DNA from: Nonlabens arenilitoris
GTDB taxonomy: Bacteria > Bacteroidota > Bacteroidia > Flavobacteriales > Flavobacteriaceae
Assembly (NCBI RefSeq): GCF_002954765.1
Contig: NZ_MTPW01000001.1
Location: 2,121,501 to 2,185,500, forward strand
Direction: 5' to 3'
DNA: 64,000 bases
Made by a program: the position numbers and the translations under genes. How positions within the stretch are numbered: the stretch's first letter is position 1; each line of letters opens with the position of its first letter. The notes under the pieces are model-generated. The model searched no databases. It was not told the origin of the DNA and saw nothing but the letters and a program-made list of their open reading frames with translations. This document shows positions 1-64,000 of this stretch, one piece after another.

Positions 1-520
1 TGACTATTTTACTGTAAATGTTAGTTCTCCTAACACACCAGGATTGCGCGAACTACAAGATAGAAAGCCTTTAACGTACATACTTCAAACACTTCAAGAC
101 TTAAATAATAAGAAGGCTAACAGAAAGCCTATACTTCTTAAAATTGCTCCAGATTTGACAGATGATCAATTAATGGACATCATAGGAATTGTGGCAGATA
201 CAAAAATCGATGGTGTCATTGCTTCAAATACAACCATCTCTAGAGAAGGATTGCAGTCTGAAGAATCGTTAGTAAAACAAGCCGGCGGACTAAGCGGTGC
301 ACCACTAACAAATCGCGCTACTGAAGTCATTTCTTTTTTACATGATAAAAGCAACGGTGCCTTTCCTATAATTGGAGTAGGCGGTATCATGACCGCACAA
401 GATGCGATTGATAAACTGAATGCAGGAGCAAGTCTGGTACAGTTGTATACCGGTTTTGTTTATGAAGGACCTAAGTTGATAAGAGATATAAATAAAGCTA
501 TTATCGCTCAAGGGTTATGA
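1..520 (+). CDS. pyrD: Dihydroorotate dehydrogenase (quinone), class 2, C-terminal part
   Basis: This gene is cut by the left edge of the window; the reading frame is open from base 2. The first residues read [19 protein letters not shown], which contains the [11 protein letters not shown] signature of membrane-associated class 2 dihydroorotate dehydrogenases. Later come LLKIAPDL, the ASNTT motif that contributes to the FMN and substrate site, and the phosphate-binding segment GVGGI followed by [16 protein letters not shown]. The enzyme oxidises dihydroorotate to orotate in pyrimidine synthesis and passes electrons to quinone. About 173 residues are present of a usual 340 or so. The stop codon overlaps the start of the next gene (ATGA), so the two are probably translationally coupled. 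Confidence 0.96.
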
Positions 521-1134
521 TAGAATCACTGGTCTCCTTTGCATTTGCAACGCTGCTTCTTGCACTCAGTCCAGGACCAGATAATATTTTTGTACTCACA
601 CAATCTGTAGCAAGAGGTTCTAAATATGGAATCGCAATTGCTAGCGGTTTAATCACAGGCTGCATCGTTCACACTTCCATTGTTGCTTTAGGTTTTGCAG
701 TAATCATTAGAGACAATCAGTGGTTGCTCTATACCATTAAAATAGCTGGTTCCATTTACTTATTGTATCTCGCTTATAAAATCTTTAAGTCAGACGCGAG
801 CATTGAATTTGGCGATTCAAAAGCTTCTTCTCAAAGTCTATGGAAACTATACAAAACAGGAATCACCATGAATTTGTTGAATCCTAAAGTGACATTGTTT
901 TTTCTCGCTTTATTACCACAGTTTGTAATCGCAAACTCTTATCCCGATTGGATTCAAATCTATTTGCTAGGTGGCGTTTTTATGCTTGTTTCTTTACTGA
1001 CTTTTTACACGATTGCTTTGCTTGCCGGTAAAGCTGCCAGTTTTATCAAATCTTCAAAATGGTTCGCGCCAGTTATGAAATGGACGCAGATCGTTGTTTT
1101 TATAGGGATTGCGGTGGCGATACTGATTCCTTAA
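517..1134 (+). CDS. LysE/RhtB-family translocator
   Basis: This 205-residue inner-membrane protein has the usual size and about six hydrophobic segments of the LysE/RhtB family, which exports amino acids and related small metabolites. The N-terminal motif [16 protein letters not shown] is the family signature (GPD after the first helix), and the second half has [23 protein letters not shown], also typical. The substrate cannot be told from the sequence. Its start codon overlaps the pyrD stop, and a hairpin terminator follows about 135 bases downstream, so it is the last gene of the pyrD unit. Confidence 0.9.
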
Positions 1135-1270
1135 AAGGAACGCTTTTCTAGGGTTTCATAAGTTTGTGATATTTATGTGATTCTTATCATTCATATTTGA
1201 ACTCAGATTTGATAGAAAAGAAATTACAATTAAAAATTAAACTTCCCCTTAATTTTTGCTTGAACCTTAA

Positions 1271-1297
1271 GGTCTCTTAGTTTTTAAGAGGCTTTTT
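1271..1297 (+). terminator. Hairpin terminator after the LysE-type gene
   Basis: CTCTTA (1274-1279) pairs with TAAGAG (1285-1290) and is followed after two bases by five T. The stem is short, so strength is uncertain. The rest of the 1135-1362 gap shows no open frame. Confidence 0.6.
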
Positions 1298-1362
1298 GCG
1301 TTAAAAATAAGAAGTTGAAATCGTTTTCGTAAACCTTAAATCCACATTATCTTTACACGCTG

Positions 1363-2226
1363 ATGGAAAAGGTGAAAATCATAGAATGTCCACGTGACGC
1401 GATGCAAGGAATAAAAGAATTTATCCCTACAGATTTGAAGGTGCAATATCTTCAGTCCTTATTGCGATGTGGTTTTGATACTATAGACTTTGGTAGTTTT
1501 GTTTCTCCCAAAGCTATACCACAACTGGTGGATACGGCTGAGGTTCTTTCAAAACTTGATCTTTCAAAAACTGAATCTAAACTACTTGCTATTATTGCAA
1601 ACCTACGAGGTGCGCAAGCTGCATGTGAGCATCCAGAGATTCAATATTTGGGTTATCCATTCTCGATTTCAGAGAACTTTCAAATGCGTAATACCCATAA
1701 AACGATAGCTCAAAGTGTAGATTTACTGCAAGAGGTTATAGATCTGGCACAAAAGCATGATAAAGAATTAGTAGTTTATATCTCGATGGGCTTTGGTAAT
1801 CCTTATGGAGATCCTTGGAATGTAGAAATCGTAGGAGAATGGACAGAGAAGTTATATAATATGGGCGTTAAGATTTTATCACTTTCAGATACCATAGGTA
1901 GCTCAGATCCTGAAACAATTACCTATTTGTTTTCTAACTTGATTCCTAAATATCCTGAGATCGAATTTGGTGCACATTTGCATACCACACCTACTACATG
2001 GCATGAGAAAGTAGATGCTGCTTATAGAGCTGGTTGCCGCCGTTTTGATGGTGCGATTCAAGGTTTTGGTGGTTGTCCTATGGCAAAAGATGATCTTACA
2101 GGGAATATGCCTACTGAAAAAATGGTGAGCTATTTTAATACGGTTAAAGCAGATACTAATGTAAACGCGATGTCTTTTGAAAGTAGCTATAATGAGGCAA
2201 CAAAGATTTTTACTAAATATCATTAG
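1363..2226 (+). CDS. Hydroxymethylglutaryl-CoA lyase
   Basis: This 287-residue protein is a DRE-TIM barrel enzyme of the HMGL-like family. It has the N-terminal ECPRDAMQG motif (catalytic Arg11, metal ligand Asp12), the metal ligands in GAHLHTTP (His205 and His207) and the active-site loop FGGCPMAKDDLTGN with Cys238, which is diagnostic for HMG-CoA lyase rather than for isopropylmalate or homocitrate synthase. It cleaves HMG-CoA to acetoacetate and acetyl-CoA, the last step of leucine breakdown. It stands alone on the + strand between a terminator and the GH3 gene. The ATG start gives the normal N-terminus of the family. Confidence 0.93.
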   Translation: MEKVKIIECPRDAMQGIKEFIPTDLKVQYLQSLLRCGFDTIDFGSFVSPKAIPQLVDTAEVLSKLDLSKTESKLLAIIANLRGAQAACEHPEIQYLGYPFSISENFQMRNTHKTIAQSVDLLQEVIDLAQKHDKELVVYISMGFGNPYGDPWNVEIVGEWTEKLYNMGVKILSLSDTIGSSDPETITYLFSNLIPKYPEIEFGAHLHTTPTTWHEKVDAAYRAGCRRFDGAIQGFGGCPMAKDDLTGNMPTEKMVSYFNTVKADTNVNAMSFESSYNEATKIFTKYH

Positions 2227-2362
2227 GCTGTAATTATTTTAGTAGTCTAGTTCCATGAGTCATTAGGCTAAACACGTAAATTTCTTCGTGCTTAAAATCT
2301 TATCAGAATCTTAACCTAGCACAGGCGTCTAAAGGGCTATTTTTGGTATAAACCACTATACC

Positions 2363-3883
2363 ATGGCACTATTAGGTCCTATAATTAAGACAGCATTAAA
2401 TCTACACGAGACTATAACCGCAACATCTGATCATGTGGTTGCACAGCGCAAAGTCTTGGAGTATTTATTGAAAACGGCAAAGAAAACCTCTTTTGGTCTT
2501 TATTATGACTTCAACAACATTCTAGAAGATGATGATATGGAGCACGCTTTCGCGGAAGCGATACCATTTTATGACTATCACAAAATGGATGAGCAATGGT
2601 GGTCTCGCATGAAAGAAGGGAAACCTGATATCACATGGCCAGGTGTGCCAAAATTTCTTGCTAGGTCAAGTGGTACAACTGGAAAAAAATCTAAAACCAT
2701 ACCTGTAACAGATGAAATGATTGCTGCCATTAAAACTGCAGGAACCAGACAGGTAAGCGCGTTGACTAATTTTGATTTGCCTACCGATGTTTTTGAAAGT
2801 GAAGTGCTTGCACTAGGTAGTTCGACAGATTTAAGTGAAGAAGATGGTTTTACAATAGGTGAAATTAGTGGTATATCAGCCAGTAATATTCCTGAATTTC
2901 TAGATTCATTTTACAGGCCAGGAAAAGAAATATCCTCTATTGATGACTGGGATGAACGTGTTCAAAAAATAGCCGAAGAAGCCAAAAACTGGGATATAGG
3001 AATGTTAAGCGGTATCCCATCATGGTTAGAAATGATGCTCAAAAAAGTGATGGATTATCATAAAGTAGATTCTATACATGACATATGGCCTAATCTATCA
3101 GTCTATACTTCTGGTGGTGTGGCATTTGAACCTTACCGATCAAGTTTTGAAAAATTATTTTCAAAGCCTGTCCAGATAGTAGATACCTATCTAGCTAGTG
3201 AAGGTTTTATCGCATGTCAACAACGTCCAGAATCTAGTTCTATGCAATTGATTACCGATGGCGGTATTTATTTTGAATTTGTACCGTTCCAGCCAGAGTA
3301 TGTTGAACAAGATGGTAGTATTTCTAATAATGCACCAGTTCTAACCATGGCCGAGGTGCAACCAGAGGTAGATTATGCATTAATTATATCTACCGTTTCT
3401 GGTGCGTGGCGCTATCTAATAGGTGATACTATTAAATTTACAGATGTAGAAAAAGCCGAAATTAAAATAACAGGAAGAACTAAGTTTTTCTTAAACGTAG
3501 TAGGTAGTCAGTTATCAGTTTTAAAAATGGAAACCGCGATTACAGAATTACAAGAAAAATTTAATACCAGCATCAAAGAATTTACTGTGTCTGTAAAGAA
3601 AATCGATGGAGAATTTCAACACGTATGGTATCTAGGTACAGAAACAGAAACCTCAGAAATGGAACTTGCTGAGGCACTAGATTTATCACTTCAAGAAGCT
3701 AATAAAAATTATAAAGTTGCCAGAAGTAAAGCTTTAAAAGGTGTGCAAGTTCATAAAGTACAACCAGAAACGTTTGCACAATGGAACGACCATAATAAGA
3801 AAAAAGGTGGTCAGGTAAAAATGGAAAAAGTAATGGATGAAGAGAAGTTTAAAGCCTGGGAAGAGTTTGTGAGTAGTCTTTGA
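2363..3883 (+). CDS. GH3-family acyl-adenylating enzyme
   Basis: This 506-residue protein belongs to the GH3 (auxin-responsive promoter) family of acyl-acid amido synthetases, an ANL-superfamily branch best known from plants, where members join amino acids to jasmonate, indole-acetate or phenylacetate. The ATP-binding motif ARSSGTTGKKSKTIPVT (about residues 96-112), YTSGGVAFEPY and the later YLASEG and GDTIKFT segments are visible. The role in bacteria is not established. Residues 62-66 (AFAEA) are encoded by a copy of the recurrent palindrome. The last codons and the stop lie inside the left arm of a low-complexity inverted repeat. It lies next to the phenylacetate cluster but is separated from it by a gene on the other strand. 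Confidence 0.88.
   Translation: MALLGPIIKTALNLHETITATSDHVVAQRKVLEYLLKTAKKTSFGLYYDFNNILEDDDMEHAFAEAIPFYDYHKMDEQWWSRMKEGKPDITWPGVPKFLARSSGTTGKKSKTIPVTDEMIAAIKTAGTRQVSALTNFDLPTDVFESEVLALGSSTDLSEEDGFTIGEISGISASNIPEFLDSFYRPGKEISSIDDWDERVQKIAEEAKNWDIGMLSGIPSWLEMMLKKVMDYHKVDSIHDIWPNLSVYTSGGVAFEPYRSSFEKLFSKPVQIVDTYLASEGFIACQQRPESSSMQLITDGGIYFEFVPFQPEYVEQDGSISNNAPVLTMAEVQPEVDYALIISTVSGAWRYLIGDTIKFTDVEKAEIKITGRTKFFLNVVGSQLSVLKMETAITELQEKFNTSIKEFTVSVKKIDGEFQHVWYLGTETETSEMELAEALDLSLQEANKNYKVARSKALKGVQVHKVQPETFAQWNDHNKKKGGQVKMEKVMDEEKFKAWEEFVSSL
2545..2560. repeat. CGCTTTCGCGAAAGCG palindrome, one change
   Basis: A copy with G for A at the eleventh base, inside the GH3 gene, read as AFAEA (residues 62-66). 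Confidence 0.85.
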
Positions 3884-3997
3884 GTTTGTGAGTCTCTGAG
3901 TCTTTGAGGAACATACTATCAGAACCAACCGATTTTTTTGCCCAGCAAAAAAAACTCACGAACTCACGAACTCACCAACTCAACGACTAACCAACTA
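3863..3997. repeat. ORF-less inverted repeat of degenerate 8-mers
   Basis: The left arm (about 3863-3908) consists of GAGTTTGT/GAGTCTTT-type units. The right arm (about 3954-3997) consists of ACTCACGA/ACTCACCA-type units and is complementary to it. A spacer of about 45 bases lies between. The left arm contains the GH3 stop codon and the right arm contains the stop codon of the convergent protease gene. The unit is the same as in the arms of the four-helix-bundle cassette at 14170-14662, but no gene lies between the arms. It may act as a two-way transcription stop. Confidence 0.75.
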
Positions 3998-4594
3998 ATT
4001 AGGCGCCAGCTCTTCCTTAGTAGGTTTTTCTCCAGTTTCTCCATAACGGTTAATCAATTCTAAAATCTCCTCAGGAGAAAGATAGAATTTACGCATGTGC
4101 TTTTTATATTTCTCAGATAGGCTGGTATGGTTAAGAATAAAATTTTTAGTTTTTAAAATATATTCTCCCATACCGTGGCGCACGGCATAATCGTCTGCCG
4201 CGCGTTCTACCTCTTGAATATGAGAATGAGAATATAAATATTTAAGGCCAAAGAAAATCATATCTATGGTAGAACGTGATCTATAGTCCATCACGTGACC
4301 TAATTCATGACCTAGCCAGCCAGTAAGAACATCGCTAGGAATTTCTTTAATAGTAAAAATTTCATTTTCTACTTTAAATTCCTTGCTTATTAAAATGATG
4401 TAACTGCGGTTCTTACGTGACTTAAATAAGCTTTTCCAGGTAGGTTGTGCCTGCATAAAGTTTTTGCGTACCATGTCATTAAACTTAAATTCTATTTCTG
4501 TTTCTTTTAAAGCAGGATAGAAAGACATCGCTTTTTCTGCCTCTTTTAAGATGGAATCTGGAGCTGTAATGTTAGGGTATTGCATATCTCGCAA
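3995..4594 (-). CDS. M48-like zinc metalloprotease domain protein
   Basis: This 199-residue protein carries HELGH (residues 96-100) within WLGHELGHVMDYRSRS, the zinc-binding and catalytic motif of gluzincin peptidases, followed by EVERAADDYAVRHG, which supplies the third zinc ligand (Glu) as in M48 enzymes. No signal peptide or clear membrane helix is visible, so it is probably cytoplasmic. The substrate is unknown. It is divergent from the phenylacetate operon and convergent with the GH3 gene; its stop codon lies in the right arm of the 8-mer inverted repeat. Confidence 0.8.
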   Translation of the reverse strand: MRDMQYPNITAPDSILKEAEKAMSFYPALKETEIEFKFNDMVRKNFMQAQPTWKSLFKSRKNRSYIILISKEFKVENEIFTIKEIPSDVLTGWLGHELGHVMDYRSRSTIDMIFFGLKYLYSHSHIQEVERAADDYAVRHGMGEYILKTKNFILNHTSLSEKYKKHMRKFYLSPEEILELINRYGETGEKPTKEELAPN

Positions 4595-4723
4595 TATAAT
4601 AGAGCTGTACGTTTTTAGTCGTGAAAATGAAGTTAAAGATTGGGTGTTATTCTAATTCCGTTTTCGCAATAGTAAACTACAATCATCTCATTTTATTAGT
4701 TTAAACAGCTAGAAAGTAACATA

Positions 4724-4755
4724 TTTGTTTTCCAAACTAACAAGTGTTAGTTTTG
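4724..4755 (+). promoter_or_regulatory. Promoter and operator of the paa operon
   Basis: TTTG (4724-4727) and TAGTTTTG (4748-4755) match the Bacteroidota promoter consensus TTTG-N17..23-TAnnTTTG with a 20-base spacing. A palindrome, AAACTAACAA/GTGTTAGTTT (4734-4753), covers the spacer and the -7 box, where a bound repressor would block RNA polymerase. The same motif is found before paaZ and the E2 gene. A TetR-type repressor is inferred; none is encoded in this window. Confidence 0.75.
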
Positions 4756-4779
4756 TGTAAACTTAACGACTTAATATCT

Positions 4780-5856
4780 GTGAACAGCTTTCATAACATA
4801 ACATTATCTCAAGTCTATAAAGAGACAGATGATACCACGGTAATAGCCTTTGACGTTCCACAAGAACTTAAAGAAGAATTTAATTATCGTCCAGGACAGT
4901 TTTTGACTTTGCGCGCTATGATAAATGGTGAAGATGTGCGACGCAGTTATTCTTTATGTAGTAGTCCGCTAGATAATGAGTGGAAGGTTGCAGTTAAGGA
5001 AATCTTTGAAGGTAAATTTTCAACTTATGTAAATCGTGAGTTAAAGACTGGTGATGTATTGCAAGTTGCTGCACCTAGCGGTGATTTTGGAATCGAAGAG
5101 TCAGAAGAGAATGATGCCAAAAACTACATAGCATTTGCCGCAGGTAGTGGAATCACACCTATGTTGAGTATTATTAAGACGCACCTTGCTAGTGAGCCTA
5201 ATGCAAAATTCAAGTTATTCTACCTTAATAGAACCGTAAAATCGATTATCTTTAAGGAAGAGATTGAAGCGCTCAAAAACAAGTATTTAAGTCGTTTTGA
5301 AGTGTTTTATTTTTTAAGTCGTGAGCATAGAGATATTCCATTGTTTAATGGGCGTTTTGATCAAGAAAAATTACAAACGCTTACTAAAACTTTAATCAAC
5401 GCACCGCATACAGACCATGCATTTATTTGTGGTCCAGAAGAGATGATTTTCTTGATAAGAGATGAACTCGTGGCGGCAGGAATGAAAAAAGAAAATGTTC
5501 ATTTTGAACTCTTTGTAAGTGGATTAAGCGATGCAGATAAGGCCAGAGCCGCTGCAGCACTAGAGAAAAAAGTTGATGGAGTGGATGTTACAATTATTGA
5601 TGGAAGTAAAGAATTTCATTTTGTTCTAGGCGATGATTATGATAATGTCCTAGATGGTGCCATAGGTGCTGGAGCAGATTTGCCATATGCTTGTAAAGGC
5701 GGCGTGTGCAGCACTTGTAAATGTAAAGTGGTGGAAGGAACCGTCGAGATGAAAGTTAACTACGCTTTGACTGATGAAGAGGTAGAAAAAGGATTTGTGC
5801 TTAGTTGTGTGAGTGTACCAACGAGTAAAAAATTAGTGGTGGATTATGATGTGTAA
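4780..5856 (+). CDS. paaE: Phenylacetyl-CoA epoxidase reductase subunit PaaE
   Basis: This is the reductase of the PaaABCE ring-epoxidising monooxygenase. Order of domains: ferredoxin-reductase-like FAD part (RPGQFLTLR, RRSYSLCSS), NAD(P)-binding part (AAGSGITPMLSII, FICGPEEM) and a C-terminal plant-type 2Fe-2S ferredoxin (YACKGGVCSTCKCKVVEG with a later Cys in VLSCVS). No ATG exists near the N-terminus. The GTG at 4780 is chosen because it gives 358 residues, close to the usual 356, and lies about 25 bases after the promoter; an upstream GTG at 4744 would lie inside the operator. Unusually, paaE comes first in the operon. Confidence 0.93.
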   Translation: MNSFHNITLSQVYKETDDTTVIAFDVPQELKEEFNYRPGQFLTLRAMINGEDVRRSYSLCSSPLDNEWKVAVKEIFEGKFSTYVNRELKTGDVLQVAAPSGDFGIEESEENDAKNYIAFAAGSGITPMLSIIKTHLASEPNAKFKLFYLNRTVKSIIFKEEIEALKNKYLSRFEVFYFLSREHRDIPLFNGRFDQEKLQTLTKTLINAPHTDHAFICGPEEMIFLIRDELVAAGMKKENVHFELFVSGLSDADKARAAAALEKKVDGVDVTIIDGSKEFHFVLGDDYDNVLDGAIGAGADLPYACKGGVCSTCKCKVVEGTVEMKVNYALTDEEVEKGFVLSCVSVPTSKKLVVDYDV

Positions 5857-5859
5857 CCA

Positions 5860-6090
5860 AATTCCTGCGCAGGCAGGAATCTCTAAGCTGAGTTGTCCAA
5901 ATTTGGTTCTAGTAATTCAGATTAGTAATATGTTATAAAGGTGCTTGCTATCTCGCTTTCGCGAAAGCGGAATTACAGTAAGCAATAATCAGAAGTAAAT
6001 TAAAGTCGTTTTGTAAAACGGTTTAACAAAGTAAAGTATAAACCAATTGCAGGTGATGAATCCACAGAGATTCCTGCCTGCGCAGGAATT
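5860..6090. repeat. Perfect 25-base inverted repeat around the paaE-paaA gap
   Basis: Bases 5860-5884 and 6066-6090 are exact reverse complements. Each arm also folds on itself (ATTCCTGC, 4-base loop, GCAGGAAT). The 181 bases between hold no gene but contain one CGCTTTCGCGAAAGCG copy. A further short pairing, AACCAAATT (5855-5863) with AATTTGGTT (5900-5908), includes the paaE stop codon. The unit resembles the TTCCTGCGCAGGCAGGAA repeats common in flavobacteria. Confidence 0.85.
5954..5969. repeat. CGCTTTCGCGAAAGCG palindrome, exact
   Basis: Exact copy in the paaE-paaA gap, between the arms of the 25-base inverted repeat. Confidence 0.9.
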
Positions 6091-6103
6091 AAAAATAAAA
6101 AAG

Positions 6104-7063
6104 ATGAGTGAAGCAGAAATCAAAAATTTAGAAGCGCAATTTGATGCTAAAATTGCGAGAGATGAAAAGATTGAGCCTAAGGACTGGATGCCTGAAAAGT
6201 ATCGCAAGACACATATCAGACAAATATCCCAGCACGCTCATTCTGAAATTGTAGGGATGTTGCCAGAAGGTAACTGGATTACACGTGCACCATCATTGCG
6301 ACGCAAAGTAGCGTTACTTGCTAAGGTGCAAGATGAGGCTGGACATGGACTCTATTTATACAGCGCTTGTGAAACTTTAGGTATCACTCGTGAGCAACTT
6401 TATGAAGATTTACATTCAGGAAAAGCAAAGTATTCTTCTATTTTTAATTATCCTACCATGACTTGGGCAGATATGGGAGCGATAGGCTGGCTAGTGGATG
6501 GTGCTGCGATTATCAATCAGGTACCATTGTGTAGTACTTCTTTTGGACCTTATGCTCGTGCTATGGTACGTGTTTGTAAGGAAGAAAGTTTTCACCAGCG
6601 TCAAGGATATGAAATCATGTTATCGCTATGTAACGGTAGTGAAGAACAAAAAGAAATGGCACAAGATGCATTGAATCGCTGGTGGTGGCCGTCATTGATG
6701 ATGTTAGGTCCTACAGATGCGGCAAGTACGCATACAGAGCAATCCATGAAATGGAAGTTAAAGCGTAAGACAAATGATGAATTACGCCAGCAATTTATAG
6801 ATCAAACAGTTCCACAAGCAGAACTTCTAGGACTTACTATTCCAGATCCAGATTTAAAATGGAATGATGAAAAGGGAAGCTATGATTTTGGCGAAATCGA
6901 TTGGGACGAGTTCTGGCAAGTAGTAAAAGGCCACGGACCTATGAACAAGAAACGTCTAGATGACCGTCGCAATGCGTGGGAAAACGGCGCTTGGGTACGG
7001 GAAGCAGCTACTGCATATGCGGCTAAACAGAAAACGAGAAAAGAAACTGCACAAGCGGTATAA
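6104..7063 (+). CDS. paaA: 1,2-phenylacetyl-CoA epoxidase catalytic subunit PaaA
   Basis: This is the di-iron oxygenase subunit that forms the 1,2-epoxide of phenylacetyl-CoA. Ligand motifs of the ferritin-like di-iron site are visible: EAGH in [16 protein letters not shown] and EESFH in [11 protein letters not shown]. The ATG at 6104 ([10 protein letters not shown]) is chosen, giving 319 residues, the family length. An in-frame TTG at 6047 would add residues translated from the repeat just upstream and is unlikely. The product works with PaaB and PaaC as a complex and receives electrons from PaaE. Confidence 0.96.
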
Positions 7064-7078
7064 TTATATCCCTACTGT

Positions 7079-7138
7079 CAAGCTGAACTTGTCGAAGCTG
7101 ATTGGGTATGAATCACCATCGACAAGCTCAGGCTGGCA
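7079..7138. repeat. Inverted pair of CTGAGCTTGTCGAAG-type repeats
   Basis: AGCTGAACTTGTCGAAG and, in inverse orientation, ATCGACAAGCTCAGGCT lie about 20 bases apart in the paaA-paaB gap and can fold into a hairpin. Related single copies lie at 9746-9768 and 22861-22883. Confidence 0.75.
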
Positions 7139-7156
7139 AATTAATTACAACTAATT

Positions 7157-7441
7157 ATGAGTCAAGAAATTCCACTTTGGGAAGTTTTTATAAGATCTAA
7201 AAACGGATTAGAACACAGGCATTGCGGTAGCTTACATGCCGAAGATGCTGAAATGGCATTAAACAATGCTCGTGACGTGTATACTCGTAGAAATGAAGGT
7301 GTAAGTATTTGGGTAGTAGAATCTAAAAATATAACAGCTAGCAGTCCAGAGGACAGCGGCGAATTATTTGAACCTGCTAGCGATAAAGTCTATAGACATC
7401 CTACTTTTTATGAGTTACCTGAAGAATTAAAACACATGTAA
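7157..7441 (+). CDS. paaB: Phenylacetyl-CoA epoxidase subunit PaaB
   Basis: This 94-residue protein has the normal PaaB length and the typical start (PLWEVFIRSKNGLEHRHCGSLHAEDAEMALNNARDVYTRR). PaaB holds the PaaA-PaaC assembly together and is needed for activity in the known complex. Its last codons, including the stop, form the left half of a perfect 20-bp hairpin (7422-7441 with 7454-7473). Confidence 0.95.
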   Translation: MSQEIPLWEVFIRSKNGLEHRHCGSLHAEDAEMALNNARDVYTRRNEGVSIWVVESKNITASSPEDSGELFEPASDKVYRHPTFYELPEELKHM

Positions 7442-7473
7442 TAAGCACAGCTTTTACATGTGTTTTAATTCTT
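7422..7473 (+). repeat. Perfect 20-bp hairpin over the paaB stop codon
   Basis: Bases 7422-7441 are repeated as an exact reverse complement at 7454-7473 with a 12-base loop. The left half is paaB coding sequence plus its stop. There is no T-run after it and paaC follows in the same direction, so it is not an obvious terminator; it may stabilise or stop processing of the upstream mRNA piece. Confidence 0.8.
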
Positions 7474-7896
7474 AAATCTAAACTTAAGTTGAAACTTAAA
7501 TTTAAAATTAATGGGTAAACCGTATGATCTAGAAGATCGATTAATCAGTTTTGCTGCTGATGTAATTGTAGTTTTTGACAAGCCTGCTAAAACTTACGCT
7601 TCTAAATACTATGCTGAGCAACTCATAAGATCTTCTGGTTCTGTCTCTTTAAATTTTAGTGAATTTGCTGGTGCAGGAACTGAAAAAGATAAAATCAATA
7701 AATTGAGAATATCGCTTAAAGAGATTAAAGAGTGCAATAACAATTTAAAAATCCAACTCAAAGCTGGTTTAAGCAACAAAGACCAATTGACAAAGCTGCA
7801 GGATGAAGCGGAACAAATTATCAGAATTCTAGTAGCTATTATAAATAAACGATAACCCTTTAAATTTAGATTTAAATTTAGATTTAAGTTTAATAT
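7474..7896 (+). mobile_element. Four-helix-bundle cassette 1 (S23/IVP type) between paaB and paaC
   Basis: The left arm (7474-7510) and right arm (about 7861-7894) are AT-rich degenerate hexamer tracts (AAACTT/AAATTT against TTTAGA/TTTAAG) that are roughly complementary. They enclose one small gene. The left arm ends at its ATG and the right arm ends about 10 bases before the paaC start. That the unit is mobile is inferred from its four copies with the same layout, not shown by a target duplication. Confidence 0.6.
7511..7855 (+). CDS. Four-helix-bundle protein, S23/IVP family (cassette 1)
   Basis: This 114-residue protein belongs to the four-helix-bundle family first seen in intervening sequences of bacterial 23S rRNA and structurally related to the Avd protein of diversity-generating retroelements. 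It has the family features YYAEQLIRSSGSVSLNFSEF and KINKLRISLKEIKECNNNLKIQL. Members form ring-shaped oligomers that can bind nucleic acid; the cellular role is not known. The closest relative in the window is the N-terminal half of the paaD fusion at 8779. It lies within the paa operon and would be co-transcribed with paaB and paaC. Confidence 0.85.
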   Translation: MGKPYDLEDRLISFAADVIVVFDKPAKTYASKYYAEQLIRSSGSVSLNFSEFAGAGTEKDKINKLRISLKEIKECNNNLKIQLKAGLSNKDQLTKLQDEAEQIIRILVAIINKR

Positions 7897-7904
7897 CATT
7901 AGAT

Positions 7905-8708
7905 ATGAAACAACCAATAAAAGAACTAAATCCACAATTCCTAGAGTCCAAGGAAAACAAACAACACCTGATCGACTATCTTCTAGGTGTGGCAGATAAT
8001 TATTTAATCTTAGGACAGCGTCTAGGCGAACTTTGTGGTCATGGACCTAATCTAGAGCCAGATATAGCATTGACTAATATTTCGCTAGATATGTTAGGGC
8101 AAGTGCGTAGTTTTTACCAATATATCGCACAGTTGAAAGGTGATAAAACCACTGAGGATGATATTGCTTTCTTAAGAAAAGAGCGTGAGTATAAGAATGT
8201 ATTATTGGTGGAACAACCTAATACAGATTTTGGATACGTGATTGTACGTCAGTTTTTCTTTGATGTCTATAACAGAATGTTTTTAGGAGCTTTACAACAA
8301 AGTGCTGATGAAACGCTTAGAGCTCTTGCTTTTAAAGGAATCAAAGAAGCAAGTTATCATGAGCGTTTTTCAGGAGATTGGTTAAAACGATTAGGTGATG
8401 GTACTGAAGAAAGTCATCAGCGAGTGCAACAAGCAGTAAATGACCTTTGGGTTTATACAGATGAGCTGTTTCACACCACTAAGGCAGATGATGCTATGAT
8501 AGCTGCTGGTGTAGCGCCAGACATGTTGCAATTAAGAGAATATTACTATGAAAAAGTAGAAGATTTACTTACTACAGCGACATTAAAAATTCCAGAAGTA
8601 GAATACTTCCAAAAAGGTGGTAAAGAAGGATTACATAGCGAGCACATGGGTTATATCCTTGCAGATATGCAGTATATGCAGAGGACTTATCCAGATAGTA
8701 AGTGGTAA
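7905..8708 (+). CDS. paaC: Phenylacetyl-CoA epoxidase structural subunit PaaC
   Basis: This 267-residue protein is the ferritin-like structural partner of PaaA, slightly longer than the usual 250. Segments LGQRLGELCGHGPNLEPDIALTNISLDMLGQ, FRQFFFDVYN-like helices and the EASYHERFSGDW segment are typical of PaaC. It pairs with PaaA in the epoxidase core. It starts shortly after the right arm of cassette 1 and stops just before the left arm of cassette 2. Confidence 0.95.
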   Translation: MKQPIKELNPQFLESKENKQHLIDYLLGVADNYLILGQRLGELCGHGPNLEPDIALTNISLDMLGQVRSFYQYIAQLKGDKTTEDDIAFLRKEREYKNVLLVEQPNTDFGYVIVRQFFFDVYNRMFLGALQQSADETLRALAFKGIKEASYHERFSGDWLKRLGDGTEESHQRVQQAVNDLWVYTDELFHTTKADDAMIAAGVAPDMLQLREYYYEKVEDLLTTATLKIPEVEYFQKGGKEGLHSEHMGYILADMQYMQRTYPDSKW

Positions 8709-8710
8709 TC

Positions 8711-9178
8711 TTTGAATTTGAATTTGAACTTGAATTCGAACTCGAATTTGAAGTAACTCGAAATTTTAAATTATTAAGATGTCTTATCAAGACTTAGCAG
8801 AAAGATTAGAGGATTTTGCGGCGGCAATTATTAAATTGTATATCAAAATGCCTACTTCTTATGCTGGTCAATATCTTGCTCAGCAAATTATTCGTTCTTC
8901 ATGTTCATCGGCTCTCAATTATGGAGAAGCTCTAGGCGCAGGTACTTCTAAAGATCGAATCAATAAACTACGTATTTCTTTAAAGGAACTACGTGAAAGT
9001 TTGAGGAATTTAAACATTCAAAGGAAAGCAGATCTAATCAGCGTGGATGATTGTAAAGATCTGGTAAAAGAAAATGATGAATTAATAAGAATTATAGTAA
9101 CTCTAATTAAAATTCAAATGAATAATTTATCAAATTTAAATTCGAGTTCAGATTCAAGTTCGAGTTCAACTTCTTCAA
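8711..9178 (+). mobile_element. Four-helix-bundle cassette 2, fused into paaD
   Basis: The left arm (8711-8766) consists of GAATTTGAACTT-type hexamers. The right arm (about 9131-9178) is its imperfect reverse complement; over a 33-base core about 28 positions pair. The right arm is read in frame as a Ser/Asn-rich linker and ends two bases before the ATG of paaD at 9181. Confidence 0.65.
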
Positions 9179-9684
9179 GTATGGCAGATCAAATATTCGA
9201 ATCTTTACCAAAAGAGATTCTTGCCATTCTAGAAGAAGTTGCCGATCCTGAAATACCTGTATTAAACGTCGTAGATCTAGGTGTAATAAGAGAAGTTTTA
9301 GTTGAAGGAAAAGAAATCACCATAAAACTCACACCTACTTATAGCGGCTGTCCAGCGATGGATGTTATAGGCGATGATCTAGAGCGAGCATTTGCAGTTC
9401 ACGGTTACACAACTCACATACAATTAATTATGAGTCCGCCGTGGACAACTGACTGGATTACCGAACGTGGTCGTAAAGCGCTAGAAGAATACGGTATTGC
9501 TGCACCACTAGAAGAAACTGCCGATAAAGATGTACTTCTTAACGATAAGAAACTGGTAAAATGTACCAATTGTGGCTCAAAGAATACGAAGCTGGTCAGT
9601 CAGTTTGGTTCTACAGCGTGTAAAGCAATGTTTCAATGTGAGGACTGTCTAGAGCCTTTTGATTACTTTAAGTGTTTGAAATAA
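8779..9684 (+). CDS. paaD: Four-helix-bundle protein fused to PaaD (FeS-assembly-like protein of the epoxidase)
   Basis: One frame encodes 301 residues. Residues 1 to about 113 are a four-helix-bundle protein related to cassette 1. Residues about 114-134 are a Ser/Asn-rich linker translated from the repeat arm. Residues 135-301 are a full-length PaaD: a DUF59/MIP18-like domain (EEVADPEIPVLNVVDLGVIREV, YSGCPAMDVI) and a C-terminal zinc-ribbon (CTNCG ... CEDC). PaaD is needed for a working epoxidase, probably for iron-sulfur supply. The ATG at 9181 would give a 167-residue PaaD on its own, the normal length, so both a fusion and a separate PaaD are possible. Confidence 0.85.
   Translation: MSYQDLAERLEDFAAAIIKLYIKMPTSYAGQYLAQQIIRSSCSSALNYGEALGAGTSKDRINKLRISLKELRESLRNLNIQRKADLISVDDCKDLVKENDELIRIIVTLIKIQMNNLSNLNSSSDSSSSSTSSSMADQIFESLPKEILAILEEVADPEIPVLNVVDLGVIREVLVEGKEITIKLTPTYSGCPAMDVIGDDLERAFAVHGYTTHIQLIMSPPWTTDWITERGRKALEEYGIAAPLEETADKDVLLNDKKLVKCTNCGSKNTKLVSQFGSTACKAMFQCEDCLEPFDYFKCLK
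9181..9684 (+). other. paaD: Alternative stand-alone PaaD frame (internal ATG)
   Basis: Starting at ATG 9181 the product is 167 residues beginning MADQIFESLP, which is the expected length and start of PaaD. Homology favours this as the ancestral start. The sequence alone does not show which start is used. Confidence 0.6.
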
Positions 9685-9687
9685 GAA

Positions 9688-9703
9688 CGCTTTCGCGAAA
9701 GCG
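9688..9703. repeat. CGCTTTCGCGAAAGCG palindrome, exact
   Basis: Exact copy four bases after the paaD stop codon. Confidence 0.9.
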
Positions 9704-9745
9704 TAACAACCACTATCTTTAAATAAATTTTTAAAACTAAAATAT

Positions 9746-9768
9746 CAGTCTGAGCTTGTCGAAGACGA
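9746..9768 (+). repeat. CAGTCTGAGCTTGTCGAAGAC repeat
   Basis: A 23-base segment identical to 22861-22883. It has the core CTGAGCTTGTCGAAG and lies just before the paaG start. GTCT and AGAC at its ends are complementary. Confidence 0.8.
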
Positions 9769-9788
9769 TATTTAATATACATCATTTA

Positions 9789-10571
9789 ATGTCAGATTCT
9801 ATCTTGCTACAAGTCAATAACGGCGTTGCAACCATAACTTTAAATAGACCACAAGTATTCAATTCCTTTAACCGCGAGATGGCATTTGCCTTGCAGGACG
9901 CACTCGATCAATGTGCTTCAAACGATGAAGTGAGAGCTGTGATGATTATAGGAGAAGGAAAAGCCTTTTGTGCCGGTCAGGACATTCAAGAAATCACAAA
10001 TCCAGATTTGAATCCAGGTTTTAAAGCGATTCTAGACGATCATTATAATCCTATAGTTTTAAAAATTAGAAACCTTGAAAAACCAGTTGTTGCTGCAGTA
10101 AATGGAGTAGCCGCTGGTGCCGGAGCAAATATCGCCTTGTGTTGTGATGTGGTTATTGCTACAGAAGGTGCTGCATTCATTCAGGCATTTTCTAAAATCG
10201 GTCTGATTCCAGATAGTGCGGGAACCTTCTTTTTACCTAGACTCATCGGTTTTGGTAAAGCAAGTGCCGCGATGATGCTGGCTGATAAAATTACAGCACC
10301 AGAAGCTGACCAAATGGGAATGATCTATAAAGCCATTCCTGACGCAGATTTTATTGAAACAGCTCAAAAGACCGCTCAAAAACTAGCAGCATTACCTACA
10401 GTAGCGTTAGCTAATACTAAAAAAGCACTCAATCAATCATTTTACAATACGGTAGAAGAGCAACTAGTTCTAGAGTCAAAACTACAAATAGAAAGCGCAT
10501 CCACAGAAGATTATGCTGAAGGTGTGTCGAGTTTTATGGAGAAACGTAAACCTGTTTTTAAAGGAAAATAG
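9789..10571 (+). CDS. paaG: 1,2-epoxyphenylacetyl-CoA isomerase PaaG (enoyl-CoA hydratase/isomerase family)
   Basis: This crotonase-fold protein converts the ring epoxide to the seven-membered oxepin-CoA. The oxyanion-hole segments FCAGQDIQEI and AAVNGVAAGAGANIALCCD are present, and the second site reads KIGLIPDSAGTFFLPRLIG, where Asp replaces the hydratase Glu as in known PaaG. The ATG at 9789 is chosen, giving 260 residues against a usual 262. The in-frame sequence upstream would be translated from the CTGAGCTTGTCGAAG repeat. It is the last + strand gene before the opposed SulP gene. Confidence 0.9.
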   Translation: MSDSILLQVNNGVATITLNRPQVFNSFNREMAFALQDALDQCASNDEVRAVMIIGEGKAFCAGQDIQEITNPDLNPGFKAILDDHYNPIVLKIRNLEKPVVAAVNGVAAGAGANIALCCDVVIATEGAAFIQAFSKIGLIPDSAGTFFLPRLIGFGKASAAMMLADKITAPEADQMGMIYKAIPDADFIETAQKTAQKLAALPTVALANTKKALNQSFYNTVEEQLVLESKLQIESASTEDYAEGVSSFMEKRKPVFKGK

Positions 10572-10579
10572 AACAGTTT

Positions 10580-12235
10580 TTATAATTTAAAATAATTTTT
10601 TAAGTACTCAAAGGCTTCTTCTATAGTTGCAAAAGTCTCAGATTCACTTACTAAATCTGGTATGATATCAATCGATTCTAATTTATCTTTAGGTTGTTCT
10701 TGTAAACCGGTAAGAACTACTCTTACACCACGTTTTTCTAAGTCTAGAACAGCATTTTCTAAAGCATACAAACCAGATTGATCTATGTATGGAACTCGAT
10801 CTAGACGAATTATCAACGCTTTTACTTCTGGAGAAAGAGCTTTAATAGTTTCTTGAAAGTGTGACGTGAAACCGAAGAACAATGGTCCATAGAGGTGCTT
10901 TATATAAATTTGATCCTTAAAAGTATCATATAACTCTTGCTCGTCTTTCCAAGGTTGTTCACCGTCAAATCCTGCAAGAGTTCCTACTTCTAGTCCTTTT
11001 TCTCCTAGATCGCTTGCGCGTTTCATAAATAGTAAGGATGCCAGTATCACTCCGATTCCTACCGCTTGTATGAGACTACCAAATGTGGTCATCAACAGTA
11101 CGATAATTAAAACCACTGCATCTGCACGCGGTACCGCAAGTAAATGCTTCAATCCTTTTGTATCTATAATTTTAAAACCGATAGGAATCAAAATTCCGGC
11201 AAGAACAGCTAGTGGAATATGCGCTGCAAGACCACTCAAACCTAGTAAAACTGCTGCAAGAAATAATCCATGTAACACACCTGACAAGCGTGTTTTTCCA
11301 CCAGAATTTATATTTACTACTGTTCCTTTTGTAGCTCCAGCACCTGGAATACCACCAAATATCGCAGCAACCATGTTCCCTATTCCTTGACCTATTAATT
11401 CTCTATTGCTATTATGTTTTGTTTTAGTCATATTATCTGCAATGACTGATGTAAGCAAAGAGTCTATAGAACCTAAAACAGCTAGTACTAAGGCATATTC
11501 GGCCACAAGTGCATAGGCACTCGAGTCAATATCTAAAATTCCGTTTAATTTCAAAGAAGGTAATCCAGATGGGATATCGCCTATGATAGGCACTTGCCAC
11601 GGTAAGAAATAAGCAACAACAGAAACAACTATCAACGCCACTAGTGCACTAGGTATTACTTTAGTAATTTTAGGAAATGTATAATAAATGAATACAGTTA
11701 ACGATCCTAATACTAGTGCTTGCCAATTAAAGCCTTCTATTAATAACGGCATGTCACTTAGAACTTTCAATGTGTTTTTAGGGGATACCATTCCAAAAAG
11801 CGGGAATATTTGAAGTAATATAATGATTAAACCTACACCGCTCATAAAACCAGATACCACAGGATAAGGGAAGTATTTAATGTATCCAGCTATGTTGATA
11901 AAGCCAAAAAGCATTTGAATAATCCCACCAGTTAAAAACGTAAGTATGATTATAGGCATCGCGGCTTCTACGCTGCCGGTAAGTTCAATAGCTTTTACCA
12001 CTAAAGCAGCAGATACTACCGTCATAGGTCCAGTAGGTCCACTGGCTTGAGTTGCAGTACCACCAAAGATAGCTGCAAAAATCCCAACTGCGATAGCACC
12101 ATATAGTCCAGCAATAGCTCCTAAACCAGATTGAACACCAAATGCTAGTGCAAGCGGTAGTGCAACAACACCAGCGACTAGACCACCAGTGAGATCACCT
12201 TTTAAATTTTTAGTATCATAAAAAGAAGAAAGCAT
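10580..12235 (-). CDS. SulP-family anion transporter with STAS domain
   Basis: This protein of about 551 residues has the SulP layout: KGDLTGGLVAGVVALPLALAFGVQSGLGAIAGLYGAI at the start, some ten or more membrane segments, and a C-terminal STAS domain (about residues 440-550, with IIRLDRVPYIDQSGLYALENA). SulP proteins carry sulfate, bicarbonate or other anions; the substrate here is open. The ATG at 12235 (MLSSFYDTKN) is chosen; an in-frame start at 12325 adds 30 residues unlike the family. It lies on the opposite strand and breaks the run of paa genes. Confidence 0.9.
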   Translation of the reverse strand: MLSSFYDTKNLKGDLTGGLVAGVVALPLALAFGVQSGLGAIAGLYGAIAVGIFAAIFGGTATQASGPTGPMTVVSAALVVKAIELTGSVEAAMPIIILTFLTGGIIQMLFGFINIAGYIKYFPYPVVSGFMSGVGLIIILLQIFPLFGMVSPKNTLKVLSDMPLLIEGFNWQALVLGSLTVFIYYTFPKITKVIPSALVALIVVSVVAYFLPWQVPIIGDIPSGLPSLKLNGILDIDSSAYALVAEYALVLAVLGSIDSLLTSVIADNMTKTKHNSNRELIGQGIGNMVAAIFGGIPGAGATKGTVVNINSGGKTRLSGVLHGLFLAAVLLGLSGLAAHIPLAVLAGILIPIGFKIIDTKGLKHLLAVPRADAVVLIIVLLMTTFGSLIQAVGIGVILASLLFMKRASDLGEKGLEVGTLAGFDGEQPWKDEQELYDTFKDQIYIKHLYGPLFFGFTSHFQETIKALSPEVKALIIRLDRVPYIDQSGLYALENAVLDLEKRGVRVVLTGLQEQPKDKLESIDIIPDLVSESETFATIEEAFEYLKNYFKL

Positions 12236-12482
12236 AGTACAATGTTTTTTAGTCGGCAAGTTATAAAAGTAACGTAATGCCTTGAGCTTATAAACAAATC
12301 TAGGTCCTATTGCCCAATAGTTCAAAATAATTTAATTGTAAGGGTAAATAATCAATGTGTTTATATTGTGTATCCGGTCAAGACTTATATTTTTATTAGA
12401 TGACTTGACTAAGTAACTTATTATATTTGGTAAGTAAAAGAAACTAAGAATAGCCAAAAATTAATGGTGAATTATTAAATCT
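12236..12482. other. Divergent control region between SulP and paaH
   Basis: No gene is seen. TATATTTG at 12422-12429 fits a Bacteroidota -7 box for paaH, but no TTTG lies at the right distance upstream. The ACTAACA palindrome of the other paa promoters is absent here. Confidence 0.35.
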
Positions 12483-13661
12483 ATGGATATCAATAAAGTA
12501 GGAGTCATAGGAGCAGGAACAATGGGAAGTGGAATTGCTCAAGTAGCTGCCACTGCTGGTTGTAAAGTAAAACTGTTTGATGTTAATCAGGCGCAACTAG
12601 ATAAAGCACAAGCTGCTCTAGAAAAGATAATGAACCGACTTATCGAGAAAGGTAGAATAGATACTGCTGAGAAAAGTCGCATTCAATCTAATATCACTTA
12701 TGTTAGTACGGTAAAGGATCTAGCTGACTCTGATCTAACTATCGAGGCGATTGTTGAGAATCTAGATATTAAGAAAAAGGTGTTTCAAGAACTAGAATCT
12801 CATGTGTCTGACAGCTGTATTATAGCTTCAAACACTTCTAGTCTAAGCATCGCTAGTATTGCAGCATCACTCGATAAACCAGAGCGTTGCATAGGAATTC
12901 ACTTTTTTAATCCAGCGCCATTAATGAAGCTTGTTGAGGTAATTCCTGCCGTACAAACGGCTCAAAATGTTACAGATACTTGTGTGGCTACTATCGAGAA
13001 TTGGAAAAAAGTAGTTGCCGTAGCAAAGGATACTCCAGGTTTCATAGTTAATCGTGTGGCGCGACCATTTTACAGTGAATCGTTGCGTATTTATGAAGAA
13101 GGAATGGCGAGTTTTGCCACAATAGACTATGCCTTGAAAGGACTTGGTTTTAAAATGGGACCTTTTGAATTGATGGATTATATAGGTCACGATGTGAATT
13201 ATGTGGTGACCGAAACTGTTTTTGCTGCCTTCTATTTTGATCCTCGTTACAAGCCATCTTTAACTCAAAAACGATTGATGGAAGCTGGCTGGCTAGGTCG
13301 TAAATCAGGTAGAGGATTTTATGATTATGTAAATGTGGATAGTGAGCACGCTTTCGCGAAAGCGGACCCAGTAAAATCACCTGAACTCATAAAAGAAATT
13401 CAAGATCGTGTACTCGTTATGTTAATCAATGAGGCGGCAGATGCCTTATTTCTAAACATAGCAACGGCACAAGGAATAGATAGCGCGATGACCAAAGGCG
13501 TGAATTATCCAAAAGGATTACTCGCCTGGGCAAACGAAAAAGGAATAGAATGGTGTGTAAACGGACTGGACGCGATGTATGATTTGTACCGAGAAGATCG
13601 CTACAGATGCTCGCCGATTTTACGTAAAATGAATGCTGCTGGAACTAAATTCTCGCTGTAA
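12483..13661 (+). CDS. paaH: 3-hydroxyacyl-CoA dehydrogenase PaaH
   Basis: This 392-residue enzyme oxidises 3-hydroxyadipyl-CoA to 3-oxoadipyl-CoA with NAD. The Rossmann motif GVIGAGTMGSGIAQ is at residues 8-21, the catalytic region IGIHFFNPAPLMKLVEVIP follows, and the C-terminal domain has NRVARPFYSE, GPFELMDYIG and GWLGRKSGRGFYDY. It is shorter than the 475-residue enterobacterial PaaH. Residues 290-294 (AFAKA) are encoded by an exact copy of the recurrent palindrome, just after the GRGFYDY motif. The stop overlaps the start of the DUF1697 gene. Confidence 0.9.
   Translation: MDINKVGVIGAGTMGSGIAQVAATAGCKVKLFDVNQAQLDKAQAALEKIMNRLIEKGRIDTAEKSRIQSNITYVSTVKDLADSDLTIEAIVENLDIKKKVFQELESHVSDSCIIASNTSSLSIASIAASLDKPERCIGIHFFNPAPLMKLVEVIPAVQTAQNVTDTCVATIENWKKVVAVAKDTPGFIVNRVARPFYSESLRIYEEGMASFATIDYALKGLGFKMGPFELMDYIGHDVNYVVTETVFAAFYFDPRYKPSLTQKRLMEAGWLGRKSGRGFYDYVNVDSEHAFAKADPVKSPELIKEIQDRVLVMLINEAADALFLNIATAQGIDSAMTKGVNYPKGLLAWANEKGIEWCVNGLDAMYDLYREDRYRCSPILRKMNAAGTKFSL
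13349..13364. repeat. CGCTTTCGCGAAAGCG palindrome, exact
   Basis: Exact copy inside paaH, read as AFAKA (residues 290-294). Confidence 0.9.
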
Positions 13662-14188
13662 TGAGATATGTTGCTTTATTGCGTGGTGTTAATGTTAGTG
13701 GTAAGAATAAATTACCAATGGCACTTTTAAGAGAAGCTCTTAAAGCAACTCCATTTTGTGACGCGACCACTTATATACAATCTGGTAATATTGTTTTTAA
13801 TGCCGATTTAGATATAACTACTTGTGAGCAGATTATTGCAGATTTATTGAAAGCAGAATTTGATTTAAATGTTCCTGTAATTGTGCGTGAACAATCTGCG
13901 ATTAAAGATATACTAAAAGTAAACCCTTTTGAAACGAGAACTATTGAGAATTCTAAATTCATGAGTTTTGGCTTTTTCGATAAGATTCCAGTTACAGAAA
14001 AGATTGATGAGGTGATGTCATTCTCCACAGAAATCGAAACCTTTAAAATAGTAGATGATGTGATGTATTTCTATTGCGGAGTAGGTTTTGGCAAGACTAA
14101 AATGACTAATGCATGGTTTGAAAAGAAACTAGGTGTGACATCAACAATGCGTAATTATAACACTACAACTAAGTTAGTGAGTCTTTGA
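13661..14188 (+). CDS. DUF1697 family protein
   Basis: This 175-residue protein matches DUF1697 (RYVALLRGVNVSGKNKLPMALLREAL at the start, TYIQSGNIVFNAD, and WFEKKLGVTSTMRNYNT at the end), a widespread cytoplasmic family of unknown function. It starts within the paaH stop codon, so it is probably co-translated, yet it has no known part in phenylacetate breakdown. Its last four codons and stop lie in the left arm of cassette 3. Confidence 0.88.
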   Translation: MRYVALLRGVNVSGKNKLPMALLREALKATPFCDATTYIQSGNIVFNADLDITTCEQIIADLLKAEFDLNVPVIVREQSAIKDILKVNPFETRTIENSKFMSFGFFDKIPVTEKIDEVMSFSTEIETFKIVDDVMYFYCGVGFGKTKMTNAWFEKKLGVTSTMRNYNTTTKLVSL

Positions 14189-14224
14189 GTCTGTTAGTTA
14201 TAAAGTTAGTTTAATAATGCAATT

Positions 14225-14596
14225 ATGTTTGAAAGTAAGTATCATTTTAAATTTGAAGATCTGATTGTTTATCAAAAGGCTATGGCTTTTGGTGAAAAGA
14301 TAAATGTTTTATCAGAGAGTTTTCCCAAAAAAGAACTTTATAGATTGTCTTCTCAATATGCAAGAGCAGCTGATTCTATCGCTGCAAATATTTCTGAGGG
14401 ATATGGAAGTACAGATGCAAATTTTAATAGATATTTAAAAATGGCTTGGGATAGTAGTCACGAGTGTGTAACTTGGAATTCTAAGGCGTTTCTAAGGCAG
14501 TATATCACACACGATACTTTTGAAGCTAATAGAAAAGATTTAACCGAAATTGGTAAAATGATATCATCGTTAAGGCGAAGTCTTAAAAATAAGTAA
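14225..14596 (+). CDS. Four-helix-bundle protein, S23/IVP family (cassette 3)
   Basis: This 123-residue protein begins FESKYHFKFEDLIVYQKAM, the classic start of the 23S rRNA intervening-sequence protein family, and continues with AADSIAANISEG and FNRYLKMAWDSSHECVTWN. By eye it is about three quarters identical to the protein at 20426 and only distantly like those at 7511 and 8779, so the window holds two sub-families with two members each. No function can be assigned beyond the fold. Confidence 0.9.
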   Translation: MFESKYHFKFEDLIVYQKAMAFGEKINVLSESFPKKELYRLSSQYARAADSIAANISEGYGSTDANFNRYLKMAWDSSHECVTWNSKAFLRQYITHDTFEANRKDLTEIGKMISSLRRSLKNK

Positions 14597-14604
14597 GACA
14601 TTTA

Positions 14605-14660
14605 CTCACCAACTCACCAACTCACCAACTCACCAACTCACCAACTCACCAACTCACCAA
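14605..14660 (+). repeat. Seven perfect tandem copies of CTCACCAA
   Basis: Seven identical 8-base units in the right arm of cassette 3, directly before the paaI start codon. The partner arm has diverged, which suggests recent expansion by slippage. Confidence 0.95.
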
Positions 14661-14664
14661 CTAA

Positions 14665-15081
14665 ATGACTCAAAAACTTAAAGGAACTGATATTCCAGCA
14701 AAAATGCTTTCACTTGATCCATATTCTACATGGTTAGGTATTGAAATCCTTTCTGTAGAAATAGGTTGTGTAAAGTTAGGAATGACCATAAGACCAGAAA
14801 TGTTGAATAGTATGGGAAAAGCACATGGTGGGATTACTTACTCGCTGGCAGATACTGCTTTTGGTTTTTCATCCAACACGCACGGTAAATTTGCTGTATC
14901 CATAGAAACAAGCATCAACCACATAGAAGCATTAGAAGAAGGCGACTACATTACAGCAGAATGTACCCTAGACAAAACCAAAACCAAAGTAGGTTTTAAC
15001 ATCGTTGAGGTAAAAAAAGGCGATGAGTTGGTGGCACTTTTTAAAGGAGTGGTTTATAGGACTAATAAGGATTGGGAATAA
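14665..15081 (+). CDS. paaI: Hotdog-fold thioesterase PaaI
   Basis: This 138-residue hotdog thioesterase has the PaaI motif GKAHGGITYSLADTAFGF with the catalytic Asp in the long helix, and family length. PaaI hydrolyses dead-end CoA esters of the pathway and frees CoA. The ATG comes three bases after the CTCACCAA array, so translation starts in the lee of a potential RNA stem. Confidence 0.92.
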   Translation: MTQKLKGTDIPAKMLSLDPYSTWLGIEILSVEIGCVKLGMTIRPEMLNSMGKAHGGITYSLADTAFGFSSNTHGKFAVSIETSINHIEALEEGDYITAECTLDKTKTKVGFNIVEVKKGDELVALFKGVVYRTNKDWE

Positions 15082-15109
15082 AAAAATATAAAAACTAAAA
15101 ATTAATATT

Positions 15110-16321
15110 TTGAAAAACACATATATAATCGACGGTGTTCGTACACCCATAGGAAATTACAAAGGAACATTATCTACCATAAGACCAGATGATCTTGCGG
15201 CACATGTTATAAAAACTGTAGTAAAGCGTAATCCAAATATCCCAAAAGACGCCTATGCCGATGTGATCATGGGCTGTGCTAACCAGGCAGGAGAAGATAA
15301 CCGTAATGTAGCACGTATGGCAGCATTACTCGCTGGTTTACCAGTTACAGTTCCAGGAGAAACGGTCAACAGACTGTGTAGTAGTGGATTAAGTGCTATT
15401 GTGCATGCACATAGAGCAATACAAACTGGTGATGGAGATGTTTTTATTTCTGGTGGAGTAGAGAATATGACTCGTGGACCATTAGTAATTGCAAAACCTA
15501 GTAGCGCCTTTGGTACCGATTCTAAGATGTACGATTCTAGTTTTGGTTGGCGTTTTGTCAATCACAAAATGGCCGAAATGTACGGTGTAGACGGAATGGG
15601 AAACACTGCTGAAAACCTTGTAGAGAAATTTACAATCTCTCGAGAAGATCAAGATGCATTTGCAGCGTGGTCCCAACAAAAAGCGACAGCAGCTCAACAA
15701 TCAGGAAGATTGGCTAAAGAAATAGTAGCTGTAGAAATTCCACAACGTAAAAAAGATCCTATCATCTTTAAAGATGACGAGTTCATCAAACCGACTACAA
15801 CTAAAGAAGTTCTAGCAAAACTACGTCCAGCCTTTAAAAAAGACGGTGGTTCTGTTACTGCGGGAAATTCCAGCGGTTTAAATGATGGTGCCGCTGCAAC
15901 GATTATTGCCAGTGAAGATGCTGTAAAGAAATATAACTTAAAGCCTATGGCTAGAGTGGTGAGTAGTGCGGTAGTTGGAGTAGAGCCACGCATTATGGGA
16001 ATAGGTCCAGTTACAGCGAGTAATAAAGCATTAGAAAAGGCAGGTTTAACGCTAGCTGATATGGATGTGATAGAATTGAATGAAGCATTTGCATCACAAG
16101 CACTAGCTTGCACCAGAGCTTGGGGACTTGCAGATGATGATCCAAGACTTAATCCGAATGGTGGATCTATCGCGATAGGGCATCCACTAGGTGTGACTGG
16201 AACTAGATTAGCTTATAGTGCTGCATTAGAACTTCAATTAACTAATAAGAAATATGCCTTAATAACTATGTGCGTAGGAGTAGGGCAAGGGTATGCGATG
16301 GTGATTGAGAATGTTAGTTAG
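15110..16321 (+). CDS. paaJ: 3-oxoadipyl-CoA/3-oxo-5,6-dehydrosuberyl-CoA thiolase PaaJ
   Basis: This 403-residue thiolase has the nucleophile Cys90 in NRLCSSGLSAI, the His in NEAFA/GHPLGVTG segments and the second Cys in MCVGVGQG. It carries out both thiolytic steps of the pathway, giving acetyl-CoA and succinyl-CoA. The start is TTG at 15110 (MKNTYIIDGVRTPIG), since no ATG fits the conserved N-terminus. It ends a transcription unit: a hairpin terminator follows at 16346. Confidence 0.92.
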   Translation: MKNTYIIDGVRTPIGNYKGTLSTIRPDDLAAHVIKTVVKRNPNIPKDAYADVIMGCANQAGEDNRNVARMAALLAGLPVTVPGETVNRLCSSGLSAIVHAHRAIQTGDGDVFISGGVENMTRGPLVIAKPSSAFGTDSKMYDSSFGWRFVNHKMAEMYGVDGMGNTAENLVEKFTISREDQDAFAAWSQQKATAAQQSGRLAKEIVAVEIPQRKKDPIIFKDDEFIKPTTTKEVLAKLRPAFKKDGGSVTAGNSSGLNDGAAATIIASEDAVKKYNLKPMARVVSSAVVGVEPRIMGIGPVTASNKALEKAGLTLADMDVIELNEAFASQALACTRAWGLADDDPRLNPNGGSIAIGHPLGVTGTRLAYSAALELQLTNKKYALITMCVGVGQGYAMVIENVS

Positions 16322-16345
16322 AACAATCTCCTAAATTAAACTTAT

Positions 16346-16383
16346 AAGTCTCTAAATCTTTATTGGATTTAGAGACTTTTTAT
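16346..16383 (+). terminator. Hairpin terminator after paaJ
   Basis: AAGTCTCTAAATC (16346-16358) pairs with GATTTAGAGACTT (16366-16378) and runs into a T-rich tail. Confidence 0.85.
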
Positions 16384-16413
16384 TTAGAGCAAAAATATTA
16401 CTATTTTACTTTA

Positions 16414-16429
16414 ACTAACAACTGTTAGT
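16414..16429 (+). promoter_or_regulatory. Candidate operator before paaZ
   Basis: ACTAACA-AC-TGTTAGT is a perfect 7+2+7 palindrome of the same type as before paaE and the E2 gene. All three have a TTTT run shortly upstream and a TAG-TTT-like sequence overlapping the right half. A weaker -7-like box, TATTTTCG, follows near 16448. Confidence 0.75.
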
Positions 16430-16472
16430 CTTTCCACTCACTTTTTGTATTTTCGTAGGCATATAAGTGTTA

Positions 16473-16488
16473 CGCTTTCGCGGAAGCG
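16473..16488. repeat. CGCTTTCGCGAAAGCG palindrome, one change
   Basis: Copy with G for A at the eleventh base, 27 bases before the paaZ ATG, where it would form a hairpin in the leader. Confidence 0.85.
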
Positions 16489-16514
16489 AGATCACAACTA
16501 TCTATTAAGAAATT

Positions 16515-19055
16515 ATGATTCTAGAAAGTTACATCAATGGCCAGTGGATTGCTGGTGAGGAGAAATCTACACGTAATATGTATGACGCCATTACTGGTGA
16601 TATCATAGGTCTTACAAGTACAGAAGGTTTAGATATTGCTAGTGCGTTACAATATGGTCGCGACCACGGTAAGGTGTTGAGAGATATGACGTTTCAGCAA
16701 CGTGGTAATATGATTAAGAAATTAGCACTTTACCTCAATAAAAGAAAAAAAGCATTTTATGACATTAGTTATAAAACTGGTGCCACACGTGCAGATAGTT
16801 GGGTAGATATAGAAGGTGGTTTTGGAAATTTATTTGCAAATGCTAGTTTAAGAAAACTCTTTCCAGATCAGTCCTATGCGGTAGAAGGTGACCCTATAGA
16901 TTTATCGCGTGGTGGTCGTTTTATGGCACATCACATTCTAGTACCTCGCAGAGGTGTCGCCGTACATATCAACGCCTTTAACTTCCCTGTATGGGGAATG
17001 TTAGAAAAATGTGCTGTAAACTGGATGGCTGGTATGCCAGCAGTCGTGTTGCCAGCACCACAAACAGCCTTTTTAACGGAAGCTGTAGTGCGTGAAATCA
17101 TAAATTCAGGTATACTTCCTGAAGGATCTTTACAGCTCCTAAGTGGATTGACCACAAGTATTTTAGATACAGTCAACTCGCAAGACGTAGTAACATTCAC
17201 AGGTAGTGCAGCAACAGGTAGAAAGCTTAAAGCACATCCAAGACTTTTAGAAGAATCAGTTCCTTTTACCATGGAAGCCGATTCTTTAAACTCTTCTGTT
17301 TTAGGACCAGACGCTGTTCCTGGAACGCCAGAATTTGACATATTTGTAAAAGAAGTACGTAAAGAGATGACCTCTAAAGCTGGACAAAAATGTACTGCGA
17401 TTAGAAGGATTCTTGTCCCAGAAAACTTAATGGAAGATGTACAAATTGCATTAGGGAAACAACTTTCCAAAACAGTGATAGGTGATCCATTATTGAGAGA
17501 AACTCGCATGGGTGCTCTTATTAATAACGATCAAAGAGAAACTACTAAATCTCAAATCTCAAAAATTGCTCAAACCGCACAAATGGTTTATGGTAACTTA
17601 GATGAGGTGGAGATTTTAGGAGATCGCGCCCAAAAAGGAGCGTTTATGTCACCTATTTTAATGCGAGAAGATCAACCGTTTAAAAATACCGCAGCTCACG
17701 AGATAGAATGTTTTGGTCCTGTGAGTACTTTGATGCCTTATAAAAATATAGATGAGGCAATCGAGCTAGCTCACATGGGTAAAGGCTCGTTGGTGAGCAG
17801 TGTAGTTACTAGTGATGACGCTTTCGCGAAAGCGTACACCATAAACGCAGCATCGTCTCATGGTAGAATATTGACTTTAAATAGAGATAGCGCACCACAA
17901 TCCACAGGTCACGGATCGCCGTTACCATTGTTAGTGCATGGTGGACCAGGACGTGCTGGTGGCGGCGAGGAAATGGGCGGACTGCGAGGTATTAAACATT
18001 ACATGCAGCGTTGTGCCGTTCAAGGAAGTCCAACTTCGTTAACTGAAATCACCGGAATCTATCAACCTAATGGTGCTTATAAAAAAGCAGAGAATCATCC
18101 ATTCTCATACCATTATGAAGATATCAAGCCAGGAATGAGTCTAGAGACGCATAAAAGAACACTGACTGATAATGATATCCAGAATTTTGCAAACCTTACT
18201 TGGGATCATTTCTATGCGCATACAGATATTACCAGTTTAGATGGTAGTATTTTTAAGAAACGTACCGCGCACGGATACTTTATAATCAGTGCCGCAGCAG
18301 GACTTTTTGTTTATCCTAATAAAGGTCCGGTAAGTGCAAATTATGGTCTAGAAGATATTCGTTTCTTGAGACCATTATATCACAATGACACGATTTATGT
18401 ACGTTTGACTTGTAAAGAAAAAAGAGAAAGAGACGTCGCTGGTCGTGAGCACCCATCTGGAATTGTAAAATGGTATGTAGAAGTTTTTGATGCAGAGCCT
18501 GTAGATTATGAAAATGGTAAGACTGATGAAGAAGCAACAGCACTGGTAGCTGTGGCAACCATTCTTACCATGGTAGAGAAAAAACAAACGGTATTTCCAG
18601 AAATTACAGAAGATTATATCAAGTCTGCTTTAGCAAAATTAGATGCAAATGCAAAACCTCAATGGGGAACGATGACACCACAACATATGGTAGAACATCT
18701 AGAGATGAGCTATAGAATTGCTAGTGGAGAGATTCAAGATTTTGAAGTGGCTACACCAGATGAATATCTAGAAAAAGTAGCAGCGACTTTGTGGAATTAT
18801 GACAAGATGCCACAAAATCACAAAATGCCATTAATGAAACAAGATGGAACACTTGAAGACTTAAAACATGGAGATTTAGAAACGGCAAAACAACAACTAT
18901 TAGAAGCTAGAAATGAATATCTAGATTTCTATAAAAAGAATCCAAAAGCATCAACAAAGAATGCTGTTTTTGGACCGTTGAGTAAGTATGAATGGACCTT
19001 GTTAGAGAGAAAGCATTTGAGTCATCATTTTGAACAGTTTAATCTAGTAGGTTAA
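16515..19055 (+). CDS. paaZ: PaaZ: oxepin-CoA hydrolase/aldehyde dehydrogenase with an extra DUF1569 domain
   Basis: This 846-residue protein has three parts. Residues 1 to about 515 are an aldehyde dehydrogenase (EADSLNSS and GQKCTAIRR with the catalytic Cys). About 535-690 is a MaoC-like hydratase (LTDNDIQNFANLTWDHFYAHTD, GYFIISAAAG). Residues 697-846 are a DUF1569 domain of the DinB type with HMVEHLEMS and a C-terminal HLSHHFEQF that could bind metal. Normal PaaZ has 681 residues and ends where this third part begins. PaaZ opens the oxepin ring and oxidises the aldehyde. Residues 436-440 (AFAKA) come from the recurrent palindrome. The stop lies in a perfect hairpin. Confidence 0.93.
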   Translation: MILESYINGQWIAGEEKSTRNMYDAITGDIIGLTSTEGLDIASALQYGRDHGKVLRDMTFQQRGNMIKKLALYLNKRKKAFYDISYKTGATRADSWVDIEGGFGNLFANASLRKLFPDQSYAVEGDPIDLSRGGRFMAHHILVPRRGVAVHINAFNFPVWGMLEKCAVNWMAGMPAVVLPAPQTAFLTEAVVREIINSGILPEGSLQLLSGLTTSILDTVNSQDVVTFTGSAATGRKLKAHPRLLEESVPFTMEADSLNSSVLGPDAVPGTPEFDIFVKEVRKEMTSKAGQKCTAIRRILVPENLMEDVQIALGKQLSKTVIGDPLLRETRMGALINNDQRETTKSQISKIAQTAQMVYGNLDEVEILGDRAQKGAFMSPILMREDQPFKNTAAHEIECFGPVSTLMPYKNIDEAIELAHMGKGSLVSSVVTSDDAFAKAYTINAASSHGRILTLNRDSAPQSTGHGSPLPLLVHGGPGRAGGGEEMGGLRGIKHYMQRCAVQGSPTSLTEITGIYQPNGAYKKAENHPFSYHYEDIKPGMSLETHKRTLTDNDIQNFANLTWDHFYAHTDITSLDGSIFKKRTAHGYFIISAAAGLFVYPNKGPVSANYGLEDIRFLRPLYHNDTIYVRLTCKEKRERDVAGREHPSGIVKWYVEVFDAEPVDYENGKTDEEATALVAVATILTMVEKKQTVFPEITEDYIKSALAKLDANAKPQWGTMTPQHMVEHLEMSYRIASGEIQDFEVATPDEYLEKVAATLWNYDKMPQNHKMPLMKQDGTLEDLKHGDLETAKQQLLEARNEYLDFYKKNPKASTKNAVFGPLSKYEWTLLERKHLSHHFEQFNLVG
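17819..17834. repeat. CGCTTTCGCGAAAGCG palindrome, exact
   Basis: Exact copy in the aldehyde dehydrogenase part of paaZ, read as AFAKA (residues 436-440). Confidence 0.9.
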
Positions 19056-19066
19056 ACTGTTCAAAA
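19028..19066 (+). repeat. Perfect 15-bp hairpin over the paaZ stop codon
   Basis: Bases 19028-19042 pair exactly with 19052-19066 across a 9-base loop. The left half is paaZ coding sequence and the stop (19053-19055) is in the right half. No T-run follows. Confidence 0.8.
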
Positions 19067-19100
19067 CATCCGCGCAGGCGTTACAAAAGCCTTTTAGTAG

Positions 19101-19574
19101 GTCAAGCCGCTGCAGAGCGGCTTCGCTAAATTCTAATGGAGATGACAGTAATAATTCACAATCCGTGATGAAAACAATGTATACATACATAATGTCTCAT
19201 GTTGAGAATAAACTATTTTATGTAGGTGTGACTAACAATATTAAACAGCGAGTCTTTGACCATAAGAATGCTACTTTTGAAACTCATGTTGGTAAATTTA
19301 ATATCAAGCAGTTAGTTTGGTTTGAAAAACATGACAACCCAACAGAAGCTATTAAGCGTGAAAAACTTATTAAAAAATGGAAACGAGAATATAAGATTAA
19401 TTTGATATAGAGTATAAATCCAGATTGGAATGATCTGGCAGAAGATTGGGATTTCACTGGTTTTATTACCAATAAGGAGAGATTTAAATAAATATTTAGA
19501 TAAATTAAATAGGGCTTGGTATTTAAAAGCTTTGGAGATAAATTATAACCGAAGCCGCTCTACAGCGGCTTGAC
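19101..19574 (+). mobile_element. GIY-YIG cassette with 25-base inverted repeats
   Basis: Bases 19101-19125 and 19550-19574 are reverse complements with one mismatch. Each also folds into an 8-bp hairpin (AAGCCGCT, 4-base loop, AGCGGCTT). They enclose a GIY-YIG gene. A related solo hairpin lies at 22916-22933, before the E1 gene. No direct target duplication could be made out. Confidence 0.6.
19168..19491 (+). pseudogene. GIY-YIG nuclease domain protein, interrupted by a stop
   Basis: The gene encodes a small single-domain GIY-YIG protein (YTYIMSHVENKLFYVGVTNNIKQRVFDHK, KREKLIKKWKREYKINLI) of the UPF0213-like type. A TAG at 19408-19410 stops it after 80 residues. The same frame then continues SINPDWNDLAEDWDFTGFI to a TAA at 19489-19491, which is the normal end of the family (usually with Glu at the stop position). 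So a single base change has cut off the C-terminal end; the catalytic part before it is intact and could still fold. The ATG at 19168 is preferred to the GTG just before it. Confidence 0.8.
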
Positions 19575-19589
19575 ATTAAGACATACATT

Positions 19590-20342
19590 TTGACAAAGGA
19601 ATACGTAAAAACAACAACAGAAAATCAAATACAAACCATAGAATTCTTTCACCCAGCGCACAATTCGTTGCCAGGTGATATTCTAGCACAACTAGCACAA
19701 GCTATTACTGATGCTGGAAATGACGATGCGACCAAAGTAATCATCCTAAAATCTGGTGGAGAACGCACTTTTTGTGCAGGAGCAAGTTTTAAAGAGCTCA
19801 TCGCAATCGATGATGAAAAAACTGGCGAAGTATTCTTCTCTGGCTTTGCAAACGTGATCAACGCAATGCGCAAATGTCCTAAGTTCATATTAGGCCGTGT
19901 GCAAGGAAAAACAGTAGGTGGTGGAGTAGGAGTTGCTGCAGCCACAGACTATTGTTTTGCTACTAAATTTGCTAGTATTAAGTTAAGCGAACTCAACATA
20001 GGAATCGGACCATTTGTAGTAGGTCCAGCGGTAGAGCGCAAACTAGGATTAACTGGAATGAGCCAGATCGCCATAAACGCAAACGAATTCTATTCACCAC
20101 AATGGGCAAAAGACAACGGGCTATTTGCTGAAGTGTATGAATCTACAGAAGAAATGGACGCAGGAATACAAGCATTTGCAGAGAACCTATGCACTTATAA
20201 TCCAGATGCTATGGTCGAGATGAAAAAGATGTTCTGGACTGGTTGTGAAAATTGGGATCAATTACTTTTTGAAAGAGCAAAGATTTCTGGAAGATTGGTA
20301 TTGAGTGAGTTTACTAAGGAGACCTTGAAGCGCTTTCGCTAG
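19590..20342 (+). CDS. paaF: Enoyl-CoA hydratase, PaaF-like
   Basis: This 250-residue crotonase-fold enzyme has FCAGASFKEL and GKTVGGGVGVAAATDYCFAT for the oxyanion hole, with LSELNIGIGPFVVGP downstream. Size and position fit PaaF, the hydratase that acts on 2,3-dehydroadipyl-CoA, completing the pathway set; another hydratase, for example for methylglutaconyl-CoA, cannot be excluded. The start is TTG at 19590, about 16 bases after a palindromic repeat. The C-terminus ends in a half copy of the recurrent palindrome (CGCTTTCGCT), and the left arm of cassette 4 starts just after the stop. Confidence 0.8.
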   Translation: MTKEYVKTTTENQIQTIEFFHPAHNSLPGDILAQLAQAITDAGNDDATKVIILKSGGERTFCAGASFKELIAIDDEKTGEVFFSGFANVINAMRKCPKFILGRVQGKTVGGGVGVAAATDYCFATKFASIKLSELNIGIGPFVVGPAVERKLGLTGMSQIAINANEFYSPQWAKDNGLFAEVYESTEEMDAGIQAFAENLCTYNPDAMVEMKKMFWTGCENWDQLLFERAKISGRLVLSEFTKETLKRFR

Positions 20343-20343
20343 T

Positions 20344-20846
20344 CTTGAGTTATGAGTTATGAGTTATGAGCTATGAGTTATAAGTGGATCCTAATAAAAT
20401 GACAATAAATATTCAAATTAGAATTATGGAATTTGAAAGTAATTATCATTTCAGTTTTGAAAATCTAAAGGTTTATCAAAAAGCTGTTTATTTTGGCGAG
20501 ACTATTAATCAACTTGTAGATAAATTTCCTAAAAAGGAAATGTATCGCTTATCCTCACAATTCTGTCGAGCAGCAGATTCAATAGCAGCTAATATATCAG
20601 AAGGTTCAGGAAGCACAGATCCTAATTTTAATAGATACCTAAAAATGGCCTGGGATAGCAGTCATGAATGCGTTACCTGGAATACTAAAGCATTTCTGAG
20701 AAAGTATATCTCAAAAGAGGAATTTGAAAATAATCGAGCCGTGCTTACTGAAATAGGTAAAATGATTTTTGGACTAAGAAGTAAATTAAAATCAAAATAA
20801 TTGAACGCTAGGAGCTAACCGCTCATAGCTCAAAACTCATAGCTCT
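20344..20846 (+). mobile_element. Four-helix-bundle cassette 4 between paaF and paaY
   Basis: The left arm (about 20346-20385) consists of GAGTTAT-type 7-mers. The right arm (about 20810-20846) reads CTCATAGCTCAAAACTCATAGCT and is its imperfect complement. The left arm starts right after the paaF stop, and the right arm ends at the paaY ATG. Confidence 0.65.
20426..20800 (+). CDS. Four-helix-bundle protein, S23/IVP family (cassette 4)
   Basis: This 124-residue protein starts at ATG 20426 (MEFESNYHFSFENLKVYQKAV); in-frame sequence further upstream does not resemble the family. It shares AADSIAANISEG and the 19-residue block FNRYLKMAWDSSHECVTWN with the cassette 3 protein. The protein is well conserved while the flanking arms of the two cassettes differ, so the arms change much faster than the gene. 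Confidence 0.9.
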   Translation: MEFESNYHFSFENLKVYQKAVYFGETINQLVDKFPKKEMYRLSSQFCRAADSIAANISEGSGSTDPNFNRYLKMAWDSSHECVTWNTKAFLRKYISKEEFENNRAVLTEIGKMIFGLRSKLKSK

Positions 20847-21443
20847 ATGATCTACTCTTTCAAATCCCACATTCCAGTAATTCACGAGTCTAGTTTTGTG
20901 CATCCACAAGCAACTGTAATTGGTAATGTGATTATAGGTAAGAATTGTTATGTTGGGCCTAGTGCAGTAATACGCGGTGATTGGGGTGAGATCATAATTG
21001 AAAATGGTGTGAATGTGCAAGAAAATTGTACGATCCATATGTTTCCAGGTAAAAGCATCACGCTTAAAGAAGGTGCGCACGTAGGTCACGGAGCTATTAT
21101 CCATGGCGCAAACCTAGGTCGCAATTGTATGATAGGTATGAATAGTGTCATTATGGATGACGCAATTATAGGAGACGAGTGCATAGTAGGTGCCATGGCA
21201 TTTGTAAAAGCCGAAGCCGTTTTTGAACCACGTAGTCTTATCGTAGGAAATCCAGCCAAAAAAATTAAAGATGTTTCTGATCAAATGATCAAGTGGAAAA
21301 CTGCTGGAACTAAACTATATCAACAACTACCTGCAGACTGTCACGAGACCATGCAAGAAGTAGAACCACTTCGTGAGATTCCTGAAAATAGACCTGTTCA
21401 AGAAGATTTTTATAAGACACTACAGGAGATTAAAGGTAAATAA
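20847..21443 (+). CDS. paaY: PaaY, hexapeptide-repeat thioesterase/gamma-carbonic-anhydrase-like protein
   Basis: This 198-residue left-handed beta-helix protein has hexapeptide repeats from about residue 15 (HPQATVIGNVIIGKNCYVGPSAVIRGDWG) and the metal-site histidines in HMFPG and HVGHGAIIHG. PaaY is a thioesterase that removes a toxic CoA side product formed from the oxepin intermediate. The ATG follows directly on the right arm of cassette 4. Confidence 0.9.
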   Translation: MIYSFKSHIPVIHESSFVHPQATVIGNVIIGKNCYVGPSAVIRGDWGEIIIENGVNVQENCTIHMFPGKSITLKEGAHVGHGAIIHGANLGRNCMIGMNSVIMDDAIIGDECIVGAMAFVKAEAVFEPRSLIVGNPAKKIKDVSDQMIKWKTAGTKLYQQLPADCHETMQEVEPLREIPENRPVQEDFYKTLQEIKGK

Positions 21444-21460
21444 AATAATTGTTGTAGATC

Positions 21461-21476
21461 CGCTTTCGCGAAAGCA
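21461..21476. repeat. CGCTTTCGCGAAAGCG palindrome, one change
   Basis: Copy ending in A in place of G, between paaY and the E2 promoter. Confidence 0.85.
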
Positions 21477-21498
21477 GAATTACAACAAACTTTTCACT

Positions 21499-21514
21499 AC
21501 TAACAAGCGTTAGT
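21499..21514 (+). promoter_or_regulatory. Candidate operator before the E2 gene
   Basis: ACTAACA-AG-CGTTAGT, the third copy of the paa palindrome, with one mismatch. TAGTTTTC (21511-21518) is a -7-like box overlapping the right half, as before paaE. The gene starts 17 bases further on. Confidence 0.7.
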
Positions 21515-21531
21515 TTTCTTATTTTTATGCC

Positions 21532-22899
21532 ATGGCAAAGACTATGGATTTTATACTCCCAAAAATGGGAGAATCAATTACAGAAGGAACAATACTTAAC
21601 TGGCTAGTTCAAGAAGGAGAAGCTTTTGAAGAAGGAGATATTCTTGTAGAAGTAGGAACGGATAAGGTAGATAATGAGGTGCCGGCACCTGTGGCAGGTG
21701 TAATGTCTAAACATTTATTTACCGACGGTGATGTTGTCGAAATAGGAAGCGTGATTGCACAGTTTGAAGAGTCTGATGGTACTGTAAAAACTGCGGCTGG
21801 CCCAAAATCTTCAAATGCTAATCAGGCAGTTAAAAAAGATTTAATCGTAGATAAGCCGCCTAAGATGGTAAAAGCAAGTTCAAAAGCTACTGCGGTTTCT
21901 AATTCTTATGTTAATCAAGATCTTTTTGTGAGTCCGCTCATAGATAGTATGGCACGTAAGCATCATATTTCTTATGAGGAACTTGCTCGCATACCAGCAA
22001 CTGGTCATGAAGGTAGATTGCGCAAGAGTGACGTGGTAAATTATATTAATGAAGGTAGACCTTTTCAGTTTGCGCAAGCAGTCTCAAATGAACCAGATCC
22101 TACCGCATACCGTATACCTCAATTAAAACTGGATAAAGGAACTGGAACCATTATAAAAATGGACCGCATGCGCTCTATGATTGCAGATCATATGGTGTAT
22201 TCTAAACATACCAGTCCACATGTGACTGCTTATGTAGAAGCAGATCTTACAGATTTAGTGAACTGGCGTAATAAAAATAAAGCACCTTTTCAAGAAAAAT
22301 ACGGTGAGCGATTAACGTTTACACCACTTTTTGTAGATGCAGTAGCGAGAGCGATTAAAGAATATCCTAATATCAACGCTAGTGTAGATGGTTCCAATAT
22401 CATCGTTAAAGAAAATATCAATGTAGGAATGGCAACAGCATTACCATCAGGTAATTTAATAGTACCTGTGGTTAAAAATGCAGACCAAAAATCTCTACAA
22501 GAAATCGCTGCAGATGTGAATCGCATGGCAAACCTAGCAAGAGAAAATAAATTAGGTGGTGACGATATTAAAGGTGGAACGTTTACTATATCAAATGTGG
22601 GAACTTTTGGTTCATTAATGGGAACACCTATTATCAATCAGCCAGAGGTGGCTATTCTTGCAACAGGAATTATAAAAAAACGTGCCGAGGTAATAACCAT
22701 AGATGGCGTGGACAGTATTGAGATAAGAAGTATGATGATGCTATCATTATCATTTGATCATAGAGTAGTAGATGGCTTTTTGGGAGGTAGTTTTTTAAAG
22801 CAAGTGGCTTTGAATTTAGAAGCTGCACCTGATAAAGATTTTTTAAAAAAATTTAGGTGTCAGTCTGAGCTTGTCGAAGACGAATTAAAAATCTACTGA
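21532..22899 (+). CDS. 2-oxoacid dehydrogenase E2 (dihydrolipoamide acyltransferase)
   Basis: This 455-residue protein has a lipoyl domain (about residues 4-78, lipoylated Lys45 in VGTDKVDNEVPAP), a peripheral-subunit-binding domain (about 128-167, SPLIDSMARKHHISYEELARI) and a catalytic domain (about 200-440) with the SFDHRVVDG active-site motif. It hands an acyl group to CoA. A tail, RCQSELVEDELKIY, comes from a CTGAGCTTGTCGAAG repeat that has run into the 3' end of the gene. A shared operator and its position suggest an aryl-pyruvate or branched-chain substrate that feeds the phenylacetate pathway; the type of oxoacid is not proven. Confidence 0.9.
   Translation: MAKTMDFILPKMGESITEGTILNWLVQEGEAFEEGDILVEVGTDKVDNEVPAPVAGVMSKHLFTDGDVVEIGSVIAQFEESDGTVKTAAGPKSSNANQAVKKDLIVDKPPKMVKASSKATAVSNSYVNQDLFVSPLIDSMARKHHISYEELARIPATGHEGRLRKSDVVNYINEGRPFQFAQAVSNEPDPTAYRIPQLKLDKGTGTIIKMDRMRSMIADHMVYSKHTSPHVTAYVEADLTDLVNWRNKNKAPFQEKYGERLTFTPLFVDAVARAIKEYPNINASVDGSNIIVKENINVGMATALPSGNLIVPVVKNADQKSLQEIAADVNRMANLARENKLGGDDIKGGTFTISNVGTFGSLMGTPIINQPEVAILATGIIKKRAEVITIDGVDSIEIRSMMMLSLSFDHRVVDGFLGGSFLKQVALNLEAAPDKDFLKKFRCQSELVEDELKIY
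22861..22883 (+). repeat. CAGTCTGAGCTTGTCGAAGAC repeat in the E2 gene
   Basis: A 23-base segment identical to 9746-9768, here translated as QSELVED near the E2 C-terminus. Confidence 0.85.
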
Positions 22900-22915
22900 G
22901 TTAATTATTAAGCAT

Positions 22916-22933
22916 AGCCGTTCTACAACGGCT
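22916..22933 (+). repeat. Solo AGCCGTT-ctac-AACGGCT hairpin
   Basis: The same hairpin type as the ends of the GIY-YIG cassette, followed by TTGACAT as at 19571. It lies 20 bases before the TTG start of the E1 gene. Confidence 0.75.
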
Positions 22934-22952
22934 TGACATAAAAACAAACAAA

Positions 22953-25031
22953 TTGGAAAAGTCAATTTTAGAATTCGGTTACAAAAACCTAACAACTGCC
23001 AAAGCCATGGCAGAACTCTACGAAGAGAACTTTAAAACAGTTTCTAAGTACGTGCATGCAACTAGTCGTGGTCACGAGGTGATTCAGACGGCGCTAGGAA
23101 TGCAGTTGTTACCTCAAGATTATGCGTTTCCGTACTATCGTGATGATGCCATGTTACTCTCTATAGGGATGAAACCTTATGATTTAATGTTGCAGTTACT
23201 GGCTAAAAAAGATGATCCATTTTCTGGTGGACGTACGTATTATTCACATCCATCATTGAATGATATCGATAAGCCTAAAATCCCACATCAATCTAGTGCT
23301 ACAGGAATGCAGGCGATTCCTGCGACTGGTGTTGCTTTAGGACTTCACTATCGTGAGAGTTTAACTGATGAACAAAGAGTTGCTATTGATTCAAATTCAA
23401 ATTCAAGTTCAAGTTCTGATTCCATTGTCGTTTGTTCTCTAGGTGATGCATCTGTGACCGAAGGTGAGATTGCTGAGGCTTTTCAAATGGCAGCTTTAAA
23501 GCAATTGCCTATTTTATATCTAGTGCAAGATAACGGTTGGGATATCAGCGCAAATGCTGCAGAGACTCGTGCACAAAATGCGGCAGAATATGCTGCTGGA
23601 TTCCATGGAATAGAGGCCATTTCCATTGATGGAACTGACTTTGAAGAAAGTTACAACACTTTGAATGCGGTGATAGAAAAAATAAGGACAGAACGCAGAC
23701 CGTTTTTAGTCCATGCTAAAGTTCCTTTGTTGAATCACCACACGAGTGGTGTAAGAATGGAGTTTTATCGTGATGATTTGGAAGAGGCAAGAAGCCGTGA
23801 TCCGTATCCGCGTATGAGACAGTTATTGCTCGATAATGGATTTAGTGAGCAGGATGTGGATGATTATGACGCTTTCGCGAAAGCGGAATCTAAAAAAGCT
23901 CTTGAGCAAGCTATGACCATGCCAGATCCTGAGCCATCAGATTTATTCACACATGATTTTGCGCCAACTCCAATTACGGAAGAAAAAGGAGAACGCTCTC
24001 CAGAAGGCGCAGAAAAAGTCGTGATGGTAGATTGTGCACTGTTTGCCATTGAGGAATTAATGAAAAAACATCCAGAATGCTTGTTATATGGGCAAGATGT
24101 AGGTGGTAGATTAGGTGGTGTTTTTAGAGAAGCGGCGACGCTGGCACAAAAATTTGGCGATAATCGAGTATTCAATACGCCGATTCAAGAAGCATTTATA
24201 GTAGGTAGTACGGTAGGAATGAGTGCTGCAGGTTTAAAACCTATCGTAGAGGTGCAATTTGCAGATTATATCTGGCCTGGATTGAATCAGCTGTTTACAG
24301 AGGTGTCTCGTTCTTGTTACCTAAGTAATGGAAAATGGCCAGTATCGATGATCTTGCGCGTTCCGATAGGTGCTTATGGTTCTGGTGGTCCTTACCACTC
24401 TAGTTCTATGGAAAGCGTGGTGTCTAACATAAGAGGTTTAAAGATCGCCTATCCATCAAATGGCGCCGACTTAAAAGGATTGATGAAAGCTGCTTATTAT
24501 GACCCTAATCCGGTGGTGATTTTTGAGCACAAAGGATTGTACTGGTCTAAAGTAAAAGGAACTAAAGGAGCTACAAGTGTAGAGCCTAGTGAAGATTATG
24601 TATTGCCTTTTGGGAAAGCATGGGTGCTTCAAGAAATCTGGAAAAAACAGGAAGAAGAAACCTTGAGTATTATTACTTACGGAATGGGTGTGCACTGGGC
24701 AATGAATGCTACAGAAGAATTAGGCTTACAGGATAGAGTAGAAGTAGTGGATTTAAGAACGCTGCATCCACTAGATTATGAGACCGTTTTTGCTAGTGTA
24801 AAAAAATGTGGTAAGTGTTTAGTAGTCACCGAAGAACCTAGTGAAAATAGTTTCTCACGTGCCTTACAAGGTCGTATTCAAGAAGAGTGTTTTAGATATT
24901 TAGACGCACCAGTAATGGTTATAGGTTCAGAAAATATGCCAGCGATACCATTAAATTCAGTGCTTGAAGAAACGATGATTCCAAGTACAGAGAAAGTAAA
25001 AACTAAGATTAAGGAAATATTGTTTTATTAG
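22953..25031 (+). CDS. 2-oxoacid dehydrogenase E1, alpha and beta parts fused
   Basis: This 692-residue thiamine-diphosphate enzyme joins the E1 alpha part (about 1-330; CSLGDASVTEGEIAEAFQMAALKQLP is the cofactor-binding region) and the E1 beta part (about 345-692; GQDVGGRLGGVFREA, NTPIQEAFIVG, EVQFADYIWPG). It decarboxylates a 2-oxoacid and passes the acyl group to E2. The start is TTG at 22953. Residues 146-157, DSNSNSSSSSDS, directly before the cofactor motif, are translated from a TTCAAA/TTCAAG hexamer tract like the arms of cassette 2. Residues 307-311 (AFAKA) come from the recurrent palindrome. Confidence 0.92.
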   Translation: MEKSILEFGYKNLTTAKAMAELYEENFKTVSKYVHATSRGHEVIQTALGMQLLPQDYAFPYYRDDAMLLSIGMKPYDLMLQLLAKKDDPFSGGRTYYSHPSLNDIDKPKIPHQSSATGMQAIPATGVALGLHYRESLTDEQRVAIDSNSNSSSSSDSIVVCSLGDASVTEGEIAEAFQMAALKQLPILYLVQDNGWDISANAAETRAQNAAEYAAGFHGIEAISIDGTDFEESYNTLNAVIEKIRTERRPFLVHAKVPLLNHHTSGVRMEFYRDDLEEARSRDPYPRMRQLLLDNGFSEQDVDDYDAFAKAESKKALEQAMTMPDPEPSDLFTHDFAPTPITEEKGERSPEGAEKVVMVDCALFAIEELMKKHPECLLYGQDVGGRLGGVFREAATLAQKFGDNRVFNTPIQEAFIVGSTVGMSAAGLKPIVEVQFADYIWPGLNQLFTEVSRSCYLSNGKWPVSMILRVPIGAYGSGGPYHSSSMESVVSNIRGLKIAYPSNGADLKGLMKAAYYDPNPVVIFEHKGLYWSKVKGTKGATSVEPSEDYVLPFGKAWVLQEIWKKQEEETLSIITYGMGVHWAMNATEELGLQDRVEVVDLRTLHPLDYETVFASVKKCGKCLVVTEEPSENSFSRALQGRIQEECFRYLDAPVMVIGSENMPAIPLNSVLEETMIPSTEKVKTKIKEILFY
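23388..23423 (+). repeat. TTCAAR hexamer tract inside the E1 gene
   Basis: Degenerate hexamers (TTCAAA, TTCAAG) that resemble one arm of cassette 2, with no partner arm nearby. It encodes a Ser/Asn/Asp stretch. Confidence 0.8.
23870..23885. repeat. CGCTTTCGCGAAAGCG palindrome, exact
   Basis: Exact copy between the alpha and beta parts of E1, read as AFAKA (residues 307-311). Confidence 0.9.
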
Positions 25032-25033
25032 TT

Positions 25034-25426
25034 ATGAAGCGATTTCTAGTTTTATTCGTACTGATTGTTGTTCTTTCATGCGCGCATAGGAATTACAGCT
25101 ATGTTCAATCACCAAGTTATGTATTAAAACCTGGTGATACTTTGTTTACATTTAATGAAAATGCGGTTCAGGGAAAATGGCTTATCAATTATCCATCGGA
25201 CAAGAGCTATGTTATTTATAAAGATGGTTATAGATTAAATAAGGAAAATAACTTTACTAAAAATGAGAATCAAAAATATGTTTTGAAAATGGATAGTATT
25301 TTCTATTTCAGAAATTCGAAAGTTTATTCTGGCAAACTCCTATTTCAAACTTATAAAGAATTAAAAATCAATTGGGGAAATTCTGAAACGATATCTTATT
25401 ACCGACCTAAAGTTAGAGTTAAATAA
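25034..25426 (+). CDS. Small lipoprotein of unknown function
   Basis: This 130-residue protein has a short lipoprotein signal (MKRFLVLFVLIVVLSC, lipobox Cys16). I do not recognise the family. The mature part is polar and contains several Lys/Asn-rich strands. It starts two bases after the E1 stop and so is likely co-transcribed with the E2/E1 genes, although no link to phenylacetate metabolism is evident. Confidence 0.75.
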   Translation: MKRFLVLFVLIVVLSCAHRNYSYVQSPSYVLKPGDTLFTFNENAVQGKWLINYPSDKSYVIYKDGYRLNKENNFTKNENQKYVLKMDSIFYFRNSKVYSGKLLFQTYKELKINWGNSETISYYRPKVRVK

Positions 25427-25456
25427 GTTTTTTAATTAAAATTATAGCTAGAAAGC

Positions 25457-25873
25457 ATGAAAATAACCCTAGAAAGAAAGAATACAGAATATCTACTAGA
25501 AGCAAAAGGTGTTTCTGGAAACACCGTGATGATAGACCATAGCGGTATGGAAACTGTTCAAGGAGTAAGTCCTATGGAGTTACTTCTTATGGGTGTAGGC
25601 TCTTGTAGTGCGATAGATATTATCGCGATTTTAAAAAAACAACGCCAGAATATTACTAGTTATAAGGTTGAGGTAACTGGAGAGCGTTATGAGTTAGATG
25701 ATTCTAAGCCATTTAAATCTATGCATGTTCTTGTGAAATTAGAAGGAGATATCCATCCAGATAAAGCTCAAAAAGCTGCAGATTTAAGTTTTGCTAAATA
25801 TTGCTCAGTTTCAAAGAGTTTTGATAAGTGTGTGGAGATTACATATAGTATTCAAATAAACAAGCCTTCTTAG
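25457..25873 (+). CDS. OsmC-family protein
   Basis: This 138-residue protein has the OsmC/Ohr fold signature: GVSPMELLLMGVGSCSAIDIIAILKKQRQ with the first reactive Cys, and a second Cys in FAKYCSVSKSF. Such proteins reduce organic hydroperoxides or belong to the related YhfA-like group. The last codons and the stop form the left half of a perfect hairpin. Confidence 0.9.
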   Translation: MKITLERKNTEYLLEAKGVSGNTVMIDHSGMETVQGVSPMELLLMGVGSCSAIDIIAILKKQRQNITSYKVEVTGERYELDDSKPFKSMHVLVKLEGDIHPDKAQKAADLSFAKYCSVSKSFDKCVEITYSIQINKPS

Positions 25874-25896
25874 TTAAGAAGGCTTGTTTATTTGAA
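25851..25896. terminator. 22-bp hairpin over the osmC-like stop, two-way terminator
   Basis: Bases 25851-25872 and 25875-25896 are exact reverse complements with a 2-base loop. The left half holds the last codons and the TAG of the OsmC gene. It separates this gene from a convergent one, so a two-way terminator is likely. Confidence 0.8.
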
Positions 25897-25909
25897 GATG
25901 ATTTTGAAA

Positions 25910-27619
25910 TTATTTTATTTTCTCAATCGTAAAAAAGTTGCTACCAGCATCAGGCCGCATTGTAATGGTTCCATTATTTCCAGCTTGTTCAACATGAACA
26001 AAAATTTCATCACCAGCTTGAATTTCAATTATTTCAGTGATGTTAATACTGGAAGTATTAACTCCATTTCGATTTCTTATGTAATTATTTGATGTAGGTG
26101 ATCCGGGAAACTCAAAAGATCCAGATCGATCAATTCTTAATTCTGCATCTAATTGTAAGTCGGCCACAGTAGTCGTAGGGTCAATAACCATCGCCATTGC
26201 TACAACAATTCTGTAGCGTCCATCTTCATTAACGGTAAGACGAGTTTGTGAATCACTTTCAGCAACAGTAAAAAGACTTGTGTCATCATTCCATTCATTG
26301 AAAGCAAATAACTCTAATTCATTTCCTGTAAAATCATTAAGGTTTTGTGGTCTACTAGCGGCATTACCGAATCGCGCTGAACGATCTTCTCTAAATTGAG
26401 GAATCCATCTACTTCCGTTCCATGAATATAATCCTTCTCTAACATCGTTGCGATAACCTGATGGACTGAGGTCTTCATTAGTATTGTAGATAATTGTTCC
26501 TTTTACAACACCAGTTACAGGTGCAGCTAGTGATGCGTCAGTAAGAGCAACTCTATTTATCAATAGTCCTTTATCTGTAGCTCCTAGCTCTAGACTAGCT
26601 GCATCTTCTATAGAAGTAGTACCTATTCCTACACTACCATTAGTGTAAATGTTATCAGTAATATCAGTAGCAGCGTTAGTAGTAGATTCTACATGCCAGT
26701 CATAATCCTTGTCAGCAGATGTTATAATTCTATTCCATCTTTCTTGCCAGACATATAAACCTTCTGTACCTGAGCTCGTCCTGGAATTATAAGCAATTAG
26801 TCCATTTAATGGATCACTTACTAATGGAGCAAAGGTTGATAAATCTGCAATATTAATACGGTTAGGTAGAAAACCTTTGTCACTATGAGCTAAAGATAAA
26901 GAAGCATAATCAGGATTACTATTTGCTCCTATTTGAATGTTTTCTCTCTCTGGATTTGCATTGAGTATCACTCCAGAATCTCCACGTATTTGTAGATTCA
27001 TATCTGGATCACCATCAGGATTAAAGGTAATCTGACTTGAACTACCAAAAGATTGATGAGCTAGAAAATCGTCACCATTACTGGTAAAAGTAAGATTGAG
27101 GTTACTCGAGCTTAAATACATTCCAGAATTTGATGAGTTCACAAAAGAATAACTAGGTGAAGTCTCAGTACCGTTAGCAATACTTCGTAATGTTCCGTTA
27201 GTCTCAAATCTAAATCTGTCACTACTATTTGTTTTTATAATCACAGGTTGTGAATTATTACTCCCTAATCTATTTGTTGAAGTGATGGTATTACCTTCAA
27301 GAGACCAATCCGAGTCATTCCCTAAAGCAATCCATTGATCTGTACCATTCCAATAGTAAAAGCCTTTATTTAAAGGATTTGAACCATTTACAACATTTAT
27401 GTTGTAGACTAAAACTCCTTCTTCTAGAGTGCTTCCAGAAAGTGAGATTCCAGATAAACTATTACTGGCTGATAGAGCTACCTTAGGTATAAGAATTCCT
27501 TTATCAGTTTCATTAATATCTAGTGCGGTTCCATCTGCTGGGGAAGAAGTGTTGATCCCGACTTGCGCAAAAATGACTTGAGAGCTCAGAAAAATAAATA
27601 AAAGAGTAAATATTCTCAT
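25910..27619 (-). CDS. Secreted flavobacterial protein with C-terminal jelly-roll (C1q/TNF-like) domain
   Basis: This 569-residue protein has a signal peptide (MRIFTLLFIFLSSQVIFAQ) and three spaced repeats of the type VGINTSSPADGTALDINETDKGILIPKVAL (near residues 21, 225 and 330), followed by 'YWNGTDQW'-like units. Such repeats are common in surface proteins of flavobacteria and resemble tail-fibre-like shafts. The last 140 residues (EDGRYRIVVAMAM, EIQAGDEIFVHVEQAG) look like a trimeric C1q/TNF-type jelly-roll. No T9SS sorting domain is seen. Function unknown; adhesion is plausible. Confidence 0.75.
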   Translation of the reverse strand: MRIFTLLFIFLSSQVIFAQVGINTSSPADGTALDINETDKGILIPKVALSASNSLSGISLSGSTLEEGVLVYNINVVNGSNPLNKGFYYWNGTDQWIALGNDSDWSLEGNTITSTNRLGSNNSQPVIIKTNSSDRFRFETNGTLRSIANGTETSPSYSFVNSSNSGMYLSSSNLNLTFTSNGDDFLAHQSFGSSSQITFNPDGDPDMNLQIRGDSGVILNANPERENIQIGANSNPDYASLSLAHSDKGFLPNRINIADLSTFAPLVSDPLNGLIAYNSRTSSGTEGLYVWQERWNRIITSADKDYDWHVESTTNAATDITDNIYTNGSVGIGTTSIEDAASLELGATDKGLLINRVALTDASLAAPVTGVVKGTIIYNTNEDLSPSGYRNDVREGLYSWNGSRWIPQFREDRSARFGNAASRPQNLNDFTGNELELFAFNEWNDDTSLFTVAESDSQTRLTVNEDGRYRIVVAMAMVIDPTTTVADLQLDAELRIDRSGSFEFPGSPTSNNYIRNRNGVNTSSINITEIIEIQAGDEIFVHVEQAGNNGTITMRPDAGSNFFTIEKIK

Positions 27620-27774
27620 ATAAATAAAATTGTCTTCAAATTTAAGTTATGTTACCCATTGATGACCTAATAATATCATAATGAAACACTTTGTCGATGT
27701 TTTTGCTTTTTAAATCGGTAAAATGTCATTTTTGCCATACCGTTGAACGGAAATTTGTACACTGTAAAATAAAA

Positions 27775-27806
27775 AAATCCCATTTCATATTAAAGAAATG
27801 GGATTT
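27775..27806 (-). terminator. Hairpin terminator of the DUF4136 gene
   Basis: AAATCCCATTTC (27775-27786) pairs with GAAATGGGATTT (27795-27806), and a run of T follows on the minus strand. The remainder of the 27620-27825 gap shows no gene. Confidence 0.9.
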
Positions 27807-27825
27807 GAGTTAAAATGTAATAGGA

Positions 27826-28365
27826 TTATTGTTTTGGTGGATACTGCATTAAGATTTCTTGTACGATTTTATTAATTCGTTCTGTTTTTTTAACTGGGTC
27901 GTTACTACGTATAGGCGCAGTTCCTACACCTTGCCATATTAATTCTTTTTTTTGCGCATCTATAAAGTCTATATGTAGAACACCTTCATTAACTGTGTTT
28001 ACATTATTGCCGCCAAAACCGTTATTCCAGCCTAGTCCGCCCCAGCCCCAACCAAAGCCAGCATTCCAGCCCCAATTGTTGTACACATCAACACGCTGTT
28101 GTGTTTTAGTGAAAATGTTGATCATAACGTCAGGCGTTTGTGATTTGCTCCAGCCGCTCGCTAGCATTTGTGCATCAATTGCTTTTAAAATACGTTTTTT
28201 ATCTAAGTCGTTAATGTCAGCCTCATCGATACCTTGTTTAAAATATCCGTAGGTCTTAAATTGATTAAAATCGGTTCCTACTGCATAGTCTTGAGAAACT
28301 CTCACGGTTTGACATCCTACTAGCAATACAATTGCTGCGATTAGTAAAGTAGCTTTTTTTATCAT
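27826..28365 (-). CDS. DUF4136 lipoprotein
   Basis: This 179-residue lipoprotein (MIKKATLLIAAIVLLVGC, lipobox Cys18) matches DUF4136: TDFNQFKTYGYF near the start, DVMINIFTK, a Gly/Trp/Asn-rich middle (NNWGWNAGFGWGWGG) and a C-terminal HIDFIDAQKKELIWQGVG. The family sits at the inner face of the outer membrane; function unknown. A degenerate palindrome copy lies 15 bases before the start. Confidence 0.88.
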   Translation of the reverse strand: MIKKATLLIAAIVLLVGCQTVRVSQDYAVGTDFNQFKTYGYFKQGIDEADINDLDKKRILKAIDAQMLASGWSKSQTPDVMINIFTKTQQRVDVYNNWGWNAGFGWGWGGLGWNNGFGGNNVNTVNEGVLHIDFIDAQKKELIWQGVGTAPIRSNDPVKKTERINKIVQEILMQYPPKQ

Positions 28366-28379
28366 GGCTTTATAGATTA

Positions 28380-28395
28380 CGCTTTTGCGAAAACG
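28380..28395. repeat. Degenerate CGCTTTCGCGAAAGCG copy
   Basis: CGCTTTTGCGAAAACG, two changes that are symmetric, so the hairpin is kept. It lies between the DUF4136 gene and hutU. Confidence 0.7.
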
Positions 28396-28424
28396 TGATT
28401 ACTAATCAACTTTCTCAAAAGCAA

Positions 28425-30437
28425 TTAAACTTTATTCAATAAATCATCACTCACGCTATGCGGTAAGGTAACTTGCAGCTGTGGATTCAATTCCATAGCT
28501 CTTTTAATAGCAAAAACAGCATTGTCATTTCTAGCCCAGTTACGTCTAGCAATACCATTATTAACATCCCAAAAAAGCATAGACTCAAGTCTCGTTTCTG
28601 CTTCAATAGTACCATCAATAAACATGCCGAAACCACCGTTAATTACCTCGCCCCAACCGACGCCACCACCATTGTGAATAGATACCCAGGTAGCACCTCT
28701 AAAACTGTCTCCTATTACATTCTGTATCGCCATATCTGCGGTGAAACGAGAGCCATCATATATATTAGAGGTCTCTCTATATGGTGAATCTGTACCTGAT
28801 ACATCGTGATGATCACGACCTAGAACAACTGGTCCTATGTAACCATCAGCAATCGCTTTATTAAATGCTCTTGCTATTTCTATACGTCCTTGCGCATCTG
28901 CATAAAGGATGCGTGCTTGAGAACCTACTACAAGTTTATTCTCTTGAGCGCCTTTTATCCATTTTATATTATCCTGCATTTGCTGTTGGATACATTCAGG
29001 TGCATCTTGTGATAATTGCTCTAATACATCTGTCGCAATTTGATCTGTTTTCTTAAGATCTTCTGGATCATTAGATGCGCAAACCCATCTAAATGGACCA
29101 AAGCCGTAATCAAAACACATAGGTCCCATAATGTCTTGTACATAAGATGGATATCTGAACTCTTTGTCTTCACCAGTGATATCAGCATCTGCACGGCTAG
29201 ATTCTAGTAAGAATGCGTTACCATAATCAAAGAAATAAGTGCCTTTATCTGTGTGTTTATTTATGGCATCTACATGTCTGCGCAATGAGCGTTGCACTTC
29301 TTTTTTAAATTCTTCGGGATGATCACTCATCATCTCATTAGACTCTTCAAAGCTTAAATCAACTGGATAGTATCCACCTGCCCAAGGATTGTGTAAACTG
29401 GTTTGATCGCTACCTATAGATATGTCTATGTTTGCCTCATAAAGTGCTTCCCATACATTAACAATATTACCTTCATATGCTATGGATACAATCTCATTGT
29501 TAGATTGGGCTTCTTTAACTCGTGTAATTAATTGTTCTGTATTTTTAATCACAACATCTACCCAGCCTTGTGAGTGTCTGGTATGAACAGCTTTAGGATT
29601 CATTTCAGCACAGATAGTGATGCATCCTGCGATATTACCAGCTTTAGGTTGTGCGCCACTCATTCCGCCTAGTCCAGATGTAACAAAAATATTACCAGTA
29701 GGTTCTTTTTTTATTTTTCTAAACGCGTTCAATACTGTTATTGTAGTTCCATGAACAATGCCTTGTGGTCCTATATACATGTATGAACCAGCAGTCATCT
29801 GTCCATATTGAGTAACACCTAATGCATTAAATTTTTCCCAATCATCAGGTTGAGAATAATTAGGAATCATCATGCCATTAGTCACAACACATCGTGGTGC
29901 ACCTTTATGTGAAGGGAAGAGTCCCATGGGATGACCACTGTACATCGCTAACGTTTGTTCATCAGTCATCTCACTGAGGTACTTCATGGTTAATAAGTAC
30001 TGTGCCCAATTTGAAAAAACACCACCGTTACCACCATAGGTGATTAATTCATGTGGATGTTGTGCTACGGCATGATCTAAGTTATTTTGAATCATTAACA
30101 TAATCGCGGCAGCCTGTTTTGATTTATATGGGTAATCTTCAATATTACGAGCTTTGATTTCATAAGCAGGCATAAATCGATACATATAAATACGACCATA
30201 ATCCTGCAGTTCTTTTTTAAACTCAGGAAGTAATGTGGCATGATGTTTTGGTTCAAAATATCTTAAAGCATTGCGTAAGGCTAGTTCTTCTTCAGCTTCA
30301 GAAAGAATTTTTTTGCGTTTAGGTGCATGATTCACATTAGAATCATAGACATACGGTGCTGGTAATGTATCTGGGATTCCTTGTTTTATGCTTTCGCGGA
30401 AGCGTGTTAAAGAATCATTTGGGGCTATTTGCATCAT
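28425..30437 (-). CDS. hutU: Urocanate hydratase
   Basis: This 670-residue protein is a urocanase of the long Bacteroidota type (the gamma-proteobacterial form has about 555). It has GLGGMSGAQPKAGNIAGC in the NAD-binding part, RHSQGWVDV, and the C-terminal NGGGVGWGEVINGG. It converts urocanate to imidazolone propionate in histidine breakdown. No other hut gene is in the window. The N-terminal segment RFRES (residues 12-16) is encoded by a copy of the recurrent palindrome. The DUF5522 gene ends two bases before its start. Confidence 0.95.
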   Translation of the reverse strand: MMQIAPNDSLTRFRESIKQGIPDTLPAPYVYDSNVNHAPKRKKILSEAEEELALRNALRYFEPKHHATLLPEFKKELQDYGRIYMYRFMPAYEIKARNIEDYPYKSKQAAAIMLMIQNNLDHAVAQHPHELITYGGNGGVFSNWAQYLLTMKYLSEMTDEQTLAMYSGHPMGLFPSHKGAPRCVVTNGMMIPNYSQPDDWEKFNALGVTQYGQMTAGSYMYIGPQGIVHGTTITVLNAFRKIKKEPTGNIFVTSGLGGMSGAQPKAGNIAGCITICAEMNPKAVHTRHSQGWVDVVIKNTEQLITRVKEAQSNNEIVSIAYEGNIVNVWEALYEANIDISIGSDQTSLHNPWAGGYYPVDLSFEESNEMMSDHPEEFKKEVQRSLRRHVDAINKHTDKGTYFFDYGNAFLLESSRADADITGEDKEFRYPSYVQDIMGPMCFDYGFGPFRWVCASNDPEDLKKTDQIATDVLEQLSQDAPECIQQQMQDNIKWIKGAQENKLVVGSQARILYADAQGRIEIARAFNKAIADGYIGPVVLGRDHHDVSGTDSPYRETSNIYDGSRFTADMAIQNVIGDSFRGATWVSIHNGGGVGWGEVINGGFGMFIDGTIEAETRLESMLFWDVNNGIARRNWARNDNAVFAIKRAMELNPQLQVTLPHSVSDDLLNKV
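30389..30404. repeat. CGCTTTCGCGAAAGCG palindrome, two changes
   Basis: Copy inside hutU; on the minus strand it reads RFRES (residues 12-16). Confidence 0.8.
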
Positions 30438-30439
30438 AG

Positions 30440-30610
30440 TTATTTTTTAATACTATCTGATGATTTATCATAACCGTAAGGACAATGGCGGCAACCACTT
30501 TTACAACAATAGCCTCTTTTAAGGTGGTATTGTTCTGTAAAACAGCGATAACCTTGAGGTGTGAGATAATAATCTCCTTCTTCTACGGGAATGATTTTTT
30601 TCATTGCCAT
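30440..30610 (-). CDS. DUF5522 small Cys-rich protein
   Basis: This 56-residue protein (MAMKKIIPVEEGDYYLTPQG) has the pattern YHLKRGYCCKSGCRHCPYGY, with four close Cys and a His that look like a metal site. It matches DUF5522, whose function is unknown. It lies two bases before hutU on the same strand, so the pair are likely one transcript, and is divergent from the gene at 30682. Confidence 0.88.
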   Translation of the reverse strand: MAMKKIIPVEEGDYYLTPQGYRCFTEQYHLKRGYCCKSGCRHCPYGYDKSSDSIKK

Positions 30611-30681
30611 AAAAATACGACACTGTTTGCGGTCTATAAAGTATTGTAGTAGCAGAATCCTAGAAGTGGTATTTTTGTTCC

Positions 30682-31017
30682 ATGTTTATAAGACGCGTTA
30701 CATTATTTAAATGGGTAAATGGAATGGTGATATGGCCATTTTTATTAGTTCAAGATAAAAAGTCTATTGAAGATCCTGTTTTTATGAATCATGAGAAAAT
30801 CCATGAAAGACAGCAGTTAGAATTGCTAATTATTCCATTTTTTATATGGTATCTTATTGAATATTGTGTGTTAAGATTAAAGTATAAACATGATAGAGCA
30901 TATCGCAATATCGTTTTTGAAAGAGAGGCTTATGTTATGGAGTGTGATCTGGATTACTTAAAATCTCGTAGGACTTTGAGTTTTATGAAATTTTACTCTC
31001 AAAAGTATAGGGTATGA
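30682..31017 (+). CDS. Hypothetical protein with HEKIH motif
   Basis: This 111-residue protein has a hydrophobic segment (VIWPFLLV), then FMNHEKIHERQQLELL and a second hydrophobic stretch (IIPFFIWYLIEYCVL), and FEREAYVMECDLDYL near the end. HEKIH followed by a downstream Glu in a helix recalls a minimal zinc-peptidase core, but the family is not one I can name with certainty. Its end overlaps the start of the next gene by four bases. Confidence 0.7.
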   Translation: MFIRRVTLFKWVNGMVIWPFLLVQDKKSIEDPVFMNHEKIHERQQLELLIIPFFIWYLIEYCVLRLKYKHDRAYRNIVFEREAYVMECDLDYLKSRRTLSFMKFYSQKYRV

Positions 31018-31979
31018 AGATTTTTGATGTGAAAAATGCAGTGAATCAACGATATCGTGAATTTAATAATGGAGCGATTGTAGTGGATATAAAACGCGAA
31101 GATTTATTAAATACTCATGTATCTGGGAATAAACTGCGCAAATTGAAATACAATTTATTACAAGCGCAACAAAAAGGTATAAATACTGTACTCACCTATG
31201 GTGGGGCGTTTTCTAATCATATTGCTGCTACAGCGGCTGCTGGGAATATTTGCGGATTTAAAACCATAGGTGTTATAAGAGGTGAAGAGTTAGGACGCGA
31301 TCTAGAGAAAACTCTCAACAGCAATAAAACTTTACAAACGGCACATCAATTAGGGATGCAGTTTAAATTTATATCTCGTTCTGATTATAGAGTTAAATAT
31401 GAAAAAGAATTTCAGCAACGATTAAAAGCAGAATTTATAGAGTTTTATAACATTCCAGAAGGTGGTACTAATCAACTAGCAGTTAAAGGTTGTGAAGAAA
31501 TTTTAACCTCAGTGGACAAAACTACATATGATTACATTTGTCTAGCCGCTGGAACTGGTGGTACAGCCGCAGGAATTATTAATAGTGTAGAAAGTCATCA
31601 AAGAGTATTAGTGTTTTCGGCATTGAAAGGTGATTTTATGTTTGATGAGATCGCTAAGTATACCGATAGAGAAAACTTTATGGTATTTAATGAAGATAGA
31701 TTTGGCGGATATGCAAAGTCTAGTGATGGATTAATTAAGTTTATGAATGGACGCTTTCGCGAAAGCGTAACTGAGCAAAATCCTAAGGGAATACCACTTG
31801 AACCCATTTATACAGGAAAAATGATGTATCGATTAGAACATCTTATTAAGTCTGGCGTTATCTCTGGAGAAACTCGTATTTTAGCCATTCATACTGGCGG
31901 TTTGCAAAGTGTCGCAGGATACAATGACATGCTAGAAAAAAAAGGCAAAATTACCTTAGATTATATCAATGAAATTTAA
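31014..31979 (+). CDS. PLP-dependent 1-aminocyclopropane-1-carboxylate deaminase/D-cysteine desulfhydrase
   Basis: This 321-residue fold-type II PLP enzyme has the cofactor lysine in SGNKLRKLKYNL, a TYGGAFSNHIAATAAAG substrate loop and AAGTGGTAAGI for the phosphate. Bacterial members mostly act as D-cysteine desulfhydrases. Residues 247-251 (RFRES) come from an exact palindrome copy. It overlaps both neighbours, forming a tight run with the glucosaminidase gene and hemL. Confidence 0.88.
   Translation: MKIFDVKNAVNQRYREFNNGAIVVDIKREDLLNTHVSGNKLRKLKYNLLQAQQKGINTVLTYGGAFSNHIAATAAAGNICGFKTIGVIRGEELGRDLEKTLNSNKTLQTAHQLGMQFKFISRSDYRVKYEKEFQQRLKAEFIEFYNIPEGGTNQLAVKGCEEILTSVDKTTYDYICLAAGTGGTAAGIINSVESHQRVLVFSALKGDFMFDEIAKYTDRENFMVFNEDRFGGYAKSSDGLIKFMNGRFRESVTEQNPKGIPLEPIYTGKMMYRLEHLIKSGVISGETRILAIHTGGLQSVAGYNDMLEKKGKITLDYINEI
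31752..31767. repeat. CGCTTTCGCGAAAGCG palindrome, exact
   Basis: Exact copy in the PLP enzyme gene, read as RFRES (residues 247-251). Confidence 0.9.
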
Positions 31980-32820
31980 GTCCATACTCTACATCGCACT
32001 TATTAGTTTATTTATAGCTTCTTGTGGCTCAAATAAAAAGGTGGTCACCACTAAAAAACGGGATAAAACGACCAAAACCCGTAACGATAACCCTAATACC
32101 GAAACACATAATACAGTAATTACTGAAGATGAAGAAAAAATCACAGAAACTGTAAAAACGCGTAGCGGTGATAAAGTGGCTAATTATGTAGATCAATTTA
32201 AAGATGTTGCGATGAAGGAAATGCGACTCTATAAAATTCCAGCAAGTATCACTCTTGCACAAGGTATTTTAGAAAGTGGTTCTGGATTCGGTAGATTATC
32301 AGTAGAGGCAAATAACCATTTTGGGATTAAATGTCACACGGCATGGACAGGTGAACGCATTTACCATGATGATGATGAAGATCAAGAGTGTTTTAGAAAA
32401 TACGTTTCACCTGATTATTCTTATCGCGATCATTCTTTATTCTTAACACAGCGTAAAAGGTATGCCGGCTTATTTAAATTAGATAAAGATGATTATAAGG
32501 GTTGGGCACACGGATTACGTAAAGCAGGATATGCGACTGATAAAAAATATCCTCAAAAATTAATAAGCCTTATAGAAAGATACCAACTATATCAATATGA
32601 TGCCATTGTTTTAGGTCATCCTGTAAAAACATATACAGAGACGACCACATCAACAGACAAAACAGAACGTCATATTGTTAAATCTGGAGATACACTTTAT
32701 GGTATCGCCAAAAAATATAATCTTACCGTAGAACAATTAAAAACTTATAATAGTTTAAAATCTACAACACTAAGTATAGGACAAGTCCTAATTGTTAAAC
32801 CAATTTCTAAAGATTTTTAA
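31969..32820 (+). CDS. Glucosaminidase-LysM lipoprotein (peptidoglycan hydrolase)
   Basis: This 283-residue lipoprotein (lipobox IASC, Cys19) has a Lys/Thr-rich linker, a glucosaminidase/FlgJ-like domain (about residues 65-210: [52 protein letters not shown]) and a C-terminal LysM motif ([24 protein letters not shown]). It cleaves the glycan strands of peptidoglycan from the outer-membrane side. It overlaps the upstream gene by 11 bases, and the hemL start overlaps its stop. Confidence 0.92.
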
Positions 32821-34112
32821 TGTCATTTAGTTATCAACGTAGTAGTGCGCTTTTTAAAGAAGCGCAAAAAGTAATTCCTGGTGGAGTCAACTCTCCTGTT
32901 CGTGCATTTAATGCAGTAGGCGGATCTCCTGTTTTTGTTAATCATGCTAAAGGTGCTTATTTATATGATGTAGATGGAAATAAGATCATCGATTACATAG
33001 CCTCATGGGGACCTATGATTTTAGGTCATGCCTTTGATCCTGTAGTAGATGCCGTAAAAGCAGCTGCAGATAAAGGAACCTCTTATGGTATGCCTACAGA
33101 ATTAGAAACCAAAATAGCAGAACTAGCAGTGTCCATGGCACCTAACGTAGACCAAATACGTATGGTAAATTCTGGTACTGAGGCTTGTATGAGCGCTGTA
33201 CGATTAGCTCGTGGATTTACTGGTCGTGATAAAATCATCAAATTTGCAGGTTGCTACCATGGTCACAGTGATTCTTTTTTAATTCAGGCTGGTAGTGGTG
33301 CTGTCACTTTTGGTAGTCCTAATAGTCCTGGAGTGACTCAAGGTACTGCAAAGGACACCTTGTTAGCGCAGTATAATAATCTAGAGCAAGTTGCAGATAT
33401 ATTTAAGAAAAACGAAGGAGAGATAGCTTGTGTTATCATTGAACCTATTGCAGGTAATATGGGATGTATAGTTCCTCAAAAGGGTTTTCTAGAAGGTGTA
33501 AGGTCGCTTTGTGATGAGAATGGTTCTTTATTTATTTTTGATGAGGTGATGACCGGTTTCAGACTAGCTGCAGGTGGTGCTCAAGAAACAACAGGAGTAA
33601 AGGCAGACATAGTTACCTATGGAAAAGTGATAGGTGGTGGATTGCCAGTAGGAGCATTTGCTGCGAGACAAGAAATAATGAATCATCTAGCGCCATTAGG
33701 TCCTGTTTATCAAGCAGGAACATTGAGTGGTAATCCACTAGCTATGAGTGCTGGTATTGCAATGTTATCTCATTTAAATGACAATCCTGATATCTTTACG
33801 AGTCTAGCTCAAAAAACGGAACGTCTTCACAAAGGAATTGATGTCGTATTAACAGAGAAAGGCATGCCGTATCAAATTAATAGATATGGTTCCATGATGT
33901 CTGTTCATTTTACAGATCAACCAGTGATCGATTTTACTAGTGCGGCAACAGGTAATAATGACTGGTTTAAGAAATTTTTCCATGGACTTTTAAATCGTGG
34001 TATTTATTTACCACCTAGTGCGTTTGAAAGTTATTTCTTAAACAATGCATTGAGCAATGAAGATATAGATAAGACTATTGAAGCTACTAGAGAAGTAGTT
34101 GCAGAGTGGTAG
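32820..34112 (+). CDS. hemL: Glutamate-1-semialdehyde 2,1-aminomutase
   Basis: This 430-residue fold-type I PLP enzyme has the cofactor Lys269 in [15 protein letters not shown], the N-terminal [11 protein letters not shown] motif and the [10 protein letters not shown] segment, all typical of HemL. It makes 5-aminolevulinate, the first committed tetrapyrrole precursor. Start and upstream stop share one base. A strong terminator follows. Confidence 0.97.
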
Positions 34113-34130
34113 AATAAAATATAACATATA

Positions 34131-34162
34131 AAAAAGCCGTTTCAATTGAAACGGCTTTTTTA
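34131..34162. terminator. Two-way terminator after hemL
   Basis: AAAAAAGCCGTTTC and GAAACGGCTTTTTT pair over 14 bases with a 4-base loop; the A and T runs serve both strands and separate hemL from the convergent gene. Confidence 0.95.
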
Positions 34163-34180
34163 TATGTTAAAGAATAAATC

Positions 34181-34570
34181 TTATTTAGGATTCATCGCGT
34201 TTTTAACCATTGCATATTTTTCCTCTCCTAAAAAAGTTTTTAGTTGAGATTCAAATCTATCGCTGATATCATTGATTTTGGACTGCATTGCAATATCAGA
34301 TAGATTTTCTCTTTTTACACTTAAAGTTTGAGTCTCTTTTTCATGGACTAGCTCAAGTAATTCTCCTCTTCTTTTTGTTTCTACATTACCTAATGTCATG
34401 ATTTGATCTACCTTTTGATCAATTATTGCATTAATCTTGTCATTCTTTTCAGAGATTAAACGGCTGTTTTCTAATTGAGCATCAGTTATTTGAGGTGTTT
34501 GAGCATAGCCTAAACCTGCCACTGATATTGCTAGTATAAAAAGTAATTTTTCATGATTGTTGTTTTTCAA
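34181..34570 (-). CDS. Small secreted helical protein, Spy/CpxP-like
   Basis: This 129-residue protein has a signal peptide (KLLFILAISVAGLGYAQ) and a highly charged helical mature part (QKVDQIMTLGNVETKRRGELLELVHEKETQTL; FESQLKTFLGEEKYAMVKNAMNP). The pattern resembles flavobacterial Spy-like periplasmic proteins, but no family is certain. The neighbour at 34665 has a similar size and layout. Confidence 0.65.
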   Translation of the reverse strand: MKNNNHEKLLFILAISVAGLGYAQTPQITDAQLENSRLISEKNDKINAIIDQKVDQIMTLGNVETKRRGELLELVHEKETQTLSVKRENLSDIAMQSKINDISDRFESQLKTFLGEEKYAMVKNAMNPK

Positions 34571-34607
34571 GGTTTTAAAAATAAGAAATAAAATAGTTAA
34601 ACAAAAT

Positions 34608-34642
34608 AAAAGCCCTTAACATTCTAATGATAAGGACTTTTA
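34608..34642 (-). terminator. Terminator of the Spy-like gene
   Basis: AAAAGCCCTTA and TAAGGACTTTT pair imperfectly with a T-run on the minus strand. It lies 23 bases after the stop of the restored (frame-corrected) gene, which supports that end. Confidence 0.7.
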
Positions 34643-34664
34643 AACCAAACTAAACTAAATCAAA

Positions 34665-35089
34665 CTAATCTCTATTTTTTCTTTTTCTGTCGCCTTTTCC
34701 GCGCTTTTTTGCTCTTTGCTGCATCATTTTTTCCCATTCTGCATATTGATCATTATTAAGTATTTTTTCATACTTCTTTTAACCGCAATCTTTTCATCTA
34801 GCATTTTTAGTCTTGCTTCCTTCTTCTGCTCATCAGTCAGTTTTTCACGATCTTCACGAGATATTTTGTTTGCTTTTCTCTTTTCAGCTTGTTTCAAAAG
34901 AATTTGATAAACGTCTTTTTCTTGTTGATCAGATAAATCTAATGCAAGTGTTAACTTTTTAGATTGAACTGTGGCCATTTCTTGAGGTGAGACATCTTTC
35001 ATTCTTTCTCCTCGCTGTCCTTGTCTTCCTTCTTGTGCTTGTGTTACTGTCATTACCATTAAGGCAATTAGTACAATTATCTTTTTCAT
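34665..35089 (-). pseudogene. Spy-like periplasmic protein with a frameshift at an A6 tract
   Basis: The gene starts MKKIIVLIALMVMTVTQAQ (signal peptide) and has a Glu/Lys/Arg-rich helical body. As written, the frame ends at 34724 after KRSMKKYLIMINMQNGKK (121 residues). One more A in the run at 34763-34768 would give SMKKILNNDQYAEWEKMMQQRAKKRGKGD and end at 34665, which is the usual end of this type of protein. So the sequence shows either a real one-base deletion or a homopolymer error. The terminator position fits the longer frame. Confidence 0.7.
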
Positions 35090-35157
35090 GTTTTTTATTT
35101 TTTGTTACATCTCTATGACTAGAGTAAAGATGAAAAGGTTTAATAATGGTATAAAAA

Positions 35158-35184
35158 AAAGCCAAGCGATATGCTTGACTTTTT
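35158..35184 (-). terminator. Terminator of the OmpH-like gene
   Basis: AAAGCCAAGC and GCTTGACTTT pair (one wobble) and a T-run follows on the minus strand. Confidence 0.8.
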
Positions 35185-35219
35185 AAACTTTAAGAGACTA
35201 ATAGGTTTGTTATACCTTA

Positions 35220-35798
35220 CTATTCAGCAGTTTCATTATTTTCTGTACTATCCTCAGTATTTGGGGTCTTAGAATCTTTTTTACTGCTGTATGAAGCATT
35301 AATTTCTTTGATGATAGTCTCTGTAATATTACTAGACTCATTACCATAAATTAATCCACCAGATTTATTTTTTCCTAGCACAAAAGAGTAATTATTCTTC
35401 TTTGCATAGTCTGCAATAAACTCTTCTACATGAGTGTCTAATTCTTTTAAATCATTTTCAAGCTGCTCTTGTAAACTTTGTTCTTGAGTTTTGATTTGAG
35501 ACTCTATCATCTGCCATTTCTTACCAAATGCGACAATATCTGGATTAGTTTGTTGTTGTTGTTGGCTTAGTTTATTGAATTTTGCTTGCAGTGGTGCAGC
35601 TTCAACTTGATAAGCCATCGCTAGACTATCTGTTCTTTTCTTAAAGTCTTCTTGTCTTTTAGTAATAGAAGCTTCTAGATCAATTTTTTCTTGATATTCT
35701 TCATAAACTTTAGCATTGTCTATAAAAGCAATTTTTTGAGTTTCTTGACAGGATGCTGCGATTGTTAAAACGGCAACTAGGGCTATAATCTTTTTCAT
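35220..35798 (-). CDS. OmpH/Skp-family lipoprotein
   Basis: This 192-residue protein has a lipoprotein signal (MKKIIALVAVLTIAASC, Cys17), a first strand IAFIDNAKVYEEYQ as in Skp/OmpH chaperones, a long coiled-coil middle (about residues 40-125, Gln/Glu/Lys-rich) and a final NNYSFVLGKNKSGGLIYGNES strand pair. Skp proteins hold outer-membrane proteins in transit; the lipid anchor is common in Bacteroidota versions. The tail is Asn/Thr/Glu-rich and probably unstructured. Confidence 0.85.
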   Translation of the reverse strand: MKKIIALVAVLTIAASCQETQKIAFIDNAKVYEEYQEKIDLEASITKRQEDFKKRTDSLAMAYQVEAAPLQAKFNKLSQQQQQTNPDIVAFGKKWQMIESQIKTQEQSLQEQLENDLKELDTHVEEFIADYAKKNNYSFVLGKNKSGGLIYGNESSNITETIIKEINASYSSKKDSKTPNTEDSTENNETAE

Positions 35799-35834
35799 AT
35801 GTATTTTTAAATTTTAAAAGGTAATGATTCAGGT

Positions 35835-37526
35835 TTATATAGTTTTGATAATTAAAGAATCATCGGTCTTTTCTACTTTGGTGATTTTTTTTGCGTTTAA
35901 GCCTTTTATAGCCTTATCCCATTTTTTATTACTTAAGCTTACTTGCTCTTTAAGCTCATTTAAATCCATTTCTGTTTGTTTTTTAAGAATGTCAAAAACG
36001 GTTTTTTCATCTTCAGTAAGATCTAGAGCTTTCTTCTCAGGTTTCATTTGAGGGAAGAATAATACTTCTTGTATAGAAGGATTATTGGTTAAGAACATGA
36101 TCAACCGATCCATCCCTATTCCTAGTCCACTAGTAGGTGGCATACCGTATTCTAGTGCTCTTAAGAAATCCTGGTCGATAAACATTGCCTCATCATCGCC
36201 ACGATCACCTAGTGCAACTTGCGCTTCAAAACGCTCGCGTTGATCAATTGGGTCATTCAACTCAGAGTAAGCATTTGCGATCTCCTTACCACACACCATC
36301 AATTCAAAACGTTCTGTAAGTTCTGGATTATCTCTGTGTGCTTTACATAGTGGTGACATCTCTTTAGGATAGTCTGTGATAAAGGTAGGTTGGATATAGT
36401 TTCCTTCACACTTTTCTCCAAAGATTTCATCGATAAGCTTTCCTTTACCCATTGTGGCATCTACGTCTATTCCTTCCGCTTTCGCGAAAGCGTATAACTC
36501 AGCCTCACTTTTTCCATCAATATCAAATCCTGTAAAATCAATGATCGATTGACGCATGGTTATTCTAGGATAAGGTGCTTTCCATTCTATTGTTTGATCT
36601 CCAAACTGACTACTTGTTTTTCCATTAACAGAAACAGCACAATGTTCTAAAAGGCGCTCTGTGAAATCCATCATCCAGTTGTAGTCCTTATAAGCGACAT
36701 AGATTTCCATTGCGGTAAACTCTGGATTGTGAGTTCGATCCATACCTTCATTACGGAAGTTTTTACTGAATTCATATACACCATCAAATCCACCAACGAT
36801 TAATCTTTTTAAATATAATTCATTTGCAATACGCATATAAAGCGGTATGTCTAACGAATTGTGATGCGTTATAAATGGACGTGCAGCAGCTCCACCTGGG
36901 ATAGGTTGTAGTATAGGAGTTTCTACTTCAAAATACTCGCGGTCGTTAAAAAATGTGCGCATGGCGTTGAAGAGTTTTGTACGTTTTACAAAAACTTCTT
37001 TTACCTGTGGATTTACCACTAGATCTGCATAACGCTGGCGATAACGCATTTCTGGATCTACAAATCCATCATGTACTTTACCTTCTGCATCAACCTTAGG
37101 TAATGGTAATGGTTTCAATGCTTTAGTAAGAAGTGTGAATTTTTTAACCATGATGGTCATTTCTCCCACCTGTGTTTTAAATAATTCACCTTCTATACCT
37201 ATAATGTCACCTATGTCTAATAATTTTTTATAAACATCATTATACTGTGATTTATCATCACCTGGACAGATTTCATCACGATTAAAATATACTTGTATAC
37301 GGCCTTCACTATCTTGAAGCTCAGCAAAAGAGGCAGCTCCAGCAATACGTCTAGACATTAAACGTCCTGCGACGTTTACCTGTTTACCTTCCTTGAAATC
37401 TGCTTTTATAGATGTAGAGGTATGATCTACTGGATATAAAGCTGCAGGATAAGGATCAATTCCCATCTCACGCAATTTGCCTAGTTTCTCGCGGCGTATG
37501 ATTTCTTGTTCAGAAAGTGGATTCAT
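35835..37526 (-). CDS. lysS: Lysine--tRNA ligase (class II)
   Basis: This 563-residue enzyme has an OB-fold anticodon-binding domain (about 55-170), motif 2 (FRNEGMDRTHNPEFTAMEIYVAY) and motif 3 (GLGIGMDRLIMFLTN). It is about 60 residues longer than the usual 500 because of a C-terminal extension (EDEKTVFDILKKQTEMDLNEL and on) seen in related flavobacteria. Residues 346-350 (AFAKA), in the catalytic domain, are encoded by an exact palindrome copy in an insertion near SEAELY. Confidence 0.97.
   Translation of the reverse strand: MNPLSEQEIIRREKLGKLREMGIDPYPAALYPVDHTSTSIKADFKEGKQVNVAGRLMSRRIAGAASFAELQDSEGRIQVYFNRDEICPGDDKSQYNDVYKKLLDIGDIIGIEGELFKTQVGEMTIMVKKFTLLTKALKPLPLPKVDAEGKVHDGFVDPEMRYRQRYADLVVNPQVKEVFVKRTKLFNAMRTFFNDREYFEVETPILQPIPGGAAARPFITHHNSLDIPLYMRIANELYLKRLIVGGFDGVYEFSKNFRNEGMDRTHNPEFTAMEIYVAYKDYNWMMDFTERLLEHCAVSVNGKTSSQFGDQTIEWKAPYPRITMRQSIIDFTGFDIDGKSEAELYAFAKAEGIDVDATMGKGKLIDEIFGEKCEGNYIQPTFITDYPKEMSPLCKAHRDNPELTERFELMVCGKEIANAYSELNDPIDQRERFEAQVALGDRGDDEAMFIDQDFLRALEYGMPPTSGLGIGMDRLIMFLTNNPSIQEVLFFPQMKPEKKALDLTEDEKTVFDILKKQTEMDLNELKEQVSLSNKKWDKAIKGLNAKKITKVEKTDDSLIIKTI
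36477..36492. repeat. CGCTTTCGCGAAAGCG palindrome, exact
   Basis: Exact copy inside lysS, read as AFAKA (residues 346-350). Confidence 0.9.
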
Positions 37527-37686
37527 GTCTTAATTTATTAAGCTTGCAAAGATAACTTGCTTACATGGTGTAACAAAATTGTTTTTGTGCAGTCCTATTT
37601 TTAGTCGCAGTTTTAAATTGTGACTGAAGATTATTTACTCTTAAGGTGATAATTTAATTATTTTCAACTGATTACTATATAAAATT

Positions 37687-37842
37687 ATGAGTTTCTGGCG
37701 TGTATTACTCGCGATTATTTTTCCTCCATTATCTGTTATAGGGAAAGGATGCGGTTCTATTTTAATTGTTTTTATACTAACTTGTCTAGGTTGGGTTCCT
37801 GGAGTTATAGCTGCGTTAATTATTTTGAATAAAAATAACTAG
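37687..37842 (+). CDS. YqaE/Pmp3-family small membrane protein
   Basis: This 51-residue protein (MSFWRVLLAIIFPPLSVIGK, then two hydrophobic helices ending in GWVPGVIAALIIL) matches the YqaE/Pmp3 family, small hydrophobic proteins linked to membrane potential and stress in other organisms. It stands alone between lysS and a lipoprotein gene. Confidence 0.92.
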   Translation: MSFWRVLLAIIFPPLSVIGKGCGSILIVFILTCLGWVPGVIAALIILNKNN

Positions 37843-37921
37843 CCTTTATAAGCAACCTATAAGTTAAATAAGCATCTATGATGTTGTAAAAGCATTACCT
37901 TTTATATAATCGTCCAATTTA

Positions 37922-38305
37922 ATGAAACGTCTTATTTTTTTATTTATCGCAGTGGTTACTATTATTTCTTGTTCGATTGAAGAAGATTATAATACGTTTA
38001 TTGTAACTAACAATTCTAGTGAAGAGATTTATATCGCCTTTGATTTTGATAATTCTGTAATTTCTTCGTTTGAAGATTCTAGTCTTGAATCTTCAAGATT
38101 AATTCAATCCATGAGTAGTAGTTTATTTTCTGTAGATGAAAGTGTCTTTTCTGGTAATACAGATTTGACGCTTATTATTATCAGTAAAGATGTGTATGAT
38201 ACAAATTCATGGCAAGATATCGTGGATAATCAACTATTTGATGAGCGATATGATTTAACCTTGAGTGAATTAAGAGAATTAAATAATGAGATTGTCTACA
38301 ACTAG
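37922..38305 (+). CDS. Small lipoprotein of unknown function
   Basis: This 127-residue protein has a lipoprotein signal (MKRLIFLFIAVVTIISC, Cys17) and an acidic, Ser-rich mature part (EEDYNTFIVTNNSSEEIYIAFDF, then SSFEDSSLESSRLIQSM). I do not recognise the family. Its ATG comes shortly after the Pmp3-like gene. Confidence 0.7.
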   Translation: MKRLIFLFIAVVTIISCSIEEDYNTFIVTNNSSEEIYIAFDFDNSVISSFEDSSLESSRLIQSMSSSLFSVDESVFSGNTDLTLIIISKDVYDTNSWQDIVDNQLFDERYDLTLSELRELNNEIVYN

Positions 38306-38373
38306 AAAAGTCTTATTTCTTTTTTAAGATACTAGTCTGATAGTTTTATGGCTGCAAGTTTTACCTTTGCCAT

Positions 38374-39069
38374 ATGAATAAACAAGTGCAGTTTAAAGAT
38401 TTGGGTCGCAAGGATTATAAAGAAACTTGGGATCATCAAGAGCAACTTTTCAAAGATATTATTGATGTAAAAATTAAGAATAGGAGAGAAGATGCAGGTC
38501 TCGAAACTGATAATCATTTACTTTTTGTAGAGCATGATCACGTTTATACACTAGGTAAAAGTGGTGATTTAGAAAACCTATTAGCTAACGAGAGTTTACT
38601 TAAAAACATAGGAGCTACTTTTTACAAGATCAATCGTGGTGGCGATATTACTTACCATGGACCAGGACAGATTGTTGGTTATCCTATACTAGATTTAGAA
38701 AACTTCTTTACTGACATACATAAGTACTTACGTTTCCTTGAAGAGATTTTTATTAAAATTCTAGCAGATTATGGTCTTAAGGGAGAACGTAGTGATGGCG
38801 AGACAGGTGTATGGCTAGATGTAGGAACTCCATTTGCGCGCAAGATTTGTGCTATGGGTGTACGAGCTAGTCGCTGGGTGACCATGCATGGGTTTGCATT
38901 TAATGTAAATGCTAACCTAGGCTATTTTGATCACATCATTCCATGTGGTATTGAAGATAAGGCCGTCACTTCACTTGCTGTAGAACTAAAACGTCCAGTT
39001 GATGAGAATGAAGTGAAAGAGAAAATTAAAATGTATTTCTCAGAACTTTTTGAAGCAGAACTAGTATAA
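38374..39069 (+). CDS. lipB: Lipoyl(octanoyl) transferase
   Basis: This 231-residue enzyme has the LipB motif NRGGDITYHGPGQIVGYPILDL and the catalytic Cys and Lys in HIIPCGIEDKAVTSL. It moves octanoyl from acyl carrier protein onto lipoyl domains, and so serves proteins such as the E2 encoded at 21532. Length and start are normal. Confidence 0.96.
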   Translation: MNKQVQFKDLGRKDYKETWDHQEQLFKDIIDVKIKNRREDAGLETDNHLLFVEHDHVYTLGKSGDLENLLANESLLKNIGATFYKINRGGDITYHGPGQIVGYPILDLENFFTDIHKYLRFLEEIFIKILADYGLKGERSDGETGVWLDVGTPFARKICAMGVRASRWVTMHGFAFNVNANLGYFDHIIPCGIEDKAVTSLAVELKRPVDENEVKEKIKMYFSELFEAELV

Positions 39070-39082
39070 ACAATAGTTTTAA

Positions 39083-39113
39083 TAGCTAATTGTTTCAGAA
39101 TTAGCCTTTTTTT
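39083..39113 (+). terminator. Hairpin terminator after lipB
   Basis: GCTAAT (39085-39090) pairs with ATTAGC (39100-39105), followed by C and seven T. Confidence 0.75.
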
Positions 39114-39150
39114 ATGTTTTAAAAGTAGGATTCTGTTCTATTTTTAAAAC

Positions 39151-40230
39151 ATGACTTTATCACCAGATCAAATAAAAGAATGTCTCACTCAACCTGAAGC
39201 AGCTGCTCAACTAGCAGATCTTGTGTATATACATAATGATCATTTAAATATTTATCGTAAAAAATATGGTAGAGGATTTACCTACTTAATTCATAACAAG
39301 GAACGACTGGTAGATAAAAAGCAGCTTAAAAGAATAAAATCTTTAGTGATACCGCCGGCATGGCGAGAAGTTCGTATCAGTGAATTACCTAATGGTCATT
39401 TACAAGTAGTAGGTCGTGATGATAAAAATAGAAAAGTCTATTTATATCACGACATGTGGTCGTTATTACGCAATCAAACTAAGTTTTTTAAAATGTCAGC
39501 TTTTGCAAAGGCATTACCTAAAATAAGAAAGAGATTGGAAAATGACCTCGATCAAGATGGGATGCCACAAAGTAAATGTCTAGCTTTAGTTTTAAGCATC
39601 ATGGATCAAACCTATATAAGAGTAGGAAACCAATATTATGCAGATAAGAATGATACCTATGGTTTATCAACGATGCGTACTAGGCATCTTAAAAATACTA
39701 ATCAAGGCATTCAATTCTCATTTATAGGTAAAAAAGGAGTTCAACAAGAAACTAGTATTGAAGATCCAGATCTAGTGAATCATATCCATCAATGTGAAGA
39801 AATACCAGGATGGGAATTATTTCAATATTATGATGAAAATGGTCAACATCAATCTATAGATAGTGGAATGATTAATGACTATATACATGATGTTGCAGGT
39901 GATATTTTTAGTGCAAAAGATTTTAGAACATGGGGTGCTACTCACGAGTTTTTTAAGAACCTAACAGAGTTAGATCACTATCAAGATGATAAAGAGTGTG
40001 AGAAAAATATTTTAAAATCGTATGACGCTGCTGCAGATGCTTTAGGGAATACAAGAACGGTTTGTAAAAAATATTATGTGCATCCACAGCTGCCAGAATC
40101 TTACAGAAATGGATCTTTTAAAAGTTATACACAGAAACTTAAAAAATTAAAGGATAGCGAGTTTTTTGAAGCAACTGAGAAATGTGTTCAAGAAATTATA
40201 GCAGATTTTGAAATCAAATTTAACACCTAA
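39151..40230 (+). CDS. DNA topoisomerase IB (poxvirus-like)
   Basis: This 359-residue protein matches the short bacterial/poxvirus type IB topoisomerases. It has KYGRGFTYLIHN and RIKSLVIPPAWREVRI in the N-terminal domain and YIRVGNQYYADKNDTYGLSTMRTRHL with active-site Arg in the catalytic domain. The segment LGNTRTVCKKYYVHP carries the nucleophilic Tyr near the C-terminus. It relaxes supercoils by a 3'-phosphotyrosine intermediate. It is separate from lipB by a terminator. Confidence 0.93.
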   Translation: MTLSPDQIKECLTQPEAAAQLADLVYIHNDHLNIYRKKYGRGFTYLIHNKERLVDKKQLKRIKSLVIPPAWREVRISELPNGHLQVVGRDDKNRKVYLYHDMWSLLRNQTKFFKMSAFAKALPKIRKRLENDLDQDGMPQSKCLALVLSIMDQTYIRVGNQYYADKNDTYGLSTMRTRHLKNTNQGIQFSFIGKKGVQQETSIEDPDLVNHIHQCEEIPGWELFQYYDENGQHQSIDSGMINDYIHDVAGDIFSAKDFRTWGATHEFFKNLTELDHYQDDKECEKNILKSYDAAADALGNTRTVCKKYYVHPQLPESYRNGSFKSYTQKLKKLKDSEFFEATEKCVQEIIADFEIKFNT

Positions 40231-40238
40231 TCTACATA

Positions 40239-42668
40239 CTACCACTTATAGATGATAATGTCATCACCGTCTAGTGTGGCTAGTAAATTGCTTTTAGATC
40301 TTGCAACGGCCGTGTTGCCGCTACCATAAACAGGAAAAGAATTTAAAATATTCCCATTTTTATCTAGCAAATAGACTAGATTCTCACCAGAATCTATAAG
40401 ATGAATAAACTCTTCTCTAAGTAGTTTGTCCATTTTGGCTTTAGAATAAGTCCCGTACGGTAATTCTATCGTTTTGCCGTTAATTGTCAGCTTATTGTTG
40501 TTTTGAATTAGTTCTACACTCTTTAAGGCTATGTAGTGTTCAGTATCAGTAAGTTTTTTGCCAGAATCTGTTATTTTACCGGTTGTAGGGTTTAAATAGA
40601 TCAGTTTGTCATCATCTAACATTTTTATTAAGTTTTTCTGAAAACTCATGGTTCCTACCAGTTGAACATTCTCTTTAACTTTAGTTCTTATTTTTCCTGT
40701 ACGGTTGAGTAGAGAGATAGTATTATCCGCTTTCGCGAAAGCGATGTAATCACGACTGCCTACTCTATAATGCTGTGGTTGACTTATGATCTCTTCCTGA
40801 TCTTTATACTTAAAACCTTTTACTTCATTACCACTAATGTCATACATGGTAAGCATTTTACCATGTGTTATTAAAAAGCGATAATTACGATTATTATCAT
40901 AGTCAAATACGCTGAGTGGCTGAGTAATACCACCTTTAATCTTAATAGGGTATTTGTTCACATCATTACCATTGCGATCTAGGTAATAGACGGATTTATT
41001 AGTGCTGAATGCAAGTTGTTTGCGTCCATTTTTATAGCCGTCTACCGCATTTATCTCACCTATTATAATAGCGTCTAGATCCTTGCTCCAGTATTTTTTA
41101 CCAGTGTCTGATATTAGGTGTAATTTAAAGTCCTCATCTTGAAAAGCGACATCGTGTTTCCCGGTAAGATGATTAGGGAATATAAATGGACCTGCGATAA
41201 TTTTGCGTGGTGATTTAAAAGACCCAGATTGAACAATGCCGCTAGATTGAATACTAGCGTCTAATTGTGGTATACTGGTGTGGTAGTGAGCATAACCCTT
41301 TTCATGCACATATTGACTGACCATAAAAGGGTAATCTTTACTCGATACTTTATTGATGATTTTAGAGTCATCGTTATCTGTAACAGATTCTTGAATATTA
41401 CTTAAACTGGTAAAGTACATAAGTGTGCTAGAATCACTTATATTATTAGATAAATCTTCCCACCAGGCTTGTTGTGATAAAGCAGATTTGTTTTGGTAAC
41501 TGACTATAAATTCCTCTGGAGCAGTAGCTGTGGTTGATAGTATTAAAAAGTCTTCTATAACGGTAAGGAACTTATAGTCGTTAACAGGTAGTAGTGGTTG
41601 CATACCAGCTGTTTTAACGGGTTCTCTTAGTTCATAGATAGTGAAATTGCGATAGTCAAATTTTGCACTTGTCGCACTGTCCATATCCATAAATAAGGCC
41701 TCAAACGGTTTAAGTGAAAAGACCAAAGCTTCTGTTTTAGGTAGTGCCACTTGCGCTAGTTCTGTGCTATTGTCTAGTATTAATTGTAGGGTCTTATCTA
41801 GTTTAGTGGTGTTATCATTGTAATAGTCGATCTGTTTGTGTAATTTATTTATGTCATTATATGTGACAATCACCGCTTGATTAACATTACTAGGTATGAT
41901 CGCAGGTAGACGGTTTTGTTGTGCTTTTAAGTCATTAAAAATCGCATGGAATTGCTGTGATGAATCTGCATAAGTGAATATACCGTCAATGTTAAAGGCA
42001 TGATCTGTTTTACGTGGTTCTAATTGAAACCAGTGGCCTCTAATTTTAGAACTATTAGATTTTTGCTTTAATAAAAAATGCTGTAACCAGTCTTTTTGAG
42101 AACCGTGAATGTAAATACTTAAATCTGCTCCAGATGTGCGATTATAAATGGATGCAAATTGAGAATCAAAAACATAATCATCAACATTGCGACGTATCAA
42201 ACTTTCAATAACTAATCGTGAGGTACTTGCTATATGGAATCCATTATGATTAAGATAATAATATGGTATATCATGTGTTGAATCTTCGGCATAAGTTATC
42301 TGATCATAAGTGTGGACGGACATGCTGTCTGCTATTACAACTTTACTCTCTATGAGGTCAGTAATTAAAGTTATGGCGATGTTGTCCTTACCTTCAGGAC
42401 TGATGGCGATAATACTTTCTCCTTTAAGATCATAATCCATCAAAAAAGCACTTGCATTTGTTAACTCTTGGATGCGCTTTAAATCTTTAACTTCTTTTAA
42501 AAGGGCGCTAGAGGAGAGTACATCACTTAAGTTTTTTATATCATTAGTTGCTACGATTATTTTAGAATCAGTAGGAATGCGATTTAAAATCTGTTGATTA
42601 ACGGTAGTATTATCGTTACAGCCTATTAAAAAAAGGCTAAGAAAAAGTACGGCAATAAGGCCACGCAT
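40239..42668 (-). CDS. Large lipoprotein, DUF3352-like N-terminus and beta-propeller-like C-terminus
   Basis: This 809-residue lipoprotein (MRGLIAVLFLSLFLIGC, Cys17) is not one I can assign with confidence. The first 450 residues (RIPTDSKIIVATNDIKNLSDVL) resemble proteins that list per-object scores. The rest (about 480-809) has repeated strand patterns such as KLHLISDTGKKYWSKDLD, SVYYLDRNGNDVNKYPI and TMYDISGNEVKGF, like a WD/PQQ-type propeller. Residues 643-647 (AFAKA) come from a palindrome copy. It is two genes downstream of nothing related; rnhB lies directly upstream. Confidence 0.75.
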   Translation of the reverse strand: MRGLIAVLFLSLFLIGCNDNTTVNQQILNRIPTDSKIIVATNDIKNLSDVLSSSALLKEVKDLKRIQELTNASAFLMDYDLKGESIIAISPEGKDNIAITLITDLIESKVVIADSMSVHTYDQITYAEDSTHDIPYYYLNHNGFHIASTSRLVIESLIRRNVDDYVFDSQFASIYNRTSGADLSIYIHGSQKDWLQHFLLKQKSNSSKIRGHWFQLEPRKTDHAFNIDGIFTYADSSQQFHAIFNDLKAQQNRLPAIIPSNVNQAVIVTYNDINKLHKQIDYYNDNTTKLDKTLQLILDNSTELAQVALPKTEALVFSLKPFEALFMDMDSATSAKFDYRNFTIYELREPVKTAGMQPLLPVNDYKFLTVIEDFLILSTTATAPEEFIVSYQNKSALSQQAWWEDLSNNISDSSTLMYFTSLSNIQESVTDNDDSKIINKVSSKDYPFMVSQYVHEKGYAHYHTSIPQLDASIQSSGIVQSGSFKSPRKIIAGPFIFPNHLTGKHDVAFQDEDFKLHLISDTGKKYWSKDLDAIIIGEINAVDGYKNGRKQLAFSTNKSVYYLDRNGNDVNKYPIKIKGGITQPLSVFDYDNNRNYRFLITHGKMLTMYDISGNEVKGFKYKDQEEIISQPQHYRVGSRDYIAFAKADNTISLLNRTGKIRTKVKENVQLVGTMSFQKNLIKMLDDDKLIYLNPTTGKITDSGKKLTDTEHYIALKSVELIQNNNKLTINGKTIELPYGTYSKAKMDKLLREEFIHLIDSGENLVYLLDKNGNILNSFPVYGSGNTAVARSKSNLLATLDGDDIIIYKW
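40728..40743. repeat. CGCTTTCGCGAAAGCG palindrome, exact
   Basis: Exact copy in the propeller part of the large lipoprotein gene, read as AFAKA (residues 643-647). Confidence 0.9.
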
Positions 42669-42730
42669 AGTTTAAGTGTTTGTACAAAAATAGAAAGATA
42701 ATTTACGATAACGTTACAGTTTGCAATAAG

Positions 42731-43330
42731 TTATAGATCTACCTTTAACTGATCTGGTAAAAGTTTAAAAGTCATTCTATGGTATGGAGTAGTGCCGTGT
42801 TCTTTAATGGCTTCTCGATGTTTTTTTGTTGGATAACCTTGGTTTTTATTCCAGTCGTATTGTGGATATTCCATAGATATATTTTCCATGTAATCATCAC
42901 GGTAGGTTTTGGCCAGAATTGATGCTGCGGCAATATGTAAGTACTTACCATCTCCTTTAATAACTGTAGTGGCAGTGATATTTGCATATGGTTTAAAACG
43001 GTTACCATCAACCGCTATATGTTCTGGTCTTATTTTTAGCCCATCAATAGCCTGGTGCATGGCTAGAATGCTAGCATTAAGAATATTGATTTTATCTATG
43101 GTATCCATCATTACATGAGATACGTGATAGGCGATGGCGTGCTCTTCTATTATGGTGCGTAGTTGATATCTACGCTTACGCGAAAGCTTCTTACTATCAT
43201 TTAATAAATCACTTTTAAAATTAGGTGGTAAAATAACTGCGGCAGCAGTCACAGGTCCAGAAAGGCAACCTCTACCAGCCTCGTCAGTACCACATTCAAC
43301 AATATCAGGATGTATTTGATTTAAAAGCAT
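42731..43330 (-). CDS. rnhB: Ribonuclease HII
   Basis: This 199-residue enzyme has the RNase HII motif [22 protein letters not shown] (catalytic Asp/Glu), AVDGNRF, and [12 protein letters not shown] with DDYM after it. It nicks DNA at misincorporated ribonucleotides and removes RNA primers. Residues 49-53 (LSRKR) come from a degenerate palindrome copy, used in the third possible frame. The start gives the normal N-terminus. Confidence 0.95.
43173..43187. repeat. Degenerate CGCTTTCGCGAAAGCG copy
   Basis: Two changes in 16; inside rnhB, read as LSRKR (residues 49-53). Confidence 0.65.
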
Positions 43331-43545
43331 ATGCTAAAATAGGAATTATTGTTAAAATTAATTTGTGATTACAGTTGAGAAACTACTTAAGATTTGAGAT
43401 CGATGACCGATAATATGTTTATGACCATTTAACATACAAAATTTAAAACCTTAACCTAGTGCTTGAAAAACTTGTGATTATCGTTTTTCATAATAGGACC
43501 ACTTTAAACGCGTTATTATGTTTACTTTTGATGCCTTGAGCAGCT

Positions 43546-45522
43546 ATGCACATGAATAAGAATATATTACTCTTTTTACTATTACCGCTTTGGGCTTGGG
43601 CTCAATTGCCTACTCAAACTACAACTAGTGGTCTTAATAACAATCGGCCTCAATTTGGTAAAGAAAAAGATTTAACGGTTGAAGGTGAAAAACCGCCTAT
43701 TACAGATTATTTAATCATATCGCAAGATCGTGATACTACATTTGTAGACACGACTCTTACTATGGCCAAGGATTATAAATATAATTACTTGCGTCGTGAT
43801 GATTTTGAATTAATGCCTTTCCATAATATAGGTAGACCATATAATAGTTTAGGGAAAAATTTTGATTTTGATTTATTGACTCCACGTATAGGTGCTCGAG
43901 CAAGGCATGCTAATTATATAGAAATAGATGATGTTCTTGATTATCATGTGCCTACACCTCTCACAGAGTTATATTTCAAAACGGTTGTGAATCAAGGTCA
44001 GCAATTAGATGCTCTTTTTACGACAAATGTGTCACCAGAATTGAATTTTTCTATATCATATAAAGGTTTACGTAGTGCTGGTAATTATGTTAATACACTT
44101 ACTAGTACAGGGAATTTTAAGTTTACCACTAATTATGTTTCAAAAAGTAAAAAATATAGACTGAGATTGCACACTGTTTTTCAAGATAATTTAAATCAAG
44201 AAAATGGTGGTCTTAATCCAGAATCATTAGAAGGATTTATAACAGGTAATGAGGATTTACAAGATCGTGGCAGGTTAGAACCTAATTTAACAGATGCCAC
44301 TAGTTTTTTAGAAGGAAAACGATATTATCTTAATCACGATTATGAGATTTTAGGCGATAAGGATTCTACTTCCTATTACAGTGCACGGGTTTATAATACA
44401 GCTTTCTATGAAGATAAGCTTTATCGCTATGAAGAAAATAGTGCTAGCAATAGTTTTTTAGGAGCTTCATACGTGAGTAGTAACTTAAGAGATCAGACAG
44501 ATTTAGAACAAGGCGCTTTAGAGGCTGGAATTACTTATGATCACTATATACTAGGTTATTTTAAAGCTGGTGTTGTAAGGCAAGAATATAATTATGGTTA
44601 TAATAGAACGTTAGATTTAGGCCCAGGAAATTTTATTACTAATAGATTAAAGGGTGAATTATATCAATTCAAAGGTGCCTTTGAAAAACGTATAGGTAAG
44701 TTTGATATTAAAATAGCTACGGGAATAAATGTTGCTGGTGATTTAGATGGGCAGTATCTTAATGGTAGCGCTCGTTATGCTTTTAAAGACGTGAAGATTG
44801 ATGCCGGTATTGCAATTAGCTCTAGAGCGCCAGATTTTAACTATCAATTATTTCAAAGTGATTACGTAAACTATAACTGGCAAAATAATTTCAGTAATAT
44901 AGAAAAACAGCAGTTAAGCTTTAACGTACAATCAGAAAAATATTTTGATTTAGATATCAGTTTTACAACCTTACAAGATCATGTGTATTTTGAGGAAAAT
45001 AATGTGCTGAATTCTGATAACGAAGTGACCGGTTATAACTCACGACCTGTTCAAGCTTTAGATGATATAACTTATTTAAAAATAAAAGCGCACAAGGATA
45101 TTAGATTCTTGAGATACTTTGGTTTAGACAATACCATTATGTATCAAAACGTTTCTCAAGGATCAGACATTATTAATGTTCCAGAATTTACTACTAGAAA
45201 CTCCTTATACTACAAAGATCGACTGTTTAAAAATGCCCTTTTATTACAAACGGGTCTTACTTTAAAATACTTTAGTAGCTATTACATGGATTCATATGAT
45301 CCTGTACTAGGAGAATTTACGGTACAAACAGATCAGGAATTAGGAGCGTTCCCAATGGTCGACTTTTTTGTAAATGCTAAGGTTAGACAAACACGGATCT
45401 TTTTTAAGTTAGAGCATCTTAACCAGCTATTTGCTAGTGGCGACAATTATTTTAGTGCTCCACGTACTCCATATCGCGACTTTACTGTCCGTTTTGGTGT
45501 AGTTTGGAATTTCTTCTTATAA
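43546..45522 (+). CDS. Putative outer-membrane porin of Bacteroidota type
   Basis: This 658-residue protein has a signal peptide (MNKNILLFLLLPLWAWAQ; ATG at 43546 or 43552) and alternating strand patterns throughout, ending in RDFTVRFGVVWNFFL with a terminal aromatic, typical of an outer-membrane barrel. The segment FELMPFHNIGRPYNSLG is common to Bacteroidota putative porins. TACTTTTG at 43523-43530 could be a -7 box. Substrate unknown. Confidence 0.8.
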   Translation: MHMNKNILLFLLLPLWAWAQLPTQTTTSGLNNNRPQFGKEKDLTVEGEKPPITDYLIISQDRDTTFVDTTLTMAKDYKYNYLRRDDFELMPFHNIGRPYNSLGKNFDFDLLTPRIGARARHANYIEIDDVLDYHVPTPLTELYFKTVVNQGQQLDALFTTNVSPELNFSISYKGLRSAGNYVNTLTSTGNFKFTTNYVSKSKKYRLRLHTVFQDNLNQENGGLNPESLEGFITGNEDLQDRGRLEPNLTDATSFLEGKRYYLNHDYEILGDKDSTSYYSARVYNTAFYEDKLYRYEENSASNSFLGASYVSSNLRDQTDLEQGALEAGITYDHYILGYFKAGVVRQEYNYGYNRTLDLGPGNFITNRLKGELYQFKGAFEKRIGKFDIKIATGINVAGDLDGQYLNGSARYAFKDVKIDAGIAISSRAPDFNYQLFQSDYVNYNWQNNFSNIEKQQLSFNVQSEKYFDLDISFTTLQDHVYFEENNVLNSDNEVTGYNSRPVQALDDITYLKIKAHKDIRFLRYFGLDNTIMYQNVSQGSDIINVPEFTTRNSLYYKDRLFKNALLLQTGLTLKYFSSYYMDSYDPVLGEFTVQTDQELGAFPMVDFFVNAKVRQTRIFFKLEHLNQLFASGDNYFSAPRTPYRDFTVRFGVVWNFFL

Positions 45523-45701
45523 GTACTTCTTCTTACTATTCTAAATTTTATCTTAAAGAATGTTAATTTATGGGTTTTTGATCTGCTTTAGCGACAGTAA
45601 AACTGTTGAAATTGTTAAAACTGATTGAAATTAGTCATTTTTATAAAACCATAAGAACTGTTCTAGCGTACATATTGTAACTAACAATAAATAGTACAAC
45701 T

Positions 45702-46688
45702 ATGAAAAAGCAAATTATTGCCATCGCAGTATTAAGTTTAACCATTTTCTCATGTTCAAATGACGATGATAATGGAAACAGTAACCCTAAAAGAGCTGAA
45801 CTATATGCAACTAGTACAGCAAATGGAAACATAACCGTATACGACTTTTCTACCGGTGCCAGTCCTTCCACAAGCACACTAACAACAGCTTCCACTTCAA
45901 ATGAAGGTATTCAATATAGCGCCGCTGCTGATGAGCTTTATGTAGCCTCCCGTAGCTCATTCAACTTAAATGCTTACTCAAATATAGAAGCACAGCTTTT
46001 AGGAACTACAACAGCGATAGTAGGTGTAAATGGTTCTATTGATTTTACAAGTCCTCGAGCTCTTGCAGTAAGTGGAAATAGTGTTGTCGTTGCAGATAAT
46101 GGTAACAATCAATTATTTGTATATAATAGAACGTCTAATGGTCTTTCTCTAGCAAATACTTTTGATATTTCTTTTCCTGTATGGGGAATTGAATTTGTAG
46201 GCAACGATTTATATGTCGTAGTTGATACAACAGGTGATCTTGCAGTTTTCAATAACTTCTTAAGTAACTCAGCAGATGGAGCTCTTGCAGCTTCAAAAAG
46301 AATTACCATTGAAGGGATAGTAAGAACACACGGTATTGCTTATGACGCATCAGATGATTTATTAATCATGACTGATATAGGTGATGCAGGAAGTGACTCA
46401 GATGGTGGTTATCATCTTATTGAAAATGCAACTTCTCAAATTTCAGGAGTAGCAAATGGCGGTACATTAGCAGTAGCATCTCAAACAAGAATCGCTGGGT
46501 CTAACACCTTATTAGGTAACCCAGTAGATGTGACATATGACACAGATGCAAATGTTGTTTATATTGCCGAGATTGCAAATGGTGGTGGTAGAATCCTAGG
46601 ATTCCCAGTAACAGCAACGGGTAATGCAACGCCTATGGTAAACAATATGTTGACATCTGCTAGTTCAGTAGATTTCTACAATGAATAA
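45702..46688 (+). CDS. Lipoprotein with beta-propeller-like repeats
   Basis: This 328-residue lipoprotein (MKKQIIAIAVLSLTIFSC, Cys18, then acidic NDDDN as in surface-exposed Bacteroidota lipoproteins) has repeated strands such as ELYATSTANGNITVYDF, ELYVASRSSFNLNAY, VVVADNGNNQLFVYNR and VVYIAEIANGGGRILGF, which read as blades of an NHL/SMP-30-type propeller. Function unknown; binding or signalling at the cell surface is possible. Confidence 0.75.
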   Translation: MKKQIIAIAVLSLTIFSCSNDDDNGNSNPKRAELYATSTANGNITVYDFSTGASPSTSTLTTASTSNEGIQYSAAADELYVASRSSFNLNAYSNIEAQLLGTTTAIVGVNGSIDFTSPRALAVSGNSVVVADNGNNQLFVYNRTSNGLSLANTFDISFPVWGIEFVGNDLYVVVDTTGDLAVFNNFLSNSADGALAASKRITIEGIVRTHGIAYDASDDLLIMTDIGDAGSDSDGGYHLIENATSQISGVANGGTLAVASQTRIAGSNTLLGNPVDVTYDTDANVVYIAEIANGGGRILGFPVTATGNATPMVNNMLTSASSVDFYNE

Positions 46689-46708
46689 AAAGGAATGATG
46701 AATTTTTT

Positions 46709-46738
46709 AAAAGCTGCTATTTTATAGCAGCTTTTTTT
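46709..46738 (+). terminator. Hairpin terminator after the propeller lipoprotein
   Basis: AAAAGCTGCTA pairs with TAGCAGCTTTT around TTT, with a T-run after it. Confidence 0.9.
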
Positions 46739-46788
46739 ATGCCTTTATTTAGAATTAATTAAGAATTAGTATTCTATATTTGGCATTG

Positions 46789-47073
46789 ATGAAAGCTAGA
46801 TTGTTCATATCGCGTCTATTGCTAGCCATTTTTGTAATGGTTCAGCTATCTGCATTGCATGAATTGCAACACGATGATGCATCGCACAATTGCGATATTT
46901 GCATGATTTCTCATGATTTTCAATCTCAATCTTATCAATTAGCAATAACGACCACAGTTTGCTCAGTAATAGAAATACCTGTTATTCAAGATAAGGGTGA
47001 TGAGTATTTTGCTTTCGCGAAAGCGTCCTATACACCTTTACACATTTCCATCAGGCCACCGCCAGCTGTATAA
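46789..47073 (+). CDS. Small His/Cys-rich exported protein, likely metal-related
   Basis: This protein of about 94 residues starts at ATG 46789 (MKARLFISRLLLAIFVMVQLSA, a signal or membrane anchor). It then has LHELQHDDASHNCDICMISHDF, a cluster of His, Asp and Cys able to bind metal ions. It directly precedes a TonB-dependent receptor gene, and its job is probably metal handling with that receptor. TATATTTG (46775-46782) is a good -7 box only six bases before the ATG, so the mRNA may be leaderless. Residues 75-79 (AFAKA) come from a palindrome copy. Confidence 0.75.
   Translation: MKARLFISRLLLAIFVMVQLSALHELQHDDASHNCDICMISHDFQSQSYQLAITTTVCSVIEIPVIQDKGDEYFAFAKASYTPLHISIRPPPAV
47010..47025. repeat. 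CGCTTTCGCGAAAGCG palindrome, one change
   Basis: Copy starting with T, in the small His/Cys-rich gene, read as AFAKA. Confidence 0.85.
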
Positions 47074-47113
47074 TCCCAGTATTTTTTTTACGATTAACAG
47101 TTAATTTACTACA

Positions 47114-49591
47114 ATGAAAACACTTACATTGTGGTTGCTCATAATGCTTTTTGCAGCACTATGGTCAACTGCACAGGACTGTGCCTACACATTAGAAGGT
47201 ACTGTCAAAGACTATCATGATAATAGTTCACTAGAACTGGCAACAGTTTATATAGCAAATTTACAGAGAACAGTAAGTACTGATGTGAATGGTTCTTTTA
47301 AAATAAAGGACTTGTGCGCAGGAGTTTATTATTTATCAATTGCCCATATCGATTGTGAGCCTAAAAAAATTACGGTTGACCTTACGAACTCTCAAAAAAT
47401 TGAAATTTTACTAGAGCATCATGTTGAGGATCTGCAAACTATTAAAGTTATTGCAGATGTACACGATGATCACAATAATACACAGTCCACAACGCGTATC
47501 AAGAAAGAAACGGTACAAAATTATAGTGGAGCAACTTTAGGTGATGCTTTATCGAGTGTTGCTGGTGTTAGTTCATTAAAAACCGGGAATAGTGTAGTAA
47601 AGCCTGTAATACATGGTCTTTATGGTAGTAGAGTAGCTATAGTTAATGATGGAATCCGTCAACAAGATCAAGAATGGGGAATTGAGCACGCGCCTAATAT
47701 AGATGTAAATACTGCAAGTAGTATACAAGTGATTAAGGGAGCAAGTGCTTTAAGGTATGGTGGTGATGCGATAGGAGGAACAATAATAATTGAACCAGCT
47801 AGAATTATATCAAAAGATACTTTAATAGGAACAGTTATTAGTCAGGTGCAGTCTAATGGTCGTGGTGGTTCTATTACTGGATCATTAAATAACTATCGCA
47901 AATCGGGCTGGTATCAACAAGTCACGGCTACTTATAAAAGATTAGGCGATTATGAAGCACCAGATTATGTATTGAGAAATACTGGTAATGAGACAACTGC
48001 ATTAAATCTAGGGATAGGTTTTAAGTCATTTGAGTATGGGGGAAATTTTAAATATTCTTATTATGAATCATCTTTAGGGATTTTAAGAGCTTCTCATATA
48101 GGAAATGCAGCAGACTTAGTGCGCAGTATTAATTCTGGAACACCTACGGTCATTAATGATTTTACTTATGCTATCGATGTCCCAAGGCAAGAAGTAGCTC
48201 ATCATAGTTTGAGATTTAACGCTTTTAAAAGGTTTGCTAGTCTAGGAAAACTTGAGGCAGATTACTCGTTACAATTTAATAATCGAAAAGAATATGACAT
48301 AAGACGTGGAAGTAATGCTGGTAGGGCGTCTTTGGACATGGATTTAATTACACATAACGCTTCATTAAATATATTATTGGATGCTAGCAATACAACCACA
48401 GTAAATGTAGGGATAGATGGAATGTATCAAGTCAATACACCAGATGCTAATACTGGTGTACGTCGATTAATCCCTGATTATAATGCAACAAAGGTGGGAA
48501 CTTATCTTAGTGTTAATCATCATCTTAAAGATAATTGGATTATAGATGCTGGTTTAAGATTAGACTCATATAAAATAGATGCAGATAAATTTTATTTTCA
48601 AACTCGCTGGGAAAGTCTAGGCTATGACCAGCAATTTCCACAGTTTGAAATAAGAACAGAAGGAAATCAATTACTTACTAATCCTGTTTTAGATTATGGT
48701 CTATTTGCTTTTACAGCAGGGACTAAATATTTCTTTAATGATCATTATGATCTTGCTGTTAATGTTAGTTCTGCAAACCGTGCACCTAACCCTAGCGAGT
48801 TGTTTAGTGATGGACTACATCATGCTCTAGCGACGATTGAATTAGGGAGATTAGACCTAGATAAAGAGCAATCTTATAAATTTAATACCACTTTCCATGT
48901 AAATCATGGAAAGCTTGACCTGGAATTTAATCCTTATCTAAATTTTGTAAGTGATTTTATTCAGTTAGTACCTACCTCAATAGAGACCACGACTCGAGGT
49001 GCTTTCCCAGTGTATCAATATGAACAACTGGATGCGAGATTATGGGGAATGGATGTAAGTGCGAGTTATAATTTTTATAGTAAACAGCCTGTAAAGCAAA
49101 CAACTGAAAACGATCTGGTTTATAAAGTCAAACGTTTGTTGAATTTTAATTCGCAGTTTTCTTATATACATGGAACTGATATTGACGCAGATGAGCCTCT
49201 TATCGATATGCCACCAGCACAGTTCAGTAATACGATAACTTGGTTTAATGCTGTGAATACAGGATTAGAATTTTACTTAACAAATCATACTGTGCTGGAG
49301 CAAACACGATTTCCTAATAATAACTATGAAGTAAATGTTCCTTTAGAAACAGGTGGTTTTGAAATGCGTGAAGTAAACATTTCACAGCCACCGGCAGCTT
49401 ATAGTCTATGGAATGCTGGAGTGAGTTATAGTTTTTTCTCTAAGAAAAATCCAAAAGTCAGAAAATCTCTTTTAAAACTCAGTGTGCTAAACATATTTAA
49501 TACCAGCTATCGCAATTACCTTAATAGACAGCGCTTCTATGCTGATGATGTAGGTCGTGATATTCAACTTCAATTCATATATAATATTTAA
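47114..49591 (+). CDS. TonB-dependent receptor, probable metal uptake
   Basis: This 825-residue outer-membrane receptor has a signal peptide, an N-terminal carboxypeptidase-regulatory-like domain (about 25-100, TLEGTVKDYHDNSSLELATVYI), a plug (about 125-230: GATLGDALSSVAGVSSLKTGNSVVKPVIHGLYGSRVAIVNDGIRQQDQEWG) and a long barrel ending in a Phe/Tyr/Ile-rich strand. The plug resembles that of ZnuD-like zinc or haem receptors. Together with the metal-rich small protein upstream and the lipoprotein downstream it forms a likely operon. Confidence 0.87.
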   Translation: MKTLTLWLLIMLFAALWSTAQDCAYTLEGTVKDYHDNSSLELATVYIANLQRTVSTDVNGSFKIKDLCAGVYYLSIAHIDCEPKKITVDLTNSQKIEILLEHHVEDLQTIKVIADVHDDHNNTQSTTRIKKETVQNYSGATLGDALSSVAGVSSLKTGNSVVKPVIHGLYGSRVAIVNDGIRQQDQEWGIEHAPNIDVNTASSIQVIKGASALRYGGDAIGGTIIIEPARIISKDTLIGTVISQVQSNGRGGSITGSLNNYRKSGWYQQVTATYKRLGDYEAPDYVLRNTGNETTALNLGIGFKSFEYGGNFKYSYYESSLGILRASHIGNAADLVRSINSGTPTVINDFTYAIDVPRQEVAHHSLRFNAFKRFASLGKLEADYSLQFNNRKEYDIRRGSNAGRASLDMDLITHNASLNILLDASNTTTVNVGIDGMYQVNTPDANTGVRRLIPDYNATKVGTYLSVNHHLKDNWIIDAGLRLDSYKIDADKFYFQTRWESLGYDQQFPQFEIRTEGNQLLTNPVLDYGLFAFTAGTKYFFNDHYDLAVNVSSANRAPNPSELFSDGLHHALATIELGRLDLDKEQSYKFNTTFHVNHGKLDLEFNPYLNFVSDFIQLVPTSIETTTRGAFPVYQYEQLDARLWGMDVSASYNFYSKQPVKQTTENDLVYKVKRLLNFNSQFSYIHGTDIDADEPLIDMPPAQFSNTITWFNAVNTGLEFYLTNHTVLEQTRFPNNNYEVNVPLETGGFEMREVNISQPPAAYSLWNAGVSYSFFSKKNPKVRKSLLKLSVLNIFNTSYRNYLNRQRFYADDVGRDIQLQFIYNI

Positions 49592-49638
49592 TAATAAACC
49601 ATAATAACAATTAATTAAACAAGTAAATTAAGTAAATA

Positions 49639-50238
49639 ATGAAAACAATGAAAACAATTAACGCAATCAACCCGAGAACAATGAGATCAAATGCAATTAA
49701 AGTACTAGGATTACTAGCGGCAACAGCTGTCTTTACATCATGTGATAATGATGATGATATTAGTGCTGAAAATGAAGAAGAAGTAATAACAACTGTTGAG
49801 TACACATTAACGAGTACAACTGATGCTAATAATGTAGTAGTGTTTACATCAGTAGATGCAGATGGTGAAGGGCCGCTTTCTCCAGTAGAAACTGTTACTG
49901 GAACCTTAATGGCTAATACAGTCTACAATGGTAGTATTAAATTTTTAAATGAATTAGAATCACCAGCAGAAGACATTACTGTTGAAGTTGCAGAAGAAGA
50001 TGATGAGCATGAAGTTTTCTATATCGATTCTATATCTGACTTAACTATCGCAAAAGTTGATACAGATGTAAACGGTAATTCTCTAGGCTTAGATACTACA
50101 TTCACTACTGGAGCTTCTGGCACAGGTACATTGACAGTTGTTTTAAGACATGAGCCTTTAAAGCCTAACGATGGAACACTAGCAAATGCAGGCGGCGAAA
50201 CTGATGTACAAGTTGAATTTGATTTAGATGTTCAATAA
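49639..50238 (+). CDS. Lipoprotein following the TonB receptor
   Basis: This 199-residue protein has a lipobox (AVFTSC, Cys35) and an acidic start (DNDDDISAENEEE) as in surface-exposed lipoproteins. The mature part reads VEYTLTSTTDANNVVVFTSVDADGEGP and later EVAEEDDEHEVFYIDSI. It is conserved next to such receptors in flavobacteria, as I recall, and may help in substrate capture. Start could be 49639 or the later ATG 49681. A terminator follows. Confidence 0.75.
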   Translation: MKTMKTINAINPRTMRSNAIKVLGLLAATAVFTSCDNDDDISAENEEEVITTVEYTLTSTTDANNVVVFTSVDADGEGPLSPVETVTGTLMANTVYNGSIKFLNELESPAEDITVEVAEEDDEHEVFYIDSISDLTIAKVDTDVNGNSLGLDTTFTTGASGTGTLTVVLRHEPLKPNDGTLANAGGETDVQVEFDLDVQ

Positions 50239-50260
50239 GAACTTTTGAATATAGCCTAAG

Positions 50261-50291
50261 AAAAAAGCCATTCCTTTAAGAATGGCTTTTT
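50261..50291 (+). terminator. Hairpin terminator after the lipoprotein gene
   Basis: AAAAAGCCATTC pairs with GAATGGCTTTTT, six-base loop; also usable from the other strand. Confidence 0.92.
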
Positions 50292-50313
50292 GTTTATAAT
50301 ATATACAGTACAA

Positions 50314-50454
50314 CTAGTCTACTGCATCTTCTACGTCATCTGCAACGCTTTCAACAGCGTCTTCTACTTTATCTCCTGTGCTTTCTTCACGACAACTAGA
50401 TATAGAAATAGTGAATAATGCAACAATGGCAATTACGATTGATTTTTTGATCAT
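50314..50454 (-). CDS. Small acidic lipoprotein
   Basis: This 46-residue protein (MIKKSIVIAIVALFTISISSC, lipobox Cys21) has an acidic mature tail, REESTGDKVEDAVESVADD and so on, with helical heptad-like spacing. No family is known to me. Start and stop are clear, and it is followed upstream by another small membrane protein on the same strand. Confidence 0.7.
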   Translation of the reverse strand: MIKKSIVIAIVALFTISISSCREESTGDKVEDAVESVADDVEDAVD

Positions 50455-50483
50455 GATATTGGTTTTTAAAAGTTAGTGTTTGA

Positions 50484-50654
<171 letters not shown>

Positions 50655-50739
50655 TTAAATGTTTAATTGGTTATATGACTAATTTATAACTATTCTTTTA
50701 TCAATTTGCTAATAAAATCAAAATTCACATTAAATTATG

Positions 50740-52281
50740 TTAATAATTGTGAGGATTATTAATTACGTCATTTGCTCTTGATTTATGAGCCATTAATTTA
50801 TCTGTATCCATCTTCTTCAATAAATTCATCATCATAGCCATGCGATGATTTCCTTTAAAATAATCTTTCTTCTCATCTAGAAAATTCCAGTATAAAGAAT
50901 TGAAAGGGCATGCATTTTCCTCAGCATTCTTTTTAGAAACTTTATAATGGCACCCTTTACAGTAATTACTCATTTTATTAATGTAACTACCGCTAGATAC
51001 GTAAGGCTTAGTAGCAACTATCCCACCATCTGCCCATTGCGACATACCACGTGTGTTAGTGATCTCTACCCATTCTATAGCATCTATATAAATGCCTAGA
51101 TACCATTCGTCTACATAACTAGGCTCTGTCATGGTCAGTAATGCATAGTTCCCAGTGACCATCAATCGTTGAATATGATGTGCATATGCATTATCGAGGG
51201 AATTATTAATGGAGTGACTTAAACAGTTCATCTTAGTCTTACCAGTCCAGTAAAATTCTGGTAACTTATTTTGATTTTCTAGTTGGTTTTGACTTTGATA
51301 GCTAGGCATTTCCTTCCAGTATATTCCTCGCATAAATTCGCGCCATCCTAGTATTTGTCTTATAAAACCTTCTACTTGGGAAATGTCAATTTTTGGTTTT
51401 CCGCTTTCGCGAAAGCGAACTAATACAGCGTCTATGACTTCTCTAGGGCTTAATAGTTTACAATTCATTGCAAAGCTCAACCTCGAATGATATAAATAGT
51501 GTTGGTCTGTATGCATAGCATCTTGATAGGTGCCGAATTCTATAAGTAAATGCTCACAGAAGTAATTTAATACATCCAGTCCATCCTGTCTACTGGTAGG
51601 CCAGTTGAAGTCTTTTTCATCGATGCGTCCCATGGTTTTTACACCTTCTTTTTTAAGAAGATTTACTATTGCAGTAACGTCTTTTCTAAAACCACGCTTG
51701 TGTGGTATGTCAGTCTCGCCTTTCCATTGATTGCGGTTACTGTGATCATAATTCCATTTTCCTCCTTCGGGTTCTAGGTCATCATCAATCATAATTTGAT
51801 GCTTCTTGCGCATATCTCGATAGAAATATTCCATTGTCATGCGTTTTTTACCTTTAAAGAATTTCTCAACATCTTTTCTTTTAGTAAAAAAATGTTCGGT
51901 ATCATAACCTTGCCATTCTATTTCTAGTGATTTACAGAAGTCTTTGAGCTGTTGATCTAGTCTGTATTCATCTGGTGCTAGGTATTCAAACTTTTCAATC
52001 TTTTGTTCTTTGATGATTTGGTTAAGGTTCTCTACTAGATCTTGGGTATTTTTATCATCATCGAGGTGGTAGTAAATGCTTTTCCAGCCACGATTGTTTA
52101 TCCATTCATTAAAACCACGCATCGCCATAAAAAAGGCAACGACTTTTTGTATATGATGGGTGACATAATCTGTTTCCTGACGCATTTCGGCCATGAAGTA
52201 AATGATGTTTTCTTGGTCACCATTAAACCAAGAGTGTTTATGATTAAGTTGATCGCCTAGTATGAGTCTTAATGTTTTCAT
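50740..52281 (-). CDS. Iron-sulfur photolyase/cryptochrome (FeS-BCP, (6-4)-photolyase type)
   Basis: This 513-residue protein begins LRLILGDQLNHKHSWF, the start of the bacterial FeS-containing photolyase/cryptochrome group (PF04244). It has WREFMRGIYWKEMPSY in the FAD domain and Cys residues near the C-terminus (CKGCHYKVSKKNAEENACPF) for the 4Fe-4S cluster. Members repair (6-4) photoproducts or act as cryptochromes. Residues 289-293 (RFRES) come from a palindrome copy. It is the last gene of a flavin reductase-DUF2256-DASH-photolyase run. Confidence 0.93.
   Translation of the reverse strand: MKTLRLILGDQLNHKHSWFNGDQENIIYFMAEMRQETDYVTHHIQKVVAFFMAMRGFNEWINNRGWKSIYYHLDDDKNTQDLVENLNQIIKEQKIEKFEYLAPDEYRLDQQLKDFCKSLEIEWQGYDTEHFFTKRKDVEKFFKGKKRMTMEYFYRDMRKKHQIMIDDDLEPEGGKWNYDHSNRNQWKGETDIPHKRGFRKDVTAIVNLLKKEGVKTMGRIDEKDFNWPTSRQDGLDVLNYFCEHLLIEFGTYQDAMHTDQHYLYHSRLSFAMNCKLLSPREVIDAVLVRFRESGKPKIDISQVEGFIRQILGWREFMRGIYWKEMPSYQSQNQLENQNKLPEFYWTGKTKMNCLSHSINNSLDNAYAHHIQRLMVTGNYALLTMTEPSYVDEWYLGIYIDAIEWVEITNTRGMSQWADGGIVATKPYVSSGSYINKMSNYCKGCHYKVSKKNAEENACPFNSLYWNFLDEKKDYFKGNHRMAMMMNLLKKMDTDKLMAHKSRANDVINNPHNY
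51402..51417. repeat. CGCTTTCGCGAAAGCG palindrome, exact
   Basis: Exact copy inside the photolyase gene, read as RFRES (residues 289-293). Confidence 0.9.
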
Positions 52282-52350
52282 TTTTTAAAATTTCAGATTG
52301 GGTCTGTAATGGCTTTTTTACCTAGAGATTTGAAGTACTGCTAATGAGTT

Positions 52351-53679
52351 TTAAAACAATTCCTCTTGTAACCATATTCTTTGATATTTACCATCACTAT
52401 CGTACCTACTTGCTTGCAATTGAATATTAAAGGTTCTATTTCTAGGATCGTTACCTACACCACTATTGTACATCCAGTTACCATAATTAGAATGCACATC
52501 ATAATCAATTAAAATATGCTCAAAATATGCTGCGCCTATACGCCAGTCTTGTTCTTTATGCATGGACCAGTAGCTGGCAACGTTTTGCCTACCTCTATTG
52601 CTCATCCAACCAGTGGCGGCCAGTTCCATCATGTTTGCGTTTACAAATCTCTCATGAGTTTCACCATTGATCCATTTTATTAATTCACGTTCACTGGTTT
52701 TCCATTCATAATCTTTGTGTAGGATACCACCTAATTTGAAGATGTTGTTCCCATTTTTCAATGAAACATATTTAAAGAAATCACGCCATATAAGCTCAAA
52801 AACAAGCCAATAGGTATCTTGATTTTTTTTCACTTCTTTTTCAAATCGTTGTACTTCCCAATAGATTTCACGTGCACTGATGCAACCTATTGCTAGCCAA
52901 GCACTTAATTTGCTACTGTAATCGATGCCTATTAAACCGTTTCTAGTTTTTTTATAGTATTGAAGTTTGCCAGTATCCCAGAAATAATGATTGATTCTAT
53001 CCCATGCTGCAGTGGCGCCACCTTTCCATGGAAATGTGCTGCGATGATCTTTTTCAAAGCTTTCTAGGCCTAGGTCTTGTAGTGTTGGGATTGTAGTAAG
53101 AGCAACTTCCGGAAGTTCTTGTTTGTAATTTCTTATATCAACTAACGATCTTACTCGAGATTCTTTCTCACACTTTTTACGGAACTGCGTAAAAACGGTT
53201 GGGATTTTTTGAAAGTTAGAGTAGGGAACATCTTCTGGATGAAAAAGGAACTGATCATAAATGCGATGTCCTTTAGGTTTTATCTCTAGCTTATCGAGTG
53301 CTGTACCTAATCGTTTTTCTTGCTCAACCTCATCACGTGTCCACTCTTTTTGTAAAAAGATATTTGTGATGTGATGCTCTTTAATTATATCTGGAATCAC
53401 ATTTGCTGGCGAATCGTAGTATACTAGCAAAGGAATACCGTGGTCTTTTAATTGTTTGCGTAAATCTTCTATAGCTTCAATAATGAACTGCGCTCTAAAT
53501 TTTCCCATTTTACCAAAAGGTAAATCTAGATCAATATCAAGACCAAAATTACTGTTCTGATAAAAGATTGGGTCAAAACAATATACACCTATTACTTCAC
53601 CGTTATTATCACACGCATTTTTAAGGCTATGATTATCAGTTACTCTTAAATCATTTCTAAACCAGACGAGATTATTCAT
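52351..53679 (-). CDS. Cryptochrome, DASH family
   Basis: This 442-residue flavoprotein has LVWFRNDLRVTDNHSL at the start, an antenna-cofactor domain (to about 130) and a FAD domain with WRDFFKYVSLKNGNNIF, MSNRGRQNVASYW and DYDVHSNYGNWMYNSGVGNDPRN, typical of DASH cryptochromes, which repair cyclobutane dimers in single-stranded DNA. It sits between the DUF2256 gene and the FeS photolyase in a likely light-response operon. Confidence 0.94.
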   Translation of the reverse strand: MNNLVWFRNDLRVTDNHSLKNACDNNGEVIGVYCFDPIFYQNSNFGLDIDLDLPFGKMGKFRAQFIIEAIEDLRKQLKDHGIPLLVYYDSPANVIPDIIKEHHITNIFLQKEWTRDEVEQEKRLGTALDKLEIKPKGHRIYDQFLFHPEDVPYSNFQKIPTVFTQFRKKCEKESRVRSLVDIRNYKQELPEVALTTIPTLQDLGLESFEKDHRSTFPWKGGATAAWDRINHYFWDTGKLQYYKKTRNGLIGIDYSSKLSAWLAIGCISAREIYWEVQRFEKEVKKNQDTYWLVFELIWRDFFKYVSLKNGNNIFKLGGILHKDYEWKTSERELIKWINGETHERFVNANMMELAATGWMSNRGRQNVASYWSMHKEQDWRIGAAYFEHILIDYDVHSNYGNWMYNSGVGNDPRNRTFNIQLQASRYDSDGKYQRIWLQEELF

Positions 53680-53692
53680 ATATCAATTAATG

Positions 53693-53824
53693 CTATTTAT
53701 TTGCGCTACATTTTTTACTGCAATACTTTACAGTTTCCCAATTCTTTTCCCATTTTTTACGCCAGGTGAATTCTCTATTACACACCGGACATACTTTAGT
53801 AGGTAAGTTGTGTTGGTTACGCAT
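53693..53824 (-). CDS. DUF2256 small zinc-ribbon protein
   Basis: This 43-residue protein ([20 protein letters not shown], then [19 protein letters not shown]) has CxxC and a later CxxxC, which form a likely zinc ribbon, and it matches DUF2256, often found beside photolyase genes. It overlaps the flavin reductase gene by eight bases, which suggests translational coupling. Confidence 0.93.
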
Positions 53825-54470
53825 TATGGTGAATTGAAAGTTCTTCTAACTCTTTGTCTACTTGTGCATAAGACAATCGCTTTTTTGTGTTGGTGACAGC
53901 ATAACCGTCTAAACCATTAATTGCAATGCTACCTGCTTTACCTATGTCTAGCCATCCATCTAGGTGTAAAATATCTGGTGTTATAAATATGTCAGTTATT
54001 TTACAAATGACTAGAATGCAGTTGTTCTCTTTAATAGGGTATTCGTTTACATAATCTGCTGCAACTTGAATGGATGCTTCCTTTACAAAAGGTGCAACAA
54101 AATTATCACGACGAAGTAATTCTATATCTAACTCATCAAATTCAGAAACTTGCTCAGCATATTTTGCACTCGATTGATGTGCTCTGTCTACTAGATTCAT
54201 ATTCACATGGTTTAAGGTAATTTTACCAGTAGTTTTTAAATTCTGATAAGTATGACCGACTCCATGTCCTAATGGTCGTTGGACAAAACTAAACATGGCT
54301 GGATTGCTTCCTAAATGTGTGACACTACTAAAAATGGCTACATTGTCTGTATCGTCTATGGAACGAGATGCTAGTAGGTTAGCGCTCTTAAATCCAGTTA
54401 CACTATTAATAAGATTGCCGCGATAAAAGCGATCATAGTTTTCTAAGTCTTTGTGTGAGATATGTTGCAT
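53817..54470 (-). CDS. Flavin reductase family protein (FMN-binding split barrel)
   Basis: This 217-residue protein has an FMN-binding split barrel ([43 protein letters not shown]) typical of DIM6/flavin reductases. It is the first gene of the photolyase run and could help supply reduced flavin, an inference from position. It overlaps DUF2256. Confidence 0.85.
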
Positions 54471-54530
54471 GTAGTCAAAATTACGTTTAATATTTCAACT
54501 TAAAAGTTAAACATTATTAAATACAGAATA

Positions 54531-54562
54531 AAAAAATGGTCTCTAATAAAGAGACCATTTTA
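54531..54562. terminator. Terminator before the flavin reductase and after the protease gene
   Basis: AAAATGGTCTC pairs with GAGACCATTTT, seven-base loop. It lies just downstream of the protease stop (minus strand) and upstream of the flavin reductase operon. Confidence 0.88.
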
Positions 54563-54585
54563 AGGGTTAATTAAATTTTAATCCA

Positions 54586-57500
54586 TTATTCAACTATAAA
54601 TCTTTTGATTATAGTTTCTTTATAAGTCTTAATTTGAATCATATAAATTCCTGTAGGTAAGTCTGATACATCGACTTTTTGTTTTGTTTTACCACTAGAA
54701 ATATATTGTCCTTGCAAATTAATTATGCTATAGTCTATAGACTCTAATCTAGGTGCCGCAATGTTTAAGTAGCCATTACGTACTGGATTTGGATATATTG
54801 TTATAAACGGTGTACTTACGGCCGTAACGCTGCTTAGGAAGCTATTAGCAATAGCGCCACCTACACAAAAGTTAGTAACCTCTGTAGTGGTAAAAGATCC
54901 ACCAGCAGCAAGTGTTGTTCCATCTGCGGTCAAGCTATAGCTTCCATTCCCATAAGAACAACACATTCCGTCTCCATATGAATCATTAAAAGTTAATACA
55001 TAGCAATCTGCTGGTAATGATAACGGAATATTGATGCTTGAACCTTCTGCCTGTCCATCATATCCACTACCAGAGGCTATAGTTGTACCATTGCCATTTG
55101 CTAAAGACCAACTTGTTTCTGAAGCATAACGGTCAAAGGTTATGGAAAGGTTTGCTGTGGTACTTGTGGCATTTGAACTTAAAGCTATATCGTCTATGGC
55201 TATATCACCTTGCCATTGATTAGTTGTAGTTCCTACAAATCTTAATTGAACGTCATTTCCAGTGTAAGGACTTAAGTCTATACTGGCCGTTAACCAAGCG
55301 TTTCCTTGATTGCCTGCTCGAGACCATAACGCAGACCAGCTAGAGCCATTATCAATACTTGCCTGCAACGTTAAACTTCCCATACTGGCAATGCCATACA
55401 TATGATATTTAAAACTCATAGTTGCAGAATTTAAAGTGGTTAAGTCAAAACATGGCGAATTAAAATAGGTGGTTTTTGAAGTGTTGTTAGGAGCAGATGC
55501 CTCAACATACATATAAAACGAGCCTTGAGAAGCCGAACTAGGACCTGTATTACTTGATGGTGTACTACCTGATCTTCTAGTCCAGTCAAAATCATCTCCA
55601 GTTCCCTGAGACCAACCGCCTAAACCTGTTTCATATCCTTCATTATACGGTAAAGAAATAGCATTTACACAACCAGGTGTTGAGGTAGCTTCAGTGGTAA
55701 AATTAACAGCACTACTTAGTGAGCTGTTGTTACCGGCAGCGTCTTTTGCTCTTACTGCAACGCTATAAGATGTTCCAGCGCTCAAACCGGTTAAGCTTGC
55801 TGTAGTTCCAGTCACATTATTTAATAGAGAACCATCTATATAAAGGTCATAACTAGTTACTCCTATGTTGTCACTAGACGCACTCCATGAAATGGTAGCG
55901 GTATTTTGAGTTATTGAAGTAACACTTAACCCAGCCGGAACTGATGGTGCTGTTTGATCAGTTGGTGTGACACTTATACTATTAGAGGCGCTAGAGATAT
56001 TACCTGCTGCGTCTACAGCTCTTATATTAAAGCTATAGCTAGTACCTATTACTAATCCTGTAATTTGTATACTAGTGTTTGCCGTGGTTGTCAATACAGT
56101 AGTGCCACGTCTAACTTCATAAGCAATAACGCCTATATTATCAGTTGATGCGGTCCAGTTTAAATCTACCGTAGATTCAGTAAGGTTACTACTAGTCAAT
56201 GATGAAGGAGCGCTAGGTGCTGTAGTATCAACAGTGCTATTGCTTATAATCACCGTATAATCTTCTACCTCGCCATAATTAAAACTACCACAAGATGCAG
56301 GTATTGCATTGTATTGCATAGAAATTCTCATTCTAGTGGCACCACTTAATGCACTGTTAGGTATAGAAATAGAACCACTAGCAGGCGTGTTTTGCGATGC
56401 AGCTGCTGTCCAGACGGTTTCACCACTATCGTTAAAATCACCATCCTGATTAAAATCTATCCAGGCTGCATAACCTTCAGCATACACAGTACCTGTCCAA
56501 GTAGGTGTTACGGTTAAGGTGTAATCAGTTCCTTTAGAAAGATTAGTAGATACATTAGTATAGTTTGTATAACCACCAGCACCAGCAACGCTACTTTGAT
56601 CAATCGTATTAAATTGTACACGACCTATAAACTCGTCTGCAACGCTATTACCATTTGAGGCACAGTATTGTACGCTGGTTGTTGAGAATGTGATGCTAGA
56701 ACTGTATGCGCTAACACTTCCGTCGTCACAAACACTGCGTACTTGAGCCTGGTAAGATGTCGTCGCAGTTAATCCATTGATAGTTATACTAGGCGTGTTT
56801 GTGGCAAGGTTAGTCCATGTTGTGGTTCCGCTTTCGCGAAAGCGTACCTGATACGTAGCACTTGCCACAGCATTCCAGCCTATAGATGCGTCAGAACTAC
56901 TTGAGCCATTTACATTGATGCCGGATGGAGTAGAGGCAACACATGGTTGAGCTTGAGCGGCAATTCCAGTCACGATTAAAGAATAATTTTGACTACCGCT
57001 ACTTAAACTTCCTTTATGTGTTATGGTTATCGTGTATGTACCAGATGGATTGTTTATATCAACACGTTCATAGGGATCACGACTATTGTCTCCTTTGCCG
57101 TTAGAGGTGATACCAGTAAGTCTCCATGGATTAAATGTCGTTCCAGACTTAGTAACTCTAATGTCTAAATCATTTACCAGTCGCGCGGTATTACTATTTG
57201 CAGTGGTGGTTGCTGTACCGGCAACATCTGTCCATGAAATAGAAGCTTTAAGGTCTTCAAGTCCACTAGCATTTACATCTATAGTATAAGATTGTCCCGA
57301 GCTTAGTGTCAGTTCTGAAACGATAGAATTAGTTCCTTCTGTCATTAAAGTTTCGGCTGCTTTTTTAGTATTCATAAGTCCCCAACCATAGATGGCGTCA
57401 GGACCACTGCTTCCAGCATCATCTGCTGTGTGTAGTGCTATACCTTTTAAGGTTGCTGCTCTCATGTACGAGCCGTTAAGGCTGTTGTGATATTGTTGTA

Positions 57501-58602
57501 ATAGTAATAAAGATCCCATCACATTAGGTGATGCCATCGATGTTCCTGTAATTGAATTATAGGCTGTATTACTACTTTCATAAGTAGAATAAACACTTGT
57601 ACCATTACCTGTGATGTCTGGTTTTATACGTAAATCGTCTGTGGGACCTTCACTAGAACTACTATTGATTGAAACGCTGTTCAACGTACCATTTGAATTG
57701 ATATTAGCATCATTTGCATTTGCGACAACTAGGTTATTTTTTGAAACGGCATGACCAGTTAATTTATCATAACTAGCATTTCCGTCTAGTGGAGCACCAT
57801 TTGCACTGTTATCATTACCATCATTTCCAGCGGCAACTACCATTAAGTAATATGGAGCATTATACATGATAATGTCCCAATCTCTAGACTCATCAATATA
57901 ACCACCAAAGAAGTAAGAAGGCAGTTGTGGATTACCAAATTGATCTCTGGTCGCATAACCATAAGAATGGTTAGAAAGTAACATACCATTTGAGGCTTGC
58001 GATGTTGCTTCGGCTTTATCATTATTCCAGTCGTGGCCTACAGCGCTAGCACGTGGAGCCATACCTTTAGCGGCTGGTTGAGCTCCATAAGCTATTACAG
58101 TTCCCGTGACGTGTGCAGCATGGTAATTAAGTGTGGTTGAGCTGTCACCTATAGAAAAACGATTAGTGCCACCAGGACCATCATACTCTTGATGTGATGC
58201 ACGAGCCAGTCCACCATCCCAAATGTAACCGGTCATGTTTTGACCTTCTATGTTTAGTCCTAGTCCACCATTGCTATGTAAATAATTAGTGCGTGTAGAT
58301 GTTGCGGCATCTACATTTAGGGTTGAATAATAGATAGGAGTGCCATTTACAATTCTTTGTATTTCCACTAATGTACCATCATCTAATATTTTTCTAACAG
58401 CGATGTTGTTGGCTATGGCATAGCTCATAGCTTCCTGTTTTTCTTGAACAGACTCTAGTTGGAATCTGGTCTCAAGTTGCTGAAGTTTAACCAGATCCAT
58501 TCTACTGGTTATCGTCTCGCGTTCTTTTTCTGTCTGAGCGACTGACAGAAGTCCTATTAGACCGATGAAAGAACAAAGTAAGCGTTTAGTAGTAATTCTC
58601 AT
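54586..58602 (-). CDS. Secreted subtilisin-like (S8) protease with FN3 and GEVED domains and T9SS sorting signal
   Basis: This 1338-residue protein has a signal peptide (to about SVAQ), an S8 protease domain (about 110-430: catalytic Asp in MTGYIWDGG, His in HAAHVTGTVIAYG, Ser in NSITGTSMASPNVMGSLL), a P-domain-like part, a fibronectin type III domain (about 555-645), a GEVED domain (about 700-790, YAAWIDFNQDGDFND), two more FN3 domains (about 800-980), a MAM-like domain (about 1000-1150) and a T9SS type A sorting domain (about 1265-1338: ITIYPNPVRNGYLNI ... LPTGIYMIQI). It is exported across the outer membrane. Residues 587-591 (RFRES) come from a palindrome copy in an FN3 domain. Confidence 0.93.
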   Translation of the reverse strand: MRITTKRLLCSFIGLIGLLSVAQTEKERETITSRMDLVKLQQLETRFQLESVQEKQEAMSYAIANNIAVRKILDDGTLVEIQRIVNGTPIYYSTLNVDAATSTRTNYLHSNGGLGLNIEGQNMTGYIWDGGLARASHQEYDGPGGTNRFSIGDSSTTLNYHAAHVTGTVIAYGAQPAAKGMAPRASAVGHDWNNDKAEATSQASNGMLLSNHSYGYATRDQFGNPQLPSYFFGGYIDESRDWDIIMYNAPYYLMVVAAGNDGNDNSANGAPLDGNASYDKLTGHAVSKNNLVVANANDANINSNGTLNSVSINSSSSEGPTDDLRIKPDITGNGTSVYSTYESSNTAYNSITGTSMASPNVMGSLLLLQQYHNSLNGSYMRAATLKGIALHTADDAGSSGPDAIYGWGLMNTKKAAETLMTEGTNSIVSELTLSSGQSYTIDVNASGLEDLKASISWTDVAGTATTTANSNTARLVNDLDIRVTKSGTTFNPWRLTGITSNGKGDNSRDPYERVDINNPSGTYTITITHKGSLSSGSQNYSLIVTGIAAQAQPCVASTPSGINVNGSSSSDASIGWNAVASATYQVRFRESGTTTWTNLATNTPSITINGLTATTSYQAQVRSVCDDGSVSAYSSSITFSTTSVQYCASNGNSVADEFIGRVQFNTIDQSSVAGAGGYTNYTNVSTNLSKGTDYTLTVTPTWTGTVYAEGYAAWIDFNQDGDFNDSGETVWTAAASQNTPASGSISIPNSALSGATRMRISMQYNAIPASCGSFNYGEVEDYTVIISNSTVDTTAPSAPSSLTSSNLTESTVDLNWTASTDNIGVIAYEVRRGTTVLTTTANTSIQITGLVIGTSYSFNIRAVDAAGNISSASNSISVTPTDQTAPSVPAGLSVTSITQNTATISWSASSDNIGVTSYDLYIDGSLLNNVTGTTASLTGLSAGTSYSVAVRAKDAAGNNSSLSSAVNFTTEATSTPGCVNAISLPYNEGYETGLGGWSQGTGDDFDWTRRSGSTPSSNTGPSSASQGSFYMYVEASAPNNTSKTTYFNSPCFDLTTLNSATMSFKYHMYGIASMGSLTLQASIDNGSSWSALWSRAGNQGNAWLTASIDLSPYTGNDVQLRFVGTTTNQWQGDIAIDDIALSSNATSTTANLSITFDRYASETSWSLANGNGTTIASGSGYDGQAEGSSINIPLSLPADCYVLTFNDSYGDGMCCSYGNGSYSLTADGTTLAAGGSFTTTEVTNFCVGGAIANSFLSSVTAVSTPFITIYPNPVRNGYLNIAAPRLESIDYSIINLQGQYISSGKTKQKVDVSDLPTGIYMIQIKTYKETIIKRFIVE
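56829..56844. repeat. CGCTTTCGCGAAAGCG palindrome, exact
   Basis: Exact copy in the first FN3 domain of the protease gene, read as RFRES (residues 587-591). Confidence 0.9.
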
Positions 58603-58910
58603 TCTTTGATTGTTTTAAGGTTAATGACATATAGTTAATCAATTTATATGTTAAAAATTTAAGATATAGGTAATTTTATTCTTACTCGTTACAGATACTT
58701 AATTCCTAATCAATGTGTAAATGTTTGGTTTTCAGTATGTTGATTTGTTAAGTGAATTGTTGATAGAATTTTACAGTTGAACTGAACTAATTGTTGTTTT
58801 ATCCGATTAAAAGCGCGGTTAACCGATTTTATTTGCTCTTCATATACTAGTTCACTGTTTCGCGATAAGATATTATCTATTATTGTTTTACATCAATTAA
58901 ATAGTGCGTC
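58603..58910. other. Divergent intergenic region, no gene seen
   Basis: Gap of 308 bases between the protease and the methyltransferase genes, AT-rich. It must contain promoters for both, but no site fits the Bacteroidota consensus clearly. No open frame of note. Confidence 0.5.
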
Positions 58911-59708
58911 ATGGATCTTGAAAAAGCTTTTGAAATAAATAAAGAAACTTGGAATAAAAAGACAGCTGTACATTTTGAGAGTGAGTTCTATGATAAGGAC
59001 GCTTTCGCGAAAGCGAAGAATTCTCTTAATACTTATGAATTAACGGCACTAGGTGATGTAAAAGGTAAAAAGTTGCTGCATTTACAATGTCATTTTGGTC
59101 AGGATACCTTGAGCTGGGCACATAAAGGCGCTGAAGTTACAGGAGTAGATATAAGTGATGAGGCTATAAAACTAGCTCGTAAATTGAGTAAAGAGCTAGA
59201 TATACCTGCGCAATTTGTGTGCTGTAATGTGCTTGAAACATCAGATTATGTTGAAGATAAATTTGATATCATCTTTACCAGTTATGGTACTATAGGCTGG
59301 TTGCCAGATCTAAAGCCATGGGCACAGATGATAAGTGAACGCTTAAAATCAGGCGGAATTTTCTATATAGCAGATTTTCATCCTATCGCCTGGATGTATG
59401 ATTACAATGTGACACCGCCGGTTATGAAATATCACTATGCGAGAGAAGAAGCCATATATGATGAATATGAAGGTACTTATGCAAATAATACATCTAAAAT
59501 AATTAGTAAGGAGTATGGCTGGAATCACAGCCTGAGTGAAGTAGTACAGTCACTCTTAAATGCTGGACTTGATATAGATTTGCTTACTGAGCATGATGGA
59601 AGTCCCTATAATGTTTTTCCAAACATGAAGTTGCAGGATGATGGATTGTATTATCTAGAAGATGGATTGTATCCTATAATCTTTGAAGTAAGAGCTAGAA
59701 AGGCATAA
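58911..59708 (+). CDS. SAM-dependent methyltransferase
   Basis: This 265-residue class I methyltransferase has motif I LLHLQCHFGQDTLSWAHKGAEVTGVD (AdoMet binding), the acidic loop and FDIIFTSYGTIGWL for motif II. The target is unknown. Residues 31-35 (AFAKA), in the N-terminal extension, come from a palindrome copy. It is followed by a terminator and stands alone. Confidence 0.87.
   Translation: MDLEKAFEINKETWNKKTAVHFESEFYDKDAFAKAKNSLNTYELTALGDVKGKKLLHLQCHFGQDTLSWAHKGAEVTGVDISDEAIKLARKLSKELDIPAQFVCCNVLETSDYVEDKFDIIFTSYGTIGWLPDLKPWAQMISERLKSGGIFYIADFHPIAWMYDYNVTPPVMKYHYAREEAIYDEYEGTYANNTSKIISKEYGWNHSLSEVVQSLLNAGLDIDLLTEHDGSPYNVFPNMKLQDDGLYYLEDGLYPIIFEVRARKA
59000..59015. repeat. CGCTTTCGCGAAAGCG palindrome, exact
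   Basis: Exact copy in the methyltransferase gene, read as AFAKA (residues 31-35). Confidence 0.9.
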
Positions 59709-59710
59709 AA

Positions 59711-59742
59711 AAAATGCCCTACTTATGAATTAGGGCATTTTA
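59711..59742 (+). terminator. Hairpin terminator after the methyltransferase gene
   Basis: AAAATGCCCTA pairs with TAGGGCATTTT, nine-base loop. Confidence 0.9.
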
Positions 59743-59911
59743 GGGGAAAGCATTTTGAATTAACTTTACAAAACGTTAGCAATTTAGTAAAATACTTTTC
59801 TAGATACAATAGAAAAAAATGAAAATAAGCTAACTATTAGTAAGAATATTCCAGTATCTATAATTGAGGCTAGTAGTTTTTAAGAATATAATATTTTTAA
59901 AGATTATTTTC

Positions 59912-62341
59912 TTAGATCTTAATCTCTAGAGTTACATAGTAATTACGGTTAGGCGAGGTGATAATTCCTGGTCCTGGATAACCGGTTGCTCTTCTTGTAA
60001 AATAGGAATTGTCTAGTACGTTATTAATTCCAGCTTCTAGTTTAAAGCGATTGTATTTATATGATGTTGAGAAATCTAACACATCATAAGCAGGTATGGC
60101 ACCTATCACACCACTTAAATTTCCATCAGTTGCATTTGTTGCATCTGTAAATTGTTGTGATAAGTAAGAGTACTGTATACTGGATAAGAAATTTTTATAT
60201 CCTAATTGAATTCCGGTTTTAAAATTAACTTCTGGTATAAATTCTACCTTATTACCTTCAATACCGTTTGCATCAGAATTTGTGTACTCTGAACTTACTA
60301 GAGAAGTGTTGAAAAATAGATTGAATTTATAATCTCGATTTTTAATGAATAATTTCTGTAAGTTGAGGTCAACCAGGCTTTCTAAACCATAGATAACTGC
60401 GTCACCTACATTACCACGTTGACTTTTTACACGACCATCATTGGATACAACCTGAGTAAAACCTATACGGTCATTATAAAATAAGGCAAACGCACTAGCG
60501 TCATAAGAAACGAAGTTATTAATATTACCACGTGCACCTATATCTGCTGTAAAACCTTTCTCATCATCTATATTTGGGTTAATCTCAAAAGCTGGATTTA
60601 TGGTGCTTATGTCTGTAAATGTTACTGACCTATAGTTTTGTGAAATGTTACCATAAAATTCTACAGCGTCAGTAGGTTTATAACTAGTTCCTAATCCTAG
60701 TAAGGCAAATGCCCTTTCATTAGATCTATTTTCGTCAATTATTTCATTAAAGATGACATTGCCTGCAGCGTCCGTTCTTATTTCTCTTGTAAATCCTTCA
60801 CTTTCGGTTTTTATATATTCTAGTCTGAAGCCTGGTGTAAAAGAAAGTTTATCGTTTGCATAAAAGATGTTTTCACCAAATAGAGAAATATTTAAATTGG
60901 GATAAATAAAGTCATTTTGATTTGAGTAGTTAGGAAACTCATCAAATCTGAAGTTGAAATCTGCATCGCTACCATCGCTTCCAGGACCTTGAGTACTTGT
61001 GTTGTTTGCTTTATAAAACTTAGAACCGATTAAGAAAATATTTTTCTTTCCAGCAAGATTGTAGTGGCTTAATAATCGAGCTTCGGCTCCATAATTATTA
61101 AAATCTCCTTTTATTAAATCTCTTTCATTACCTGGATCAACTTGATCGACACGATTTGTTCTGAAACCTAACGCATTACGTTGTGCTTGCAGTCCAAATG
61201 CGTTAAATGTGAATTTTGTGTCTTCAGTAAAATCATGAGAGAACTTAAGATTGTATAAAAACCAATCTACTTCAAACCAGTTACGTTCTCTATTGCTTTG
61301 AAAAGGATCATCTTCAAATTGTCGATCATTAAGACCACCAGCCTGCTGTGCTAGGTAATTAAGATATGTGATCTCTCCTGTTACCTTAGTCTGATCACTA
61401 AATTGATAACCGATGTGAGCATACACATTTTTTGATTCAAACTGAGAATTAGGTCTAAAACCATCGCCTTTTTTATAATTGAAAAAAGTATAATAACTCC
61501 ATTTACCACTGGTGCCGCTTAGGCTGGTAAAGTTAGTGTATAGCCCATTAGATCCTATAGTGTTTCTAGTGATAAGCTCTAGAGATTTAGATGGATGAGG
61601 TTCTTTCATAACAAAATTTACTAGACCACCGAATTGTGTGCCGTATTGCAAGGATGCTGCACCACGTATTACTTGAATACTCTTTAAACCTTCTGCAGGT
61701 GGAGCATAGTAACTCTCTGGATAACCCAGCACATCTGCACTGATGTCATAACCATTTTGTCTCGTATTAAAGTTTGCGGTTCTATTAGGGTCTAGTCCAC
61801 GGCCGCCTATGTTTAATTGTAAACCGGCATCATCATTTTGATAAATGTTTAGGCCAGCTACTTGATTAAATATTTGACGCGCGTTATTTGCCGCTAGGTT
61901 TGCAGTAGAATTTTCAATCAGGACAACTTCTGTTTTTTTACCAGCATATATAGAAGTTCCTTCAACATCTTTTAAACGTTCTAGTTGAAATATTTTTTCT
62001 TTACGTACCGTTAACTCAATTGCTGTTAGCTCTTCACCTAGTTGCTGTAATTGTACATCTTTTACAAGGTCTGTATTAATATTTATAGATTCTTCATACA
62101 CAACATATTCATAACTGAACCAGATGAGTGTTAACTGATTTTGTGTGGTTGAAAAACGATACTTTCCATTTAGATCAGTTATGGCTAGTTGCCCAGCGTT
62201 TTTATCATAGATGGCTACATTTTCAATGGCTGTACCAGTGATGCGATCAGTAACTGTACCCGTAATTTGGTAAGCTTGTGCATATGACACAGACCAGGTC
62301 AGTATCATTAATAGTAAAATACTATAATCCTTTAATTTCAT
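59912..62341 (-). CDS. TonB-dependent receptor, FecA-like (iron)
   Basis: This 809-residue outer-membrane receptor has a signal peptide (to SVSYAQA), a carboxypeptidase-regulatory-like domain (about 22-105: YQITGTVTDRITGTAIENVAIYD), a plug (about 130-240: ARQIFNQVAGLNIYQNDDAGLQLNIGGRGLDPNRTANFNTRQNG) and a barrel ending NRNYYVTLEIKI. The plug resembles ferric dicitrate receptors. It is the last gene of a run with an HTTM protein and a probable imelysin, which fits iron acquisition. It overlaps the HTTM gene by 20 bases. Confidence 0.9.
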   Translation of the reverse strand: MKLKDYSILLLMILTWSVSYAQAYQITGTVTDRITGTAIENVAIYDKNAGQLAITDLNGKYRFSTTQNQLTLIWFSYEYVVYEESININTDLVKDVQLQQLGEELTAIELTVRKEKIFQLERLKDVEGTSIYAGKKTEVVLIENSTANLAANNARQIFNQVAGLNIYQNDDAGLQLNIGGRGLDPNRTANFNTRQNGYDISADVLGYPESYYAPPAEGLKSIQVIRGAASLQYGTQFGGLVNFVMKEPHPSKSLELITRNTIGSNGLYTNFTSLSGTSGKWSYYTFFNYKKGDGFRPNSQFESKNVYAHIGYQFSDQTKVTGEITYLNYLAQQAGGLNDRQFEDDPFQSNRERNWFEVDWFLYNLKFSHDFTEDTKFTFNAFGLQAQRNALGFRTNRVDQVDPGNERDLIKGDFNNYGAEARLLSHYNLAGKKNIFLIGSKFYKANNTSTQGPGSDGSDADFNFRFDEFPNYSNQNDFIYPNLNISLFGENIFYANDKLSFTPGFRLEYIKTESEGFTREIRTDAAGNVIFNEIIDENRSNERAFALLGLGTSYKPTDAVEFYGNISQNYRSVTFTDISTINPAFEINPNIDDEKGFTADIGARGNINNFVSYDASAFALFYNDRIGFTQVVSNDGRVKSQRGNVGDAVIYGLESLVDLNLQKLFIKNRDYKFNLFFNTSLVSSEYTNSDANGIEGNKVEFIPEVNFKTGIQLGYKNFLSSIQYSYLSQQFTDATNATDGNLSGVIGAIPAYDVLDFSTSYKYNRFKLEAGINNVLDNSYFTRRATGYPGPGIITSPNRNYYVTLEIKI

Positions 62342-63704
62342 CTTCTAGTGGTAATATCCAGTCTTTGTGCTGGAATGAATCTTTAATCTGGTATAGATCT
62401 GTTGTAGGATCTATTAATCTGCGGCTGGTCCTTCCATTTAACGCGGCATAACAGTCTACATAAACTTGTACATTTTTATAACCTTGTGCGCTGTAGTGAT
62501 CCCCTAAAAAATGAGCATATTCTAAAATAAAATCTGGTTGAAAGCTCATTTGTTTCTCTTGAAAAGACGTTAAAAAATCATCATTTTGTATGTAAAATGA
62601 CTGTCCTGATGCGTCGACTATTTTGAATTGTGCATTTCCCATTTTCTCCATTAACATCACTCGCCACGAGAATCTATAACCTTCTTCAGTCCAGAACAAT
62701 TCACCGGGATAGGTAAGGTAGCGCCATGGGAATAGTAGTTGGAATGTGAAAAATATAACTAATACTGGTATAATGATATTTTTAAATTTAATTTCATATG
62801 GTGTATGACCAGTACGCTTTCGCGAAAGCGGAGTTAATAAAAAGCTTAATGGGCTCAATTGTTTTTTTAGAAAGGCTATTATATTTTCATGCAATTTACT
62901 GTCAAAAAATACCAAGGCACTTACAATCATTATAAATGGAAACATTCCTATAGGAAACAATACACGTGTCAATACATGAAATATAATCACAGCTATGAAT
63001 GCCCAAAGCCTTGTTTTTTTATAAAGTAATAGAAAAGGGATGAGCAAGTCATAGATCATGCCAGTCCAACTAAATGCATAATGTACCCATTCTTGTTGCA
63101 TGATGTTACCCAGAAATGGTAAGTCGTATTTTGAAGGTAGCCATATTTTTAAAGGCATGGCTTTTAAGAGCCAGTCGCTATTGATTTTTGCTAGTCCAGC
63201 ATAAAAATAGACAATACTTAATAGTAGTTTTATGCTATCAATACTCCATTGTGGTATGGATGGTGTGGTTAGATTGTTAGTTTTTGTTTTATTATAGTCT
63301 AGGGAAAAATAGCGGTTTGCTGGTAAAAAAATCATCAAAAAACTAAGTAGGCTAATAAAGTAATAGTGATTTAAATAAGTAGTTTTATCCATCAACTCTA
63401 TATAAGTGAAGCTTAAGAAAAACAGGATAATAGATAACCTATATTTAAATCCTATGGCAATAAAAAAAGCGGTTAAACCGCAAATAGTAAATAATAAATA
63501 AGTGAATGTGCCTAGAGGTTTTGCCCATTCAAATCCAAAATATGAGAAATGAAATTGAGGTTCTATGTAAAGGCTATTGATCCATCCATGTGCAGCAAAT
63601 CTTATAATACTATAAAACATCATGACTCCAAATCCAATGCGGAAAACCGCTAATGGCGCAGCAGATGTGTTCTTATCTAGATATGTCAGTATCGTTTTTT
63701 TCAT
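62322..63704 (-). CDS. HTTM-domain membrane protein (gamma-carboxylase-like)
   Basis: This 460-residue protein has the HTTM membrane domain (PLAVFRIGFGVMMFYSIIRF at the start, TTYLNHYYFISLLSFLMIFLPANRYFSLD, then several helices up to about 330) and a soluble C-terminal part (FSWRVMLMEKMGNAQFKIVD), as in vitamin K-dependent gamma-carboxylase relatives of bacteria. Its substrate is unknown; the company of a TonB receptor and an imelysin suggests a role at the iron-uptake locus. Residues 293-297 (LSRKR) come from a palindrome copy. Confidence 0.88.
   Translation of the reverse strand: MKKTILTYLDKNTSAAPLAVFRIGFGVMMFYSIIRFAAHGWINSLYIEPQFHFSYFGFEWAKPLGTFTYLLFTICGLTAFFIAIGFKYRLSIILFFLSFTYIELMDKTTYLNHYYFISLLSFLMIFLPANRYFSLDYNKTKTNNLTTPSIPQWSIDSIKLLLSIVYFYAGLAKINSDWLLKAMPLKIWLPSKYDLPFLGNIMQQEWVHYAFSWTGMIYDLLIPFLLLYKKTRLWAFIAVIIFHVLTRVLFPIGMFPFIMIVSALVFFDSKLHENIIAFLKKQLSPLSFLLTPLSRKRTGHTPYEIKFKNIIIPVLVIFFTFQLLFPWRYLTYPGELFWTEEGYRFSWRVMLMEKMGNAQFKIVDASGQSFYIQNDDFLTSFQEKQMSFQPDFILEYAHFLGDHYSAQGYKNVQVYVDCYAALNGRTSRRLIDPTTDLYQIKDSFQHKDWILPLEDEIKGL
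62815..62830. repeat. CGCTTTCGCGAAAGCG palindrome, exact
   Basis: Exact copy in the HTTM gene, read as LSRKR (residues 293-297), the frame least used in this window. Confidence 0.9.
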
Positions 63705-63711
63705 AACCTAA

Positions 63712-63755
63712 AAAAAGGTTGTCTCATATTTTTCTATGAGGACAACCTTTTTTAA
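63712..63755. terminator. Terminator between the imelysin-like and HTTM genes
   Basis: AAAAAAGGTTGTC pairs with GACAACCTTTTTT across a loop of about 16 bases that has its own short pairing. Confidence 0.85.
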
Positions 63756-63771
63756 AATGTATTGATAGGGA

Positions 63772-64000
63772 TTAATCACCATCAGCATCGACATAATCTA
63801 CACTTATATTAAGTGTTTGTAACATGTCTACTTTTAACATAACGGTGACACGTTGTAGTTCATCATAAGTCATTAACATAGCAACATTATTATTATTTAC
63901 CTGATCAAATAAATTATTATCCAGTTGATTAAGTTCAGTTCTGGCGGCTTCTATCTGACTATTTATAGAGGCTGTAAGGTCAGAAGTTCCACTGTTATCT
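63772..64000 (-). CDS. Probable imelysin-family lipoprotein, C-terminal end
   Basis: The last 75 residues of a minus-strand gene cut by the right edge are visible: IEAARTELNQLDNNLFDQV, MTYDELQRVTVMLKVDMLQTL and the end SVDYVDADGD. The final segment resembles the C-termini of imelysin (peptidase M75-like) iron-regulated proteins of flavobacteria, and the next genes are an HTTM protein and an iron-type TonB receptor. The assignment rests on this short tail and the context. Confidence 0.6.
   Translation of the reverse strand, partial: DNSGTSDLTASINSQIEAARTELNQLDNNLFDQVNNNNVAMLMTYDELQRVTVMLKVDMLQTLNISVDYVDADGD

Follow-up and report, generated by a model that had tools for sequence, protein, structure and literature searches.

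What are genes of the S23/IVP family, first found in rRNA genes, doing in the gaps of a protein-coding operon cluster, and what are the repeat arms that frame them? In many bacteria, S23 genes are also found in the gaps of operons, frequently with arms of their own. The 64,000-nucleotide stretch of Nonlabens arenilitoris DNA analysed here (the window) carries four. Profile searches gave PF05635 matches at 7511-7855, 8779 onward, 14225-14596 and 20426-20800; all four copies score above the curated cut-off for PF05635/TIGR02436, and all lie between protein genes, not inside an rRNA gene. The genome's remaining four PF05635 matches come from contig C2, a 13-kb fold-back sequence in which this locus is repeated. 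Together with an inverted-repeat search, these results confirmed the reading of the initial annotation, four S23 genes framed by inverted repeat arms. We call each gene with its arms a cassette.

All cassette features are on the forward strand. Cassette 1 has an upstream arm at 7471-7511, a hexamer/dodecamer array of AAACTT/AAATTT type, then an S23/IVP gene of 114 amino acids (7511-7855; PF05635 6.5e-14, also TIGR02436) and a downstream arm at 7859-7893, recognized as a repeat array and by its inverted-repeat match (7479-7516/7855-7892, 82%). Its outer part is a hairpin at 7422-7473, in which the 3' end of paaB recurs in inverted form right behind the stop codon of that gene, with 20-base arms and a predicted fold of -27.2 kcal/mol; these arms change jointly in three other genomes (G007, G012, G005). 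The cassettes had been said to touch the upstream stop. This holds for cassette 3, whose arm overlaps the stop, but not for copy 1, where about 30 bases with the paaB hairpin intervene. In cassette 2, an arm of GAAYTY hexamers (8711-8752) precedes an S23/IVP domain (8779-9126, PF05635 1e-12), and the downstream arm (9130-9173; inverted match 8714-8752/9135-9173, 85%) doubles as coding sequence for a Ser-rich linker. No stop codon closes copy 2, whose frame crosses the arm into PaaD (TIGR02159) and ends at 9684, giving a 301-amino-acid fusion ORF. The description of four small genes is right as to the S23 domain, present in all, but not as to copy 2.

Cassette 3 consists of an arm of GAGTCTTT type (14172-14199), a gene for 123 amino acids (14225-14596; PF05635 2.3e-28, PDB 2rld 1e-8) and a downstream arm of 7.4 perfect 8-mers (14604-14662), with the next ATG 2 bases beyond; its inverted match is 14172-14199/14611-14638, 75%. 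Cassette 4 has GAGTTAT heptamers at 20346-20385, a gene for 124 amino acids from the ATG (20426-20800, TIGR02436 6.6e-25), for which a longer frame from a GTG at 20384 reaches PF05635 3.3e-27, and a downstream arm at 20813-20845, 1 base before the next ATG (inverted match 20347-20371/20821-20845, 88%). Proteins 3 and 4, first described as very similar, are 76% identical. No transposase family was found in the cassette genes, where Pfam gives only PF05635, plus the PaaD domains of the copy-2 fusion. The other 38 kb of the window had been thought free of such elements, as is true of S23 genes; however, an S23-less arm pair, AGTCTTTG / AACTCACC, forms a hairpin between convergent genes at 3861-3996. 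It belongs to the unit family of cassette 3, has a fold of -42 kcal/mol (z -4.16) and may be the remnant of a lost cassette.

Do the arms belong together? In a four-by-four comparison within the window, own pairs came out on top (22.5, 27, 18 and 20, against 8 to 15.5 off the diagonal). The arms are therefore private to each copy, each upstream arm fitting its own downstream arm best, as the initial annotation had proposed in stating that arms differ at each locus. We extended the comparison to the genus (152 raw matches, 118 non-redundant, 117 with enough flank; 115 or 116 in later tests), with mispaired arms, 252 ordinary ORFs, within-genome mispairing and array-bearing flanks as chance controls. 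Paired arms scored 19.4 and mispaired ones 10.6 (n = 117), and own pairing was the single best within its genome in 94 of 115 copies. Arm pairing behaves likewise in a wide set of 149 further copies, mainly from Bacteroidota, which are not independent because they lie partly at orthologous sites. The 95% level of mispaired arms was exceeded by 75 of 117 genus and 75 of 149 wide copies, and not by the other 42 and 74. Complementarity well beyond chance, expected in other copies if the arms are real, was found, against both mispaired and shuffled controls. At the site between paaB and paaC (paaB|paaC), own arms score 21.4, arms of the same type from another genome 21.8 and arms of another type 14.5: here arms match by unit type, not by individual partner.

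The arms are arrays of short units. Clear arrays occupy 76 of 300 wide and 77 of 232 genus S23 flanks, versus 1 of 514 for ordinary genes, a control drawn from this genome only. Unit length is 6, 7 or 8 within the genus and mostly 7 outside it (67 of the 79 wide pairs scoring at least 16). Among pairs above this threshold, unit order is retained between the arms in 17 of 72 genus and 21 of 79 wide cases (controls 7% and 0%). Such retention, shown by roughly one arm pair in four, is not needed by a model in which the arms are purely binding arrays. Some downstream arms are perfect repeat expansions, and in one cyanobacterial copy the arrays are direct, not inverted. By analogy with TRAP-like ring reading, a constant triplet core was sought in the unit; we claim none, because a better null model left a weak effect (mean z 0.40 and 0.48). 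Solo arrays, with neither S23 gene nor partner array, do occur. One genome (G152) has seven intergenic solo arrays, including a TAACTGA array, none of them near its one sampled S23 gene, and this sample rules out the idea that every heptamer array is an S23 arm. Counts for genome G232 are biased because one sampled region (L279) was sited on known S23 copies instead of being evenly spaced.

S23/IVP genes are common in the phylum: 21 of the 23 genomes from the genus have them, as do 113 of 149 in a family sample and 75 of 99 in a phylum sample. They were seen inside paa, fatty-acid-oxidation, carbamoyl-phosphate and CRISPR operons; 26 plasmid records had an S23 match, of which 10 were inspected, and one query found no match in a phage collection. 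In the genus, 109 of 114 copies with neighbours lie in sense between co-directional genes, the other five being unclassed as too far from a neighbour. The same arrangement holds for 132 of 143 wide copies versus 151 of 289 background triples, while three S23 copies are antisense to both neighbours. Intact genes are under strong purifying selection (median dN/dS 0.083 over 49 pairs). The presence/absence variation to be expected of a mobile unit also exists: the paaC|paaD gap is filled in 12 of 19 genomes. The paaB|paaC gap is occupied in 19 of 19 genomes examined, at least four of them with broken or truncated copies (G005, G009, G010, G020). Relic-like single arrays stand at empty sites in four genomes (G020, G022, G007, G011), and stubs are found in three (G003, G004, G016).

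Are gene and arms inherited with the operon or apart from it? On the S23 tree of paaB|paaC copies (18 rows and 115 columns, three truncated copies included, the broken G010 copy left out), arm type needs three changes, the minimum, which none of 200 shuffles reached. On the paaA+B+C tree (19 rows, G010 kept) it needs nine, and 31 of 200 shuffles were as low. An S23 tree constrained to unite the seven genomes that cluster by their flanking genes was rejected (p-AU 4e-68). Arm type at this site is thus that of the S23 clade, not of the flanking-gene tree. The switches coincide with the stop codon of the gene before and the start codon of the gene after: G022 and G019 share 99% of the last 90 nucleotides of paaB and only 64% in S23, while G022 and G004 share 95% in S23 versus 86% in the same paaB segment. 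Over 153 pairs, S23 correlates poorly with its immediate flanks (rho 0.18 and 0.15), whereas paaA correlates well with them (0.68 and 0.57), so the immediate flanks are uncoupled from S23.

Because arm type follows the S23 tree and the switches fall at stop and start codons, gene plus arms appear to have changed hosts jointly. This suggests that S23 gene and arms pass between species at one intergenic site without the flanking genes, that is, that they move as a unit independent of their flanks, as a mobile element does. The initial annotation's mobile unit is supported in this respect, the support being comparative. Cassettes also replace one another, leaving stubs or single arms; in G004, a cassette whose lineage belongs to a different site stands next to a leftover of the previous resident's arm. 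Some few S23 lineages appear at more than one site. However, since 28 of 30 wide pairs of at least 70% identity share both flanks, across genera, most lineages look site-stable and movement between sites rare. Related genus S23 genes at unrelated sites mostly have dissimilar arms (mean similarity 0.36, 37 pairs), compared with 0.63 where both flanks are homologous (145 pairs). A Mantel test relating arm similarity to protein identity was read only as arm type going with protein lineage, and not as evidence of movement, because close wide pairs share flanks; moreover, sites are unlabelled in the wide set and some genus labels split one site. Arms made afresh at each site are not supported in the form first proposed, since arm type is tied to the S23 lineage, even if it also undergoes turnover.

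We give about even odds to the interpretation that each copy is an exchangeable inter-cistronic element, one S23 gene between inverted short-repeat arrays private to its lineage. The inverted arrays would mark the two ends of the element and be recognized by the S23 protein that it encodes, which probably forms a ring, as homologues with five chains per PDB entry suggest; perhaps one repeat unit faces each subunit. A ring reading both arrays would account for the same unit in both arms, for a unit that changes with the protein lineage and for the lack of selection on exact base pairing. The element may depend on transcription of its host operon, which would explain the sense orientation. In mRNA, the arms could fold the cassette out, uniting the upstream stop with the downstream start, and this might soften the insertion. 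Slippage would drive repeat turnover, and copying between arms would help keep them matched.

A different selection could act on RNA. The arms would base-pair within the polycistronic transcript, in the manner of a 23S rRNA intervening sequence (IVS), and RNase III would cut the stem, releasing the S23 mRNA and dividing the operon message, with selection on the stem keeping the arms matched; we consider this reading possible but doubtful. The arms can indeed form the long stem first envisaged: in predicted sense-RNA folds of all four window cassettes, arm pairs with arm over 66-90% of the upstream arm, and more so than in antisense RNA in three of four. Own arms also give stronger duplexes than mispaired ones (-35.7 versus -23.6 and -37.0 versus -26.5 kcal/mol), and sense orientation inside operons, kinship with rRNA IVSs and the unit order kept in some arms are all in keeping with a selected stem. 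However, mismatches show no excess of G-U over A-C, either in the genus (113 versus 128, or 75 versus 104 with other flank limits) or in the wide set (73 versus 80). At arm scores of at least 18, sense duplexes are not stabler than antisense ones in the wide set (26 versus 25, p 0.97), and the genus favours antisense (21 versus 35, p 0.03). Nor do own arms at paaB|paaC outdo same-type arms of other genomes, and one copy has direct arrays. Mismatch types and duplex energies thus gave no signal favouring strand-specific selection for RNA pairing, which we keep as a rival, while the proposal that the arms split the message is not supported as first stated.

Could DNA processes without selection suffice? 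Quasi-palindrome correction, that is, template switching between inverted arms, would keep the arms alike, slippage would make the heptamer arrays and S23 would be an ordinary operon gene. Perfectly expanded downstream arms and the retained unit order agree with this, as does the paaB hairpin, which follows each species' own codons. Heptanucleotide repeats are reported to be the commonest class in most bacterial genomes surveyed, and polymerase slippage has been proposed for them (PMC4679880, PMC4692102). But this leaves unexplained the excess of arrays at S23 over ordinary ORFs, the matched inverted arrays at S23 in several phyla and one rRNA IVS, and the joint transfer of gene and arms; we hold it to be unlikely. 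Least probable is plain allelic exchange by homologous recombination through conserved flanks, with S23 a resident accessory gene lacking mobility of its own, since the site stability across genera and the full occupancy of paaB|paaC that speak for it are offset by switches at stop and start codons that do not co-transfer adjacent coding sequence and by one cassette lineage that changed site within the cluster.

Returning to the exchangeable element, we propose, as a tentative extension on which we would not bet, that S23/IVP proteins and their arms constitute a broad class of small mobile elements. A ring protein would recognize the private heptad array on either side of its own gene and co-evolve with the repeat unit, rRNA IVSs being a special case that landed in rRNA and solo heptamer arrays partly scars of lost cassettes. 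The S23 family would gain a testable substrate, as half to two thirds of tested copies have their own matched arms and gene and arms are exchanged together, and S23 cassettes may be one source of the 7-base repeats whose abundance in bacterial genomes has long been noted. The interpretation of the initial annotation as a whole is partly supported.

How do the cassettes compare with known systems? Like DNA transposons with terminal inverted repeats, they have two inverted ends around one gene; unlike them, they lack a transposase family, are site-stable and sense-oriented, and have ends that differ wholesale between lineages. Sequence matches connect the cassettes with PDB entries 2gsc and 2rld, named only as uncharacterized proteins, and the definition of the four-helix-bundle family PF05635/TIGR02436 does not include the genomic arms that the window cassettes have. 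Avd of diversity-generating retroelements is reported to be structurally related to PF05635 (PMC10053308). Intergenic heptamer repeats, such as TAACTGA in Beggiatoaceae, Cyanobacteria and Bacteroidetes, GGGAATC in Xanthomonas and GGGGAYT in Nostoc, resemble cassette arms in their 7-base units, intergenic position and proximity to start or stop codons; however, S23 arms make up some of these arrays and not all, and a search of the two accounts brought up neither S23 nor a four-helix protein (PMC4679880, PMC4692102). Literature searches turned up no description of such arms at S23 genes beyond rRNA.

The closest relatives are the 23S rRNA IVSs with an S23 ORF of Coxiella, Leptospira and Azospirillum. 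The window copies share their complementary inverted termini around an S23 ORF, but are sited between operon protein genes and not within an rRNA gene, with an arm unit private to each lineage. This genome's two 23S genes (2815 and 2814 nucleotides over the whole model) contain no IVS-type insert, and in blastn against the retrieved loci the only match was the control locus holding its other 23S copy. The arm of the Coxiella IVS is described as containing GACAGAT heptamer repeats (PMC4990558). In Azospirillum, a plasmid 23S rRNA gene carries an IVS with an S23 gene and heptamer arms of the same design, which bears out the kinship proposed at the outset, and the joint exchange of gene and arms would link such rRNA IVSs with the S23 genes carried by operons.

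The paa (phenylacetate) cluster of the window encodes, according to profile matches, PaaB, a PaaA/PaaC-type subunit, PaaD and PaaG-like and PaaH-like proteins, together with DUF1697, 4HBT thioesterase, thiolase, PaaZ, enoyl-CoA hydratase (ECH) and hexapeptide proteins. The initial annotation had placed four S23/IVP genes (from 7511, 8779, 14225 and 20426) in gaps of this cluster, which ORF reading and profile matches (PF05635/TIGR02436) bore out; it had also framed each gene with two short-tandem-repeat arms, the downstream one roughly the reverse complement of the upstream one, and our inverted-repeat and array search agrees. In a 4x4 comparison of these cassettes, the best partner of every upstream arm was its own downstream arm. 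Copy 2 lacks a stop codon, its frame continuing across the downstream arm into PaaD as a natural S23-PaaD fusion ORF (8779-9684) in which the arm codes for a Ser-rich linker. Arm sequence also seems to contain the start of the PaaC or PaaD frame in several relatives.

A hairpin after paaB (7422-7473) consists of a 20-base inverted copy of the paaB 3' end with a 12-base loop. In genomes with the cassette 1 type this copy tracks each species' own paaB codons: CACATG/CATGTG in G000 (the genome holding the window), G016 and G019, CATATG/CATATG in G005, G007 and G012, and GAACTC/GAGTTC in G005. An S23-less inverted array pair of cassette 3's unit family (3861-3996) lies between convergent genes. 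A REP-like inverted motif (gtcaagctgaacttgtcgaagc ... cgacaagctcaggctggca; 7078-7140) follows gene 6047-7063, and G008 has a similar one where its paaC|paaD gap is empty (locus L046). On contig C2 of G000 (L038, 13,320 bases), the paaB-to-DUF1697 stretch is repeated in forward and reverse orientation and shows small frame breaks; this fold-back contig is probably an assembly artefact.

PF05635 copies are present in 21 of 23 genomes of the genus. Paired arms of 117 non-redundant genus copies scored 19.4 on average, versus 10.6 for mispaired arms and 10.3 for the flanks of 252 ordinary ORFs; 75 of the 117 exceeded the 95% level of mispaired arms and 29 the 99% level. Compared with cross-pairings within the same genome, own arms scored above the mean in 109 of 115 copies and were the single best partner in 94. 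Clear arrays were detected at 77 of 232 genus S23 flanks and 76 of 300 flanks in a wide set (149 further copies, mainly Bacteroidota), versus 1 of 514 ordinary-ORF flanks, all from the window's genome, and one flank in each shuffled set. A 400-kb S23-free sample of that genome held one intergenic array of the S23-arm kind, while a looser repeat finder listed 7.

Comparison of related paa clusters for empty sites did reveal presence/absence variation: paaC|paaD is filled in 12 of the 19 genomes that have the paa locus. The paaB|paaC site is filled in all 19, with at least four copies broken or truncated (G005, G009, G010, G020). The clustering of S23 proteins mostly reflects the site rather than the genome. 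The four arm types present at paaB|paaC agree exactly with the S23 protein clades, requiring the minimum of 3 changes on the S23 tree (0 of 200 shuffles); on the flanking PaaA+B+C protein tree they are dispersed and require 9 changes (31 of 200 shuffles needed as few). Forcing the S23 tree to unite the seven genomes that group in flanking genes was rejected (p-AU 4e-68). The cassette-type switch in close genomes falls immediately past the paaB stop codon. G022 and G019 are 99% identical over the last 90 bases of paaB and 64% in S23; for G022 and G004 the values are 86% at the paaB end and 95% in S23. Across 153 genome pairs, S23 identity is barely correlated with that of the paaB end (rho 0.18) or paaC start (rho 0.15), whereas paaA identity tracks both (rho 0.68 and 0.57). 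On sequence comparison, the source of all the evidence for mobility, the S23 gene and its arms travel as a unit.

Replacement has left footprints. The G004 ECH|hexapeptide cassette encodes a protein that groups with the thioesterase|thiolase lineage and has GGTATGT arms like those of G008, and the previous resident's outer arm persists on its downstream side. Stubs of older arm types lie outside newer cassettes in G003, G004 and G016, and single relic-like arrays mark empty sites in G020, G022, G007 and G011. Both ECH|hexapeptide arms changed jointly (GAGCTAT in G000 and G019, GAGCTGT in G016, GAGCTTT in G009). Three S23 copies (L053, L048, L081) are disrupted by stops or frameshifts, their arms still recognisable. 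Movement to new sites seems uncommon. In 28 of 30 wide pairs at 70% identity or more, the two copies share both flanks, such as a 3-hydroxyacyl-CoA dehydrogenase/ECH gene and thiolase (L151, L120) or the small and large chains of carbamoyl-phosphate synthase (L190). Of 187 genus pairs from different genomes (at least 60% identity), 145 have both flanks in common, 5 have one and 37 have none. The 37 mostly reflect a few site changes inside the paa cluster, with three pairs from elsewhere, and have mostly dissimilar arms (mean similarity 0.36 versus 0.63 for both-flank pairs).

Are the arms an RNA stem selected base by base, or sites read by a protein? The strong conservation of intact S23 genes (median dN/dS 0.083; 49 pairs, at least 75% identity) implies that either the element or its host depends on the protein in some way. 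Arm type follows S23 protein lineage, and at paaB|paaC matching is by unit type (own arms score 21.4, arms of that type in other genomes 21.8 and those of another type 14.5). We saw no signature of sense-RNA pairing being selected: G-U mismatches in the arms were not in excess of A-C ones (113 vs 128 and 75 vs 104 in the genus, 73 vs 80 in the wide set), nor were sense arm duplexes more stable than antisense ones in either set. Together this favours an array that a protein reads, present in two copies at the element ends, over a base-by-base selected stem. Binding alone is disfavoured, since unit order is kept in about a quarter of arm pairs (17/72 genus, 21/79 wide; controls 7% and 0%), which suggests copying between arms, and since a constant core in the repeat unit emerges only weakly. 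The arms may also play an RNA role, because all four window stems form in sense RNA in silico, with pairing exceeding antisense in three. Insertion is in sense between co-directional genes for 109 of 114 genus copies (the other 5 lack a close neighbour) and for 132 of 143 copies of the wide set, versus 151 of 289 background gene triples; at least 3 of 9 cyanobacterial copies run antisense to the genes on either side.

In a family sample, 113 of 149 genomes have S23 genes, and in a phylum sample 75 of 99 do. Own arms exceeded the 95% level of mispaired arms at 12 of 30 family loci, 15 of 29 phylum loci and in 48 of 90 copies taken from named genomes (largely Bacteroidota, but including MAGs labelled Clostridia, Desulfosoma, Omnitrophota, Planctomycetaceae and others). 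Among score-filtered pairs, the period is 7 in 67 of 79 wide pairs and mixed in the genus (7 in 36 of 72, 6 or 12 in 22, 8 in 14). Five of nine cyanobacterial plasmid copies have arm scores of at least 17 (33, 30, 29.5, 27.5, 17); the others score 15, 12, 11.5 and 7, the last having long heptamer arrays in direct orientation. Three of the nine (L259, L263, L264) lie within CRISPR operons, at cas6|cas4 twice and cas10|cmr3 once, and a figure legend in a CRISPR survey names the 23S rRNA IVP (PMC10910872).

In Azospirillum lipoferum, an S23 gene is located within a 23S rRNA gene, whose Rfam match spans it, and has inverted heptamer arms. For the Coxiella IVS, PMC4990558 describes two to three heptamers ahead of the S23 start. 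Solo heptamer arrays free of S23 also exist, and heptamer repeats in intergenic DNA are already described in PMC4679880 and PMC4692102. One solo array, close to a gene start in a phylum-sample genome (L290, 19369-19417), is built of TAACTGA, the same unit as the repeat reported from Beggiatoaceae in the former paper.
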